A DNA stretch of 64,000 nucleotides from Morinoia aosen (Eukaryota; Arthropoda; Malacostraca; Amphipoda; Talitridae): positions 69,066,201-69,130,200 of the forward strand of contig CM059562.1 in the NCBI GenBank assembly GCA_030386875.1, in the 5' to 3' direction. The notes under the pieces are model-generated. The model ran no database searches and had not been told where the DNA came from. It saw only the letters and a list, made by a program, of their open reading frames with translations. Both the position numbers and the translations under genes were made by a program. Positions 1 to 64,000 of the stretch are shown one piece after another. Each line of letters opens with the position of its first letter. The first letter of the stretch is position 1.

Positions 1-14
1 TGCATATGTGTTAC

Positions 15-150
15 CTTTGAATACTCTCAAGTCAATCCTCGAAATTTGCGGATCACGCTTTACACGGACCAGGAATTTTGGCTTCGAGACACCGCTCGTT
101 GCGTCGCTTATCAGTTTCGTGGGCAGAAAAAGTCGTGACGCGAGTCCCAT
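15..150 (-). CDS. Possible exon of an unidentified minus-strand gene (runs off left edge)
   Basis: The minus strand is open from a Met codon at 150-148 to a strong splice donor (AAAG followed by GTAACA) at 15/14, giving 45 codons plus one base (phase 1). The start of the peptide, MGLASRLFLPTKLISDA, is basic, lacks acidic residues up to that Asp, and is rich in hydroxylated and hydrophobic residues, which would suit a mitochondrial targeting sequence. The rest (KPKFLVRVKRDPQISRIDLRVF) looks like ordinary folded protein. The frame stays open upstream of the Met to at least about 265, so this could also be an internal exon with an earlier start. A plus-strand frame (8-235) overlaps it but has no splice context. 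I do not recognise the family. The continuation lies left of the window. Confidence 0.4.
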
Positions 151-1387
151 TGAGATGCCGCCGGAGCGTGTCCGAGACACTTCAGGAGAGGCACGGCTAT
201 TACACTCATTGATTTTACCTCGGAAAAACTCGTAAATTGATGTGAGCGTAAGTTTTTTGGGGAATTGAGGTAACGTCGGTGTGAAATTTATTGCAATTCG
301 TGTATTGAAACCCAAGACCTTACCTGAATTGCACACAGCAATAGTAGAGTTGCTTCAGAGGAAGGCATTTCAAAACAGCGGCTCTGCAATTTGTAGGAGT
401 CGACAATGAATTAACGAATCTCTGCTTTGAAAATTGAAATCTGTGCTGGCTGTAGTCCTCCATGCAGAAAATATTGGATTTCAACATATTGGTTTGCATG
501 GGGCCGGTTTTACCATATCTTATTGATACAGAAGAATAAAGTATAGTAGAAATCAAGGAGCACCGTTCAGCATTTTTATTTTTATTTTCAACTGATTTCC
601 CAAATGCGAACCCTATTCTGCCGTTTGTTTGATTTTAGTTTTGTGTCTACACAGACTTCGGAGCTAAACTCTAAAAATAGCAAAGTATCTGGACCATAGG
701 ATGTTAAAAACTTATTATCATTGCCACAACAAGATGGCTAATTTGTTTTGCAGGAGTTGAGACTCATTTCGGAAGACTTCTCAAAACTTTTATTTTAAAA
801 TTAATTTAAATTAATTCGGAACTCTGACTGTGAACTCATATACTATTCCTTTTTCAGCTGCTACACTTCACCCAAATCGGTCTAATGAGAGTATCAGTTT
901 CAGTGCGACCCAGACATTCAAGTTAAATGCCTTGCAAAAGTCAAGGAGGAGAGAGCCTATGAAAATATTTACCAATCATGAATTAACTTTACTTTTCATT
1001 CACACTCGACTGCGGCCGTGGTCGTAATCAGTTACTAGTGCACCCACCGAGTTTTATCTTTTCTTGATTAAAAGGAAGAACCTTCCTTATCCTCCAACGG
1101 TCATTTAAACACACACAACGCTCGACAGCACATTGTATGTACACAGTTGGTCTGTACACTCCGGGCGTGGCACGATCGTCTCCTTGACCTCGTTCTAGTC
1201 AAGAAAAAATCATAGTTTTCTTTCACCGAACTATCATCTGATCCAAATGACGTATTGTGTTACCGACGTTTTACGAGCCCGATTTTTTCCCGGCAAAAAT
1301 GATGATTTTTTTCAACGCGCTTTTTAGCAGTTGCCTTGACGGATAAAAAAATGATATTCGTAATTCAAAAAGTGAACAATTTTTCAA
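151..1387. other. Stretch with no supported gene
   Basis: AT-rich sequence. There is a good polypyrimidine-AG at about 842-855 followed by a short open stretch on the plus strand (to 1026), but I see no matching donor, so I do not call an exon. Confidence 0.4.
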
Positions 1388-1812
1388 ACAATTATCGTCT
1401 CATCGGCTTTCATCGGCTTTTGAGAGTACAAATTTTCACAACAATATTTATTTCATTCTAAACGCAAAAAAAAAACATTTAGGAAAGATTCCATTGTTAT
1501 TCATTGGCAAAATTGAGGATAAATTCAATTCGAAATTCAATTTTCGGTTAATATAATGCAGTTCATCTACGCAGTAGGTGACAAAAATTAGATATGAACG
1601 TCAGACAATCGTCGCATCGGTTTCTGAGAGCACACATTTTCATAACATTGATTTTTTTCTAAACGCACACAAAAAAAACTATTTGGAGAAATTCTGTAGT
1701 GAATCAATAGCAAAATTGAGGTTAAATTCAAATCCAAATTCAATTTTCGGTAAATATAATGCAGTGCATCCACGCAGTAGGCGACACAAATTAGAAATGA
1801 ACGTCAGACAAG
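1388..1812. repeat. Two-copy diverged tandem duplication (~210 bp period)
   Basis: Copy 1 is about 1388-1603 and copy 2 about 1604-1812, head to tail. Shared blocks include AATATAATGCAGT, CACGCAGTAGG/TACGCAGTAGG and a closing GAACGTCAGACAA. The copies differ by scattered substitutions and small indels, so the duplication is not recent. The 88-codon open frame across copy 2 (1578-1844) is disrupted in copy 1 and is not called as a gene. Confidence 0.75.
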
Positions 1813-2683
1813 GAAGAGTTATACTTCCGCCGGCGTTGAGCTGACCAGCGCCGCTGGAGCTGCGCGTCAGAAGCGATGTTTATTGGAAGCATGACCTCAT
1901 GTGAGCAGTTCCGCTTGCAAAATAAGTAGCGTCCCAGCATAAGCAGAAGCAAATTGCATGCAATTTGTGTCGCAAGGCGTTCTTTTCACCACAAAATACA
2001 TGTGCGCTTATACTGCCAGATCATAAATTAGTTCTTTAGTTTAAATTGCTGTACCATAATAATCTGGGTCTTTACATCATGTTTCCACGCCATACCTGAA
2101 GTCTTCCTGCTTGTAAATTCCACCTACAAAACTATGTAGAGTACTCTTCACACCACAAAATAGGTTTGTTTTACATCTCAAGCAATAATTCACTTCTTCC
2201 TATTTTAGAAATTACATTTCAAAATCGAATGAGCAAATTTTTCAATTAAATATTCTTCTAAGAATATTGCAAACCACGTGTATGTTCATAAAAATGAATT
2301 TTGACTCATCTGTGTTTTAACTCAATTTGCAACCAAGAGAACATAGAGACCTTTCCCCTTCTTTAAGGGGAAAGCTCCTCTCATTTAACTAGTTGTATGT
2401 GATTAAATAATATGAGTTTTAATTGCGTACTATACTGTAGTTAATTTTTTATCCTGTATTGAAAATATCAATTTATCACCCAAAAGGGAAAGTTATGCTT
2501 GCCTTTCATTTTAGCGGCATGTTTTGGTATGTAATTTACTTAAACTAACATCAAATTTGAATACAGCTGATATCTCAAAAATTCTGATCTGGACAAAAAT
2601 TCTCTCGTTATGAAACACATCTTACAACAACAACAACAACATAAAAAAATCTTGCGTAAGTTTTGCCTGCACCTAACAACGCA

Positions 2684-2962
2684 TGTCTATTCAGACGAAC
2701 GCTGGACGAGATCTGGACATAAGCCCATCGAATATTCAGCTGGTAAATGCAAGAGTTTCGCTAATTTGGAAGTCCTCAAAAGCTCGTCACAAATAAACGA
2801 TAATTGATAATATTTTCACAAGCATCTTACAATGTATATCTATTTTAACGAGTGCTGGACGAGATCTGGATGGAAACCCATTAAACATTCAGCTGGTAAA
2901 TGCATGAGCTTCGTTGATTTGGAGGTCCCCAAATGCTCGTCACAAAGAAACGATAATGTTTT
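2684..2962. repeat. Two-copy diverged tandem duplication, 153-bp period
   Basis: The motif GCTGGACGAGATCTGGA occurs at 2701 and again at 2854, 153 bp apart. Similarity continues through CATTCAGCTGGTAAATGCA to CTCGTCACAAA. On the plus strand both copies can be read as a related peptide with shared WTRSG, KPI, SAGKC, SF, LEV and SSQ, because the period is a multiple of three. Neither copy has clear splice sites that would make it an exon. It may be a decayed coding duplication or simply repeat DNA. Confidence 0.65.
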
Positions 2963-4144
2963 GTCCGAACGATAATACTTTGTTTAAGTGATGTGACCGC
3001 AGGCCTGCCGACCGCAACCTTCACCACGCCTCCTCCAATGTACTCGGGAAAGCTCAAGGAAAAGAATGCTTCATGCACGGTAGAAAATTATCTCAAGCCA
3101 CTCACATGAATCTCCGATATGCAAATGAAGGAAGCCTTCGAGTCAAAGAATGCTTACTGCTGACCTTCTTTCTGTTTGCTATCAGGATCACCCCGCAGTT
3201 CTTTTGTAGTTTCGATGTTCTTTGAGTTAGTCGTCAAACTGTGTTGTGTTGTGCACACATCAATATTTGCAGTCCACATCCTCATTGAAATATCACTCGT
3301 GTCACTTGTTTTAGAACATAAATTTTCTTTACACACCTCCCGAAAACTGCTTCTCGCATACGCAGACAAATACCTTCATTGCAATGGATTCAAATGAATT
3401 TAATCCAATTATATATTCCAGAAAGCAGTACAAATCACTTCCAAATACCCGTATTTATGGATATGATTTATCTATGGATACGTATTTGTACCAAGTACGC
3501 GCGCTCACCTTGGTGTAGTTATGAAATTCTATATTTTTTACCACGTCTCGGCCTAATTACATTGGGCCTCTGCCTACCCTACATCTCGCCCCATGTATCT
3601 ATTAGAAGCTACAAGAGCGAAAGTCTTCCTCCCGAGTGGTGCCATTAACCTTTGGCAACTGTCAGGTCGCGGGGCTGTGTGCGGTTGCCCGCTGTAGCAA
3701 CTGGCAACACGGGCACAAGGTCGTGCTACGAGTTCACTCTACAGCATGTGCTCTGTTTCTGGCATGGGCAGTGGCAATGAAATACCACTAAGTTGTTTAG
3801 TTTTCGCTTTGTTGTTTGAAATATTCGCAGTTCCCGAAAGGATAGTTCAGTGATATTATAATGCACATCACATTTGCTTAGAAGCAATCTAACAACTTTG
3901 TAGCATCTAGTAGCTAATTAGAATAAGTATACCCTGGCAGGATCAAGTACTTTATCTGGAAAGCACGTCGTATTGGGGCCTTGTATTACGATGTTTGAAT
4001 TAGGTTCGAACTCTAATAACCTACATTTTCGCATGCACTCATGTATTGCGGCTCAAGCGCTATAGTTCGTAAAAGTTTAAACCTCCTTTCTACAATAATT
4101 TCTAAGCAGCGCAGAAGTTAGTCTGATTACTCCTTTTTCCGCAG
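2963..4144. other. Stretch with no supported gene
   Basis: Contains several short unsupported open frames (for example 3176-3397 plus). A somewhat GC-richer patch lies at 3545-3780. No splice-bounded exon or repeat was recognised. Confidence 0.35.
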
Positions 4145-4198
4145 ATTCAAGACTTGACGCCTACAAATTATATCAATAAAATGCTGAATACATATTGG
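4145..4198 (+). CDS. Weak candidate internal exon upstream of the hexapeptide-repeat exon
   Basis: A good acceptor (CTCCTTTTTCCGCAG) is followed by 18 codons reading IQDLTPTNYINKMLNTYW and then a possible donor GTACCT. The exon would be phase 0 at both ends, compatible with the phase-0 start of the exon at 5227. The same frame reaches a stop shortly after the donor. There is no homology support; it is listed only because phase and acceptor fit. Confidence 0.25.
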
Positions 4199-5226
4199 GT
4201 ACCTCCTGAAATAAATCAAGTGATGAGCGTATGATTGATTTCTTATAACAGCACTTGTTTTCAAGCAAATATCAACGCCAGTTTGAACTAACTTCACTTC
4301 TTATAGCACGCTTGTAATAGATCTAACTACAAAAAAATTACAAAATAATTCACCAGAAACATTGCACAACGCACACGTTCAAAACTCGCTAGTGGATCTT
4401 GCCTCATCTAAGCCTTCGACGTCGGCAAAATTACAGTGCTTGGGAATATGCCACGACTTAAGATAAGCTCTATAGATCCCATATAAATTGATGGGATACA
4501 TGGTATTTCCGATACAGTATTTTACATACTACTGACGTTTTTTAGGAATAGTAAATTTATCGAATCCATGTTTTTTTTACATATGATTAGCTTTCGTGGA
4601 ACTATGATGAAGAACTTGACGCACATTTTGCGCTAGCTGATCAGTTTGACACGCATCATAGTTTTCTTTACTCAAGTGGTATCGATGTTCCTCTCGCTTG
4701 TCACTGTAGAAAATGCCTATGTGTCGATTGGTGTAGAGTACACTCTGTCGTAATTGACTGGCAAAACAGTTCATTCAAACCCTTTAGATTGTTTCAAGTA
4801 TGGGTTTTTTATGCTTGTATGGAAGCGAAAAAAACTGGCAGTCTCTTTCTTAATTGAACTTCTTCCTCTTCCCTTATGTTACTTTTCCATAGGACTTAGG
4901 GGTGTGGGAAACGACAAAGTATGCTGCATGTTATAAGGCAATCATTTAATAGAGTATAGATCAAGGCCCGCCCAAACCCTTGTCCGTAACCGAGTAAAAT
5001 GACTTGTTTAATGGAGTATCTGATCTTCACTGAAAGTCATGGATTGGAAACTATTAGAATGATCTTGAGAAAAAACTTTATAACTCTGAATTTATTTTAT
5101 GGGGTTCCTAATGAGGAGAAACTACTTCTTTACATTTGCTTTTAGCCTTACTAACTTAAGCAAAACAGTGTGGTTGAGCAATTGCTAAGGCCTAAAACTG
5201 AATGAACATTGTTTTTTTTTTCTCAG

Positions 5227-5529
5227 GCTTCCTTCAACCGAGGAACGGGACAGCAGTTCTTCATACGACCAGAGAGCCGCGAAATTTTCGACACCCGAGA
5301 AATTTTGTCGTCCCGGGAGTTTTTCGACACGCGAGAGATTTTGGATTCCAGGGAGATTTTCGATTCTCGAGAGCTGCTTCGATCCCGTGAACTCTTTGAC
5401 ACTCGCGAGATTTTGTCGGGTGAAAATTTTGCATTGAACAACCGACCTGTGTTCGGGAGTTCCGTGAATGACTTTGACCGGACGGACGAGGTCTTCAGCT
5501 CTGAAGTATTCTTCCGGGGCCGGAAATGA
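5227..5529 (+). CDS. 3' terminal exon of an unknown gene encoding an Arg-Glu hexapeptide repeat
   Basis: The exon begins after a textbook acceptor (a T-run then TCTCAG, ending at 5226) and runs 100 codons to a TGA at 5527-5529, with a poly(A) signal 20 bases later. The frame opens ASFNRGTGQQFFIRP. From 5278 to 5421 it encodes exactly eight tandem hexapeptides, 18 bp each, of consensus R-E-[ILF]-[FL]-[DSR]-[TSG]. The invariant Arg is coded by CGC, CGA, CGG, AGG and CGT in different copies and Glu by GAA and GAG, so the residues are conserved while the DNA has drifted. That pattern is expected of selected coding sequence. The tail is acidic-aromatic (DFDRTDEVF) and ends FFRGRK. Upstream exons are not securely placed. 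I do not recognise the family and assign no function. Confidence 0.75.
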   Translation, partial: ASFNRGTGQQFFIRPESREIFDTREILSSREFFDTREILDSREIFDSRELLRSRELFDTREILSGENFALNNRPVFGSSVNDFDRTDEVFSSEVFFRGRK

Positions 5530-5549
5530 TAATACGAGGATACCTCTCC

Positions 5550-5555
5550 AATAAA
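5550..5555 (+). terminator. Poly(A) signal AATAAA
   Basis: Canonical AATAAA begins 20 bases after the stop codon of the hexapeptide-repeat exon and is followed by a T/G-rich stretch (TTTATTTCCTTGGT), as expected of a cleavage and polyadenylation site with a very short 3' UTR. Confidence 0.7.
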
Positions 5556-7554
5556 GTTTATTTCCTTGGTAAATATTTATGATGAGTGAGATATAAATTA
5601 TTAGAGTTTATGAAAATATAGGTTTAAAATGAGAATTTGGTTTTATTATACACTGTAGCCACTCAGACGTTTTCACTTGCGTATGAGAAACGGAAGAATA
5701 TACTGCTCTAAATGAATTGATTACCATAGAACACTTAAACAATTTCTACACGGACGGCATATTTTGTCCATGCTCGGAGCGTAAACAGCATACTACTGGA
5801 TCAGAAATATACTCCTTGGAGCTCAAAGAAAAATTCGAAATGTTTTCCGGGTGAAATTAGTCTACTGAATGGAAATATGACTTCAGGCCTCAGAGGTCCA
5901 TAGCCATAGTATAGTTCAGATGAGAGAATAAGATTTTCCCGTATTTGATTTTACTTTTGATTACATTGCTAGGATCGCAAAGTGCATTGACCTGCTGAGT
6001 TGGACTTTATTTCATACCTATATCTTAACACTAATGTAACATATTTTAACTAATTTATAACCGTATTCATTAGTAAAATATTTAATACTCAAGATATTTT
6101 CCTCCGTAAATGTAAAAACTTCTTTTAAAATTAATTTAGGATTCTAGTCAACGAATTTATTGATACGGCGACTGAAACTGTTTAAAGGATACAGGTCTCT
6201 CATGTCTCGCTGCATAGATCGTACTGGATGAATAAAAAATAACCTTGCTTGTTCAGCAGCAACAAAAACGACTTTTCGGTTACTCCTTCATCCAACCATA
6301 ATTTAGATTATGATAACCTACTGATAATACTTTCAAAAGTTTGATGTGTCCATGTAAGTGTGATTTTATATGCATCTTTTACGGAAACGTGAGTCAAAGA
6401 ACATAGAAACTACCCCAGAAAAGTTGTGATACTGCTTGCAACATCTATCTGATATCGGAATATTTGTGCAAGAGGCATAGAGAAAGGCATAGAGGGCCAA
6501 TTGGCCTTTCTAGGCATAGAGTAAGGGCCAATTTTGTCATAGAATTTTGGGCCCACGAAAAAAGTTCTAATGGCTTCCTTACATTGGAGTTATTGAACAA
6601 GCTAATCTTTTAAGTTGTTAAAATCCACTTATTTCGTCGTTTGTGGGATTACTTACCACAGAGTCAGGAACTTTCTTCCTTATTTTTTATATTAGTGATT
6701 AGTTGAAATGTTCCTCAATCGTCCATCTTAGGAAGTTTCAGGTGCGGTTAACTAGTGTCTGCGGATTCTGATGACGTAAAATGTGATATTTAACTTTATT
6801 CAATGACTTTGAACGTGAATAACCTATTACACAAGGTGAAAAAATTGAACTTTTATGCAAGAGGTTTTTTTATAAATATCCCCTTGTATACATTCTAATA
6901 AAAAGGAAAAATATTCTTGTTGAATTATAGAAGCTGGAAGATTTGAAATATATTTACCCCGACCATGTAAAGTGATATAATTAAGACCCAGTAAAATTAT
7001 CGTCAAACAGAAAAAAGTTTATTTCCAAAAGAGTTAAAACATGAAATGTTAAAACAGTTAACAACTCTTGCGGTGTGATCTAAATAAGCCAAGATTGAGG
7101 CTTCTATTGCAACCTACTAGGAGAAGAACAAATTTTGAAGGAGTCAAGAACAAATAAGAATTTGGCAAACTTCTTAACTTAGGTTTTTATAGGCATCGGG
7201 ACTTAATTTAAGGAAATTAGATCATACATATCAATAGATAAATCATGTGTTTAAGAATAAAACTAAAATTCAAATAAGACAAAGAGAGGTTGAATGATTG
7301 GTTCAAAAATGTTGTGCCAAACTTGACAAGTGACATATTAGAAGAAAATAATTAGAGTGTCATATAACTAATCTATGTTTCTGTTAGCGACGTCAAAATT
7401 GTACGTTATCCTTTCATTTTATATTAAACTTCTAAATGTATTATAAAATGATAAAAAATATTCAAGCACACCATCCATGCCCCAGTTCCCGTTCACTTTA
7501 ATTGATAAATCGAAAAACTGAAGACCCCATTTCACTGTTAGCTCAGTTGAACAC
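5556..7554. other. Intergenic AT-rich stretch
   Basis: No exon, RNA gene or strong repeat seen. A small local duplication (GGCATAGAG, GGGCCAATT) sits at about 6473-6535. Confidence 0.4.
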
Positions 7555-7660
7555 CTAGCACACCTCGTATAGTTTGTCTATTATAGTACACCTCGTATGG
7601 TTTGTCTATTAGTACACCTCGAGTAGTTTGTCTATTAGTACGCCTTGTATGGAACGTTTG
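7555..7660. repeat. Short degenerate tandem repeat (~30 bp unit, 3-4 copies)
   Basis: The unit TAGTACACCTCGTATGGTTT plus GTCTATTA repeats from 7555 to about 7660 with substitutions (TATAGTTTG, TATGGTTTG, GAGTAGTTTG). The open frames on both strands across it (7538-7786 minus, 7602-7793 plus) are by-products of the repeat. Confidence 0.6.
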
Positions 7661-9670
7661 TCTAAGGTGCGTCTTATATAAGAAAATTTTAAAACCCAGT
7701 ATGTTGTCATTCATCTCATGTATCAACTTTTTTGGAAATAGACGGCTTTTCTTTCTTTCTTTTCTTGTGCTAAAAACGAGCGCCATTTCATGAGGTTCTT
7801 TAATTAAAGGTACACAATAAGTTGGGCTAACATAACATTATCTTGGTATATATTTTGTGATACAAAAGCAGGGCGTTTGACTTTATTCAAGAATGTTCTC
7901 AGTTCATTTATTTGCTTTTGCAAGGTACATTTGCCAGAGCGGACCACTCCTCGGGTGATGTCGAAAAAGAAGAAAAGAGGTAACAGCGGGCTGAAAGATG
8001 TTTGTAAGATAGCTTTCGGAGTTTATTTTCTTAACTTTCTGAGGAGGCCAGGTTTGTCTAGCTATCAAATGAGAAGAGTTGGTAATTTGTTTTCTAACTA
8101 TTTTTGTGCGGAGTGAAAGTCTCAACGGACTTTTCGCACAAATTTCCAGAATTAGTAAAGACTCGTAGTTGGCAGAAGTTTGGATGATCGAGTGATAGCT
8201 TTAAGAAATTTGGGAACATTTTCAAAGGTAGATTCAATGGGGACACCCAGAGAGACTAGGCCGCCGTTCTCGGAACAGAGGCAAAATGCTAAAGTAAACA
8301 TAACGCTAGGAGTCTAATCCTTATCTCTGAAGTGTCAAGTCGCCCACTCTCCGAATTAAGAAAATACAAGAAAAGGATACGTGGTAGGATCCTGCGTTAG
8401 AGTTTGTTATAAGTTTTCAAACCATCACTAACGTGACTGTAAAGTTTGTTTTATCAAATAATCGGAGAGCGTAGAGCAATAAGGCCAATTGTCAAGATAT
8501 TCTTAGGTTCTCTTGCTTAGATCTCGGACGTCATGTTCTTGCGAATTCTAGTTACACTCGTCTTGAATTAAATTTACTTAGATCATGTTTTTAAGTAACA
8601 ATTTTTCCATGCTGGTATTGGAGGGCGGGAAAATTTGTCAAAATATTTAATATGGATATTTTGAACTTAAGATCATTTAAGGACAAAAAAAAAATGATGT
8701 GTTTAGAATTGATCATGAGCGTAGTACAAACTACCTCAGAACAGTTTAAACGTAAAATGCTGAGCTAGCTCGTCAAAAGCAACGAATTAGTTTGGGTTTC
8801 ACTCCCAACCCGCATGCTAGTAATAAACTGGATAACTATAAAATTATAGCTGCCAGTGTGACCAAAGAACTAACATTGATAATTTCAAAGTTGTAGGTAA
8901 AGTTCATTGAATTTTTACTGAGGAGAGTAGCTCATTAACTACTAAATTGAATTTAATTGAAAAAATATAAATTTAATTTACTCCTTGACAGAGAATCCCG
9001 GTTTTTTCAATCAGCTAGCACCATTTACTCTTAACCCCATGAACAAGTGGTTCATTGACAAGATGATAATGAAAAAGCGAGATTGCTTTTCATTGAAGAT
9101 AATGAAAAAGCCTTGTGCTTGGAAGCTAATTCAATTTCAAAATCGAGCAACTAATAAAGTTTTCAAAGGGGTTGATTCCCACTCCTTAGCTTACAGATTA
9201 GTAGGTAAGAGCGCTCTCCTTTCGCTGGCTTCGATGATTCGAAGTGTCGCTGACAATAGTGATTTTCTGGTTGAGAAAAGGATAGAATTAAGCTACTGGA
9301 AAATAAGAGTTAGTTAGAATTTCTGTACTAAACCACGGTGCTTGAAACGGGTCATGACTCATCTTTTAACTATAAACAAAATAGAAAAAATTTACAATTG
9401 GAGTCTTGAAATTTAAAACCAAAAATTATTTTCCCTCTTAAAGTCACAAAAAAGATAATTAGTGTTCTATTAGTGTTTTCATCATATGTTGCTGATCAGT
9501 TACGAGCGAGTTAATGGTAAAATATTTCCGAGTTAGCATAAATCCTTCGGCTGTAGTCAGTTCATTTGTGTATAAAAAATAAAAATGTAATATTTGTGAT
9601 ATAATTAAAGTAATATTTTCATTCCTATCAGTTATGACAAACAAAAATTTTCACAGTAAAAATTTTAGGA
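7661..9670. other. Intergenic stretch upstream of HMMR, nothing convincing
   Basis: The longest open frame (8985-9317 plus, 110 codons from a TTG) is AT-driven, has no splice sites and resembles nothing I know. No repeats of note. Confidence 0.4.
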
Positions 9671-9928
9671 GGTGCTATATTTTGTTTCTCACCAACAGCG
9701 AAAATGCGTTTCTGTTGTACTTGATTTGTTCTACCTTTGGCTGGCAACTTGGCAAGCTATGGCGCGTATTCAAACGCCGTTATCAAAAAAGTTGATCCTT
9801 GAGGCCACGGTTCCGTGTAGCAGCTGTAGGCAGGGGGTTATGATGTCATTATGATTGTTTATCGACGATCTAACATGTTATAGGTTAAGGAAAACATCTC
9901 AAATAATAGAAATTGAAATTACGTTAAA
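9671..9928 (+). promoter_or_regulatory. Presumed promoter and 5' UTR region of HMMR
   Basis: This is the sequence immediately upstream of the HMMR initiator. It contains a locally GC-richer patch (about 9740-9845) and a CRE/ATF-like TGATGTCA at 9841-9848. An in-frame TGA at 9914-9916 precedes the ATG, so no N-terminal extension is possible in this exon. No TATA box or mapped start can be asserted. Confidence 0.3.
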
Positions 9929-9971
9929 ATGTTCTCGAAGGCTAAAGTCAAGCGCTTCAATGAAGAAGTCG
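9929..9971 (+). CDS. HMMR: HMMR coding exon 1 (start codon)
   Basis: Encodes MFSKAKVKRFNEEV and the first base of a Gly codon, then donor GTAAGT (phase 1). It matches the conserved HMMR start (basic, then KRFN). The in-frame stop at 9914 fixes this as the first Met. Confidence 0.88.
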
Positions 9972-12900
9972 GTAAGTTTTATTATGGCATAGGCCTAAAA
10001 GGGTTTTCAAATTTGCATACCTCAAACATTTCAGTAAGATTATTGTAGCAAATTAGTGAGTTATCTGCAAAGGTTTTATGCTAAGTTGAATTACTCGAGC
10101 AGAATAACATGAAGAGTTATTGATGTTCTTCTGATTTTGAAAAATTAACCCTTGTCTAGTTAAGGTCTTGTGCAACATTACATGCATGTGTAGTTAGCTG
10201 GGTTGTTTGTAGTTAATTTATGAGTATAGCAATAGATTATTAAACCTTGGAACGTTAAACTACAATTTTGTTTGTTCTAATTTCAACAGGCAAATGAGAA
10301 ATAGTTTAGTTAATCATAATGATATAACTTGCCATTGTAGGTTACATTTATGTTTCATAGTAATTGATGAATGTTTATCCTGCTATTAAACTATGCAAAC
10401 TACTATTTTAAAAATTGTATTTAGTTTTTAAATTTAAATTAATTAGGTATTATTTGTTCAGTGGAGTGTTGAAAAGCCACTATGTATTTAGAATTGCACA
10501 ATCTAAATTATCTACTAGCCTATGTCAGGGAAGATAATTGTGCAAATATACACATCGTTTCTTGAAAATGATTTTATTATTTTGAGATATATAAATTTCA
10601 ATAATGGATTTCATCTGGTTGATGAATCTGTTCTCTTATCAAGTCCTAAATTTGGTCAATATTTACTTTAGGTCAGGCAGGCGACCATTATGGGCGCCGC
10701 CATCTTGGATCCGATGTAAACAAGATTGCGGTCATCACCCAAATGGGTGGGTTAGAAGCTTTATTTATAATTTTCGCTATAAGAATTGCGGCTAACCCTC
10801 ACGACCCAACCTCTTTACGTTTGTAATAGGGGGTTAACTACCCTTATTAACTAAATAACGGCGCCGACGCCAACTTCAAAGTACAATTATTCAAAAATAA
10901 CGCATCAGCGAGCAGAAGGTCATTCTTTTGAAAGGTTATTAAATGTGTTTCTTTATTGATTATTTGCCCCCAAATTATTAATTTCCTTGCCTGACAAAAA
11001 ATAAATATTGTCCCTAAATTTAATCTACTGATTAATTAATTTTTTATAATATTCGGTCAATGTTCAGAGTGATGCAATCAAAGGAAATGGGAATTTTATT
11101 CCAAAGAATCACTAAAGGAACCCATTTAAGAACGTTTTACATGAATGACATTCTGCTCTCTGATGCGTTTTTTTAGAATTATTCAACTTTAAAATTGATT
11201 TCCACGTGTCAAAAAAAGCAAGCGCGCCATCCAGAATTTCATTAATAACGGAAGTTAACCCCCTATTACAAACGTAAAGAGGTTGGGTCGTGAGGGGTAG
11301 CCTCAGTTCTTCTGGTGAAAATTATAAATAAAGGTTGAAAGCAACCCATAAAGGTCACAAACAACTGTGTTGACATCTGCTCCATGATAGCGGCGGCCAT
11401 ACCAAGTGGTGCCATCTGTGAGCTGACTGTAAAGGTGAAGGTATTACGTGGCGCCATCTATGAGCTGACTGTAAAGGTGACAACGTAATGACGACTAAAA
11501 AAAAAGTCCAAAGCGTCCAAAACAAATACGAGAAATTGTACGTTAACTTTTTTGTGTTATTAACTGATAACAATATTTCTTATTATTTTATTAACAATTT
11601 CTTTCATTCTTTTATTTCTACGAAGTTCTGGCGAAAACTTTAACACCTCGTGATCCAAACTTTGCCTTTCCTGACCCAACCTGTTCGTACTTTGTGTTCC
11701 ACATTTTGCGTGGGAAAGCCTGTTTTTACTCTGTGTTCCACATTTTGCGCGGGAAAGCGATTTTACGTATAACTTCAAAGCTCTATAATTCAAAAATAAC
11801 GCATCAGAGAGTAGAATGTCATTCGTGTAAAACGTTATTAAATGGGTTCCTTTAGTGATTCTTGAGAAAAAACTTTTCATTTCCTTTGATTGCATCACGC
11901 TGGACATTGACCTAATATTCTAAATGTAATTGCTTTCTGGGCACATTATTTTTACGAAATATTCTCTACATATGGTAAATGTTGAGGATTGTTCGGGAAT
12001 CGACTATCCACTTTTCGAATGCTAAACAAGGTAAATTAGATCGAAATAAAGAAATTTTTTCTATGCACTTTCCGTCGTAAATGATTATTTTACGAATTAT
12101 AGCGGTAGGTTTAGTTTCGTCTTTGTTGACGAATGCGCTCAAATAAACAGCTACTCATTGATTTTTGAATTTTTGTTGCTTGAATCATGGTAATAACATC
12201 AAAATAAACTACTTTTCTTCCATACACTTTTTTTGTCAAATGAATATTTTACGAATTAGCACGGTAGGTTTAGTTTCATCTTTGAAAACAAGAAAACCGG
12301 AAGCGAGACGCCATTGCAGCGTTGCCATTCGCCGAGCCAAATGAATTCCTTCCCGCTTCAAACACTTGAGTTGCGGTAACTAATTCACTGCTATAACTCG
12401 TTAAATACTTATTTACGACGGAAAGTGCATAGAAGAAAACTTGCTTATTTCGACCTAACTATGTTAAGGCACCTAAAAATCAAATATCGATTCTCGAATA
12501 ATCCCCCAACATTAACCCTACATTTTTATGCCCTATAATTTGTGTGAAGAATTATCTCCATTAAATTTTTAAAATTCTTTTATGATATTGGAAATTTCTA
12601 TTGAATATAAATTACAATTTCAGGTACTTCAAAGCCTCAAAACTTTGCCTAATAAAATATTTATGAAAATTTCTACTTTAAATTTTGTCTGGCCATAAGT
12701 GAAATTGAAGCGCCCAATTTTTGTGACTTTATTGTAATCTCTTGAATCTGTATCTAATGATTTCAGTAAATATGCAGCGTTGGTCAGTAATCGATTTTCC
12801 ACTTTTCGGTGCCTAAAAATAGGTAATTAAATCTAAATAAACAATTTCTCTTCTATGTATTTTCCGTCAGAAATGAGTATTTAACGAGTTATGGCGGTAG

Positions 12901-15900
12901 GTTTAGTTTCGTCTTTGATGACGAATGCGCTCGAAGAAATCGCTACTCATTGATTTTTTAATTTTTGTTGCTTGAATCACGGTAATAACATCAAAATGAA
13001 CTTCTTTTCTTTTATACTCTTTTTTCGTCAAATGAGTATTTAACGAGGTATAGCGGTAGGTTTGGTTTCGTCTTTGATGACGATCGGGCTGGAAGCAAGA
13101 CTTCATTGCAGCGTTGCCATACCACGGGATCGATGAATTTCTTTCCGCTTCAAACACACTGGAGTTGCGGTAACTAATTTACTGCTATAACTTGTAAATT
13201 ATTCATTTCCGACGGAAAGTGCATAGAAGAAAACTTGTTTATTTCCGTTTAATTAACTACAATTAGACACCGAAAAGTGGAAAATTGGTTACTGACCAAC
13301 GCTACACATTTACCAATGATTTCAATGTTTCCTGAAGCTGTAGCTAAAACAGTTTGGTGAAAAGGCATTCAATAATTCAAAGACAATAAGACTGTGTTGA
13401 ACTTGTAGGTTAACACGTTAACTGCGATGGTTTAAACTGAAGTTCAATATTCAATTTGAATTTAAAGTCAAATGTGGTAATCAACTTTGAAAATAGCAAA
13501 TATTAACTGGATTCAACGCTTATTTAGCTTTCATTAAGTGTTAATAAAATATCAGTTAGTGACTGCGGGTGGGTAAGCAGCATTATGAAAATTACGTAAG
13601 TGACCACCGGTGGGTCACTTTGCAGGAAATGTGTTAAATATTTAAACATATTTTATTTGTTGTTATTTGAGCTGCTTAAGTTGAAATAAGTATGTGGTAA
13701 ATTGCTCAAGTTCAATTCTTCAAGTTTCTGATTCTTAATTTTTAAAATGTAGTTCAATTTTACGATACCTATTTATTCTATTTTTACTTGTTAGTTATGT
13801 CATTTGTGCAGAATTTTTGAACAACAGTTTTTACAAAAATATTATCTTCACTTTAGTGCCATACCTTCCATACATTTTCTCTTGCTGTTGTTGTAAGCTA
13901 ACATGAGCTTCATCATTTCAGGTTGTGCTCCTGCACCAACTGCATATGATCCTAAAGTTTTGGACAAGCCTCTAGCTGTAACTCTGGACAGGAGTGATAG
14001 ATGGAAGGTAAACAAAGAGGTAAGTCAAGCGGCTTGAACTGTAGTTCTCGAATTTAATTTGTGGCAAAAATGCATTTTAAACATGATTGTAAAAACACAT
14101 TGAAATGTTGTCTTTCTACGTTTTTTATAAAGTATGTGTCATTTTCAAAAAATGTTCCTTAGTCATTAATGTGTTTAAGGATATAAATTTTTATTCTGCC
14201 TTTGCTATAAGTTTTGTAAATTTACATGCAAGTTTATTGATGCTTAGTTCTGTAGAGTATGTCTCTGTCATGCCGTTTAGTAATTAAGGATTGTGCTTAG
14301 TAGTTGTTGAATAGCAGCCATGTTCTCTTTGTGTATGCTGAAGAATTTTGTTGAATTTGCTATTGAAATCATGCTGAAATATGACGCATCCTACATTTTA
14401 GTTGTTTTAACTTGTATTCATATGTTTCATGTTTATATGATTTCTTCTACCAAGAAATTTACTGACAATTACCAAATTTCTTTTGTTTTTGTATTCTCAG
14501 AACATTCCTGCTCCAAATGCTTACAACCCTGTGAAAGGACCTCCTCGCACACCAAGCCGAATTCTGCAACCTAAGCACTCCAAGTCTTTGAATCGTACTG
14601 CCTCCTCTAATGCTCTTAACTTGTCATCCATCAGCAGCTGTTCATCTAATTCTTGCAGTAGTTCTACTTGTAAGAAGGATGGGTTTCTCAAAGTGAGTTT
14701 ACTTTGAGGTTTGATTTTCTATTAATTTCTATATTTGTAAATTCTTACTATGAATATTTACTGCAAAAATAATTAATGAATACTTTACATATGTTGAAAG
14801 CATTCTAAAATATGTTGAATGCATTATTACATGGGAATATGATTGCGACTAATGGTAAATGCATATTAATTTTTGTTACATATAGTGACTACTGGTAAAT
14901 AATAATAATAAAAATGTGAGCCTACTATATTACATATTAAAATAGCAGTCTAGATTAAATTTAAATGTATATGCTAGTTGCAAGGGTTAAAGTAAATTGA
15001 TTTATTTTCCTAAATTGTTTTAAAATAATTTCTACATAAGTGTTGAATTCTCAACTCAATCGCTATTAAGTTAAGCTTGAACTGTAATCATTAGGCAATA
15101 ATTCTCATTTAAATCCTGATTTGAAATTGGTTTAAATTCTGCAGTTTGTTTGCTGTTAATTTGAATGGGAATTTTTCTAAATATCTTTGCATGCTAAGTT
15201 CTGTAGTCAAGTGCAAATTGTTATCCATCCAGCCAACGAACACTCGGCTGACACGTGGAGACAGCGTTAGGAGCAGCAGCACCAAAATTGAGAAGGAAAC
15301 TCTGCTCAAGACCTTGCAGCAAGACAAAGAGGAGCTTCAGAAGATTGTTGCAGAATTGAAGCAAAGGTACCTAGGCCTTATTTTTAAATGTTCTCTTGGT
15401 TATATTGGCAGTGTTCTAGGTTTGAAGTATTCTCTTCTGTGAAGAGGAAGTACTTTTTAAAAATGAATTTTCCATCTTGAACTGATATATGGTCAGCTGT
15501 AATAGTACCTTTACATTTGCTAGTCATTTTCATGCGCAATTTAACAATGATGTCATTCTTCTATAGGCCTAATACACCACAAATTTTGAGTTTCTTAATG
15601 AGGAAGGAAGATTATTTACCATCTGCTCTGAAACCAATTACCTAAGAATTAAAATGGATTCAAGAAAGCAAAATGGGTTAGCTACAACCCACCAAGTTTG
15701 TTTCTAATTTTAAGAATTACTATAGCCTACTTGACAACTGAGAGCTTTAATACTATTTCATAGGTGCGTTTAGCTAATTTACCATCAATTTATGTTGTGT
15801 TTTTTATTGCATTTTGAGTATTCTTTCATTTTCAATGCAGGCTTGCAAGTCTCGAGCAGGAACGGCCCTCTGTGTGCAATGTCAGCGACAAACAAGCCCA

Positions 15901-18900
15901 GACGGAGGATGTTGATGTGGCACCTGCTCACGCTGTGCAAACTGGTGATAATTTTGTTCATTTTGTTGGTGCACAAACTTCATTGAGCTGAATTTCTATT
16001 TTACTTATTGTATTGCTCCTTTATTCATGCCACACAAAGATTGTTGCCTTGAATTTGTGGGTTAGTGTGACACTAGCTTTGTTACCCTGAAATTGCAGGA
16101 CGTAATTTTTGTTACCCTGAAATTGCAGGACGTAATTTTTGTTACCCTGAAATTGCAGGACGTAATTTTTGTTACCCTGAAATTGCAGGACACAATTTTT
16201 GTTATCCTGAAATTGCAGGACACAATTTTTGTTATCCTGAAATTGCAGGACACAATTTTTGTTATCCTGAAATTGCAGGACACAATTTTTGTTATCCTGA
16301 AATTGCAGCACACAATTTTTGTTACCCTGAAATTGCAGCACACAATTTTTGTTACCCTGAAATTGCAGCACACAATTTTTGTTACCCTGAAATTGCAGCA
16401 CACAATTTTTGTTATCCTGAAATTGTAGGACGCTAGTTTCATTGGTCTGAAATTGCAGGATGCTAGTTTCATTGGTCTGAAATTGTGGGACACTGGTTTC
16501 ATTGGTCTGAAATTGTAGAACTCTGGTTTAGAGATGTGACTCAAAAAAAACCATGCCGTTTTTTTAAAAAAAAAACACGTTTTTTATTTACAAAAAAAAA
16601 CGTGGTCAAAAAAATGTGGATATTTTGTTTTTTTTTTAAATATCTTGTCTGAAAATAACTCAGCAAGAAAAAGAACCACATAACATTATTTGTTTTCATG
16701 TCAAATTACAAAATAAAACAGCATACTTCTTAATTGATGGTTTTCCATGGTTTTATGAAATTTTTCATTTTCTGTGGTTTCATGCTTTGATATTTCATTT
16801 ATTTTACAATACATGTGAATGACCTTCAACTCCCAAAATGGTGTGTTATTATAACATATCTTTACTTATGGTCATTGATAGAGATGTGACTAAAAAACCA
16901 TGCTGTTTTTTTTTAAAAAAATGTTATTTATACAAAAATTATGACTAAAAAACATGGATATTAATATATTTATGTGACCTTAAAAATCCAATGCTTTTTT
17001 TTTAAACATTGTTTTTTAACAGAAAAATCTTTACTAAAAAAACATGGCTATTATATTTTATGGGACCAAAAAAATTGTTTTTTTAAAAACATTTAAAAAA
17101 AATCATGATTAAAAAACACGGATGTAAATATCCGGAAAGTTAGTTTTCTTTAATCAAATTGTCTTTAGAAACTTATAAACAAAGAATGCTGTTAATATTG
17201 AAATCATGTTTATTAGAACTGTACTAGGTCTTAGAATAAAATATCTACAAAGAATCTCTTCACTCCATAAAACCTTTCGAAGACCAGCTCCATCCTCAGT
17301 CATTCAGTAAAATTTGGTGAAATAGACAATGAATTTTCACTGTTCCTTTGAAAAACATTTGACTGAATGACTTGCTGAGCATGGAGCTAGTCTCCGAAAG
17401 GTTTTATGGAGTGAATAGGTTCTTTGTGGATATTTTATTCTAAGACCTGGTACGGTTCTAATGGATATTAATATATCTTATGTGACCAAAAAATCCATGC
17501 TGTTTTTTGAAAGTTTTTGTTCAATAAAAGTCATGACTAAAAAACACGGATATTAATATACTTTATTTTACATAAACACCCATGCTGTTTTTTGGAAAAA
17601 CATCTTTTTTACAGAAAAATCATGATTAAAAAATGTGGATATTAATATATTTTATGTGCCAAAAAAAAACCATGCTGGTTTTTTTAAATCATGTTTTCTT
17701 TACCAAAAAAATCATGACTAAAAACATGGATATTAAGGAGACCGCCCCAGGCCCTTGACAGATGCTGTCGATTCCATGGTCATTTTGCATGCTTTTGTTG
17801 TAAAAGGACCCTTAGGTGGTAGACTATTCGTTCCTAAAATTTTATGGCGCTACGGACAATAATTTCCCCCCCCCCCGGGGGGGGGTAAGGCGACCAAATT
17901 TTCTCAATTTTTCCGATTTTGACCCCACATAAAAAGAGAACAAATAGGAAATGGAAAAAAAGCTCAATTTGAGTTTGTTAGAAATGTTTCAAGGATTCTA
18001 AAACGGTCTTTGCTTTTGCTCTAGCATCAAAACTGAAGGAGGAGTTCCATTATGAAATATCAATATTAGTGAAATATCAATATCTGAAAACCAATATGTC
18101 TAATTTTTGCAAAATATAAGGCCTGAATCAAAAAAATGAATAGAATCAATTGTTTATTTTCAAAGGTTACATATCATAGTCAAATTTTATAAGAATCAGA
18201 CTGAAAAAAAAAAATTCATTTTGTTGAAAAAAAAGATGTTTTTTTTTTTGTTTTGAAATCACAATTCACACTTTGAATATGAAGTTATGTATGGAAATTA
18301 TCAAAATAAAAATTAAAACTGCATTCAATTACATCAATTGTTCATTATATTACACTTCAACACAAAATTTTATTTTTTGCTTATACCCAACACTTTGAAT
18401 TTTCAACATTCATCCTGGGACTAGTTCTCAAGTTTTGATGCTAGAACAAATCCAAAGACAGGTTTAGAATCCTTGAAACATTTCTAACAAACTCAAATTC
18501 GGCTTTTTTTCAAATTCGAATTCTTTGAAAAAATATATAGCTCTAAACCCAAAAAAATGTTGCTGATTTTTGAAATATCAAAAATTTTTGAAAAATAGAA
18601 AAAATTTGAATTTCAAAAAAAGCCGAATTTGAGTTTGTTAGAAATGTTTCAAGGGTTCTAAAACTGTCTTTGTTTTTGTTTTACCATCAAAACTGAAGGA
18701 GGAGTTCCAATCTGAAATTTCAATAAAAATATACCAAATACACATTTTTCGTCAATAAAAAAAAAAGTAAGGCCTAAATCGAAAAAATGACAGGAGTAAA
18801 AAAGGTTTACTTTTACAAAATACATATACTGGCCAACTTTCAAACGAATCGGACTAAAAAAGTTGAAAAAGTGGGACGGTCTCCTTAACGACTTTTTGTG

Positions 18901-21900
18901 AAATAAACATGGTTTTTAAAATGTCATGTTTTTTTGGTCAGATAAAATTTAATAACACTCATGTTTTTTTGTAAAACTTTTTTTTTTCAAAAAGCATGGT
19001 TTTTTGGTCACATAAAATAAATTAATATCCATGTTTTTTTTACAGATTAAATTAGTCATTAGTTTTAGCCTCCCTACCCAGCAACAAATGCGATCCAAAG
19101 AGAGGAAGGAAGATTATGAAACAAGATCGAAGTTGAAGAAGACAGTAGTAGGTGCTGAAAAACAGGACAGCAGTGAACCGAAAAAAGGTAGTTCTCAACA
19201 TAACAAAAAACATTTTATTTCAACAAAAAGGAGGCTTACCTAACTCTCAGCATGGGTCCACACATTGTCCCCCTGGGAGCGCTAGTTCCCATAGATACAA
19301 TAATTGTATCCCCCTGAGGGGTGGTGTTTTTTTTTGCAAAGAAGTCGTGACCAAAAAATGAATAATAATAACTTTTTTAATAAAAAAACATGTTTTACGA
19401 AAAACAATGATTTTTTTGGTAACATAAAATATGTTAATATCCATGATGTTAAGACACGATTTTTATGAAAAATACATAGAATAAAACAGCATGGTTTTTT
19501 GGTCGCATAAAATACATTCATATCCAGGTTTTCTTATAGATCATTGTTTGTAAAAAAAACATATTTTTTAAAAACTAGCATGGGGTTTTTTAGATCTCAA
19601 ATATATTTGTTTTTTAGTCCTGATTTTTTAGTACAAAAACATTTTTTTGGTCTCATAAATATATTATTCATGTTTTTTCAGTCATGATTTTTTAGTAAAA
19701 ACATGTTTTCTTTTTAATAAACTGCATGGGGCTTTTTAGGTCACATAAAATATATTGTTTTTTAGTCATGATTCTTTGTAAAAAAAGCATGGTTATATTT
19801 GGTACCAGAAAATATATTAATATTCATTTTTATTAGTCAGATTTTTTGTAAAAAAAACATGTTTTTAAAAAACAGCATATTTTTTGGGCCACCAAAAATA
19901 TAATATCTATGGTTTTTAATCATTTTTTTGTAATGAAAACAAAAAAAGAAACCATAGAGTAAAAGTGGTGGCAGATAACCCACAATTACCTAGAGGAGTC
20001 TAAGAGGTACAGCAGGAGCCACAGAACTTATATTGATGGAGTCAAAATTCAGAGCTTATTATCACTGCAAAGTCTGATTTTTTTGGTCACATAAAAATAA
20101 AATCAGACATAGTAGAGATAGTAAGCTCTGAATTTTGACTCCATCAATATAAGTTCTATGGCTCCTGCTGTTCCTCTTAGACGCCTTCAGGTAATTGCGG
20201 GTTATCTGCCACCACTTTTACTGTATGGTTTCTTTTTGATGTTTTTATAACAATAAAATGACTAAAAAACATGGATATTAATATATTTTAGGTATCCATA
20301 AAAAAAACCAGACATATACTTGACAAAATTTAGGTGTGCAAAAAAAACAAAAAAAAACACATAAAAAACATGTTTTTTTTTTGCAAAAAAAACGCAATCA
20401 AATAAAACCGTTTTTTTTTGCATCACTATTCTGGTTTCATTGGTCTGAAGTTGTGGGACTTTGGTTTTATTGGTCTGAAATTGTGGGACTTTGGTTTCAT
20501 TGGTTTGAAATTGTGGGACTTTGGTTTCATTGGTTTGAAATTGTGGGACTTTGGTTTCATTGTTCTGAAATTGTGGGACTTTGGTTTCATTGGTCTGAAA
20601 TTGTGGGACTTTGGTTTCATTGGTCTGAAATTGTGGGACTTTGGTTTCATTGGTCTGAAATTGTGGAACTTTGGTTTCATTGGTCTGAAATTGTGGGACT
20701 TTGGTTTCATTGGTCTGAAATTGTGGGACTTTGGTTTCATTAATCTGAAATTGTGGGCCTTTGGTTTCATTGGTCTGAAATTGTGGGACTTTGGTTGCAT
20801 TGGTCTGAAATTGTGGGGCACTGGTTTCATTGGTCTGAAATTGTGGGACACTGGTTTCATTGGTCTGAAATTGTGGGACACTGGTTTCATTGGTCTGAAA
20901 TTGTGGGACACTGGTTTCATTGGTCTGAAATTGTGGGACACTGATTTCATTGTTGTGAACTCAGTAGTAGAGTGAAATATCTGTAGCTGAGTTTCACCTC
21001 TACAAATGGTATATAGTACGCATAGGAAGTAGTAACATCTTCAATGAGAAGCTTTCATTCAAATTTGCATTGAGCGTGTACCCATTGGTAGGCACTTGGG
21101 TTTTATGTTACTGTGTACTGCATCTTTCTTGTGCAGAAGAATAGTTTCTTAGTGTACGTTTGCCACCACGATAATGTCATTATTTATACTCTCTAAGGTA
21201 ATATTTATAAATGCTTCACTGGATTAGGAGGCCGATCAGTTTTCAGTGATGGGCAATATTATTATAGACATTTTGAGGGGCAAGTCACTACAGTGACAAA
21301 ATATAGAAATGCGTTTGCTGTGTAGTGTACTGAGTTTCTTGCTGCGTCAAAAGTAAGTGTGCAATCTAAATTGCATGCACACTTTCAAAATTATTTGCAT
21401 TTGAAGTGCATAGCTTACTTGTTGTAGTGTAGCTTTCTACTTTCATGAGTGTAACCTACATGACTTATGTAAGTTTCTCAAATTCAGGTATTGTTAACTT
21501 TGTGTAAATCATTTACTTATATACAGGGTGTTTCAAAACATGAAGTACAAAATTGCACATCAAGTAGAAAATGCTGAAATAAACATTTTTTCTTATGTAA
21601 ATTTTCTGAAAAAATTTGAGTTTTTGAGGTATTAATTGTTTGTTTTAAAGGATGAAATTTAAGGACACAATTACTAGCAATATTTATTTGAATTTACTCT
21701 AAAAAAAATTGTTCAAAATGGGTTACACCTGCATCAATGCACTTTTCAAATCTAACTTAGTCTTACGGCCGCCAGATTTTAGGAAACACGTCTGGTATTT
21801 TGGAAATCTCACCAGGAGCCACAATTCTGACCATGTCTTCTTCAGATTCAATAGGTGTAGCATAAACAAGGCTCTTCATGTGTTCCCCCAAAAAGAAATC

Positions 21901-24900
21901 AAGTGGAGTTATGTCAGGAGATCTAGGAGACCATGCAGCAGGACCATTTTGCCCGATCCATCTGTTAGGAAATTGACCATTCAGGTAATTTTGGACAATA
22001 AAAATTTCATCTTTTAAAACAATAAACAGCTTGTATCTCAAAAATTGAAATTTTTTCAGAAAATTTCAAAGGAGAAAAAGTGTTTATTTGGCCATTTTCT
22101 ACTCGGTGTGCAATTTCTTACTTCTTGTTCTGAAACACCCTGTTTAATCATTTATACGCCAGTTTTTAGTTTTCAATCTTCTTAACTTAAAAATCATGTG
22201 CTAATAATAATAATAATAATAATAATAATTAGCAGGACCTGTGGAAATTCCACGGACAATGTCATCAATAAGCTTTGGGGACCGGTGAGAAAATTCCGTC
22301 AACATTATTTAAAAAATTTGAACATGACAAATTCTAACCTATCTTGTCCTAACATATGCTAACCAAATCTATCCTAACCTAACATATCCCATCCTAACCT
22401 AACTTTAACCAACGTCATCCTAAGGCTAGGTGGACCCGTAAAAAAATTTGGTCAATATTACCTAACAAATTCTTACATAACATATATTAACCTAACACAT
22501 CCAAAACTAACATATACTAACCTATCCTGTCTCAACGTATCGTATCCTAAGTGAAGCTATCTTGATAATTAGGAAAACATAAAAAGCATCAACCTGTAAA
22601 AAATTTCGTCGACATAATCTACCTAACCTACCCTAACCTAATATATCCTAACCTGCCCCAACCAAAGCTATACTGATATGTGAAAAATAAAAACGTGTAC
22701 CCGTTAAAAAATTTCCTCAACATTATCTAACAAATTCGACCATAACCCATTCTAACCTAAGCTATCCCAACCTAAAATATTCTAACCTAACTCTTCCTGA
22801 CCTAAGCTAACCAAATCTATCATGAAAATATGTCAAACATGAAAAGCGTGGACCCTTGATAAAATTCTGTCAACATTATCTAACCTATCCTGACCTAACA
22901 TATCTTAACCAATCCTATCCTGATAATATGACAAACATAAAAAACCGTGAATCCGTAAAAAATTTAATCGACATAATCTACCTAACCTATGCTAACCTAA
23001 CCTATCCTAACCTACCCTAATCGAAGCTATACTGATGATATGTCAAAAATAAAAAACAGTGTCCCCGTGCAAAAATTTCATCAACATTATCTAACAAATT
23101 CAACCATAACCCATTCTAACCAAAGCTATAGCTCCTAACCTAACATTCTAACCTATCTCTTTCTGACCTATTTAATTAAAGCCTATCCTAGCCTAACCCA
23201 TCCTATCCTAACCTATCCTATCCAAACTTATTCTATCCTATCCTATTCTATCCTATCCTATCCAAACATATCATATCCTAGCCTATCATATCCTAGCCTA
23301 TCATATCCTAGTCTATCATATCCTAGCCTATCATATCCTAGCCTATCATATCCTAGCCTATCATATCCTAGCCTATCATATCATATCCTAGCCTATCATA
23401 TCATATCCTAGCCTATCATATCATATCCTAGCCTATCATATCATATCCTAGCCTATCATATCATATCCTAGCCTATCATATCATATCCTAGCCTATCATA
23501 TCATATCCTAGCCTATCATATCATATCCTAGCCTATCATATCATATCATATCCTAGCCTATCATATCATATCATATCCTAGCCTATCATATCATATATCA
23601 TATCCTAGCCTATCATATCATATCATATCCTAGCCTATCATATCATATCCTAGCCTATCATATCATATCATATCCTAGCCTATCATATCATATCCTAGCC
23701 TATCATATCCTAGCCTATCATATCCTAGCCTATCATATCCTAGCCTATCATATCCGAGCCTATCATATCCGAGCCTATCATATCCTAGCCTATCATATCC
23801 TAGCCTATCATATCCTAGCCTATCATATCCTAGCCTATCATATCCTAGCCTATCATATCCTAGCCTATCATATCCTAGCCTATCATATCCTAGCCTATCA
23901 TATCCTAGCCTATCATATCCTAGCCTATCATATCCTAGCCTATCATATCCTAGCCTATCATATCCTAGCCTATCATATCCTAGCCTATCATATCCTAGCC
24001 TATCATATCCTAGCCTATCATATCCTAGCCTATCATATCCTAGCCTATCATATCCTAGCCTATCATATCCTAGCCTATCATATCCTAGCCTATCATATCC
24101 TAGCCTATCATATCCTAGCCTATCATATCCTAGCCTATCATATCCTAGCCTATCATATCCTAGCCTATCATATCCTAGCCTATCATATCCTAGCCTATCA
24201 TATCCTAGCCTATCATATCCTAGCCTATCATATCCTAGCCTATCATATCCTAGCCTATCATATCCTAGCCTATCATATCCTAGCCTATCATATCCTAGCC
24301 TATCATATCCTAGCCTATCATATCCTAGCCTATCATATCCTAGCCTATCATATCCTAGCCTATCATATCCTAGCCTATCATATCCTAGCCTATCATATCC
24401 TAGCCTATCATATCCTAGCCTATCATATCCTAGCCTATCATATCCTAGCCTATCATATCCTAGCCTATCCTCACCTAGCCTATCATATCCTAGCCTATCC
24501 TCACCTAGCCTATCCTCACCTAACTTATCCTCACCTAACTTATCCCATCGTATCCTAACCTAACTTATCCCATCGTATCCTAACCTAACTTATCCCATCG
24601 TATCCTAACCTAACTTATCCCATCGTATCCTAACCTAACTTATCCCATCGTATCCTAACCTAACTTATCCCATCGTATCCTAACCTAACTTATCCCATCG
24701 TATCCTAACCTAACTTATCCCATCGTATCCTAACCTAACTTATCCCATCGTATCCTAACCTAACTTATCCCATCGTATCCTAACCTAACTTATCCCATCG
24801 TATCCTAACCTAACTTATCCCATCGTATCCTAACCTAACTTATCCCATCGTATCCTAACCTAACTTATCCCATCGTATCCTAACCTAACTTATCCCATCG

Positions 24901-27900
24901 TATCCTAACCTAACTTATCCCATCGTATCCTAACCTAACTTATCCCATCGTATCCTAACCTAACTTATCCCATCGTATCCTAACCTAACTTATCCCATCG
25001 TATCCTAACCTAACTTATCCCATCGTATCCTAACCTAACTTATCCCATCGTATCCTAACCTAACTTATCCCATCGTATCCTAACCTAACTTATCCCATCG
25101 TATCCTAACCTAACTTATCCCATCGTATCCTAACCTAACTTATCCCATCGTATCCTAACCTAACTTATCCCATCGTATCCTAACCTAACTTATCCCATCG
25201 TATCCTAACCTAACTTATCCCATCGTATCCTAACCTAACTTATCCCATCGTATCCTAACCTAACTTATCCCATCGTATCCTAACCTAACTTATCCCATCG
25301 TATCCTAACCTAACTTATCCCATCGTATCCTAACCTAACTTATCCCATCGTATCCTAACCTAACTTATCCCATCGTATCCTAACCTAACTTATCCCATCG
25401 TATCCTAACCTAACTTATCCCATCGTATCCTAACCTAACTTATCCCATCGTATCCTAACCTAACTTATCCCATCGTATCCTAACCTAACTTATCCCATCG
25501 TATCCTAACCTAACTTATCCCATCGTATCCTAACCTAACTTATCCCATCGTATCCTAACCTAACTTATCCCATCGTATCCTAACCTAACTTATCCCATCG
25601 TATCCTAACCTAACTTATCCCATCGTATCCTAACCTAACTTATCCCATCGTATCCTAACCTAACTTATCCCATCGTATCCTAACCTAACTTATCCCATCG
25701 TATCCTAACCTAACTTATCCCATCGTATCCTAACCTAACTTATCCCATCGTATCCTAACCTAACTTATCCCATCGTATCCTAACCTAACTTATCCCATCG
25801 TATCCTAACCTAACTTAACCAATGTAATCGTTAAGCTAGGTGTACGCGTGAGAAAATTCGGTCAACATTAACCAGCAAGTTCTAACAACATATTTTAACC
25901 TAACCTATCCTAACATGTATACACTAACCTATCCTATGCTAACGGAAGCTTGCCTGATAATATGTCAAACATAAAAACCGTTGGCCCGTGAATAAATGTC
26001 GTCAACATTACGTAACCTATGCTAACTAACCTATCCTATCCTAACCTAACCTATCCTGACCTTACCTATCCTAACCTTACCTATCCTAACCTTACCTATC
26101 CTAACCTTACCTATCCTAACCTTACCTATCCTAACCTTACCTATCCTAACCTAACCGATCCTGATCTTGCCTATCTTATCCTAACTGAACTAATGTAATT
26201 GTTAAGCTAGGTGGACCCATGAAAAAATTCGGTGAACATTACCCAAGAGAATCTAAAATAACATGTTCCAACCTAGCCCATGCTAACCTAACATGTACCA
26301 ACCTATCCTATCCATTCTGCTTGTTTCCTTATGCATAGTATGTTCGTAGATACGATACCGCGAGTCACGGCGCCTTCATAGTAATGAGTAGAAATCCGTG
26401 TGGATTACACGGTTTCAATAATTAACTCACTTTCAAGCATATAAGGTTGAAGTATGAAGCAAATGTATTTTATTGGAATTCTTTGATTTGGAAAGATTCC
26501 TGAAATAATTACTGTAATTTTAAATCAAATTTTTGTGTAATGCAGAGTTTCAAAAAATGTAAGAAAAATGGAAGAAAAAATAAAATAAAAGAAAATAAAA
26601 AAGAAAAATGAACGAATAAATAGAGAAAATTGAAATAAAAAATTTTAATTGAATAAAAATAAAAAATAAAATTAGAATAAAAAAGATATTAAAAAATAAA
26701 TCAATAAAAATATATCATTGAACAAACTAAAAAATAAAACAGAAATAAATAAACAAAAAAATAAAAAAAACAATAAAAAAATAAAAATGAACAAAAAGCA
26801 ATAGAAAAAAGAAATAAACAACAAAATAATTGAATAAAATAAAAAATAAAAAAATAAAACAATTACAAATTGGGAATGAATAAAAAATTGAAAAATGAAT
26901 AATAATTACAAAAAAAATGAAAAGTTTTAAAAAAATTGAAAATTCAAAAAATAAATGAATAAAAAATAATTGAAATAAATTATATAATAATTACCAAATT
27001 AACAAAAGTTACAAATCAAGAATAAATTACCAAATAAAATAAAAATTAACGTATAAAAAGTACTTAATATAAAATAAATAATATAAATACCCTCCCCTAA
27101 CTCACCTATCCTATCAAGCCTTTTAGATGTAGAGCGTTACCCACGAATTTAGTTTTAAGCATATTAATATATAGATAATAATAATAATAATAATCTAAAG
27201 TTTGTCAGTGCCTTGAGAACGTTACACAATTACTCAAAATCCTATTCCATTAATAGCAAATTTGAGATGCTTCAATACCAATAATTCATATTACTGCTGT
27301 ATTTGATGATAGAGGGGAGAAATTATGTGGTAGTAGTGTGTAGAAAGGCACAAACCAAATTATGCCTTGCATTTTACAATGTTGAAAATTAAGTCTATGT
27401 GATGGTCACCATTGCTTTATTTGTGCAGAAGAAGATGAAAGTAAAACACTGCTACAGAGTGCACAGTTGCAGCTGAGTGCTGCACAGTCTGCAGTGTCTG
27501 CTCTGCAGGATGAAAAGAGTGGTCTGCTGCTTCAGCTGCAGCAACTACAGGTGCCTCACTCCCTGTCTTGCCTGTAGGTTACTCTTATTTTCTACTCTAA
27601 GTGTCCGTCTTCAACAGGCTGAGTGGAATCTTTCTTCTATTTCTGTAGCCTGAAAGCTGCTCTTTTCTCTCTCTCAGTTTCTGCCCTATAGTTTATGAGT
27701 TTATATTTCAAATTATGTTAGCTTTGCAGTTTCTGTTTCATCATGGTCACTTTTATGCGTCAATTTGATGCTAACCGTTTGCATGCAGCCTGTTGGCTAA
27801 AGATCACATCTTTTAATATTCTTGATGTGTAATAACTTGGATGTTAATTTGTTGGACAATCATTTATAAAGAAAGAAATGGTGCTGTCTGTGAAAAGCCT

Positions 27901-30900
27901 CTTAATGTATAAATCGGAGAGATCGTATTCAAGGCACTTTGTATCTCATTTCAACCAAACTTCATTTTTTTTATACAAGTACATTCATTTTATACAATCA
28001 ATGATTCAAGTGTAACAATTAAAATGAATTCATAATTAACCGTCACTAATTTTGCACGGGTGGCTGTGCATTTCATGAGCACTATCAACATACTCACTTT
28101 CCATTATTTGACAAAATTCCAAAACTTACCTAATTTTTCTCTCTTCACTACTCAGATAACCTCTCCAGCTCGTGACACACGACCGGAAGTTGCGGCGGTC
28201 ACTGTAGATACAGAGGCTGAGCCAAACCTGGTAGAGGAGGAGATGCAACACCTAAAGCTGGTGCGGGACAACCTGGAGGAGAGCCTGTTGCACAAGACTG
28301 CCCAGATCGCGGACCTGGAAGAGAGGTGTGGGCTGCTGCAGCAGGCCTGTAGCGAGCACGAGGCGCAGCTCCAGCGCTGTGCTCAACTCGTGCTCGGTTG
28401 TGAAGATCAGGTGCGGTGGTCATGAGTTTTGTGGGTACTCTTGAAGTGTCTGTAGCTTAAGCTGGTCTTCGACGCAATGCACAAGCGGCCCACAAACGAT
28501 CAATTTTATTGTCAATATAATTGACAATATTGGGCTTGATTGACGACCATCAAATAATTGACTTAGTGGGTAAAGAAAAAAATCTCGTCAATATATCGAG
28601 TCAATGATATTGACAATTAAATTGATCGTCTATGGGCCGCTTTAGAGTTTCCACGATGTAGCATTGCTACCGTGTGATATCTGAATCTGGTTGGTTGATG
28701 TACGGGTATGTATCACTACTGCTGGTGTGTTCGACACTACATGCACTTTTAATTTTAAGTGATGAATTTCTTTTAGGGTTTTTTTGGTGTAGCATTGCTA
28801 CCGCGTGGTATCTCAATCTGGTTGAAGTATCAGGTTGGTGCTTTAGTAATGTTCAATATTTAGAATGGATGTTTAAAATTAGTTTTGTCAATTATTTACA
28901 TTCTGTTGCAAGCGTCTAAACTAAACTATTTTTTTAAGATTATTTCTGTTACGTTCATCTTTTTCATAAATATTGGCAACCAAGTTTGTCCCAAAACATC
29001 TCATAAGAAATGTTCTACTGTACGAGTTTCATAAAGGTGTTAATACAAGTGCGGCAGCAAAATCTACCCAGAATACTTATGGGGATGATGTAATGAATGA
29101 AGGAATTTGTAGGAGATAATTTTCTCGTTTTTTAAGTGGTAATTTCACATTGAGAGATGATCCAAAGAAAGGTTGTCCTAGAACACTTGATTCTGATCAG
29201 TTGAATGTACTTGTGTCCAAGAATCGTACTGTCATCACTGGGGAAATTGCTAGACAGACTTAGCCCATACAACCTACTTCTAATTTCCGTTTGTTCCGAG
29301 GACTACTGAACCATTTTAATGGACTTGGTTAACAACAAGAGAAGAGATTGAAGGATTTGAATTTGTATTTTGATTTTAAATCTAGAGAATTTCACAAGCA
29401 AAGCAATTATAAGCTTATGAAAAGGTGGAATAAGGTCATTGAAACGAATGAAGAGAATGTTGATGAATAAATATTTCTATAGTCGATTTATTCATTTTTA
29501 CCCAAGATCTTAAAACGGATATGACTTTCGCACCCACCTGATAGTTTATGGTTAATGTAATGTCTTGGATCGTTTCCTAGTTATTTTAGGTTTCAACGTC
29601 TATTTACATCACCCACTGCTAATAAATATTATATATGATTTAATTTTGCGTATTTTAGGATTTGTTCTTAACAGTCAGTCATATTTTTTGATGCAAATAT
29701 TAGGGGCAAGGATAAACGAGTGAAAGATCCTTGAAATAAAATGAAAAATGTTTATGTTTCTATCCTTCATCCACCAAGACTCAAACCATTTGCTGTCTTA
29801 AAAAGGCCCCCTTATTATCTCTACTGCAAAACGGATCTTCCTAAATCAGGTTAAATTATTCAAACGTGTAGTTCAGTAAACCGTCACTAACTTCAATTTT
29901 GTGTTGCCAGACCACTTGCCCTGAGGACGATGAGGTTCTCTCCGACACAGCAGCCCGAGTATCCTCCCTCGTGCGCCGCTACCAAGCCTTGCTGGCCTCA
30001 CATGACTCTGTCTCTGCGGCACACCAGCACCAGCTCTCTGCTCTCAAGGAAGAACTTCAGCAGCTCAAAGATAAGGTCAGAATTGCTGCATACCTTGTTA
30101 TCAAAGTTGGGTTTTGGCTTGTTCAGAGAGGATAGGCTAGGCTATACTTTGTTGAGAAAGGTTAGGTAATGGTTTGTTGAGGAAGGTTAGGCTATTTCTT
30201 GTTAAGGAAAGTTTGGTTATGGCTGATGAGAAAGGTTAGGCTATGGGCTGTTGAGAAAGGTTAGGCTATGGGCTGTTGAGAAAGGTTAGGCCATAGCTTG
30301 TTAATTAAGAAAAATGAGGTTATGGCTTGTTAAAAATAGACGAGGTTATGGCTTGCCAAGAAAAGTTTGGGAATTACATATTTAGAACGAGTAGAAAATG
30401 CCTTGCATGAAAAAACCTTTCCTGTGCGGGAGAGGCTGCACTCAGATGGAGCGGTCGGGGTAAACCAGCTATGACTGTCGAGCCTGACTGTGGAAAAGGG
30501 TTGTGCTGGGCTGCTATTGATCCATGCAGTACTGGTGCGGCCTGTGCTGCCTCTCTCGCCTCCTAGTGTCTAAGGATGAATGATTGTAGCTTGCTGTCAG
30601 CTACCCTCGCGTAAGGAGGAAAAGCCTGGGATATGTATGTATGTAGAAATTACCCTCTAGAATGTCCAAATTACAGCATCTAGGATTTTATGAAAAGTTA
30701 TTGAAAATTAACTTGTTAAAATGGATAAAAATACCCTGTCAAGAATTGGGCATGCCTTTTCTGTATCTTAAGTTTACCTGTGTTTTTTAATTAAGAAAAA
30801 GCTATTTTTATACGGATATCTATCTAAGTTATAGATATGACCTAATTGAGATTATAAATTTTTTTATTTGTGATGAAAACATATTCAGCATACTCATTGA

Positions 30901-33900
30901 TTTACTGGTGTGAAATTGTGTAACACTTTTCAGATATTGGAGTATGAGAAGGAAGTTCCTCGTCTACTGTCAGAGGCGACTGAGCGGGAGAGGGAAATGA
31001 ACGGGCTCAGAGAGAAGGTCAAAGAGCTCGATCTACTTACCAAAGAGAAAGATTTGATGGAGTCAGTTCTGCAAGAAGAGATCAGGCAGCGAAACCATGA
31101 GGTTTGTTGTGGGTGATGTTAGTTCATTGCTGGGTGATATTTTGCATGTATAACCTCGCTTTTTTGTACAGCTTGAAGCAGTGTCTTCTTGTCTTTGCTG
31201 TGATGTTTTTACCATTCTTTTGAGCAAAGAAGCTCGTGAAAATATGTATGTTTGGAAGAACATGAAGCAAAACATAAAGATCATATTCCGATGATTGTGA
31301 ATTTTGAAAACGTTTGCTACACCCTGCTAACAAATTGGTTTTGATTTGAAAATGAGACGCATAAACATTTTACTTACCTGCGAACTGTTCTAGGGGCGTG
31401 CTACAATTCTATTTTGTCTGTAACTGAGGTGCAGCATCTTCACTCTTACTGAATGCTCTAAAAATGGTAAATTATAGATTTTTTCCTATGAAGTGTTTAT
31501 TAACGCAAATTGCACTACAGCAATGTTCCTTCAATTTGTTGAAAGTATAATTCCAGAACAATTTATAGTTGTACTAATTCTATAAAAATTTATGGTTGTG
31601 TTATCCATGTGTGGCACAAGGGGGGACAAGTGTGCTAATTTAGTATTTTACTTTGGTTTGTGCCGTGTCTGGAACACGGTTTGCTGGAAGTTAAGGTACG
31701 AATTTGTTGTTTGCTCGAATTGCTTAAACGATGCGTGTTATGAATAGGTTACACTGTGGGGTGATTTGATTTAACTGTGAAATATCAGTATCTTGATACC
31801 TATATTTTGATGAGAAAATGCTCTTTCAGTAAAGCTTTCAGAATACGTGCTATGATACTGAAGGCTTAACTATCGTTTTACAGCGTCGTGTGATACAATT
31901 TTTTACGTTTATTTTCTAAGAACTATCATTGCCAAATTGGATCAGGTGACCAAGGAGAACCAGCTTATGGGTGACATAGCTAGTAATTTAATTAGGATAA
32001 GCTTTTGATACGAGCTACAGGCATTTTAGGTCATTATTTTATTTCTGTTCACGACATTCCTTCCTCATTCTAGTTGAGCCTGCTCGAAGAGGCATACACA
32101 GCCATGGAGACGAAGCTGTCGGAGGCTGAAGCGCGCAGCACTGACGTCTTGAGTGAGAGGGCTGAGAAAGTAGCAGTGGAGGAGAAGCTGAGGCACGCAA
32201 CGGTGTCACTCAGAGAGGCGGAGGTGGTGCAGCAGTTTTTGGAGAAGGAGCTCCTCAACAGGGAGAATGAGGTGTGCATGGGGACTTGTCGTGTTGATCT
32301 AGTGCTGCCACATGGCTCTGTTTTTCAGTTGAAATGAGTTGTTTTAGTAGTGTCTCAGTCTATGAGAAAGTGTTCGTCATGACAGTGGAAAATTCCTTCT
32401 TTCATGTTTTGTTTTAATAGTGTGTACCAGTCCTTGATAGAGTGTTTGTCATGATGAGAGTACCCTGCTATTTAGTTGTCTCCAATTTTGTCGGGCATGA
32501 TCTTGTGCTGTTCTTATTTCTTTTGAACAAAGTAATTTGTCATGTATGAAATGAAAACTTATAAGAAAAATCATAACTGGACGTTATTATGTTTCGAGAA
32601 ATTGTAGTGTTGAGATATTTTAGGTTATAACTAAGTAAAAAGGTAAGGAATTGCCTGTTTAGAACAACCAGAAAACGGTCATCTAAAGTGTTCAAATTAC
32701 GACCTTCTGCCTATTTAGGAGGGTTCAAAAATAGCTTGTCAAAAAAGATACAAAATTTTCTGTTGAGATTTTGGGTTGTTTTTTCTAAATTCTCAATGGT
32801 GTGCTGGGGTGCGGCTTACCTTGTGAACTGAAATAGATGATTTGTCGCGTTGGTGGATGTTTTGATCTGATGAAATTATCATATATTTGAATACTGATTC
32901 CTTACCTCGGGTGTTAGGGACCAATATTTTTTTGTTCCTTTCGAGTATGGAAATAATGTTGTGGAGTCAGAATGCCCTGGCTCTTATATGGCCATCCTGT
33001 TGTCGATATGATTGCAATATTATGCTTACTTTTATGGTACTTCAAGTTCAATTGGATCCATAAAATTTTTTGCCAGGAACAACTACCGAGTCGAATTTGA
33101 GTAACAATTCAGTAAAGAGCTGAAAGTTAGGTAGGCCTTCTTTTTGTTGAAATAAATTTTTTGTTTTGTTTTGAACCATCATTTTTCGGTACACTGCCAT
33201 TCTGTTTTTCAGTACCTCCGACTTTCTTCTATTAACTTTTATCTTGTTTCATAACATTTCTTCTTGACTTACTGATTCTATGCGCACGGGATCCTCTGCA
33301 GGAACACCGCTAGTGCATAGATTACTCCTTAACTCCTTACTAAATGTTTCCATCCTTTTTCTATTTGAACATCTTTGTTGTGGTAAGGAAGGCTAAAAAT
33401 TTCTTATAAATAATTTATCAATATTTCTTTGGGTTTTTCGAGTTTCGAGTATGGAAATAAACAGTTATTGAGGTCAGAATGCTCTGGTTCATCTATGACT
33501 GCCCTATTACCGATTCAATCTCAAAAGTGTTTTTTTATGGCTTTTCAAGTTTAGTTGAATCATCAAATATTTTTTTGCCAGGAACAGCTAGAGAGTTGAA
33601 TTTGAGTATCAGTTCAGTAAATGGTTGTGTTACGCGCTTCCATTGTTTCAGATCAGCGCAAGCGAGCAGAAAGCGGAGGAGCTGTCACAAGAGCTGGGCG
33701 CCACTCGGAGAGAGGCGCTGGACTTGCGTCAGGAGGCTGAGGCGCAACTAAACCAGGTTATTTAGTGCTCGTCTAGCTTTAGTTGGGCGTGTCAGGTTGA
33801 CTTTTTCTCGCCAAAAGCCTTTAATTATGCATGACAGGTTGATTTTATTTCGCCGAATGTATTCAGTTAGGCATATCATACCGACTTTTTCTCGTCAACA

Positions 33901-36900
33901 TTTTTTAGTTTGGCCTTTTTTAACTAGTTCTTCGCGTTTCCTCGGTTGTAAACGGTTGATTTGGTTAGGTTGCAAGTAGCAGAATTGGAAGATCGACTAT
34001 ATTGCTTGAATACATTTTTGTTCTTCCTAAGAAATGTGAAAATATAGTTGCACGATAACATTTCGCCTCGCGTGAGAACATTTGTTTTTCGTCCTTCATT
34101 TGTGCTGGTACGTGAATGAGCAAGTTACCGAATCCTACACTGATGGCTCAAGATGCAGGGAGCTTAATAAATGAAATTCGAATGAAGACTGCTTGGCATC
34201 TGGCAGCACTGGTGAGCTACAGGTGCCAAGTGGTTTTTGTGCTAAAGTTTTATGTGAAAACGCCCAACTAGAATTCTGGTCTGAAAAAGTCAATCTGGCT
34301 ACCCAAATTCAGATCTGTTTTAGTTTGAAATTACTTTGATCTTTGGCATAAAAATATTTGATTTTAATTCTCGATATTTTATTATGTTGGTTGCTAATGC
34401 GGGATTCGTTGATTGAGTTATGATTTGTATGCTATACAGCCTGCTTATGATTTCTCCTAGGGAAGAGCTAAAGGAGGTTGTCTTTCAGAGAATTAGGATA
34501 GGGACTTAGCGCCACTGGTAGGAATAAGAGCGTTTTTAATAAACCTTTCCTTTAATTTTGTAAGTTTTGTATTAATATTGGTTTGCGCACTATTTGAATA
34601 ATATGAAAATGTAGTAATTCATGAAGTTTTATAACAAAGGGTAATTTATTTCTTGTTTTTATCACAGGTGCTGGTATTGCGTGCATCCCTGGCAGCAAAG
34701 GACTACGATGTAGATGAACGAGACGAGAAAATCATGGCGCTTAAAGAAGAGGTAAACTTCTTACTTTTTGCTTTGCCTTATGTAGGTAACTAGAACCTGG
34801 AAATGGTGACCATTAGACTAGAACATAGAAATGGTGACCATCAGACTAGAACCTAGAAATGGTGACCATCAGACTAGAACCTAGAAATGGTGACCATTAG
34901 ACTAGAACATAGAAATGGTGACCATTAGACTAGAACATAGAAATGGTGACCATCAGACTAGAACATAGAAATGGTGACCATCAGACTAGAACATAGAAAT
35001 GGTGACCATCAGACTAGAACATAGAAATGGTGACCATCAGACTAGAACATAGAAATGGTGACCATCAGACTAGAACATAGAAATGGTGACCATTAGACTA
35101 GAACATAGAAATGGTGACCATTAGACTAGAACATAGGAATGGTAACCAATGGAAAGTCACGGTGACACAAAGACTTTCCATTTCCGTCAGTATGTTTCTT
35201 GTTGCTTTGTTCATCACGGTCTGGTTTTATGCTGTTTTTTTTTCAGCATAGTCTTGTAAATTAAAGTTGTGTTATTTGTTATACTTATAATTGTTTTCTT
35301 CTTGGTTTGTGTGGGAATGGTCAAGTGTTACTTTGGACTTGCGCTTTTGTCTTCCCATTTCATGTCGGTCTGATTCATTTCACGCTTTCAATAAAATAAA
35401 GGAAAATTCGAAGTACCACTAAGCTGAGCAGAACTATCACATTTTCGTTGCCCAAATCAATTTTAATTACCGAGAAGTTATCCAAACGTTATCAGTAAGG
35501 GGCTTAGAAATTTTGTTTATTATGAAATTTTTCCATAGTTGCATATGTACTGACTTTTTATGAAGTATCCACTGGATTATCATAATGCATAGGGTGCGTA
35601 TTCATAGTATGGTCGAAATTTAGTGCAATTGTAAGGGAAAAATCAAAGTTAGCAGGTCACGTAATAGAACTAACGCTGAAAGAAGAGCATTTGTAAGATA
35701 ACATTCTCTTTTCGTTGCAGACCGATGTTGTGATCTTTATGCAGGGTGCGTACAGGCGTGGAGAAGCATGGAAAGTAGTTGAATTTCGAAAATAAAATTC
35801 AAGGCCTCGAAAGTAGTGGAATTTTAAAAATGGTCATTGAAAGTCATGAAATTTTAGGATTTTCGTGAAAAGAAAATTTTACTGTTGAAAATTTTCGTTC
35901 CGTTTGGTCCGCGTTGAGCGAGGCGTTGTCAGTAACCTTCGAGTGTTACTTGGGCTCTGATTGGTTGATACAGCTACGTCTTTAGTGTCCGCGATTTTGA
36001 TTGGTTCTCAGGCGTCACGTGAAACCAAACGCGCTCAGTGTGACTGAAGACACGCGCTCGCTCGGACCATTGTTGACCTGTCGCCACTGTTTGGTGTTGT
36101 GATGATCATTTACACATTTATGAAAACAACACCTGCAAGTAATGATGAATGTTCTGTGAAGTTTATGACTGAAATACATTTATTGTGCTGCAATTTAACT
36201 TTGTGTGACATTATTTTGGGCAGAGAGAGGTAGTGAAAATGTAATTTGGTTGGCATAAAAAGTCATGAAAAAGTAGTGGAATTTTGAACCTCAGAGCCTG
36301 TACGCACCCTGTTTATGAATTAGGTAGACTACTATGTATGTACGCTGTATTCGTGAAGAACAAAACTATAGGTTAACAATATTGTGTATCGTAGAAAAGG
36401 AAATCTTATTCTGGAGTTCTTTGGCAAAGATTCAAGGATTTAGCTTTTCCAGGGGCAATTTATGAGTTCGCTAGCTGAAGGTTAGGTTGGCTTCCTTTTC
36501 TTGCTTGAAATTGAGTAGATTTTTTTTGCAAATATTTTTTTGATTCACTGCTGTTTTTTTCAGCATCTGATTTTCTTCTTGAACTTTTGTTGTTCCAAAC
36601 TCTTCTTACAATTATGCTGTTTCCTTGACCACATCTTGCTTTGCACATTGTGTCGAACATACCTTGTGTATAGATTCGTTTTTTTAATTCGACAATAAAT
36701 TGTGTCTTGCTCCTTCCTGTCTTGAGAGCATCTTTATTGTAATTAGGGAGGCGTGAACTAACCAGTAAATTAATTTTGTAACAGTTCAATTGTCGAGAAA
36801 CACGAGACGAATTGCAGACACCCGCTCTGCTGTTGGTGCACTGTGGCAGTAGCTGTAAATGGAGTCAGGGCGGGCAACTTTGCTATTCTTATTTGGCTAT

Positions 36901-39900
36901 CCTAATTTCTGGGAGGGGTCAGGAGGTGATTTAGCCATTTATTGCGCTTTCTTTAACTTGTGCGTTTTATTCATATTTAAATCAAAATATCATTCATTCT
37001 TTTGAAGATTGTAACAAAAACTGAGTTGGTGAGCGACTTGCAGTCAATGGTTGCGTGCCACAAGACTTCAGAGGCAGACCTCAAGTCTCAGCTCCAGGAG
37101 AAAGTTAAGGCTTTGGAGGATGTAGATGAGAAGTTATCACAAGCCCTCAAGAAATGCAGCGATCTCGAAGAAGAGATTTCACAGCACCACAGTGAGTCAG
37201 ACACGGCCTTGTTGTGCCTCAAAGACATGCATGCTGCTGAGATTTTAGACCTGAAGGCTTTAAAGGAAGAGCAAGCTGCGAAGGTGTGCTCCCTGCGCCA
37301 ACAATGCACCACCAACAAGCAGAGCATCGCTGAGCTCGAAGCCAAACTTGCTGATAAGACAGAGACCATCAAGAGTTTGGAACAGAAAATCGTCGAGTTG
37401 ATGGCCGAGCTTGAAGATTCTGAAGCTGATCATGTGATCAAGTGAGTGTATTAAAGTGTCATGCAGTTTAGAGGCTTATTTAAGGGCTGTTTTTTTAATG
37501 AAATTAATATGAATTATGGTTTAGAGATGTATTGCATTTTTTTTGCTGTTTGTATTTGTCTTTATAAGGCAAGCTATTGCAAGTCATGAACGATCGAATC
37601 TTGCTTCATAACCTTTCTTAACTTACTGCTTCTATGCGCGCGGGATTCTGTGGGGGATCACGCTTTGTGCACAGATTGTGCGTTCCCTGAACTCCATACT
37701 AAATGTTACCTTCATCCTTCCTCTCTTTAAAGATCGTCATTTAGTAAGGGAGGTTGAAACTAACATAATCAATCTGTAATAATGGAAACTATAGATCATT
37801 TTCCCATGCTGGAAAGTGAATAAACTGGAATTTATGGACCATTTAAGACAGAAATTAGTACTCATCAGGTAGCGTTTGGCAACGCTCTTTGAGAAATTAT
37901 AATTATGGTTTGAAAGAAGGTAGTAGAAAATTCAGTATTTGTGTTGAAAGTTTTGATTGCTCTGTAGGTCATAATCTAACTGTAAGAACAATCAGGTTAT
38001 TATTTTTTGCAAGAATCCAACTGAGGGAACAATAAGATCAATGTTGTACATGTTAATATAAGGCTGCTGTTTGGTTCGAGGCGAGCTTAACGCTGGCTGT
38101 CCTAGTAAATGATTCTTAGTTAATTACTCTTTTTACCATTAGAGTTTCATAAGTATCCGATTTATATGCCCTTTGTTAAAAATTTGTTTCATGGCTGAGT
38201 TGTTTTTTATAAAAATGAGCTTGTGGTTGCCTAATTATACAGCGCATGCTTTGTGATGCATGGTATGTAGGGTTAAATTCAGTGTCTAGGGCGAGAGTCT
38301 CTTAATTAATGACGCAAAAGATGATCATAGACCAACTATTCTAGTACAACTTCATATTGGATCAGATAAAGCAATATGCATCTCATGAACATCACGTACC
38401 GAAACATGAAATTATCTAATCATCTATCCTATTATGCTGAACTGTAATCGCACCATGTAACTCTCGACTAAATTATACGACATGCTCATTTGTCCTTACT
38501 CTCTCAAGGCTGAAAGAAGCACTCTCTGAGGTGGATGACCTCAGCAACCAGTACTCAGACTCGCTTTTAGAGTTGGACTCGACACGCCGGGCACTCGCGC
38601 TCACCTCTGAGGAACACGAGCGAATGTCCCTGACACTCGAGGCTGCTGAGGCAGACGTCATCAAGGTGCTGAGCTGATTTTGATCCGCTATTGCATGAGC
38701 TTAACTTGAGATCACGGCGTGCGTGATGAAGTGTGTCATGTGGAAGCTTGGAGAAGTTGTAAATGTAGTAACGTGAACTTTATTTGAGACCATGTCGAGC
38801 ATGATAGTGTGTCATGTGGAAACTTGAATAAGTTGTAAATGTAGAAGCATGAGCTTAACTTTAGACCTTTAAATACGTCGTAAATAGAATATGAGTTTGG
38901 ATTCGATATGGCCATGCAAATTTGGTAAAGCAGTGTTGAAATGTTAAAGCCATTGAATTGAACCAGTTGTAAATTTTAGCGGTGTAACATTTCAGGTAAA
39001 AGCAGACCTGCAGAACGCCAAGCGAGAGGCACGGGATCGGACCAATGAATGCCAAGAGTTGGAAGACAGTCTTCGTCGTCTCACTGACAAATATTCTGCT
39101 TTTGAGCAAGCAAAGTGTAAGGCTTGGTAATTTGTGCTCTTTGTTTTCATTGTATTGTGACTGAATACGCTGTATTTTAGATCATTATGGTTACTTTGAC
39201 TGCTAAAACTATGTCTTGCGTTATTCATGTAGAGAAAAAAGTTTTATATCTTATCATGGAAATTTTAAGGTTTTTATTTGATGTGAATAATATATTTTTA
39301 GTTCGTTACGTGATGATTTCTGCGAGTGGGAATTCCATGACAGGGTCATTTAACTTCACAAACGTTGACCAAGACGTAAGTTCAAATCAATGCCTGCCTG
39401 CTCGAGCTGTGACGTTTCTCTAGTATCAGAGCCAGCGCAGCTGCGCTGCATGCTATATTTTTTTGTGGTAAAGTAGGTATTATTTTTTCTTCGTCTTAAA
39501 AAATATTAGATATTTTTTAACAATAATATTTATAATATTCTTTCCCTCATTTCTTCACTGTTGAGCAAGCAGCCGTGTTGTGAGAGTTTCTTGCGTGTGC
39601 CTTTAATCTTTCTTAACTAGTCTTTTTCTTTCCATAGATTTTTGTAGTTTGAGTTGATCCATGGGCTTTCCACTAGTTTACGAGTCTCTAATTACTAGTT
39701 AATTGATGCTTAAAAAGCTATGAAATTGAAATGTATATGTTTAAAACACTCTTTCTACTGAAATTTGTTAGGGCAAAAAGTTGTCTGCTGTGCAAAATTT
39801 AGAAAGAATGCAAAATTGTATAATACAGGGACTCGTAATTTTTTATTAAGCAAAACGCACTCACAGAGAAAGCAGATAACAAGCTATGCAAATTTTACTA

Positions 39901-42900
39901 CACATCTGCCTGGTTCTAACGAACGGTAGTGTCAGAGTTTTAGATGATTGGATATTATAACGATAGCCTTCGCGTACCTAAAAATTAGCCGTAATTACTA
40001 ATTAAGTAGTCGAAAATATCTTTTCCTCTCACATTTTCTACTCTTGATGAAGATCAGGTGAAATTGAGTAGGGCAGAAAAATTCTAGCATTTCACTTCAC
40101 GTGCAATTATTATTTTCCACTCTTGATGGAAAAGAAAATGAGTTTGAAAAAGACATACTCATGAAAAAGAAAAACGAGTATGGTTTCTTGATGTAGAGAT
40201 GGCAAAATTCATTTGAGTGTCGCAAAAAAATTTCGGCATTTTACTTCACATTCTGATGTGAACTGGTGTGTGTAGTGTCGGAGGAAGCAGAGCGCACAGA
40301 GCTGATGCGTCGGCTGCAGGTGGAGCTGGAGCTGAGCAAACAAAGCCTGTCTGAGCTGCAGCAAGAGGTGTGCGCTCTACAGTCTACCAATGCAGGCTTC
40401 ATGAACCAAATTCAGCAGCTACGGGTGAGCAATTTTTTCTTTACCGTGTAGAATCTTTAGGACCTGTTCTATGCTCTATTCCTGTTACGTTGTGTTTTAT
40501 TTGGTCTCCATCTGTTGTGTTGCATGCAGTACCTATTTCCAACCACAGAATTCTGCGGCACAAAGAACCTATTTCCTACCTTGGTATTCTGTTGTACGTG
40601 GTACCTATTTCCTACCTTGGTATTCTGTTGTACGTGGTACCTATTTTATACCTTGGTATTCTGTTGCACGTGGTACCTATTTCCTACCTTGGTATTCTGT
40701 TGTACGTGGTACCTATTTTATACCTTGGTATTCTGTTGTACGTGGTACCTATTTTATACCTTGGTATTCTGTTGCACGTGGTACCTATTTCCTACCTTGG
40801 TATTCTGTTGCACGTGGTACCTATTTCCTACCTTGGTATTCTGTTGTACGTGGTACCTATTTCCTACCTTGGTATTCTGTTGTACGTGGTACCTATTTTA
40901 TACCTTGGTATTCTGTTGCACGTGGTACCTATTTCCTACCTTGGTATTCTGTTGCACGTGGTACCTATTTCCTACCTTGGTATTCTGTTGCACGTGGTAC
41001 CTATTTCCTACCTTGGTATTCTGTTGCACGTGGTACCTATTTTGTACCTCGGTATTCTGTTGCACGTGGTACCTATTTTATACCTTGGTATTCTGTTGCA
41101 CGTGGTACCTATTTCCTACCTTGGTATTCTGTTGCACGTGGTACCTATTTCCTACCTCGGTATTCTGTAGCACTTGGCACCTATTTTGTACCTCGGTATT
41201 TTTCTGTACGCAGTACCTATTTTGTGGGCCTCTATCCTGTTGCATACCGTAATGCATTTTTTATTTGAAGGTAGTATTTAAACATTGTGTATTTTCTCAA
41301 ACATTGGAGGAGTAGCAATAAATCTTGTCTGAATTAGCAAATTTTCACTGAATTTAGAATTCTCAAATGAAGGTGTAAAATATATGTCAGTTTGTCTGAC
41401 TTGGAAAGTATTGAAAAAATGTCATTAATTGTTTTTTTATTGAGGTTCTACTGCATTAAGAAATCCATCTTTTACGTTTTCTATTCGTAACTTCAAATCG
41501 AGAACCACGTAAATTAAAGTGTGCACACTATTTCGAAAGAGCTTTTGTGACAATGATTTGTATTTTTTGTAATCTAATTAGGATTATACAGTGTTACCAT
41601 GGTATACGACTTCAATGTGATCCTAGTTAATTTTTTTATACTAAACTAAACATATTCCTAACAAATTATTCCCAAAGGCGACGAAGGCAAAATGGTAAAT
41701 CCATTTCTATTGAAATGTTTTTATTACTATATTATGCATTGATGAGAAATAATCTAAACACTGTAGTGTTTAAGTTCTTCATTATAAAATATTACTTCAA
41801 ACAAAGGAAATTTTACTTCGCTTTACCACGTCAAATTGAGTTAAGCACCCTGCTGCGGTTTTGTGTAAATATAATTACTTTATATTATTATTGAAATTTG
41901 AACTTGCTTCACGGAACTGAATTGAATGGAGTACTGACTACGATGAGGCAGAAAGGGATGGAGTAGTAGATGTTATTGCCTGAATCAAAGGTCCTCTCTC
42001 AATGAAACTTTAGGAATGGTATATTGTGGCATCTTTTGCTTCTTGATTCTTGTTCTGTTTCTCATAATAAAACCTGGTTGAGGGTTAGAGGATTTTAGTT
42101 CTCTAATGTTGTTTCCAAAAAATTTTGCATTTGCTTTCTTTTCAAGATGTTTCGTACATGTGGCGTACAGTATTGTAGTGACTCCAGAGACTACTATTAT
42201 GGATTTTTTGGGGGTGGATCTTATCTGTAAATTTGTGATTTAAAATATATCAGTTCTATAGCCCGCGTCATTCTAAAGGTTGCATACTAATCACAATTTT
42301 TACGGCTAAAGAGTGGTGTAAACGGGCTTACTCCAGATCGCGCTTACGCGTATACCCCTTTACAACTGTGTTATGAGTCAGTGTAATGTAGAAATATTTT
42401 TAGAAATTCTTCTTTTAAGTAACTTACGCCTTGCTTTATTTAGCATGCAAAAATTTAGCTTAAATTAAGCAAACAAACTCAAGTGCGGCGATTGCTCATT
42501 TTATGTTATTGAATCCAGCAAGACCTGAAGAAGAAGTCTGCAGCCATTGAAGAAAGCAAAGAGTGCATAGAAGTGCTGCGGGAGGAGCGGCGCTGTGCCC
42601 TGGAGACACAGGAGCAGCTGCAGTGTGAAGCAGACGAGCGCTTGGACCAAATCAGGGCGCTGCGTGTGGAGAACCAGGAACTCGGGCAGAGAGTGAGGGA
42701 CCAAGAGAACACCATCACGCAGGCCAACGAGTGCATAGAGCGTCACATCTCCAGCATTTCCGAGGAGCGCGCGAAGGCAGAGGCTGAGAGACAGATGGAA
42801 GTGAAGCAGTATGTCGAGAAGCAGGAGGTATTGCTCAAGGAAAACCAGGCACTTCAGCATCGTGTGGAGTCTATGCAGGAGCAGCTGGAGATCATCGTAG

Positions 42901-45900
42901 AGCTCAAGGATAATTTTGCTTTTAAGGTACGGAGATACTCGACGTTTTTTTATTTGTTTTTTGTAGCTTGATGTGTTTATCAATGTAATTTTTTGAATTT
43001 TTTTTGTGCTGCTTAATATGTGTTTTTTCTGTTGAGAGTTTGTGTGTGACTGATGAAAAATGTTTCTTTTTAAACAACAGTAGCTCGTAACTCGTCAGTT
43101 TTGTGGTGTGACTTGAGTCGTACCTGTTGCGGTTTAACCGGGTCTGTTAGTATTCATTTTTCAGTTTATTACGGATTCAAGAACTTGGGCAGAAATCAAA
43201 TATTCTTTTGATTCCATATTGTTGAGTAAACTACTTGATTTTTATGCTGTAGAACTGAGAGAAAGTCCTTGAGTGAGTTTTGGGGAGTGTGTTATATACC
43301 GAGCGTCTCTCAATGAAGTACTGTATATGCTAATCTAATGTGACACTGCTGGCCTCCGGAAAAATGCTGCGCTCACCAAAACACTCATGTAGTCGGTGCC
43401 AATTTATCAGCTTACGCTACTGTAAATATATTGTGGGGCTAATGCACCTTTTATTTTCTTTGGTATCTTTTCATCTGCTGCATTCTTAACCGCGAGTTTC
43501 TATGCATTGAGCGTTTGGTGAGAACACACTTTTTGTATAGGTTTATACAAGTCTGTACTAAATGGTTCCTTTTTCTCTTTTCGGATCGCATTTTACGGTT
43601 TTAGGGAGTCTTAGCATAACTAATGCTAACTCAAAAACAGTCGTTTCTGCCATGTTCTTCTTTTCTGAAAAGAGGTGATATTGATTGGTGCTGCTATGAT
43701 CACGTTGGAGCCAATGTTTCTACATTGTCGCGTTTGTTGAACAACGAGTTCAACTAATCGCAATTTTTATTTAGAGTGTTTGTATTAAAATATTTTATTT
43801 GCAATTGCCTACCTTTGGTTATCAGAAATGTTTTCTACCGTAATACGCACAGATCCAGACGCTGGAGCTAGAGGTGACAGAGTTGAGTGCTGCAAAAACG
43901 AATGCTGAGGAAGCTAAAGCTCACGCATTGCTGCAGTTGCAGCAACTCGAGTCAGTACAGGTATGTCAGCCCTTAAAATACTTACCCTCTCCTTGTTCTC
44001 ACATTTGAATAAAACATTTGAGTGTGTGTGCACCGGGTGTCGCAATAAAAATGTCCCCTATTTCTGTTTAAATTATACCTCCAGATATTTTCAGTCTTGT
44101 TTGTTTCATGTTATTGAAATTTTTTTTACTCAGAGCCCCTCAGGGGGATACAACTATTGTATCTAAGGGAATTAGCGCTTCCAGGGGGAAAATGTATGAG
44201 GGCCCGAGCTCTCAGCTCGGGCCCTCGGGCTTCTTTCTGTTGCAATTAAATGTTTTTATGTTAAAGACAATCTTTTTTTCGTTTCACTGCTGTCATGTTT
44301 TTCAGCACCTACTACTTTCTTCTTCAACATTGATTTTGTTTCATAATCTACTTTCTCAACTTACTGTTTCTTTGCCCTTTCTGCATAGATTCCGCGTTCC
44401 CTTAACTCCTTACTAAATGGTGCCTCCCTCCTTCCTCTCTTTGGATCGCCTTTGTGGCAGATAGGAAGCTTTAACTAACCAAAAATCTAATTTGTGATAT
44501 AAGAATGAACATAATTAGAATTCTATATTAAGTAACACAAAATCAAATCAAAACATAGCTATCTATGAACTATTTGAAGTTTGAATGGGCTACTTGGTGT
44601 TCTGGCAATTTCATTTCCACTGTTTTTCTGGTGTGATTGGAAATAAAAGTAGATCTTCCTTGTGTGTGAAACACCTCCATAAACATGCAAATTCTGCTAT
44701 CTAGCAAAATAACTGACATATATAAACAATTATAATTCCGAAAGTCAACACTATATTAAATTTATCTCTATTTGAATAATCAGTTGCTCAATGTTTGTTA
44801 CATCCAGAAAAAAGAACGGGTGGCTTAATAGTTGAGTTAAAAAGGGGGTCCTTCTTTTTGCATTAAATACCTTCAAATACTCGTGAATAAATTACTACGA
44901 TGTTATTTTCTATGAAAATTTAGATTTTTTCCTGAGGGTTGGTCATTTAAGGAAGAACTTTAACTTATTTCAGATTAAAAGTAAAAAATATCTCAAACTC
45001 CAAAAAAAATACAATTACATCATGTGACACTTGGATGTTTTTTCACGATCTTTCTTCAGAGAACTTATAGTTTGTCAAACTATTCTATTACCTGTTTTGC
45101 GTTGAATTTATGGTAAACTTTTATTACAATTGATAAATAAAATTTTTTTCGCACAGGGAGAACTTGCGGATGCCAAGAAACGAGAAGCTGAAAGTCTGGC
45201 TGCTCTCGCGACATTGAAGGAAGAAGCATCAACTGCCGCAAGTATTGCCGAGAAGCACAGAAGTGAACTGAACGCTATCATGCAGGTGTGTGTGCTCTTG
45301 CGCTTCAGCTCAGGAGACCTCATTTATTAGAAAGTAAAAAACGCTTTTAGAAATTTGCCATAAATCTTTTAAATATTTATAAGTTGGAGGAAGAAGTGGA
45401 ATCTTTTATATGGGGCATTTCTTTTGGGGAAGTGTTTTTTACATACCAACACTGGTTCTTAGATGCAATCAGGCTATTTGTAGCGGTAGGTCAAAGTTTA
45501 ATTTTTCTGGAAATTTAACAAAAGAGTATTATGTTTTCCCTCAAGCTACCAACTGATACCAGGGATTTTTTTGTACTTCTCAAAATTACACATACTGTAT
45601 TTCAAATGAAACTGAGATATTAAAATGCTCTGTAGTTATAGTTTTAATGAGCCCGGGTTTGTGAACTGTTAGTTATGTCACTTGAGGGATATTTAGATGA
45701 ACTTTTTAACGGCGGAAAAAGTTTTGTTCTGTGAGTCACGAGTTTGTGAAGCAAGTTTCGCGCACCTCAATCTACCTAGTTCGCATATTTTGCTTATCTG
45801 TTTGTGTATCAATGAGTTTTGATTGAGAACCCATTTCATGTCCATCTGATGAAACGTCCATGTTGACATTCAGACAAAAACTGGCATTTCTATGCTCTTT

Positions 45901-48900
45901 CAGGATGTGTTGAGCATTGCCAGCATGACTTAGGACAAAATATTCCTCTGATGTTTCTCCAGCTACCTCAGAGATGGCTGTGCCATCTGCAATAAGTTTA
46001 TTTCTCTGCGCAATGATAATTTAACTTGAAGAAATTTTTACGGATTTGTGCATATGAAATGCCTCTCGTTATAACCTAACTTAATTTCCGTATTGTAGCC
46101 ACTCATGCTAGCAGTTAACTTGGTTATGACTGCAATTTAAAAAACTACAATGGTTTTATCTACCATTTCGCTGATTTGGCATTTCAGGACTAACAGGGAA
46201 GGAATTTATTCTCGAATTTTTATTTTTATAGATTGTTTCTTGAAAATAGAAATCTTGCTGACACATTTCAAATCAAAATGAGTAGTTAAGCCAACAACTT
46301 TACTGTGGTGAAATCGACGGTTCTGGTCGTAAAATTTAAACCTGAAGTTCCATATTTTACATGTAGTTACTAATATGACGAATCTCGCATATTGAGTGCT
46401 TTTTTCCTGCAGCAAAAAGACGAGGCTGAGAAAGCTCTTGCCGCAACACAGGAGCAAACGCAGGCGCTGCAAGCTGAAAACTTGCACATTCAAGACAGCG
46501 AGCGACGAACGCGTGACGCTCTCACTGAGTGAGTACTGCCTCTTGGGGTAATGAAGTGTATTGACACTCCTTATGCCTGAACTCCTTAACTCGTTAGCGG
46601 TGTCAGGTATGCATCTCCAGTTGCACCACTTCCCCTTATCTCCGGTAGTACAAATAGCATTGGTCATTTAACCCCCGTCATACTTAGTATTAGCGACCCG
46701 GAACGTTATTGAGGTTGTGGGTTACTCTTGAACCACTATGAAAGTTGTGTCTTTGAAGATGCTATAAGTGTAATAAGTATATAATGATGCTATCAAGATG
46801 AATCCCTGACCCCACCCGTTTGAACTGCGTCACAGAGCGACACAATCGCTCTTCGCTCATCCCTTTCCATTCCGCATCTTCTAGCTTCTTTTAACGTAAC
46901 ACCTCGATCGTATAACTCCATTTTCAATTTCATTCATTCATCCCGTCTTTGGCATACTTTTAGAATTTTTTCACCACACTTGTGACTATCACTTTCTTCA
47001 CCAACAGTTCCTTTTTTTCGAGCAATTCAACACACGACAGTCCACTCTTCCCGCCAGCTCTTTCCTAACTATAGTCATACTCCTCACCTCCTCATCTCTT
47101 CGATGACCCTCGTCACTCTTGCCATACTTACCAGAAACTTCATTCATCTCGAGCACATTTGACCTCTTTTTATCAGCCACTTTTATGCCCCACATCTCAG
47201 ATTCATACGACACTAACGGCACGACAAAAGTTCCATACCCACTCTTCTTAGCATTCATACTTAAACACCTATTTCTTACAACTTCTTGTAAACCTCGCGC
47301 TTGATACTACCCTCTTATCCTATTTCTCATTTAATTTACCATTTGCGGCCGCACTCGCTTTCAAGTACTCGAAACAACTTACTTATTTCAACATCTCTGC
47401 ATTTAAGGGACATTCATTCTTCTAAAACATATTCGTCGCACACATCATAACTGTCTCCTTGTTAACGAGCACCCAGAGTTTTTTTTTTAACTGTCACGCA
47501 CTCTTCCAAACTCCATGTTTTCACAGTTTCTCCTCCGACCCCGCTACTAATGCTGTATCGATAGTTAGCAAAAGGGTAGCTGAGTCAAATCGAAGACTTT
47601 GGTATACATATAGTTTCTGTTTACCATACCTTGAAGGTGTTCCAACAATATATCCAGTTGGCGCCCGATCTTCCGTTGTGATCTCATAAGCCAAGTAGTT
47701 AATTTCTAGCCGTATTTTTTTATGGTTTTAGTATATTCCCTAGTGAAAACGGGATCTTGTTTGCATGCAATAATCTTTTTTGTTTTCTTCGACTATTTAC
47801 GTCAGTCTTTCTTGTGCGGTTTTTAACCTTTCCAAATGATTGTTTCTTTCGCTAGTACAACGCATAAAAGGATTCGTGGCCTACGTCACTGAAATAATTT
47901 TATGCGGCAGGTTGGAACTTCACCATGAGAGTTGCGAGGAACTCCAGAGTCTCGTATCTACCCTCTCCGACCACCTGTCGAGCTCTGACGACGAGAAGCG
48001 AGAGTGGAAGAGAAAATGCGCTGTGCTCGAAAAACTAGTTGAGCCTTTCAGGGTATGGACGCCACTGAATTATTCCAACAACTGCGCATTTTTGTTTTGG
48101 TACCTATTCGTGTGTGTTATTTTAGTATTTTTAGAAGTATTGATATTTGTTACGTGGTTATGAACAAATTTACTTATTAGTCATGGTTGAATCGAAGACT
48201 TCAGTTGAATGGTTGAATCGAAGCCTGTGCGGAAGGATTGAAATAAATTGTTTCAAGTTGACCATATTTTTGATAAGGGATTGTTTAGGTACCTATGCCT
48301 TTTATCCAAAAGATACCAAACGATACGTTATTAAGGTTATAGGTTATTCTTGATACACTATGAATGTGGTGGTTTTGAAGATGCTATCACTGTTATTGGT
48401 ATATAATGACGCTATTAAGGTGAAAGGCCTGTGTAGAATCCCCAACTCCACTTGTGTCTTGGTTTTGATTTTGAAAGAATGAATTTAACTTTGAATGCAT
48501 AGACGTTGAAGGAAATAAGCTGTTTCGAGTACTTGGAAAAGAGACTGACCGCGAATGGTAAATTAAATATGAGAAATAAGTTAAGAAGTGAAGATCAAGC
48601 GAGAGAGATTTGTATAAAAGACGGTTTTGCATAGTTTTTTTGCTTACCATACTTAGGTTTCCAATAGCATTTCCAGCCGCTGTTTCGCTTCCATTGTGAT
48701 CTCATAAGATGATTCATCATTGTAATAGTTTAGACAGGCTGGAAACTATTTTATAAACCATCCACGTTCTTCGATGGCTTTATATGATTTCCGTTTTTGA
48801 TACACTTCTGTAGGTACGCTGAGTAGAATTATTACTCAGTATACTTTAAGGATGCAGCAATATTGTAAATTCTGAAGACTATTTGACATTTTTAAGGTTA

Positions 48901-51452
48901 TTTTAAGGACCGTTATTTTACATGAGAGCCATGGTGGTGGACCCTGTTTTTGCTAGTGCAAAATTGGCCTCAATGATATCCCGAGTAACCACTGAATTAG
49001 CCACAGTTATGTTTTAGTATAGAGTTGGTAGGTCTCTTCATTCTCTCCTGCTTTTCTGTAGTGAGAAATGCTATGTTCCGCACAACCGAACGTCCGCACA
49101 AGTTCTTTCAGTACATTTTCTATTTCATTTTAAAGTTTTAATCGCTTTGTGGTACTTCCTCCTGATGTTAAAGCGAATTTGAAACATATTGGCATTGAAC
49201 GACAATTTTATAATAAAAATAGTTCTTTCCAACATTGGAGCATATCCACTCTAACATTTTTTCCTTTTCTTTCATTCAAGTGCGGAGTTGATGTAAGGGT
49301 TAGTGTGCGTATTCACTGAATTTGAACATGACAGATCAATAAGGCTGTTTTTATAATACTTTAAAATAATTTGATATTGTTATGAATTTCATTCATGTTG
49401 AAAATAATTTTCCACTAATATTAAGGCTCTCACATCTCTAAGTCAAAAGATTTTTGTATACGTGATGACTACATAAGATAAGTACTTCATACCTGAATGC
49501 GTTTCACTAACCGAGAATTTTGATGGACCATCTTAAGTTAAGTATGTCGAAACTTGCCAGTTGGATACTGTCAGCAGCGCTCGCCATCCTTCACAATGAA
49601 ACACTCAGGGCTGAAACTGGTAGGAGAAAACTGCTTGGGTACGTTTAAATATTTTTCCAGCATTAATGCACATAACGGAATTTAAATTTCAGGAGCAGCT
49701 AGAAAACTACGAAGCTGAGAGAAATAACTTACTGAGCTCAAAAACCGCAGCTCAGAAGGAAGTTGAGGATCTGAGCATGAAATACGCTTCTCTTTTGGGC
49801 CATCAGAACCATAAGCAGAAGATACAGCATGTCGTCAAACTAAAGGAAAATAATCTGAAGCTTCAGGAGGTGAGTTTATTGTGCTGTTATGGTCATCGTT
49901 GTTGCTAGAAAATATAAAGAGAATTATAATGGCCGTGTGTCTTGATTGAATATTGAAAAGACTCTTATAACCGTATAATAATGAAGAAACCCGTTGTTTT
50001 TCTTTTGATGATATAGAAGAGCAGTTCATTTTTACTCTTGTCTTTCTTCTTTGTGAAGTTCCCCTAATGGGTATTGTTCTTCTATGCATATAAAGAACTT
50101 AGTGATTGCATAAGCTACATTTTTCTCACGCGATTCTCAGTGATGGTCCAAGCGCTTGTATGTAAACTTCTCAGATGTAAACTGAACCATCTGCAGTAAA
50201 TCTGAAAGCACTGGTTGTAAAAAATCTGAGTTTTGTTTAAGTTAACTTTACTTTATTGTACATTTGAATTTTTCCTTTTCGTTCTTCTGAAAGGTGTTCA
50301 ACTAATCTTTTATCGATTACGGGTTAGGGTCAAGTTCCTTTTCCCCTGAATGCACTAACATGGTTCTCCCATGGTTTTGATGCGGGGTGACCTTCATTAG
50401 TTTAACTGCTTCTCTTGAACTGGATGCGTTAACGTGCTGGTCTGACCCAACGCGTAAAATTAAAATGATTAGGGTTTTTTTAATAAACCTGTTCTTTCGC
50501 CACATTGAGGTCAGAGATTTAATAATTTTTTTACCAATGAAAATAATAAATACTTTCTCATTCTTTCAACATACTGGAGATAAGAATGAGCAATAGTTAA
50601 TTTCGTCATTTCTAACTTTTATTACTACATCATATTCATGTTTTCTGTCATCGAAACGTAAATCACGTTTTATTTTTGGTTTCCTGAAGAATTTTTTCTT
50701 GCATTAATCACAACACATCACTTAGTTGCCAACAAACCTGATACGTTGACTTAAGTTAGTTATCTGTAAGTTATGAGTCCTGTGAAGTTGTTTGGTGTCG
50801 TTTGAGATTGTACATTGCGTTCGCTGTTCAGAAGGTTAGAGCAAAGGAACAGGGAGCTCTTTGCGAATAACCCCTCAGGGAGATACAACTATTGTATGTA
50901 TGGGGTTGATACTCTGAGGGGAAAACTGTCAGGTCCCGAGCTGGAAGTTAGGCAGGAATTCTTTTGTTCAAGTAGAATAGGCTTTTTTTTAGGAACCATT
51001 TTTTTCGGTTCACTGGTCCTGTTTTTCAGTACCCATTATTTTCTTTTTCAATGTATATCTTGTTTCATAAACTTCCTTCGTAACTTAGTTTCTATGCGCA
51101 GGGGATCTTGTGTGGTAACACACCTTGTGCTTAGATTCCGTGTTCCCTCAACTCCATACTACTTGGTGCCTTCTTCCTTCCTCCCTTTGGAGCACCTTTG
51201 TTGTGGTTAGGGAGGAAGAAACAAATCTAATTTCTATCATAACTTTTTCAGGAGGTATTCAAGCTTCGATCAGACAACGACAAGCAACGTAAAGCTATTC
51301 GGCGCTTGGAGGAGCGACTCGGTGATAGCGACCACCGCAAGACGCTGGCTGGTGTGAGTGTGCCTCAAATGGCCAGTAAGACCAATAAAGAGAACGTGGA
51401 AGTTGTTGCGCGTTCGCCTTTGCGACCTAGTAACAAGTTGGATAGACTGTGA
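9929..51452 (+). CDS. HMMR: HMMR/RHAMM orthologue (hyaluronan-mediated motility receptor family), 23 coding exons
   Basis: Exons: 9929-9971, 13922-14019, 14501-14692, 15233-15366, 15841-15944, 27429-27550, 28156-28410, 29911-30075, 30934-31101, 32074-32271, 33652-33756, 34668-34751, 37008-37441, 38509-38665, 38996-39116, 40276-40424, 42519-42926, 43853-43960, 45157-45285, 46413-46528, 47911-48052, 49693-49869, 51252-51452. They total 3,810 bases with every splice phase compatible, giving about 1,269 residues (vertebrate HMMR is about 725). Identity rests on the N-terminal KRFNEEVGCAPAPTAYDPK (residues 8-26) and C-terminal YASLLGHQNHKQKIQHVVKL (about 1180-1200), both distinctive of HMMR, plus a KEN motif near the end. 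The middle is nearly continuous Glu/Lys/Leu/Gln coiled coil. In vertebrates HMMR binds microtubules through the N-terminus and reaches centrosomes and spindle poles through the C-terminal basic zipper. I infer the same mitotic role here. The 44-codon segment at 19056-19187 could be a cassette exon. Confidence 0.9.
13922..14019 (+). CDS. HMMR: HMMR coding exon 2
   Basis: Acceptor TTTCAG, donor GTAAGT, phase 1 to 0. It encodes the family signature GCAPAPTAYDPK and a basic tail RWKVNKE (residues 15-47). The P-x-P-x-A-Y-[DN] core resembles sperm-tail PG-rich (STPGR) repeats and lies in the microtubule-binding N-terminus known from vertebrates. Confidence 0.9.
14501..14692 (+). CDS. HMMR: HMMR coding exon 3
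   Basis: 64 codons, phase 0-0, acceptor TATTCTCAG, donor GTGAGT. It starts with a second copy of the P-x-P-x-A-Y motif (NIPAPNAYNPVKGPP), followed by a Ser/Asn/Cys-rich low-complexity stretch and a basic end (CKKDGFLK). Confidence 0.85.
15233..15366 (+). CDS. HMMR: HMMR coding exon 4
   Basis: Acceptor ATCCAG, donor GTACCT, phase 0 to 2. Encodes PTNTRLTRGDSVRSSS and then the start of the coiled coil (KIEKETLLKTLQQDKEELQ), equivalent in position to the first coiled coil of vertebrate HMMR. Confidence 0.85.
15841..15944 (+). CDS. HMMR: HMMR coding exon 5
   Basis: Acceptor TTCAATGCAG, phase 2 to 1 with donor ACTG/GTGATA. It continues the coiled coil (RLASLEQERP) and then leaves it: SVCNVSDKQAQTEDVDVAP. 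The KQAQTED stretch fits the LC8 dynein light chain ligand pattern (K-x-[TVA]-Q-T-[ED]). The donor is weak, so the 3' edge is the least certain of the early exons. The frame reads on to a stop at 15986. Confidence 0.75.
16081..16525. repeat. 30-bp minisatellite, left block (~15 copies)
   Basis: The unit GTTACCCTGAAATTGCAGGA plus CGTAATTTTT is repeated head to tail. Copies fall into homogeneous sub-blocks (CGTAA, CACAA with TACCC or TATCC), and the last three or four shift to the GGTTTCATTGGTCTGAAATT form seen in the right block at 20428. Because 30 is a multiple of three, long ORFs open on both strands (16021-16544); these are artefacts. Confidence 0.95.
17212..17470. repeat. Hairpin element (~110-bp inverted arms)
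   Basis: The left arm reads GGTCTTAGAATAAAATATCT, then CACTCCATAAAACCTTTCGA, AGCTCCAT and GTCATTCAGT. The right arm is its reverse complement with few changes (ACTGAATGAC, ATGGAGCT, CGAAAGGTTTTATGGAGTGA, ATATTTTATTCTAAGACC). The loop is about 50 bp. Confidence 0.85.
17733..18890. mobile_element. Non-autonomous TIR element flanked by TTAA
   Basis: Left end TTAAGGAGACCGCCCC and right end GGGACGGTCTCCTTAA are inverted and both abut TTAA, as in piggyBac-type insertions, although TIR sequence alone cannot prove the superfamily. Inside are three copies of a ~90-bp module (GAGTTTGTTAGAAATGTTTC ... CATCAAAACTGAAGGAGGAG): direct at 17965-18055 and 18618-18710, inverted at 18420-18510. It also contains a C11G9 block. 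No transposase frame. Confidence 0.6.
17866..17885. repeat. C11G9 homopolymer palindrome
   Basis: Eleven C followed directly by nine G, a 20-bp all-GC self-complementary run inside very AT-rich repeat DNA. Confidence 0.9.
19056..19187 (+). CDS. HMMR: Possible HMMR cassette exon (uncertain)
   Basis: The frame encodes a strongly charged, protein-like segment (QQQMRSKERKEDYETRSKLK ... DSSEPKK) ending at donor AAAAAAG/GTAGTT in phase 1, which fits the exon at 27429. An acceptor at 19055 (ATTAG) would make it 132 bases, phase 1-1, an in-frame 44-codon cassette after exon 5. Better-looking acceptors at 19045 and 19081 give phase 0 and would need a different exon 5 donor. The HMMR frame is intact when it is skipped. 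Confidence 0.4.
19247..19330 (-). repeat. Fragment of interspersed repeat head (CCCCTCAGGGGGATACAA family)
   Basis: Read on the minus strand this is CCCCTCAGGGGGATACAATT followed by ATTGTATCTATGGGAACTAG and CTCCCAGGGGGACAATGT. It matches plus-strand copies at 44135 and 50872. Confidence 0.75.
19945..20235. repeat. Hairpin element (~120-bp inverted arms)
   Basis: Left arm: AAAGTGGTGGCAGATAACCC, GCAGGAGCC, TATTGATGGAGTCAAAATTC. Right arm is the reverse complement (GAATTTTGACTCCATCAATA, GGCTCCTGC, GGGTTATCTGCCACCACTTT). The loop carries the GGTCACATAAAA phrase of the surrounding complex. Confidence 0.85.
20428..20955. repeat. 30-bp minisatellite, right block (~17 copies)
   Basis: The unit GGTTTCATTGGTCTGAAATT plus GTGGGACTTT is in the same orientation as the left block at 16081. 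The 3' copies switch homogeneously to GTGGGACACT. Long overlapping ORFs on both strands (up to 185 codons) are products of the 30-bp period. Confidence 0.95.
21524..22142 (-). mobile_element. Internally deleted mariner/Tc1-like element
   Basis: Ends are CAGGGTGTTTCAAAA and, inverted, TTCTGAAACACCCTG. The inverted similarity continues inward for about 110 bp (AAATTGCACA, AGTAGAAAATG, AATAAACA, TTTTCTGAAAAAATTT). The left flank ends in TATA. The interior holds a transposase remnant on the minus strand. It is too short (619 bp) to be autonomous. Confidence 0.8.
21763..22041 (-). pseudogene. Transposase C-terminal remnant (DDE/DDD, IS630-Tc1-mariner type)
   Basis: The minus-strand frame contains FPNRWIGQNGPAAWSPRSPD and ITPLDFFLGEHMKSLVY. 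The W-x-x-R-S-P-D-[IL]-x-P-L-D-F-F-L pattern is the final catalytic-Asp region of insect mariner-like transposases. The frame then runs into EEDMVRIVAPGEI, the usual C-terminal sequence with indels. The N-terminal and first catalytic regions are missing. Confidence 0.75.
22202..22229. repeat. (AAT)n microsatellite at left edge of satellite region
   Basis: About nine TAA/AAT units. A similar (AAT)n tract sits at 27177-27194 beyond the satellite and A-rich tract. Confidence 0.9.
22278..23230. repeat. Higher-order satellite repeat, left flank (~100-155 bp unit)
   Basis: At least seven units each begin with a phrase like GGACCCGTAAAAAAATTT, then CGTCAACATTATCTAAC, then degenerate runs of CCTAA, CCTAT and CCTAAC, and close with TGATAATATGTCAAACATAA. 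Starts fall near 22278, 22432, 22590, 22698, 22850, 22948 and 23063. Confidence 0.8.
23231..24530. repeat. 15-bp satellite TATCATATCCTAGCC with 20- and 25-bp variants
   Basis: About 75 head-to-tail copies. Near the left end, units carry one or two extra ATCAT pentamers, so unit length changes in steps of 5 bp. The right end degenerates into CTCACC variants that grade into the 25-bp array. Confidence 0.95.
24531..25815. repeat. 25-bp satellite TAACCTAACTTATCCCATCG+TATCC (~51 copies)
   Basis: Almost perfectly homogeneous array. Each unit contains CCTAACCTAA, two copies of the arthropod telomere pentamer (TTAGG on the minus strand), plus CCTAT/CATCG pentamers. Confidence 0.97.
25816..26335. repeat. 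Higher-order satellite repeat, right flank, with a 15-bp CTATCCTAACCTTAC sub-array
   Basis: Three more units of the left-flank type (starts near 25842, 25982 and 26212) enclose about seven copies of a 15-bp unit at 26045-26150. The pure arrays are therefore embedded inside one higher-order family. Confidence 0.85.
26560..27095. repeat. A-rich low-complexity tract (AAAATAAA-like, almost no C or G)
   Basis: Plus strand is nearly all A with T and rare G/C (AAAATAAAA, GAAATAAA, TGAATAAA). It contains dozens of AATAAA-like strings that should not be read as poly(A) signals. Confidence 0.9.
27177..27194. repeat. (AAT)n microsatellite at right edge
   Basis: About six units. Mirrors the tract at 22202. 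Confidence 0.85.
27429..27550 (+). CDS. HMMR: HMMR coding exon 6
   Basis: Acceptor TTTGTGCAG, donor GTGCCT, phase 1 to 0. Encodes EEDESKTLLQSAQLQLSAAQ and a Leu/Gln-rich heptad coil. Spliced to exon 5 it forms AVQTEEDES, a second LC8-like motif. Confidence 0.85.
28156..28410 (+). CDS. HMMR: HMMR coding exon 7
   Basis: 85 codons, phase 0-0, acceptor CTACTCAG, donor GTGCGG. An acidic linker (ITSPARDTRPEVAAVTVDTE) is followed by coiled coil (EEEMQHLKLVRDNLEESLL). GC-rich relative to flanking introns. Confidence 0.88.
28483..28642. mobile_element. MITE with ~40-bp terminal inverted repeats
   Basis: Left end AAGCGGCCCACAAACGATCA then ATTTTATTGTCAATAT. The right end is the inverse (ATATTGACAATTAAAT, TGATCGTCTATGGGCCGCTT). 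160 bp, no coding capacity. Confidence 0.85.
28650..28833. repeat. Two direct copies of a ~45-bp segment
   Basis: TGTAGCATTGCTACCGTGTG ... ATCTGAATCTGGTTG at 28655 recurs at about 28787 as TGTAGCATTGCTACCGCGTG ... ATCTCAATCTGGTTG. Confidence 0.7.
28925..29540 (+). pseudogene. Mariner transposon remnant (deleted, inactivated)
   Basis: From about 29000 the plus strand reads as a mariner transposase DNA-binding domain (LLYEFHKGVNTSAAAKS, YGDDV, SRFLSGNFTLRDDPKKG, GEIARQT) with one internal stop. After a large deletion a transposase C-terminus follows (REFHKQSNYKLMKRWNKVIE, ending at a stop near 29470). The catalytic core is missing. The distal sequence ACCCAAGATCTTAAAACGGA resembles a terminus that recurs at 59615. 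Confidence 0.8.
29911..30075 (+). CDS. HMMR: HMMR coding exon 8
   Basis: 55 codons, phase 0-0, acceptor GTTGCCAG, donor GTCAGA. Encodes TTCPEDDEVLSDTAARVSSL and coiled coil ending LKEELQQLKDK. Confidence 0.88.
30135..30360. repeat. Degenerate ~25-28 bp tandem repeat
   Basis: Unit GTTGAGAAAGGTTAGGCTAT plus GGGCT, about eight copies. The two central copies are identical and the outer ones diverged. Confidence 0.8.
30405..30655 (+). mobile_element. Probable SINE/LINE 3' end with (ATGT)n tail
   Basis: A GC-rich island in AT-rich intron (CTGTGCGGGAGAGGCTGCAC, GGAGCGGTCGGGGTAAACC, CTACCCTCGCGTAAGGAGGA) ending GGGATATGTATGTATGTAG. A simple-repeat tail after a GC-rich body is typical of retroposons. 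The family is not identified. Confidence 0.5.
30934..31101 (+). CDS. HMMR: HMMR coding exon 9
   Basis: 56 codons, phase 0-0, acceptor CTTTTCAG, donor GTTTGT. Coiled coil (ILEYEKEVPRLLSEATERER, KVKELDLLTKEKDLM). Confidence 0.88.
32074..32271 (+). CDS. HMMR: HMMR coding exon 10
   Basis: 66 codons, phase 0-0, acceptor CCTCATTCTAG, donor GTGTGC. Ala/Glu-rich coiled coil (LSLLEEAYTAMETKLSEAEA). Confidence 0.88.
32935..33625. repeat. Two diverged ~190-bp direct copies in intron 10
   Basis: Copy at 32935-33125 and copy at 33428-33622 share TTTCGAGTATGGAAATAA, GTCAGAATGC, TTTTTTGCCAGGAACA and GAATTTGAGTA. The spacer between them contains an interspersed repeat copy. Confidence 0.75.
33190..33410 (+). 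repeat. Unnamed interspersed repeat, copy 1
   Basis: Shares TTTTTCAGTACC, TTTTATCTTGTTTCATAA, GATTCTATGCGCACGGGATC, CTCCTTACTAAATG and TTGTTGTGGTAAGGAAGGCT with copies at 36530, 37600, 43470, 44230 and 50872. Confidence 0.75.
33652..33756 (+). CDS. HMMR: HMMR coding exon 11
   Basis: 35 codons, phase 0-0, acceptor TTGTTTCAG, donor GTTATT. Coiled coil (ISASEQKAEELSQELGATRR). Confidence 0.85.
34668..34751 (+). CDS. HMMR: HMMR coding exon 12
   Basis: 28 codons, phase 0-0, acceptor TTTTATCACAG, donor GTAAAC. Encodes VLVLRASLAAKDYDVDERDE and KIMALKEE. Confidence 0.85.
34791..35148. repeat. 28-bp minisatellite (~12.5 copies)
   Basis: Unit TAGAACATAGAAATGGTGAC plus CATCAGAC, with CCTAG and CATTAGAC variants clustered at the ends. 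It begins 39 bp after the exon 12 donor. Confidence 0.95.
35742..36311. mobile_element. TIR element with 6-bp target duplication
   Basis: Perfect 16-bp inverted ends CAGGGTGCGTACAGGC / GCCTGTACGCACCCTG, flanked on both sides by TTTATG. Subterminal inverted phrases (AAAGTAGTGGAATTTT, AGTCATGAA) continue inward. The core (about 35890-36090) is GC-rich and contains two GATTGGTT (CCAAT) boxes and a TCACGTGA palindrome. No transposase, so non-autonomous. The end sequence resembles hAT-like elements, but those make 8-bp duplications. Confidence 0.85.
36530..36770 (+). repeat. Unnamed interspersed repeat, copy 2 (diverged)
   Basis: Shares TTTTTTTCAGCATCTGATTT, TTCTTCTTGAACTTTTGTT, GTGTATAGATTCG, CTCCTTCCTGTCTT and TTAGGGAGGCGTGAACTAAC with the family. 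Confidence 0.65.
37008..37441 (+). CDS. HMMR: HMMR coding exon 13 (largest)
   Basis: 434 bases, phase 0 to 2, acceptor CTTTTGAAG, donor GTGAGT. Long uninterrupted coiled coil (TELVSDLQSMVACHKTSEAD through LEQKIVELMAELEDSEADHV), residues about 557-700. Confidence 0.9.
37600..37770 (+). repeat. Unnamed interspersed repeat, copy 3
   Basis: Shares CTTACTGCTTCTATGCGCGC, GGGATTCTGTG, CACAGATTG, ACTCCATACTAAATG, TCCTTCCTCTCTTT and TAGTAAGGGAGGTTGAAACT. Confidence 0.75.
38509..38665 (+). CDS. HMMR: HMMR coding exon 14
   Basis: Phase 2 to 0, acceptor CTCTCAAG, donor GTGCTG. Encodes KLKEALSEVDDLSNQYSDSL and RRALALTSEEHERM, resembling the QFESYKALTASE region of vertebrate HMMR. Confidence 0.88.
38996..39116 (+). 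CDS. HMMR: HMMR coding exon 15
   Basis: Acceptor ACATTTCAG, donor T/GTAAGG, phase 0 to 1. Encodes VKADLQNAKREARDRTNECQ and ELEDSLRRLTDKYSAFEQAK. The donor two bases earlier (GTGTAA) would break the frame into the next exon, so GTAAGG is chosen. Confidence 0.85.
40276..40424 (+). CDS. HMMR: HMMR coding exon 16
   Basis: Acceptor GTGTGTGTAG, donor GTGAGC, phase 1 to 0. Encodes SEEAERTELMRRLQVELELS and KQSLSELQQEVCALQ, coiled coil. Confidence 0.85.
40529..41250. repeat. 36-bp minisatellite with embedded CACGTG E-boxes (~20 copies)
   Basis: Unit GGTACCTATTTCCTACCTTG plus GTATTCTGTTGCACGT. Variation is TTCC/TTTTATA and GCACGTGG/GTACGTGG. Ten copies contain CACGTG and most contain GGTACC. All three plus frames stay open for about 245-266 codons because 36 is a multiple of three and the unit lacks stops. 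These are not genes. Confidence 0.95.
42519..42926 (+). CDS. HMMR: HMMR coding exon 17
   Basis: 136 codons, phase 0-0, acceptor TTGAATCCAG, donor GTACGG. Long coiled coil (QDLKKKSAAIEESKECIEVL, then AKAEAERQMEVKQYVEKQEV), GC-rich. The 160-codon open frame on the opposite strand (42501-42983) is a shadow of it. Confidence 0.9.
43470..43640 (+). repeat. Unnamed interspersed repeat, copy 4 (diverged)
   Basis: Shares GAGTTTCTATGCATTG, CTGTACTAAATGGTTCC, CTCTTTTCGGATCGC and TTAGGGAGTCTTAGCATAAC with the family. Confidence 0.6.
43853..43960 (+). CDS. HMMR: HMMR coding exon 18
   Basis: 36 codons, phase 0-0, acceptor ACGCACAG, donor GTATGT. Coiled coil (IQTLELEVTELSAAKTNAEE). Confidence 0.85.
44135..44485 (+). 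repeat. Unnamed interspersed repeat, copy 5 (with head)
   Basis: Starts CCCCTCAGGGGGATACAACT ATTGTATC, then contains a 12-bp perfect stem (AGGGCCCGAGCT, loop CTC, at 44199-44225), then the body shared with other copies (TTTTTCAGCACCTACTACTT, CTCCTTACTAAATGGTGCCT, CTCTTTGGATCGCCTTTG). Confidence 0.75.
45157..45285 (+). CDS. HMMR: HMMR coding exon 19
   Basis: 43 codons, phase 0-0, acceptor TTCGCACAG, donor GTGTGT. Ala-rich coiled coil (GELADAKKREAESLAALATL). Confidence 0.85.
46413..46528 (+). CDS. HMMR: HMMR coding exon 20
   Basis: Acceptor TTTCCTGCAG, donor GTGAGT, phase 0 to 2. Coiled coil (QKDEAEKALAATQEQTQALQ, SERRTRDALTE). Confidence 0.87.
46688..47695. mobile_element. Composite repeat, copy A, with minus-strand LINE fragment
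   Basis: Outer blocks 46688-46815 and 47618-47690 recur in the same orientation in copy B at 48316-48440 and 48641-48710. Between them the minus strand reads as the C-terminal part of a non-LTR retrotransposon polyprotein: YGTFVVPLVSYESEMW, KKRSNVLEMNEVSGKYGK, RDEEVRS, ELAGRVDCRVL, then YDRGVTLKEARRCGMERDER toward the end. Frames are broken upstream of 47258. Confidence 0.7.
47911..48052 (+). CDS. HMMR: HMMR coding exon 21
   Basis: Acceptor TGCGGCAG, donor GTATGG, phase 2 to 0. It ends DDEKREWKRKCAVLEKLVEP FR, aligning with the N-K-W-R-L-L-Y-E-E-L ... K-P-F region preceding the conserved C-terminal domain of vertebrate HMMR. Confidence 0.87.
48316..48710. mobile_element. Composite repeat, copy B, with plus-strand LINE fragment
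   Basis: The outer blocks match copy A in direct orientation. The inner 48450-48640 reads on the plus strand as a retrotransposon fragment (ISCFEYLEKRLTANGKLNMR), the segment preceding the one in copy A. The LINE part is therefore in opposite orientation in the two copies. Confidence 0.65.
49693..49869 (+). CDS. HMMR: HMMR coding exon 22 (signature domain)
   Basis: 59 codons, phase 0-0, acceptor AAATTTCAG, donor GTGAGT. Contains YASLLGHQNHKQKIQHVVKL followed by KENNLKLQE, almost residue for residue the most conserved part of HMMR: the basic zipper needed for centrosome/spindle-pole targeting, overlapping the BX7B motif (K-QKIQHVV-K) named for hyaluronan binding in vertebrates. Confidence 0.95.
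50872..51215 (+). repeat. Unnamed interspersed repeat, copy 6 (with head)
   Basis: Head CCCCTCAGGGAGATACAACT ATTGTATG, then the body TTTTTCAGTACCCATTATTT, TTTCTATGCGCAGGGGATCT, CAACTCCATACTACTTGGTG and TTGTTGTGGTTAGGGAGGAA. It ends about 35 bp before the exon 23 acceptor. Confidence 0.75.
51252..51452 (+). CDS. HMMR: HMMR coding exon 23 (stop)
   Basis: Acceptor AACTTTTTCAG, phase 0, 66 codons and TGA at 51450-51452. Encodes EVFKLRSDNDKQRKAIRRLE and ends NKENVEVVARSPLRPSNKL DRL. The KEN tripeptide and following basic-Pro tail sit at the same distance from the end as K-E-N in vertebrate HMMR, a likely APC/C degron. The TGA overlaps a GTGAGT donor-like string, but the length agrees with the family, so I take the stop as real. 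Confidence 0.88.
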   Translation, partial: EVFKLRSDNDKQRKAIRRLEERLGDSDHRKTLAGVSVPQMASKTNKENVEVVARSPLRPSNKLDRL

Positions 51453-53729
51453 GTACTTCTGAGCTTTACACTTTTATATTAGATGTTCTAAATAAGCTTT
51501 TGACGAATGAGCGGCTCTAAGTTCAGCAAATTATTTTAATTTTGGAACACTTTTCTACGCTATAGAAACTTGCAAATTGAGGCCTAGCCTTGCTATTTTA
51601 TTTCATCCCAAAATAATCGACAAAGATGTTGAAGCTCTATTTTTTCTCTCATCCAAAAACAATTGGAGTAACAAATTTAGTTGAAAGTAGTCGTTTTATG
51701 TCGAAAAATTTTCATCGGTTTAACTTCTTAGTTCGTGTATTTTGATTTTTTAATTATTATGCTTTAAGTAATTATCGTTTAGCATGGCTTTTTAAAAGTT
51801 ACTCTGAAGTTAGTTGTTCAGACGTTGAACAGATTTTTTTAGGCAAAATAGTTGGAACAAATACAACCCACTGAATTTTGAATTACTCCGCATAAAGTTT
51901 TTCAAAGCTCATACATCTTCAGTGCGCAGATGATTTAAGAACCAAAGGAAAGATGCATGCACTTCGTGTTACAGGCAGCTCGGAATTATTTTTCAGTTCA
52001 GTGACAAGAAAACGCTTTGCATGTTGGCTCCAAAAAGTAGTATTCCTGTCACACGGACCATTATTTCCGTATTTCATCTCAGTGTCGTAGAAAAAGTGGG
52101 CAAGTGTTCCTTCGTTTTCAACACTGGCCTTGTCTTCATGATGCTTTCGTATCTCTGCTCTATTGTCGTGTTTTAATGCTTGAGACTGAAATTTTCTTCC
52201 CGTAATGCTTGTGATGCTTTCGGTTTCAAGTATTCCGATCACACCACTCAATCGTCAGTTTCTGATGTGAAATTTTTACAATGGAGTGAACGAAATGTTT
52301 TAACACATCGCTTCTCGTGGTTTGTGAGTAAACAATTTTTTAATTAGGTATTTTGTCTATTCGTAATTTAATTCTTGAAGGTTCGTATAAAGCCAGATAA
52401 CGACTAAGTACCTCATACTAGTTTCCTGGCGTACGCTATCCGAGCTTAATATGCCTGGATTCATATTCAACTCATAGGATTTGTTTTTATTTCTTTCATT
52501 TTGTTTTTCGTATTTTACCAGTGTCATGCGTGATTTAGTTCCCGAAAGTTTAGTATAGCCTACAATTTCTTCTGACTCAAAGCCAGCAATCTTTTGATGC
52601 TGCTCTGTTTATTGATACATTGTTGGAGTGGTTCTATGAGCCCTGATACACCAGAAAGACTCAGGCGAGATTTCTTTCTGACAGAATTAGATGTTTGTCC
52701 ACAAAATGGGGAAGTGAAAAGTGACAAAAGAAACGTACAGGCTCTGTCATGTTACAACATTTTTATAGATCCCCTACGATTAATGAACAGCTGTTCCTGC
52801 AGTAGGGTTTAGGAGGTATTGATTTTTTCCCTATAATCATCTAATCATTCCAACCTGCGGCATATGGCCTCGCTCTTCTTCACTGTACCAAAGAGCGTCT
52901 GCTAGCAACTGCCAAAAGAAGGGGTTATTTGGGCTTTTGTTATATATCAGCGTTCTGCAGAAAAGCCAACATTCTGGGCGTTGGACCGAAGCTATGTTCT
53001 GTAAATAGTTACGTTGATACAAGTGTAGTTGGGTGCGTTAATTTCCAAAATTCATGAGTCATTTTTAATATCTAGGTTTTGCAAGTTAGAACTATGTATG
53101 GATTATTTGCTGGCAAAAGTCCTCACATTATGCTGTTTCTGAAGTTGCGCGTTTTACAAATAGTTTTGGAGGCCTGCAGCTGTGACGTAGATCGTTGCGG
53201 AGTCGAGAGTAAACACGTTAGTTCTTCTACCAGAATGTTTTCATTAGTTTCAAAACGAACGAGAAATAATAATCCTGATTAATCTCGAAAGATGACGTTT
53301 ATTTACAACTTACTAGCTTGATCTGTGTTTCGAACACAATTAGGACTTTATATTTAATCAGCATTTAACTTGTATGACGAGGCACATGACTTTCAAGGCT
53401 TTACCCTTCCGTTTGATGATGTTACAGGTTTGGAGATTCCAAGTTACTAATTGATCGAGTAGGTTTCCCATCGTTGCAGTTCAGTGTGAAATCTCAGAAA
53501 ATGCAAAAATCTGTAAGTTTTTATTAATTGTGTGAACGGTTATAACTTTTTAGACTTGAATTTGTAGATATAGCTCGATATCTGCTGACTATATACAATT
53601 AAATGTGTAAATTTTTGTGTCGATATAAAACAAAAAACAATGTGCGCGACCTTCAATTTTTGTTTGGCATTATCAAGTACAAAGTAAATGAAACTGAAGA
53701 CATCTGAAATCATTTATTTGATAACATCC
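51453..53729. other. HMMR 3' UTR / convergent intergenic region
   Basis: No exon recognised on either strand. I found no canonical AATAAA on the plus strand in the first ~2 kb after the stop. ATTAAA occurs near 53600. On the minus strand AATAAA (plus TTTATT near 53713) could end the exd transcript. Confidence 0.35.
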
Positions 53730-53744
53730 ATACCTATAGTAAAA

Positions 53745-53935
53745 GTTTGTATGTTACAATACATATAAACAGTGCTTCCTCGTGCGGGGGTCGAATCCCC
53801 AGCTCGTCACGACCTCGTCCCCACTGCATGCTCTCTCCCCACCTAAGAGGTTGAAGAGAGGCCAGCAGCAGCAGCAGGGAGCGTAGGCGCGATTTCTGGT
53901 ATACTGAGACGCAGCATCGCTGCCGCATTTAGTAG
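53745..53935. mobile_element. Possible tRNA-derived SINE
   Basis: A GC-rich island contains GGGGGTCGAATCCCC (53777-53791), resembling a tRNA T-arm/B-box, followed by AGCTCGTCACGACCTCG and a CAG run. No clear A-box or full cloverleaf, so not a tRNA gene. Confidence 0.35.
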
Positions 53936-56900
53936 TAAATGCAACCAAGAATATTCTGAACCTGTCACACTAAAATAGTCTACTTTGAGCTTCCATTTTA
54001 ACTTAAAACACGAAGAGTTTCCACAAAAACGTCGCAGAGATCCACAGAAAGACAAGCTATGTCTGCCGATGAATAATAAATAGCTCAAAATCTTTCTTGC
54101 TGACGAAACATATCAATCGGTATCAACTAACCCAGTACAAATTTTTGAATATAATTTTCGCAAATCGAAGCAATTTAAAAAAATACAAGCTTTTCATCAC
54201 ATGTCAGATACTCAGAGGTAAAACGCAAGCACCTAATCGGATGACTGAGTGCTACTGTACATTAGGGTCAAATCGCCAAATCAATAAAACAGCGAGAAAA
54301 TACTTGGAAATAAACTAGTCAAAGAGCTTCAACTACTGCATGTGTATATTGAGGTGATGTTAGGTACACTAAGAAAAGATAGGATGGTTTTGGGTTTAGT
54401 ATAAGTAGTACATGAAGTTAGGATGGTTTGTACTGCATGGGAGATGTTCTGTTCTTTCAAATCTCGAGTGATGCAGTAGCTGAAACTGCCTTGCGCAGCC
54501 ATTCCCACAACAATTCAACAGGCATCTGTCAAACGAACAACGCAACGACTCATGAGATGGTGATTTACTTGAAGATGATGTTGACGCAGCTTACCTACCA
54601 TTATCGTTAGAAAATAGATAAAGAGTGAAAAATTAGTTCATACACTTAAAATCATATAAATAAAATAAGTATACAAGTCTGTCCTATACCGTCCCTGCAG
54701 GCAAAATGCTAGTAAGACTACATTTACAAATTGCAAAAGAATAGCACTGGAGACGTGGCAGAAGAGCTAAGACCTCTCGGGACACCGCCCCATCTAACGT
54801 ATTTGAGAGAGGGACGGTAAAGGAGAGCACTTAATGCAGAGAGGGAAATACATTTACAGACAACATTACTCAGAGAAGCGAGGGAAGGAGCAGCGAACAC
54901 GGCTCGCCTCAACAATCACACGAAGAATGACAATAAAGAGACAGTTGAAGATTCTTGGCTTACTTACACCAAGTAGAATACTACGTACAAGAGCCGCATC
55001 GATCCTTTCCCTTTGGATCGCCTTTGGCTACCAAAAACTTTGACTATGAGTAAAAAAATAACTAACAATTCAGCGGAAATAGGGATGGCTATTATAGCTT
55101 ATTTTTTAATCGTAGTTTTTTGTCAATGAGGAAACTCTCTTGTTCGTATACTGAAGTATTATCACTGTATACTTGGGTTCTAGCTACCTCGCACAACTCG
55201 TGTGTATGCACGCCTTACAGTTATGTAACAGAGAGCAGGGGGAGCAAGACTAACGGCAGCATCGCTCTCACAGCTCTCAAACACGCATAATGTACCCTAC
55301 AAACTCTACAAACAAAATGAACACTTAACATTAATCAAAAGTGGGAACAAATGCTTCTAAGAAGTTTAAATTAGTATTATTTGCTGCCTTCCATACTATT
55401 ATCAACAAGATGTCCATAAAATACAGCAACAATATAAACATCTGGCCATGAATGAGAAAAAAATCTACCATTCATTTGAGCCTCGTCGAGTTAAAAGTGA
55501 AAATAACCCAGGAAAATTATGGCACGATGTACAAAAAGCTCATCTTTTCAAGTAAAATTTTGATGCAAGAAAGAATTGAGGGGTCTACAGACGGATAATA
55601 CATAACAGGGAATTTCTAATTCAACTCAAAAGCATTGGTTGAAATAAATACGAACTGTACGCGTGAATTGGAGTAAGTATAACATCACTATTGAAAAAAG
55701 TACATCGATAGCGCTCTATTTTTCGAAGAAAGGGTTATGATTTATTAGCAAGTAAAAAAACCTAGAGAAATACTTTTCAAAGTTTCATGATAAGATTCTC
55801 ATGTAGGTGGCAAGTTACGACATGTCTCGGCATGATTAAAACGAGTTAATCCTTCATGATGGCAAAACACTTGTTTGAGAGGAAACAGAACCCAAGATAA
55901 CGGTCTCGCATTCATCTCGCGCACTAAGCACGATTTGCTTAGCGTGATGACTGCCAAATATAATAGGAATGCTGAGAAGCAAAATACCTTTTTATCAATC
56001 ATTTGTAATGATTTTTACAACTTAGTGAGATACTTAGCAATGAGTTTCAACTAATCAGCAACTAGCGTGAGAAAAAGATGAACTGCCCACTACGAATATT
56101 AATGATTTACCAACAGAATATACTTTTCAACAATTTAACGAAGCTTCAAACGACAGAGCCAAGAACGCTCATCCTCAATCGAACACAGGGCAAGGATGCC
56201 AGACACGCACGCAATGTGTCACAACAAACACCATGATCATCGAGAGCTGAGTCTGTACTACTGACGCAACCAAAAAGTCCTTTTCATGTAGTGTGATGTG
56301 GGCAAAAATGCACGAGATGCGCGAAGGAAGCGTATACTGGAATAATGAGGACAAGGATGAAGGATGAGGGCACAGACCAAGCCCGTAATATCGAACGATT
56401 ATCTTCGAGAAAAACTGAAACTGAACTGAAATAACTGAACAAAACTGAAATAATTATGAACGGAAAATATCATTTGAATGAAGTCTCAAATATTTAATTG
56501 AAACGATTCTTCAAAGTATAATTGAAAATGTTTTTTTTTATAAATGTCCAATGTTTAGATAGGACGAAGTTACATATAGCCGACAAAAAAACTGAAGGGC
56601 TGTGGTCTGGTTCGAGCAATGAAAGGAAAAGGATACCGTTAAGGCGTCTAATTGTCCTGAAAGGAATTAGGAAGCCTTACACAGGTGAAGGAATAAGGAA
56701 AGGGATTCCTAGCATCAGAAAGGATTAGGGTGGACGCCGTTAATTGGCAGGGAATATGGGAAGGGTGCCTTAGACCGGTAAAGAGTGGAAAGGATGCCTT
56801 ACCGGTATTAGTAACTCAGCCTGGAGCCCTGAGTATTGGATACAGGAGCCTTACTTAACAGGCTTAATATTAGTTACAGTGAGGATTGAGAGTCGTTGAG

Positions 56901-57545
56901 GGAGAAGGAAGCTGTCGTCGGCTGAGGGGGAAGAGTAAATCAATTAGCTGTTTTATTTTTTCGCGTTCTAACCAGATACATTTTATCTACTTTTAAGTCA
57001 GACGTCATTGCTAATTCACAAACGTCTCTACTGTACAGAAAATCAGTGTTCATCTTTCAAATAATACATCGTGAGAACACTGCTACTAAAATGCCTGAGA
57101 ATATTGGAATCAGAATACAGGAGTCATTAGTGACGAATCTTTCGTCAATTTTTATTGAACATGTTTTACCAAATATCTTAAAAAATTACGTTCGCACGAG
57201 CAAAAATTCTACGTTTTTAATTAAATCAGTGTCTGTTGAGGGAGCAATAAGATTGTTGCGTCGGAGACGACGTCTTAGTTGAAGCTTTTAAAAGACAACA
57301 AAAGCAATACGTGAATGGAACTATCACATACCGACCGTATACATTGTTGCGCCGTCTCCATTGCGCAACATCTTTTGCAAGGGACAATAAACAGACCTGG
57401 GACTGTTCCCCCAGAGCAGAGGAGAGCAAAGGGATAGGGGTAAGGATGAGATGAGTTGCTTTTATCAACTGAGGATGTGGGAGGTGGAATAGGATGAAAG
57501 CCAGGATCAAGAGGATTTCTTAAAAGTAATACGAGAGGAAGTGTT
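53936..57545. other. Probable exd 3' UTR or downstream region; no gene called
   Basis: The plus strand is A-rich, consistent with minus-strand transcription. A purine-rich patch at about 56600-56950 has loosely repeated phrases (AAAGGAT, GTGCCTTA, ACCGGTA). Short open frames lack splice sites or homology. Confidence 0.3.
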
Positions 57546-57810
57546 GCTCTTAAGCTAATAAGGGGAAAGGAAGGTGAGGTTTGGGGCCCAGGCTGTGATC
57601 GTATACTGAGGGGCGGCAAAAGACGCCCCGCCTCTTGTAGCGGACACCAGGGGCCTGGCTTCTCTTCTTGATCTCCTGGCCATGCAGAAGCGGCGGCCAG
57701 CAGATAGGTAGAGCGAGACTGGCTCCGGCAATTGGAGAGGCAACTGTCACCGCCAAGGCTCGGAAGCGGTGGTGGCGAGAGGCGGCCCCGGGTTCGTTAC
57801 TGTCAACATC
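57546..57810 (-). other. Isolated GC-rich block, possible retroposon
   Basis: About 260 bp of strongly GC-rich sequence (CCCCGCCTCTTGTAGCGGAC, AAGCGGTGGTGGCGAGAGGC, CCCCGGGTTCG) in AT-rich surroundings. Minus-strand frames 57550-57846 and 57275-57619 are open mainly because stops are rare in GC-rich DNA. Composition suggests an inserted repeat. Confidence 0.35.
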
Positions 57811-60690
57811 ACAATGATGAGAAAAGAGGCAACTTGAAACTATCACTGAAAATTGATCATTTACATACTAGCTTAGAACTGCACAATGCTACAATTAACT
57901 ATGTACAAAACTTCATGCGCAACAGGTGAAATCAAGCTACAATTTGTACTACGAACAATACCACACGATAGCAACATTGAGTTACCGAGATAAGCGAAAA
58001 GTATTGTCACGATGGCCATTAAAAAAAATATTCAAAGAACAAAGAACTGATGATTTTACACACACGCGAGGTATTTATGCTTAGTCTTTGAGCCGCTGTA
58101 TTACTTTCATAGTCAGTATCGCAATTTATTGGGAGGGGGACGGACGAATACGTGTTTGAACTTTCTTGATGAGAAAATGACTCAAAACATTTTGATGCGT
58201 TCCAGTCCGTGCGAATGTTACCCCTTAATGTGACTTGAAAATGCACTTCCTCCGTTAGATCCGTTGAATATGTAGCATTTAGCGGTCATTTCTTGAATGA
58301 AAACTTAAGATATAGAGTTAACTGAAAGACGATGCTCCAACACGACAAACGCATTCGCCACATTTTTTTTTCTTCGCCGCAGACACACATTCCTGGTATT
58401 TCGATTGCTATACCTCTATTATTCTTAAGTGACTAGAATCTCCCTCATTCTTATCGCATACATGCATCTACATTCTCGAGTACCCTTAACACATTTTTTT
58501 CCGTTTCGGATGAAAACCTAAATTACAGATATTCGTTCATTTTTTTTTTCATTCGCATAGAATTAGTTGCTTTCTCTTGAAGATCCATTAAAAACTAAAT
58601 GAGCTAGGCACAGCCATCGATACGATGTCAATATTCCCACATTCTATACCGAATGACTATCCATAAGGCAAACACTTTTTCAGATGTCATTTTAATATTT
58701 GGTTCCGCAGCTTACCATTTCGCCCTTTCATTTCAATTGCATAGCACGTTAATCTTCATACTCTCCAACCGCAAACACTCAGGTCCCATTTCCGCAACTA
58801 GTGCTTATCATTCGATTCTCAAGTAACGAAACATACATTGTCATCACTTTTCACCCCCGTTTGGAATTTTCAATGGGTTTTCTTCTCAAGAGAGACATAA
58901 TTTTGCAAGTAGACAGCGGCCTGGAATATAGAACTATAAAGCGAAAAATGTATAAAAAGCCGCACATATACGGTTGATAGTATAGTATAAATGTATAGCG
59001 GCACATATACGGTCACTCACAGGGGCCTATCGATAAAACAACCGTAGTGGGGTTACATGACGGAAATTGCGCTTAGACGCTAAGGAAATATCTAATTTAT
59101 TAGTGCAGTTAAACTATGGGTTTCTTACAGTTGTATATTAGTTGACTTAGTATATTCCACATTAAAAACAGACAAATACTAAGCAGTATACACAATCAGC
59201 AAAAAGCAAATTGGTCTCCACGGAAGGTAAAACATTTATTAAGTTACATGCAAATGCAATCTACAAACGATGACGGAACTACTTACTCTAACACTGGCTG
59301 GCAGTTAAAATAACTATTTAACGGATAAGGATTTTCCAGTATGCAACGATGTTTTGAACATTGAGTTAAAAAATGTTGACTCATCAAGAAAAACGATCGC
59401 TGAAGTTTGCCAAAGTTGAAGTTTTATTACAACATATTTTCCTAAAAAGCGGTAACCGTAGCACTAACGAGCTCTGGTTATGTTACAGCAGGTGATTGGT
59501 TAATGCATTTACCCTATCCATTTTGCTTTCAAACTTAGTGTTGTTTCGCAGTGGATCTCAAATGAAAGGCTATTCTAGTGGTCTGGGATGCAATGTTCAT
59601 TTATTTTTACCCAAGATCTTTACTCTGTTATTACTTCTACACCAACCTGATATAAGTGAATACAAGACCCTTATAACTTTTTGTAGTAAATTGTACAGGG
59701 CCATGGATGACAATATTTATGAAAAATGTGAACGTAACAGAGATAATCTGAAAGAAAATCGTTCAGTTTAGTAGCAGAAATATAATATACGTACAACAGA
59801 ATGTAAATAACAGACAAATCTAATTTTAAACATTCATTTCAAAAATCGAACATAACTTTAGCAACAACCTGATACATGGATTTAACTAAAGGCGTTCCGG
59901 GTGCGTGATTACACTCCAAAAGCCTTATCAGGTGAAACAAATTAAGCAAGATTTTTGGAATAAGCGAAAAAATGCCAGTGAGTAGGTCTTCATGTCATAG
60001 ATTTGAAAAACGGCACAAACCAGTGAAAATAACAAAACAAAAACACCAAGAACATAAAACCAATTTACAATAAACAATGGAATTAAAACGAATTTCTCCA
60101 GAGGATTTACAAAGTACGCTGGAAGTAATGAGGGAGGAACATGAACAATGCGGATATTACATGTTAAGTATTATTTCTGGTTAGATCAAGATGCTTCACA
60201 AAGATAAAATTGTATAATCCCACTTTCATACGCATAAACATTAACTCTAAAATACGAATATAATAATATAAACAAACACTTCTATCTTCACCAGAATTGA
60301 TCATGCAACTTGCTACGTCAGCGGAATAGAGAAGTCAAGCAAATGGGTAAAGACAGTAAGGTTATTCTCGCTGTTGATGAGAAAAGCTTAGAATCAGTTC
60401 CTTAACTGCACAGCGCGATAGCTTTCAAATGTGCAAGCATTAAATTGAACACTAAAAGCCAAAAGCTACCACATCACAGTTTGAGCAGACTATTCACTAA
60501 CGTATTGAAAGAAACGCATCTTATACAAGCGTTTGTTCATGACACGAATCTAACATAGACGGCCGCATGAACAATCACTACAAGAAAGCATGATGCAGGA
60601 AGCTCTAAATGCTGACTACGAGTACAACATGCAGCAGACGGCGGCTCGTTCACTAACTTGGGGAGGCGAGGCAGAGGGGCTCTCTTTCTG
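57811..60690. other. Probable exd 3' UTR; small transposon-end similarity inside
   Basis: Mostly featureless and AT-rich. At 59595-59660 TTTTTACCCAAGATCTT and CCAACCTGATA match the distal end of the mariner remnant (29500-29540). At 59714-59772 the sequence ACAATATTTATGAAAAA ... GTGAACGTAACAGA is the reverse complement of 28925-28985. Confidence 0.4.
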
Positions 60691-60696
60691 AAGCCC

Positions 60697-60738
60697 CTAG
60701 ACATCGGGGGACTCGGGATGGAGATCATAGCCCAACGC
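60697..60738 (-). CDS. exd: Candidate terminal coding exon of extradenticle
   Basis: On the minus strand an AG at 60739-60740 is followed by ALGYDLHPESPDV and a TAG stop (60699-60697). The exon is phase 0, as needed after the exon ending at 62589. GYD..LH.[ED].SP resembles the C-terminal end of insect Exd. An alternative upstream acceptor with a better pyrimidine tract (CGTTCTTGCAG, exon from 60783) keeps the same frame and adds 15 residues. The short exon is preferred on homology, the long one on splice-site quality. Confidence 0.5.
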   Translation of the reverse strand, partial: ALGYDLHPESPDV

Positions 60739-62588
60739 CTGCCACCCAAACATAAAGTTGTTAACCATATTTAGCATTTGCCACTGCAAGAACGACAATC
60801 GAACGAGCAGGACACGCCCTAAACGACAACGGAGATTGCTGTAATTAACCTACGAAAATATATTTTAACCCCCCTGAAGACTGCACGCTTTCAGCTTGAT
60901 AGTTTATTGTAGTAAATGTTTTTAGACAGCGCATTGCTACTTAGATGGAGCTAGAAAACGAAATAAATAGAACTTCGTTTATCAATGCAGAAGATAAAAA
61001 TCATGTACATGTTTGCACGAACTAACGTTTTGGCAATCGTAGCACAAAACCCTATGAATTGGAAGTGGTAAATTAGTTTCCTGTATGCAACGAAAAACAG
61101 AGAAGCGCGCAGTATGAGCCGATTAATCGGCGATTTTTATTTCGTCAAAACGAATATCCCTTTCAAACGTTAAACACGGCGGGTGAAATTTGGTTAAGAA
61201 AAGAATGCACTTACGAACAGGGGATAAATGTACGGCGTATTTGTTTTAGAAGAAATGAAAAAGAAACGTCCCACGAGGTTAGAGAAGCAAACGAGTATTG
61301 TCATAACCTTGATACTACGCTAAGAAGGATTAGTAGTAATTATCAGTGGAGAAATTTAATTAGATTTTCAGATTACCAACCTTTCCGCTAAATTTAAGTG
61401 ACCATCATAGCAAAACTCAAAGATGTAGTTTGAATTTCAATACACCCAAAATTTCAGTGTCTATGAGCATTGCCCGCTACAACCGTCACCAAGCGATAGG
61501 AAGAGCTTCTTCAAGAAAAAATATGAAATCCAGAGAAATAAACGAAACCAATCGTGCAAGAGCTTGGTTTTATAAAACGCAGCTTTCCTCACGAGGAAAG
61601 GAGAAATGGGTGAAGAAAATGTCTTCACAACTAAACCCTTCGCAACTAGCATTGTTGATTCTACTAAGGGTAGCGAACGATGCCACTGACAACAGACGGC
61701 AGCAGCATCAGCGTACCATGCAGCTTGGCGTTTTTGAACCCTACATACGTATGCCCTGAGGAGCATTAATCACTGAAGGACGATCCCTCTTCAGCGCAGT
61801 TCTCTCAGGTAAAAGTTGAGAATGATTGTGTTTTACGCAAGCTGTTAGCTCATTGTGTCGCTCGACTCGCCTCTTGATTAAGATCAAATGTGCTTCAGAA
61901 TTAAAGATCGGCTAACGCATCACTAATGTAAGTTGTCATGCCGTCATGTAAATACGAGTACTACTACATTCTTTTTGTTCCATGTACAAGATGATTTATT
62001 TTGTTTTCTCTCTCAGCCTAGTAATGAAAAGCAGGCATTAGTGATACTATTGTAGAAATCTAGAAATTGTGACAGCTAATTTTGATAAATTTAATGTGAA
62101 TTATTCGTGTGAGCAAATAAGATAACAATGGAGAGACTAATGTAGGATACTAGCCATCTTCAACCGTATTTAACGTACACAATGTGCATCATGCTGACGC
62201 CAGCAGTGACCGAATAGTAATGAACAGGTCAACACGTTCCAAATCTACTCGTTTAAAAGATCCAGATTTTCAAAGAATAGTGTTATGAAAATCCGCAGTC
62301 CACCATCACTAAAAGATTGGGAAATGAATACAAATTCATAATCTGAAGGTGCAATCTAAAAACCGAAATTCTGCACCATTTCCGTTAGCTACGAGCGTAT
62401 ACTTATACTTGTTATTTGGGACACTCATACTTCATCTTTGGGAGTTAGCCATTGAGAACTCTCCATCCATTAGCGGGAGATACCGGCTCATATATCGCCC
62501 TATTTTTTCAAGTGATATAGAAGAGCAAATGGGACGCTGCAGTTAGTAAAAAAAAAACTCAAAACAAAAAACGAGCGCACGGACTTAC

Positions 62589-62707
62589 CCCGGAGTAGCC
62601 GGAGCCGTTCATGCCCGGCATGCCGTATCCACCCATACTGGACTCGTCCCCAGGGGGTGGAGACATCATGGGTCCGGGCGTCCCGCTCATACTGTAGGGC
62701 GATGCTC
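62589..62707 (-). CDS. exd: Extradenticle (PBC-class TALE homeobox) exon following the homeodomain
   Basis: 119 bases, phase 1 to 0, acceptor CGTTCAGCAG and donor GTAAGT (both on the minus strand). Encodes GASPYSMSGTPGPMMSPPPG followed by a Gly/Met/Ser-rich tail (DESSMGGYGMPGMNGSGYSG). GASPYSM ... PMMSP ... directly follows the homeodomain in insect Exd, where the Gly codon is likewise preceded by Lys-Lys-Ala-Ala. Exd is a nuclear Hox cofactor that binds DNA with Hox proteins and Homothorax. Upstream exons with the PBC and homeodomain should lie past 64000. The longer minus frame (62559-62810) is intron read-through on both sides. Confidence 0.85.
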
Positions 62708-64000
62708 CTGCTGAACGACAACGCATCTTAGTCACTAACATCTCACCGCGTCCAGGGCTACGAGGCCCATCTAGAAAACGAATGTGCATATAATGTAGAC
62801 CATAATTCATTAGTCTTTGCAGAACACCAGAATATTTATGAAAACGTCATAGAATTCATTCAAGTAATAAGACGAAGGGTGAAACAATTCAAAACCCTAG
62901 AACAGCTTACAAAAAAAGGGACTCTTCTTAATTTTTTTCAATTGAAAGAACAATAAAACGTCACCAGTAATTGACAGTGGCAGGTCAAGGTTCAACGCAC
63001 GAGAACGAATATTCAATATCAAAAAAGAATAGCCCTACACCACCTACTAGCATCTACGGATGGAAGGAAAAATTGCCATGATTGAAATTCTGATACTGAA
63101 AAAATACCAGAATACCTTTAAATTATGATACAGAAACCGTACTATTTTTTCAAATAGTACGAAACTACTTCAAAATATTCACCTGACTGGACATTTAGAA
63201 TGTATAATGAGAAGTTGAGCTCAGACCTAATGACCCGAAATTATCAGAAAAAAGTGACCGAGCACTAACAAGTGAAAGCAATCAAGCGAGGAAGAGAAAT
63301 AATTAAGGACGGCGAGTAACCACACTAAAGGAAGGAGGCCTGCAGAGGGCGGAGATTCTTTACTCGCGCATACAATTAAGATGGCAGTAAACACGCCTGA
63401 ACTAACTTGGTAACGAGCGAGCGCGCATTAAAGAGATTTGTGAGCCACGCTAATACCGACATTACAAGACCCGCGAGCAAAGCTTGCATCAGTAAACACA
63501 GTCGTTGTAATTAATTAAAGCGTGTACAATACGAGACACGGTTGGGAATAGCAGCAGCATCATCCTGTCTCACACAGCATCACGTTTTCTAAAGGATTAC
63601 CGGCTCAGAAATTTCGTATTAATTATGCAAACTGGTAATTATTCCAGTAATGATAACCGATCATGATACGCAAGTATGAAGTACAATGAGATACTTCAAA
63701 AGAAGCTCAATTAACTGAGTAGCAAATTTGGAAAAATAGCCATTAGCTGAGATCGTTTAGCAATAAATATCGAAGAAGCAATTTAATCCAAAATGTTAAT
63801 GGGCTAATTAACAAAATTTACACAATAGTTAGTCACTTTCTATTTCTGTAACATAATTACAGAAAAAATTCGACGGTTTCGTTTATAAGCAAGACCATTC
63901 GAAAACGATAAATCTAGAAAAATCGATAACATAAAGAATCTTCAAAATGAGTTGGGCCACCTGATTCATACAATAACTTATCAAAACCCATAGACACTAA
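62708..64000 (-). other. exd intron (towards the homeodomain exon), nothing else seen
   Basis: A-rich plus strand. No second exon or clear repeat within the remaining 1.3 kb. Confidence 0.5.

Follow-up and report, generated by a model that had tools for sequence, protein, structure and literature searches.

Minisatellites can grow from pentanucleotide repeats, and composite or higher-order satellites join a complex unit to an internal simple-repeat tract. Among arthropods, pentanucleotide (AACCT)n repeats are known, for instance, from penaeid shrimp, and shrimp genes hold long simple repeats in their introns, a point made for other motifs in the relevant passage of these sources (PMC3124438, PMC7878876).

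The block at 22278-26335 of the 64,000-nucleotide stretch analysed here (the window) shares with composite and higher-order satellites a uniform middle and decayed flanks. Its likeness to the penaeid repeats, in the sections of these sources that describe them, lies in the pentamer class and the long arrays (PMC3124438, PMC7878876). With short interstitial telomeric sequences, as outlined in part of PMC9693754, it has in common a telomere-like word at an internal site, and with foldback/MITE elements such as Tetris, as portrayed in part of PMC4079207, internal tandem tracts next to a conserved non-repetitive piece.

The block and its host gene

By its C-terminal domain, the host gene is HMMR: the stretch 49654..49884 on the plus strand matches Pfam HMMR_C at E 3.3e-22 alone and at E 1.7e-27 when joined with the translation of the next exon, and the latter match upholds the placement of the block inside HMMR by the first-pass annotation. 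HMMR_N gave weak matches below the cut-off (E 0.012, 0.15 and 0.011). Candidate plus-strand exons with coiled-coil-like translation lie between about 27.4 and 51.4 kb, and a further candidate lies near 15.2 kb. Direct reading puts the 3′ end of the block-bearing intron, a putative intron 5, at 27428 (Table 1). HMMR also holds another TTAGG-containing array (30134-30302), oriented opposite to the block. Elsewhere in the window, the minus-strand exon 62592-62711, which we take to be SSBP-like, has no Pfam match. Over the whole window, Rfam yielded no match at the gathering score. HMMR is the ground for taking the stretch as animal DNA, presumably of an arthropod; a search with short peptide patterns of arthropod repeats found nothing.

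Table 1. Features of the repeat block and the exon that closes its intron (positions in the window)
Feature	Position	Strand	Basis
Left part of the old repeat: seven decayed units with CCTAA-type tracts; boxes from 22279, 22429, 22592, 22694, 22847, 22946 and 23059	22278..23181	+	alignment; leave-one-out profile search, also with the box alone
15-bp array TATCATATCCTAGCC with 20- and 25-bp variants	23269..24465	+	TRF, tokenisation, clustering shuffle; ends read off the sequence
Sole 27-bp unit, off the multiple-of-five rule	23584..23610	+	tokenisation; position read off the sequence
Hybrid 15-bp units where the 15-bp array meets the 25-bp array: two of TATCCTCACCTAGCC and two of TATCCTCACCTAACT, with a plain unit between them	24466..24540	+	read off the sequence
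25-bp array CCTAACCTAACTTATCCCATCGTAT: 50 letter-identical consecutive copies, then a 51st copy with 5 mismatches	24554..25803	+	TRF, tokenisation
Old units u8 and u9 on the 3′ side of the large arrays, with boxes from 25839 and 25983	25829..26025	+	alignment, leave-one-out profiles
Second 15-bp array CTAACCTTACCTATC, 10.0 copies, 91% match	26026..26175	+	TRF
Old unit u10; box from 26210	26176..26335	+	alignment, leave-one-out profiles
Coding exon closing the intron; AG before 27429, GT after 27550	27429..27550	+	splice sites read directly; coiled-coil-like translation

Outside the large arrays, we found a complex repeat of ten decayed units, each composed of a pentamer tract and a box that measures about 30 bp and has the approximate consensus GTGGACCCGTGAAAAAATTTCGTCAACATTA; the higher-order repeat that had been described around the arrays is thus real. 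The box is not accounted for by pentamer slippage. Aligned as pieces of about 80-165 bp that were cut by hand, the ten units form one repeat with 19 invariant columns and a mean pairwise identity of 0.705 (range 0.568-0.879, n=45). Profiles of nine units, with columns derived from the alignment made with all ten, recovered the tenth in every case (10/10, E 7e-9 to 6e-18), as did the box columns alone (10/10, E 9e-7 to 0.004); the units thus stand head to tail and share common descent, as those of a satellite do. Within the 64-kb window, matches of the box-only profile outside the block reached E 0.34 or worse. The full unit model produced 60 matches at E ≤10, many of them within the arrays, and a single one outside the block, on the minus strand at 30171-30129 (E 0.15). 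These profile searches supersede an early fuzzy scan for the box core, which had picked up 4 of the 10 boxes along with chance-level matches on both strands.

The arrays reported by the first-pass annotation were recovered as well: the 15-bp array with its 20- and 25-bp variants was found at its reported place by TRF and tokenisation, the roughly 51 near-identical 25-bp copies correspond to 51.9 copies at 99% match in TRF, and the other 15-bp array was likewise detected by TRF. When 23240-24526 was split after each CCTAGCC, we counted 53 exact 15-mers and, among the longer units, ten of 20 bp, four of 25 bp and one of 27 bp. Apart from the last, the length variants differ by whole CATAT pentamers. 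With both end pieces of the split left out, the long variants make up 15 of 72 units and all lie in a single run; none of 20000 shuffles was equally clustered. Private variants of this array comprise one AGTC, two CCGAG units and the 27-bp unit. In contrast to the mean identity of the old units, the 25-bp array contains no difference at all across 1250 bp of the one haplotype read. When folded as single-stranded DNA, three of the four strands tried gave 0 kcal/mol, and the G-rich strand of the 15-bp array gave -5.9 kcal/mol, a value that 15 of 200 shuffles equalled.

Five-base phase and probable growth in place

Self-match over the block at lags 1-60 averages 0.628 at multiples of five versus 0.218 elsewhere, and the 5-bp periodicity expected from autocorrelation is therefore present. 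When the 5-bp score of each part was compared with 500 dinucleotide-preserving shuffles, the observed value was matched by none of them (0/500 each) in the left flank (22278-23180), the 15-bp array (23250-24500), the 25-bp array (24526-25820) and the distal right flank (26176-26335), and by 2/500 in the proximal right flank (25824-26015), where the phase is weaker. Words of the form [CT]CTA[AT] keep their phase inside tracts and change it at boxes, with successive distances being a multiple of five in 32/41 cases on the left, 190/191 in the arrays and 25/30 on the right (second 15-bp array included). Because of these shifts across boxes, the block is not one continuous pentamer lattice. Both unit lengths and self-match run in fives, as in a minisatellite derived from a pentamer; the earlier statement that every unit length is a multiple of five holds for the 15-, 20- and 25-bp units and for the self-match, and fails for the one 27-bp unit.

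The tandem repeats of the block probably arose where they now stand, an old complex repeat having been followed by later re-amplification of its tracts. A repeat with a unit of one box of about 30 bp and a CCTAA/CCTAT-type pentamer tract would have formed first, its units would then have decayed to about 70% identity, and a more recent re-amplification of some pentamer tracts would have produced the two 15-bp arrays, the second of them short, and the 25-bp array with its high uniformity. The growth would have been neutral and driven by slippage during replication and by unequal exchange between neighbouring units; since the self-match of such DNA peaks at multiples of five, both processes would create new unit lengths in fives. 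Clustered variants, hybrid junction units and identical 25-mers are traces that slippage and unequal exchange may be expected to leave. The first-pass annotation had seen here a satellite that grew from, or converged on, interstitial telomeric sequence and diversified by pentamer slippage. Its pentamer-step growth agrees with the phase kept within tracts and with the clustered CATAT-step variants, whereas the pentamer itself may stem from telomeric DNA or from chance. A function of the block is unlikely.

We do not count the near-copy at 22369, the closest match of the 25-mer in the flanks (23/25), as evidence of where the 25-mer came from. Its score of 22 lies above the maximum of 14 reached by 40 letter shuffles; however, of 60 25-mers put together from pentamers at random, 10 do equally well in the flanks, and the 11 other orders of the 25-mer's own pentamers attain 20-22 in the old flanks. 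Concerning the 15-mers, TATCATATCCTAGCC scores 11 in the left flank, the same as its letter-shuffle maximum, and the other 15-mer scores 14 against a maximum of 11; neither does better in the flanks than its one alternative pentamer order. As the matches do not pass this pentamer-preserving control, descent of an array from a particular flank position is not supported.

Telomeric, mobile and other readings of the block

The word CCTAA resembles the telomere repeat of insects, and the chief competitor of growth in place is an interstitial telomeric sequence: true (TTAGG)n DNA would have entered at a break, or stayed behind after a rearrangement, and its tracts would then have decayed and been re-amplified. 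We consider this unlikely, though the best placed of the alternatives. Taken position by position, the left-flank pentamers that stand in register have CCTAA as their consensus, with 67 A, 34 T and 3 C at the fifth base. All 57 occurrences of CCTAACCTAA in the window lie inside the block, mostly in the 25-bp array, and part of PMC3124438 describes a notable abundance of AACCT repeats in the shrimp Penaeus monodon. Yet three tandem copies of CCTAA are found nowhere in the window, nor are three of TTAGG, so that no tandem telomere-repeat run is present there if TTAGG is assumed as the motif, and the boxes are non-telomeric. The flank had been called rich in CCTAA and CCTAT; on the left, CCTAA is the commonest in-register word (24/104), whereas on the right, including the second 15-bp array, CCTAT is ahead of it (16 vs 13 of 62). 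Moreover, mixtures of CCTAA and CCTAT also occur in bacterial contigs, so the CCTAA word can arise without TTAGG telomeres.

These contigs come from a control in which prokaryote contigs were scanned for a mixed CCTAA/CCTAT run; it retrieved four. Three are titled Ruminococcus or Oscillospiraceae, and their arrays adjoin a DUF1846 gene (L003), separate an ABC transporter from an RnfC-like gene (L005) or adjoin a gene for an RCC1-repeat protein (L002). The fourth, L004, is titled Campylobacteraceae; its longest listed ORF measures 76 aa, and it looks like animal DNA. Among 200 genomes of the family of L005, the tested run was detected in one, namely the seed genome of L005 itself; such runs are rare there. 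The similar arrays of a few bacterial contigs make sequence alone a poor ground for labelling CCTAA-rich arrays telomeric. Scanning the viral contigs with the 25-mer, the mixed CCTAA/CCTAT run and the box returned 0, 0 and 0 matches, which says little on animal genomes. A plasmid search with the block returned three records (two of Escherichia coli, one of E. albertii), whose best places are 76.5-79.0% identical and span 5-9% of the query. In the one record examined, these places carry no annotated feature. The matches seem to reflect repeat composition.

Inverted-repeat elements with a CCTAA tract inside raise the question of a mobile origin. Two of them, in L004 (1241-1616, 376 bp) and L010 (469-820, 352 bp), contigs of one metagenome-assembled genome, form a single family (90.7% identity over 387 aligned positions) and contain 11 and 8 CCTAA words, respectively; the former is flanked on both sides by an 8-bp direct repeat, GTAATTTT, and the latter by none. 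In Drosophila virilis, foldback elements with internal tandem repeats seeded satellites, as reported in part of PMC4079207. That the block is the remnant of such an element is nevertheless improbable. No terminal inverted repeats were found at its edges: judged against 300 shuffles, 22151-22300 and 26301-26480 share no significant similarity, whether inverted (p 0.55) or direct (p 0.10), the latter also bearing on a target-site duplication, with block ends that are approximate. In 20960-27200, the raw count of inverted pairs is 14, 8 of which span the arrays, but these are short (14-32 nt, 72-93%) and lie away from the edges, and the full unit model finds nothing outside the block in the window better than the E 0.15 match given above. 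Slightly more doubtful still is the idea that the box and its CCTAA tract form a dispersed repeat that spread through the genome, brought telomere-like tracts into introns and re-expanded there in pentamer steps, with the box being kept or recognised. As to the 25-bp array, over-polishing could produce 50 copies without any difference over 1250 bp, and its copies might have been homogenised, or their number misjudged, during assembly or polishing; such an artefact has a small chance only, as the adjacent 15-bp array retains its private variants and hybrid units are present at the junction of the two arrays. The least probable reading, to which we give hardly any credence, is that the array affects the splicing or expression of HMMR, the sense-strand CTAAC words being branch-point-like and the 25-bp array lying within an AG-free stretch of 1325 nt. 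Inside the block lie 155 of the 207 CTAAC occurrences in the window and none of the 58 of GTTAG, and the AG-free stretch (24509-25833) is the longest on the plus strand. However, both the CTAAC excess and the AG-free stretch arise because one unit is repeated, the next exon found begins about 1.6 kb beyond that stretch with AGs intervening, and the other TTAGG-containing array of HMMR runs the opposite way.

The block among known repeat systems

The block may be set beside several described systems. In contrast to the penaeid (AACCT)n repeats, it is built of 15-, 20- and 25-bp units of mixed pentamers, lacks the threefold CCTAA and lies within an older, box-bearing repeat. Unlike composite and higher-order satellites, it is one locus of about 4 kb within a gene. 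From short interstitial telomeric sequences, to the extent that part of PMC9693754 characterises them, it differs by the lack of a tandem telomere-repeat run, TTAGG being assumed, and from foldback/MITE elements of the Tetris type, as depicted in part of PMC4079207, in that no clear inverted ends were found at the block. It illustrates clearly how longer units can be built locally from a short telomere-like word, the old copies, the hybrids and the fresh ones all being visible at one locus. The block, a pentamer repeat that probably grew locally within a complex repeat of greater age and that lies in an HMMR intron, is of a kind already known.

Repeats accompanying the HMMR block

Further along HMMR than the pentamer-phased intronic block lies a second TTAGG-bearing array, whose unit includes GGTTAGG. 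It is more diverged than the block's own 25-bp array and is weakly matched (E 0.15) by a profile built from ten old block units. The five-base rule is not followed by arrays elsewhere in the window, as seen from the 28- and 36-bp units of two other minisatellites.

Over the block's main 25-bp array, the sense strand runs for 1325 nt without AG (24509-25833), the longest such run in the window, and this stretch holds many branch-point-like CTAAC words.

Inverted-repeat element beside the block

Immediately left of the block, an inverted-repeat element encloses a minus-strand ORF (21763-22041), which we take to read like a transposase fragment; no Pfam match above cut-off was found for this ORF.

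Repeat features in the window and in bacterially titled contigs
Feature	Location	Details
25-bp array AGGTTAGGCTATGGGTTGTTGAGAA	window 30134-30302	TTAGG on strand opposite to block's; 6.8 copies, 78% match
Inverted-repeat element	window 21520-22146	arms 98 nt, 79% complementary
Minisatellite	window 16078-16529	30-bp unit
Minisatellite	window 20432-20959	30-bp unit
Minisatellite	window 34789-35148	28-bp unit
Minisatellite	window 40518-41222	36-bp unit
CCTAA/CCTAT-type pentamer array	L002 1258-1436	
CCTAA/CCTAT-type pentamer array	L003 about 4518-4598	
CCTAA/CCTAT-type pentamer array	L005 1141-1187	
CCTAA/CCTAT-type pentamer array	L012 587-644	
Inverted-repeat element with CCTAA tract	L004 1241-1616	
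Inverted-repeat element with CCTAA tract	L010 469-820	

Similar tracts under bacterial titles

The four contigs bearing CCTAA/CCTAT-type arrays are titled Ruminococcus or Oscillospiraceae. Such arrays are rare: L005 belongs to genome G003, and when 200 genomes were drawn from that genome's family, one carried the tested run. The elements of L004 and L010, two contigs of one metagenome-assembled genome, form a single family (352-376 bp); a target-site-like 8-bp repeat is present at the former, while none was found at the latter. Despite the Campylobacteraceae label of their genome, both contigs resemble animal DNA.
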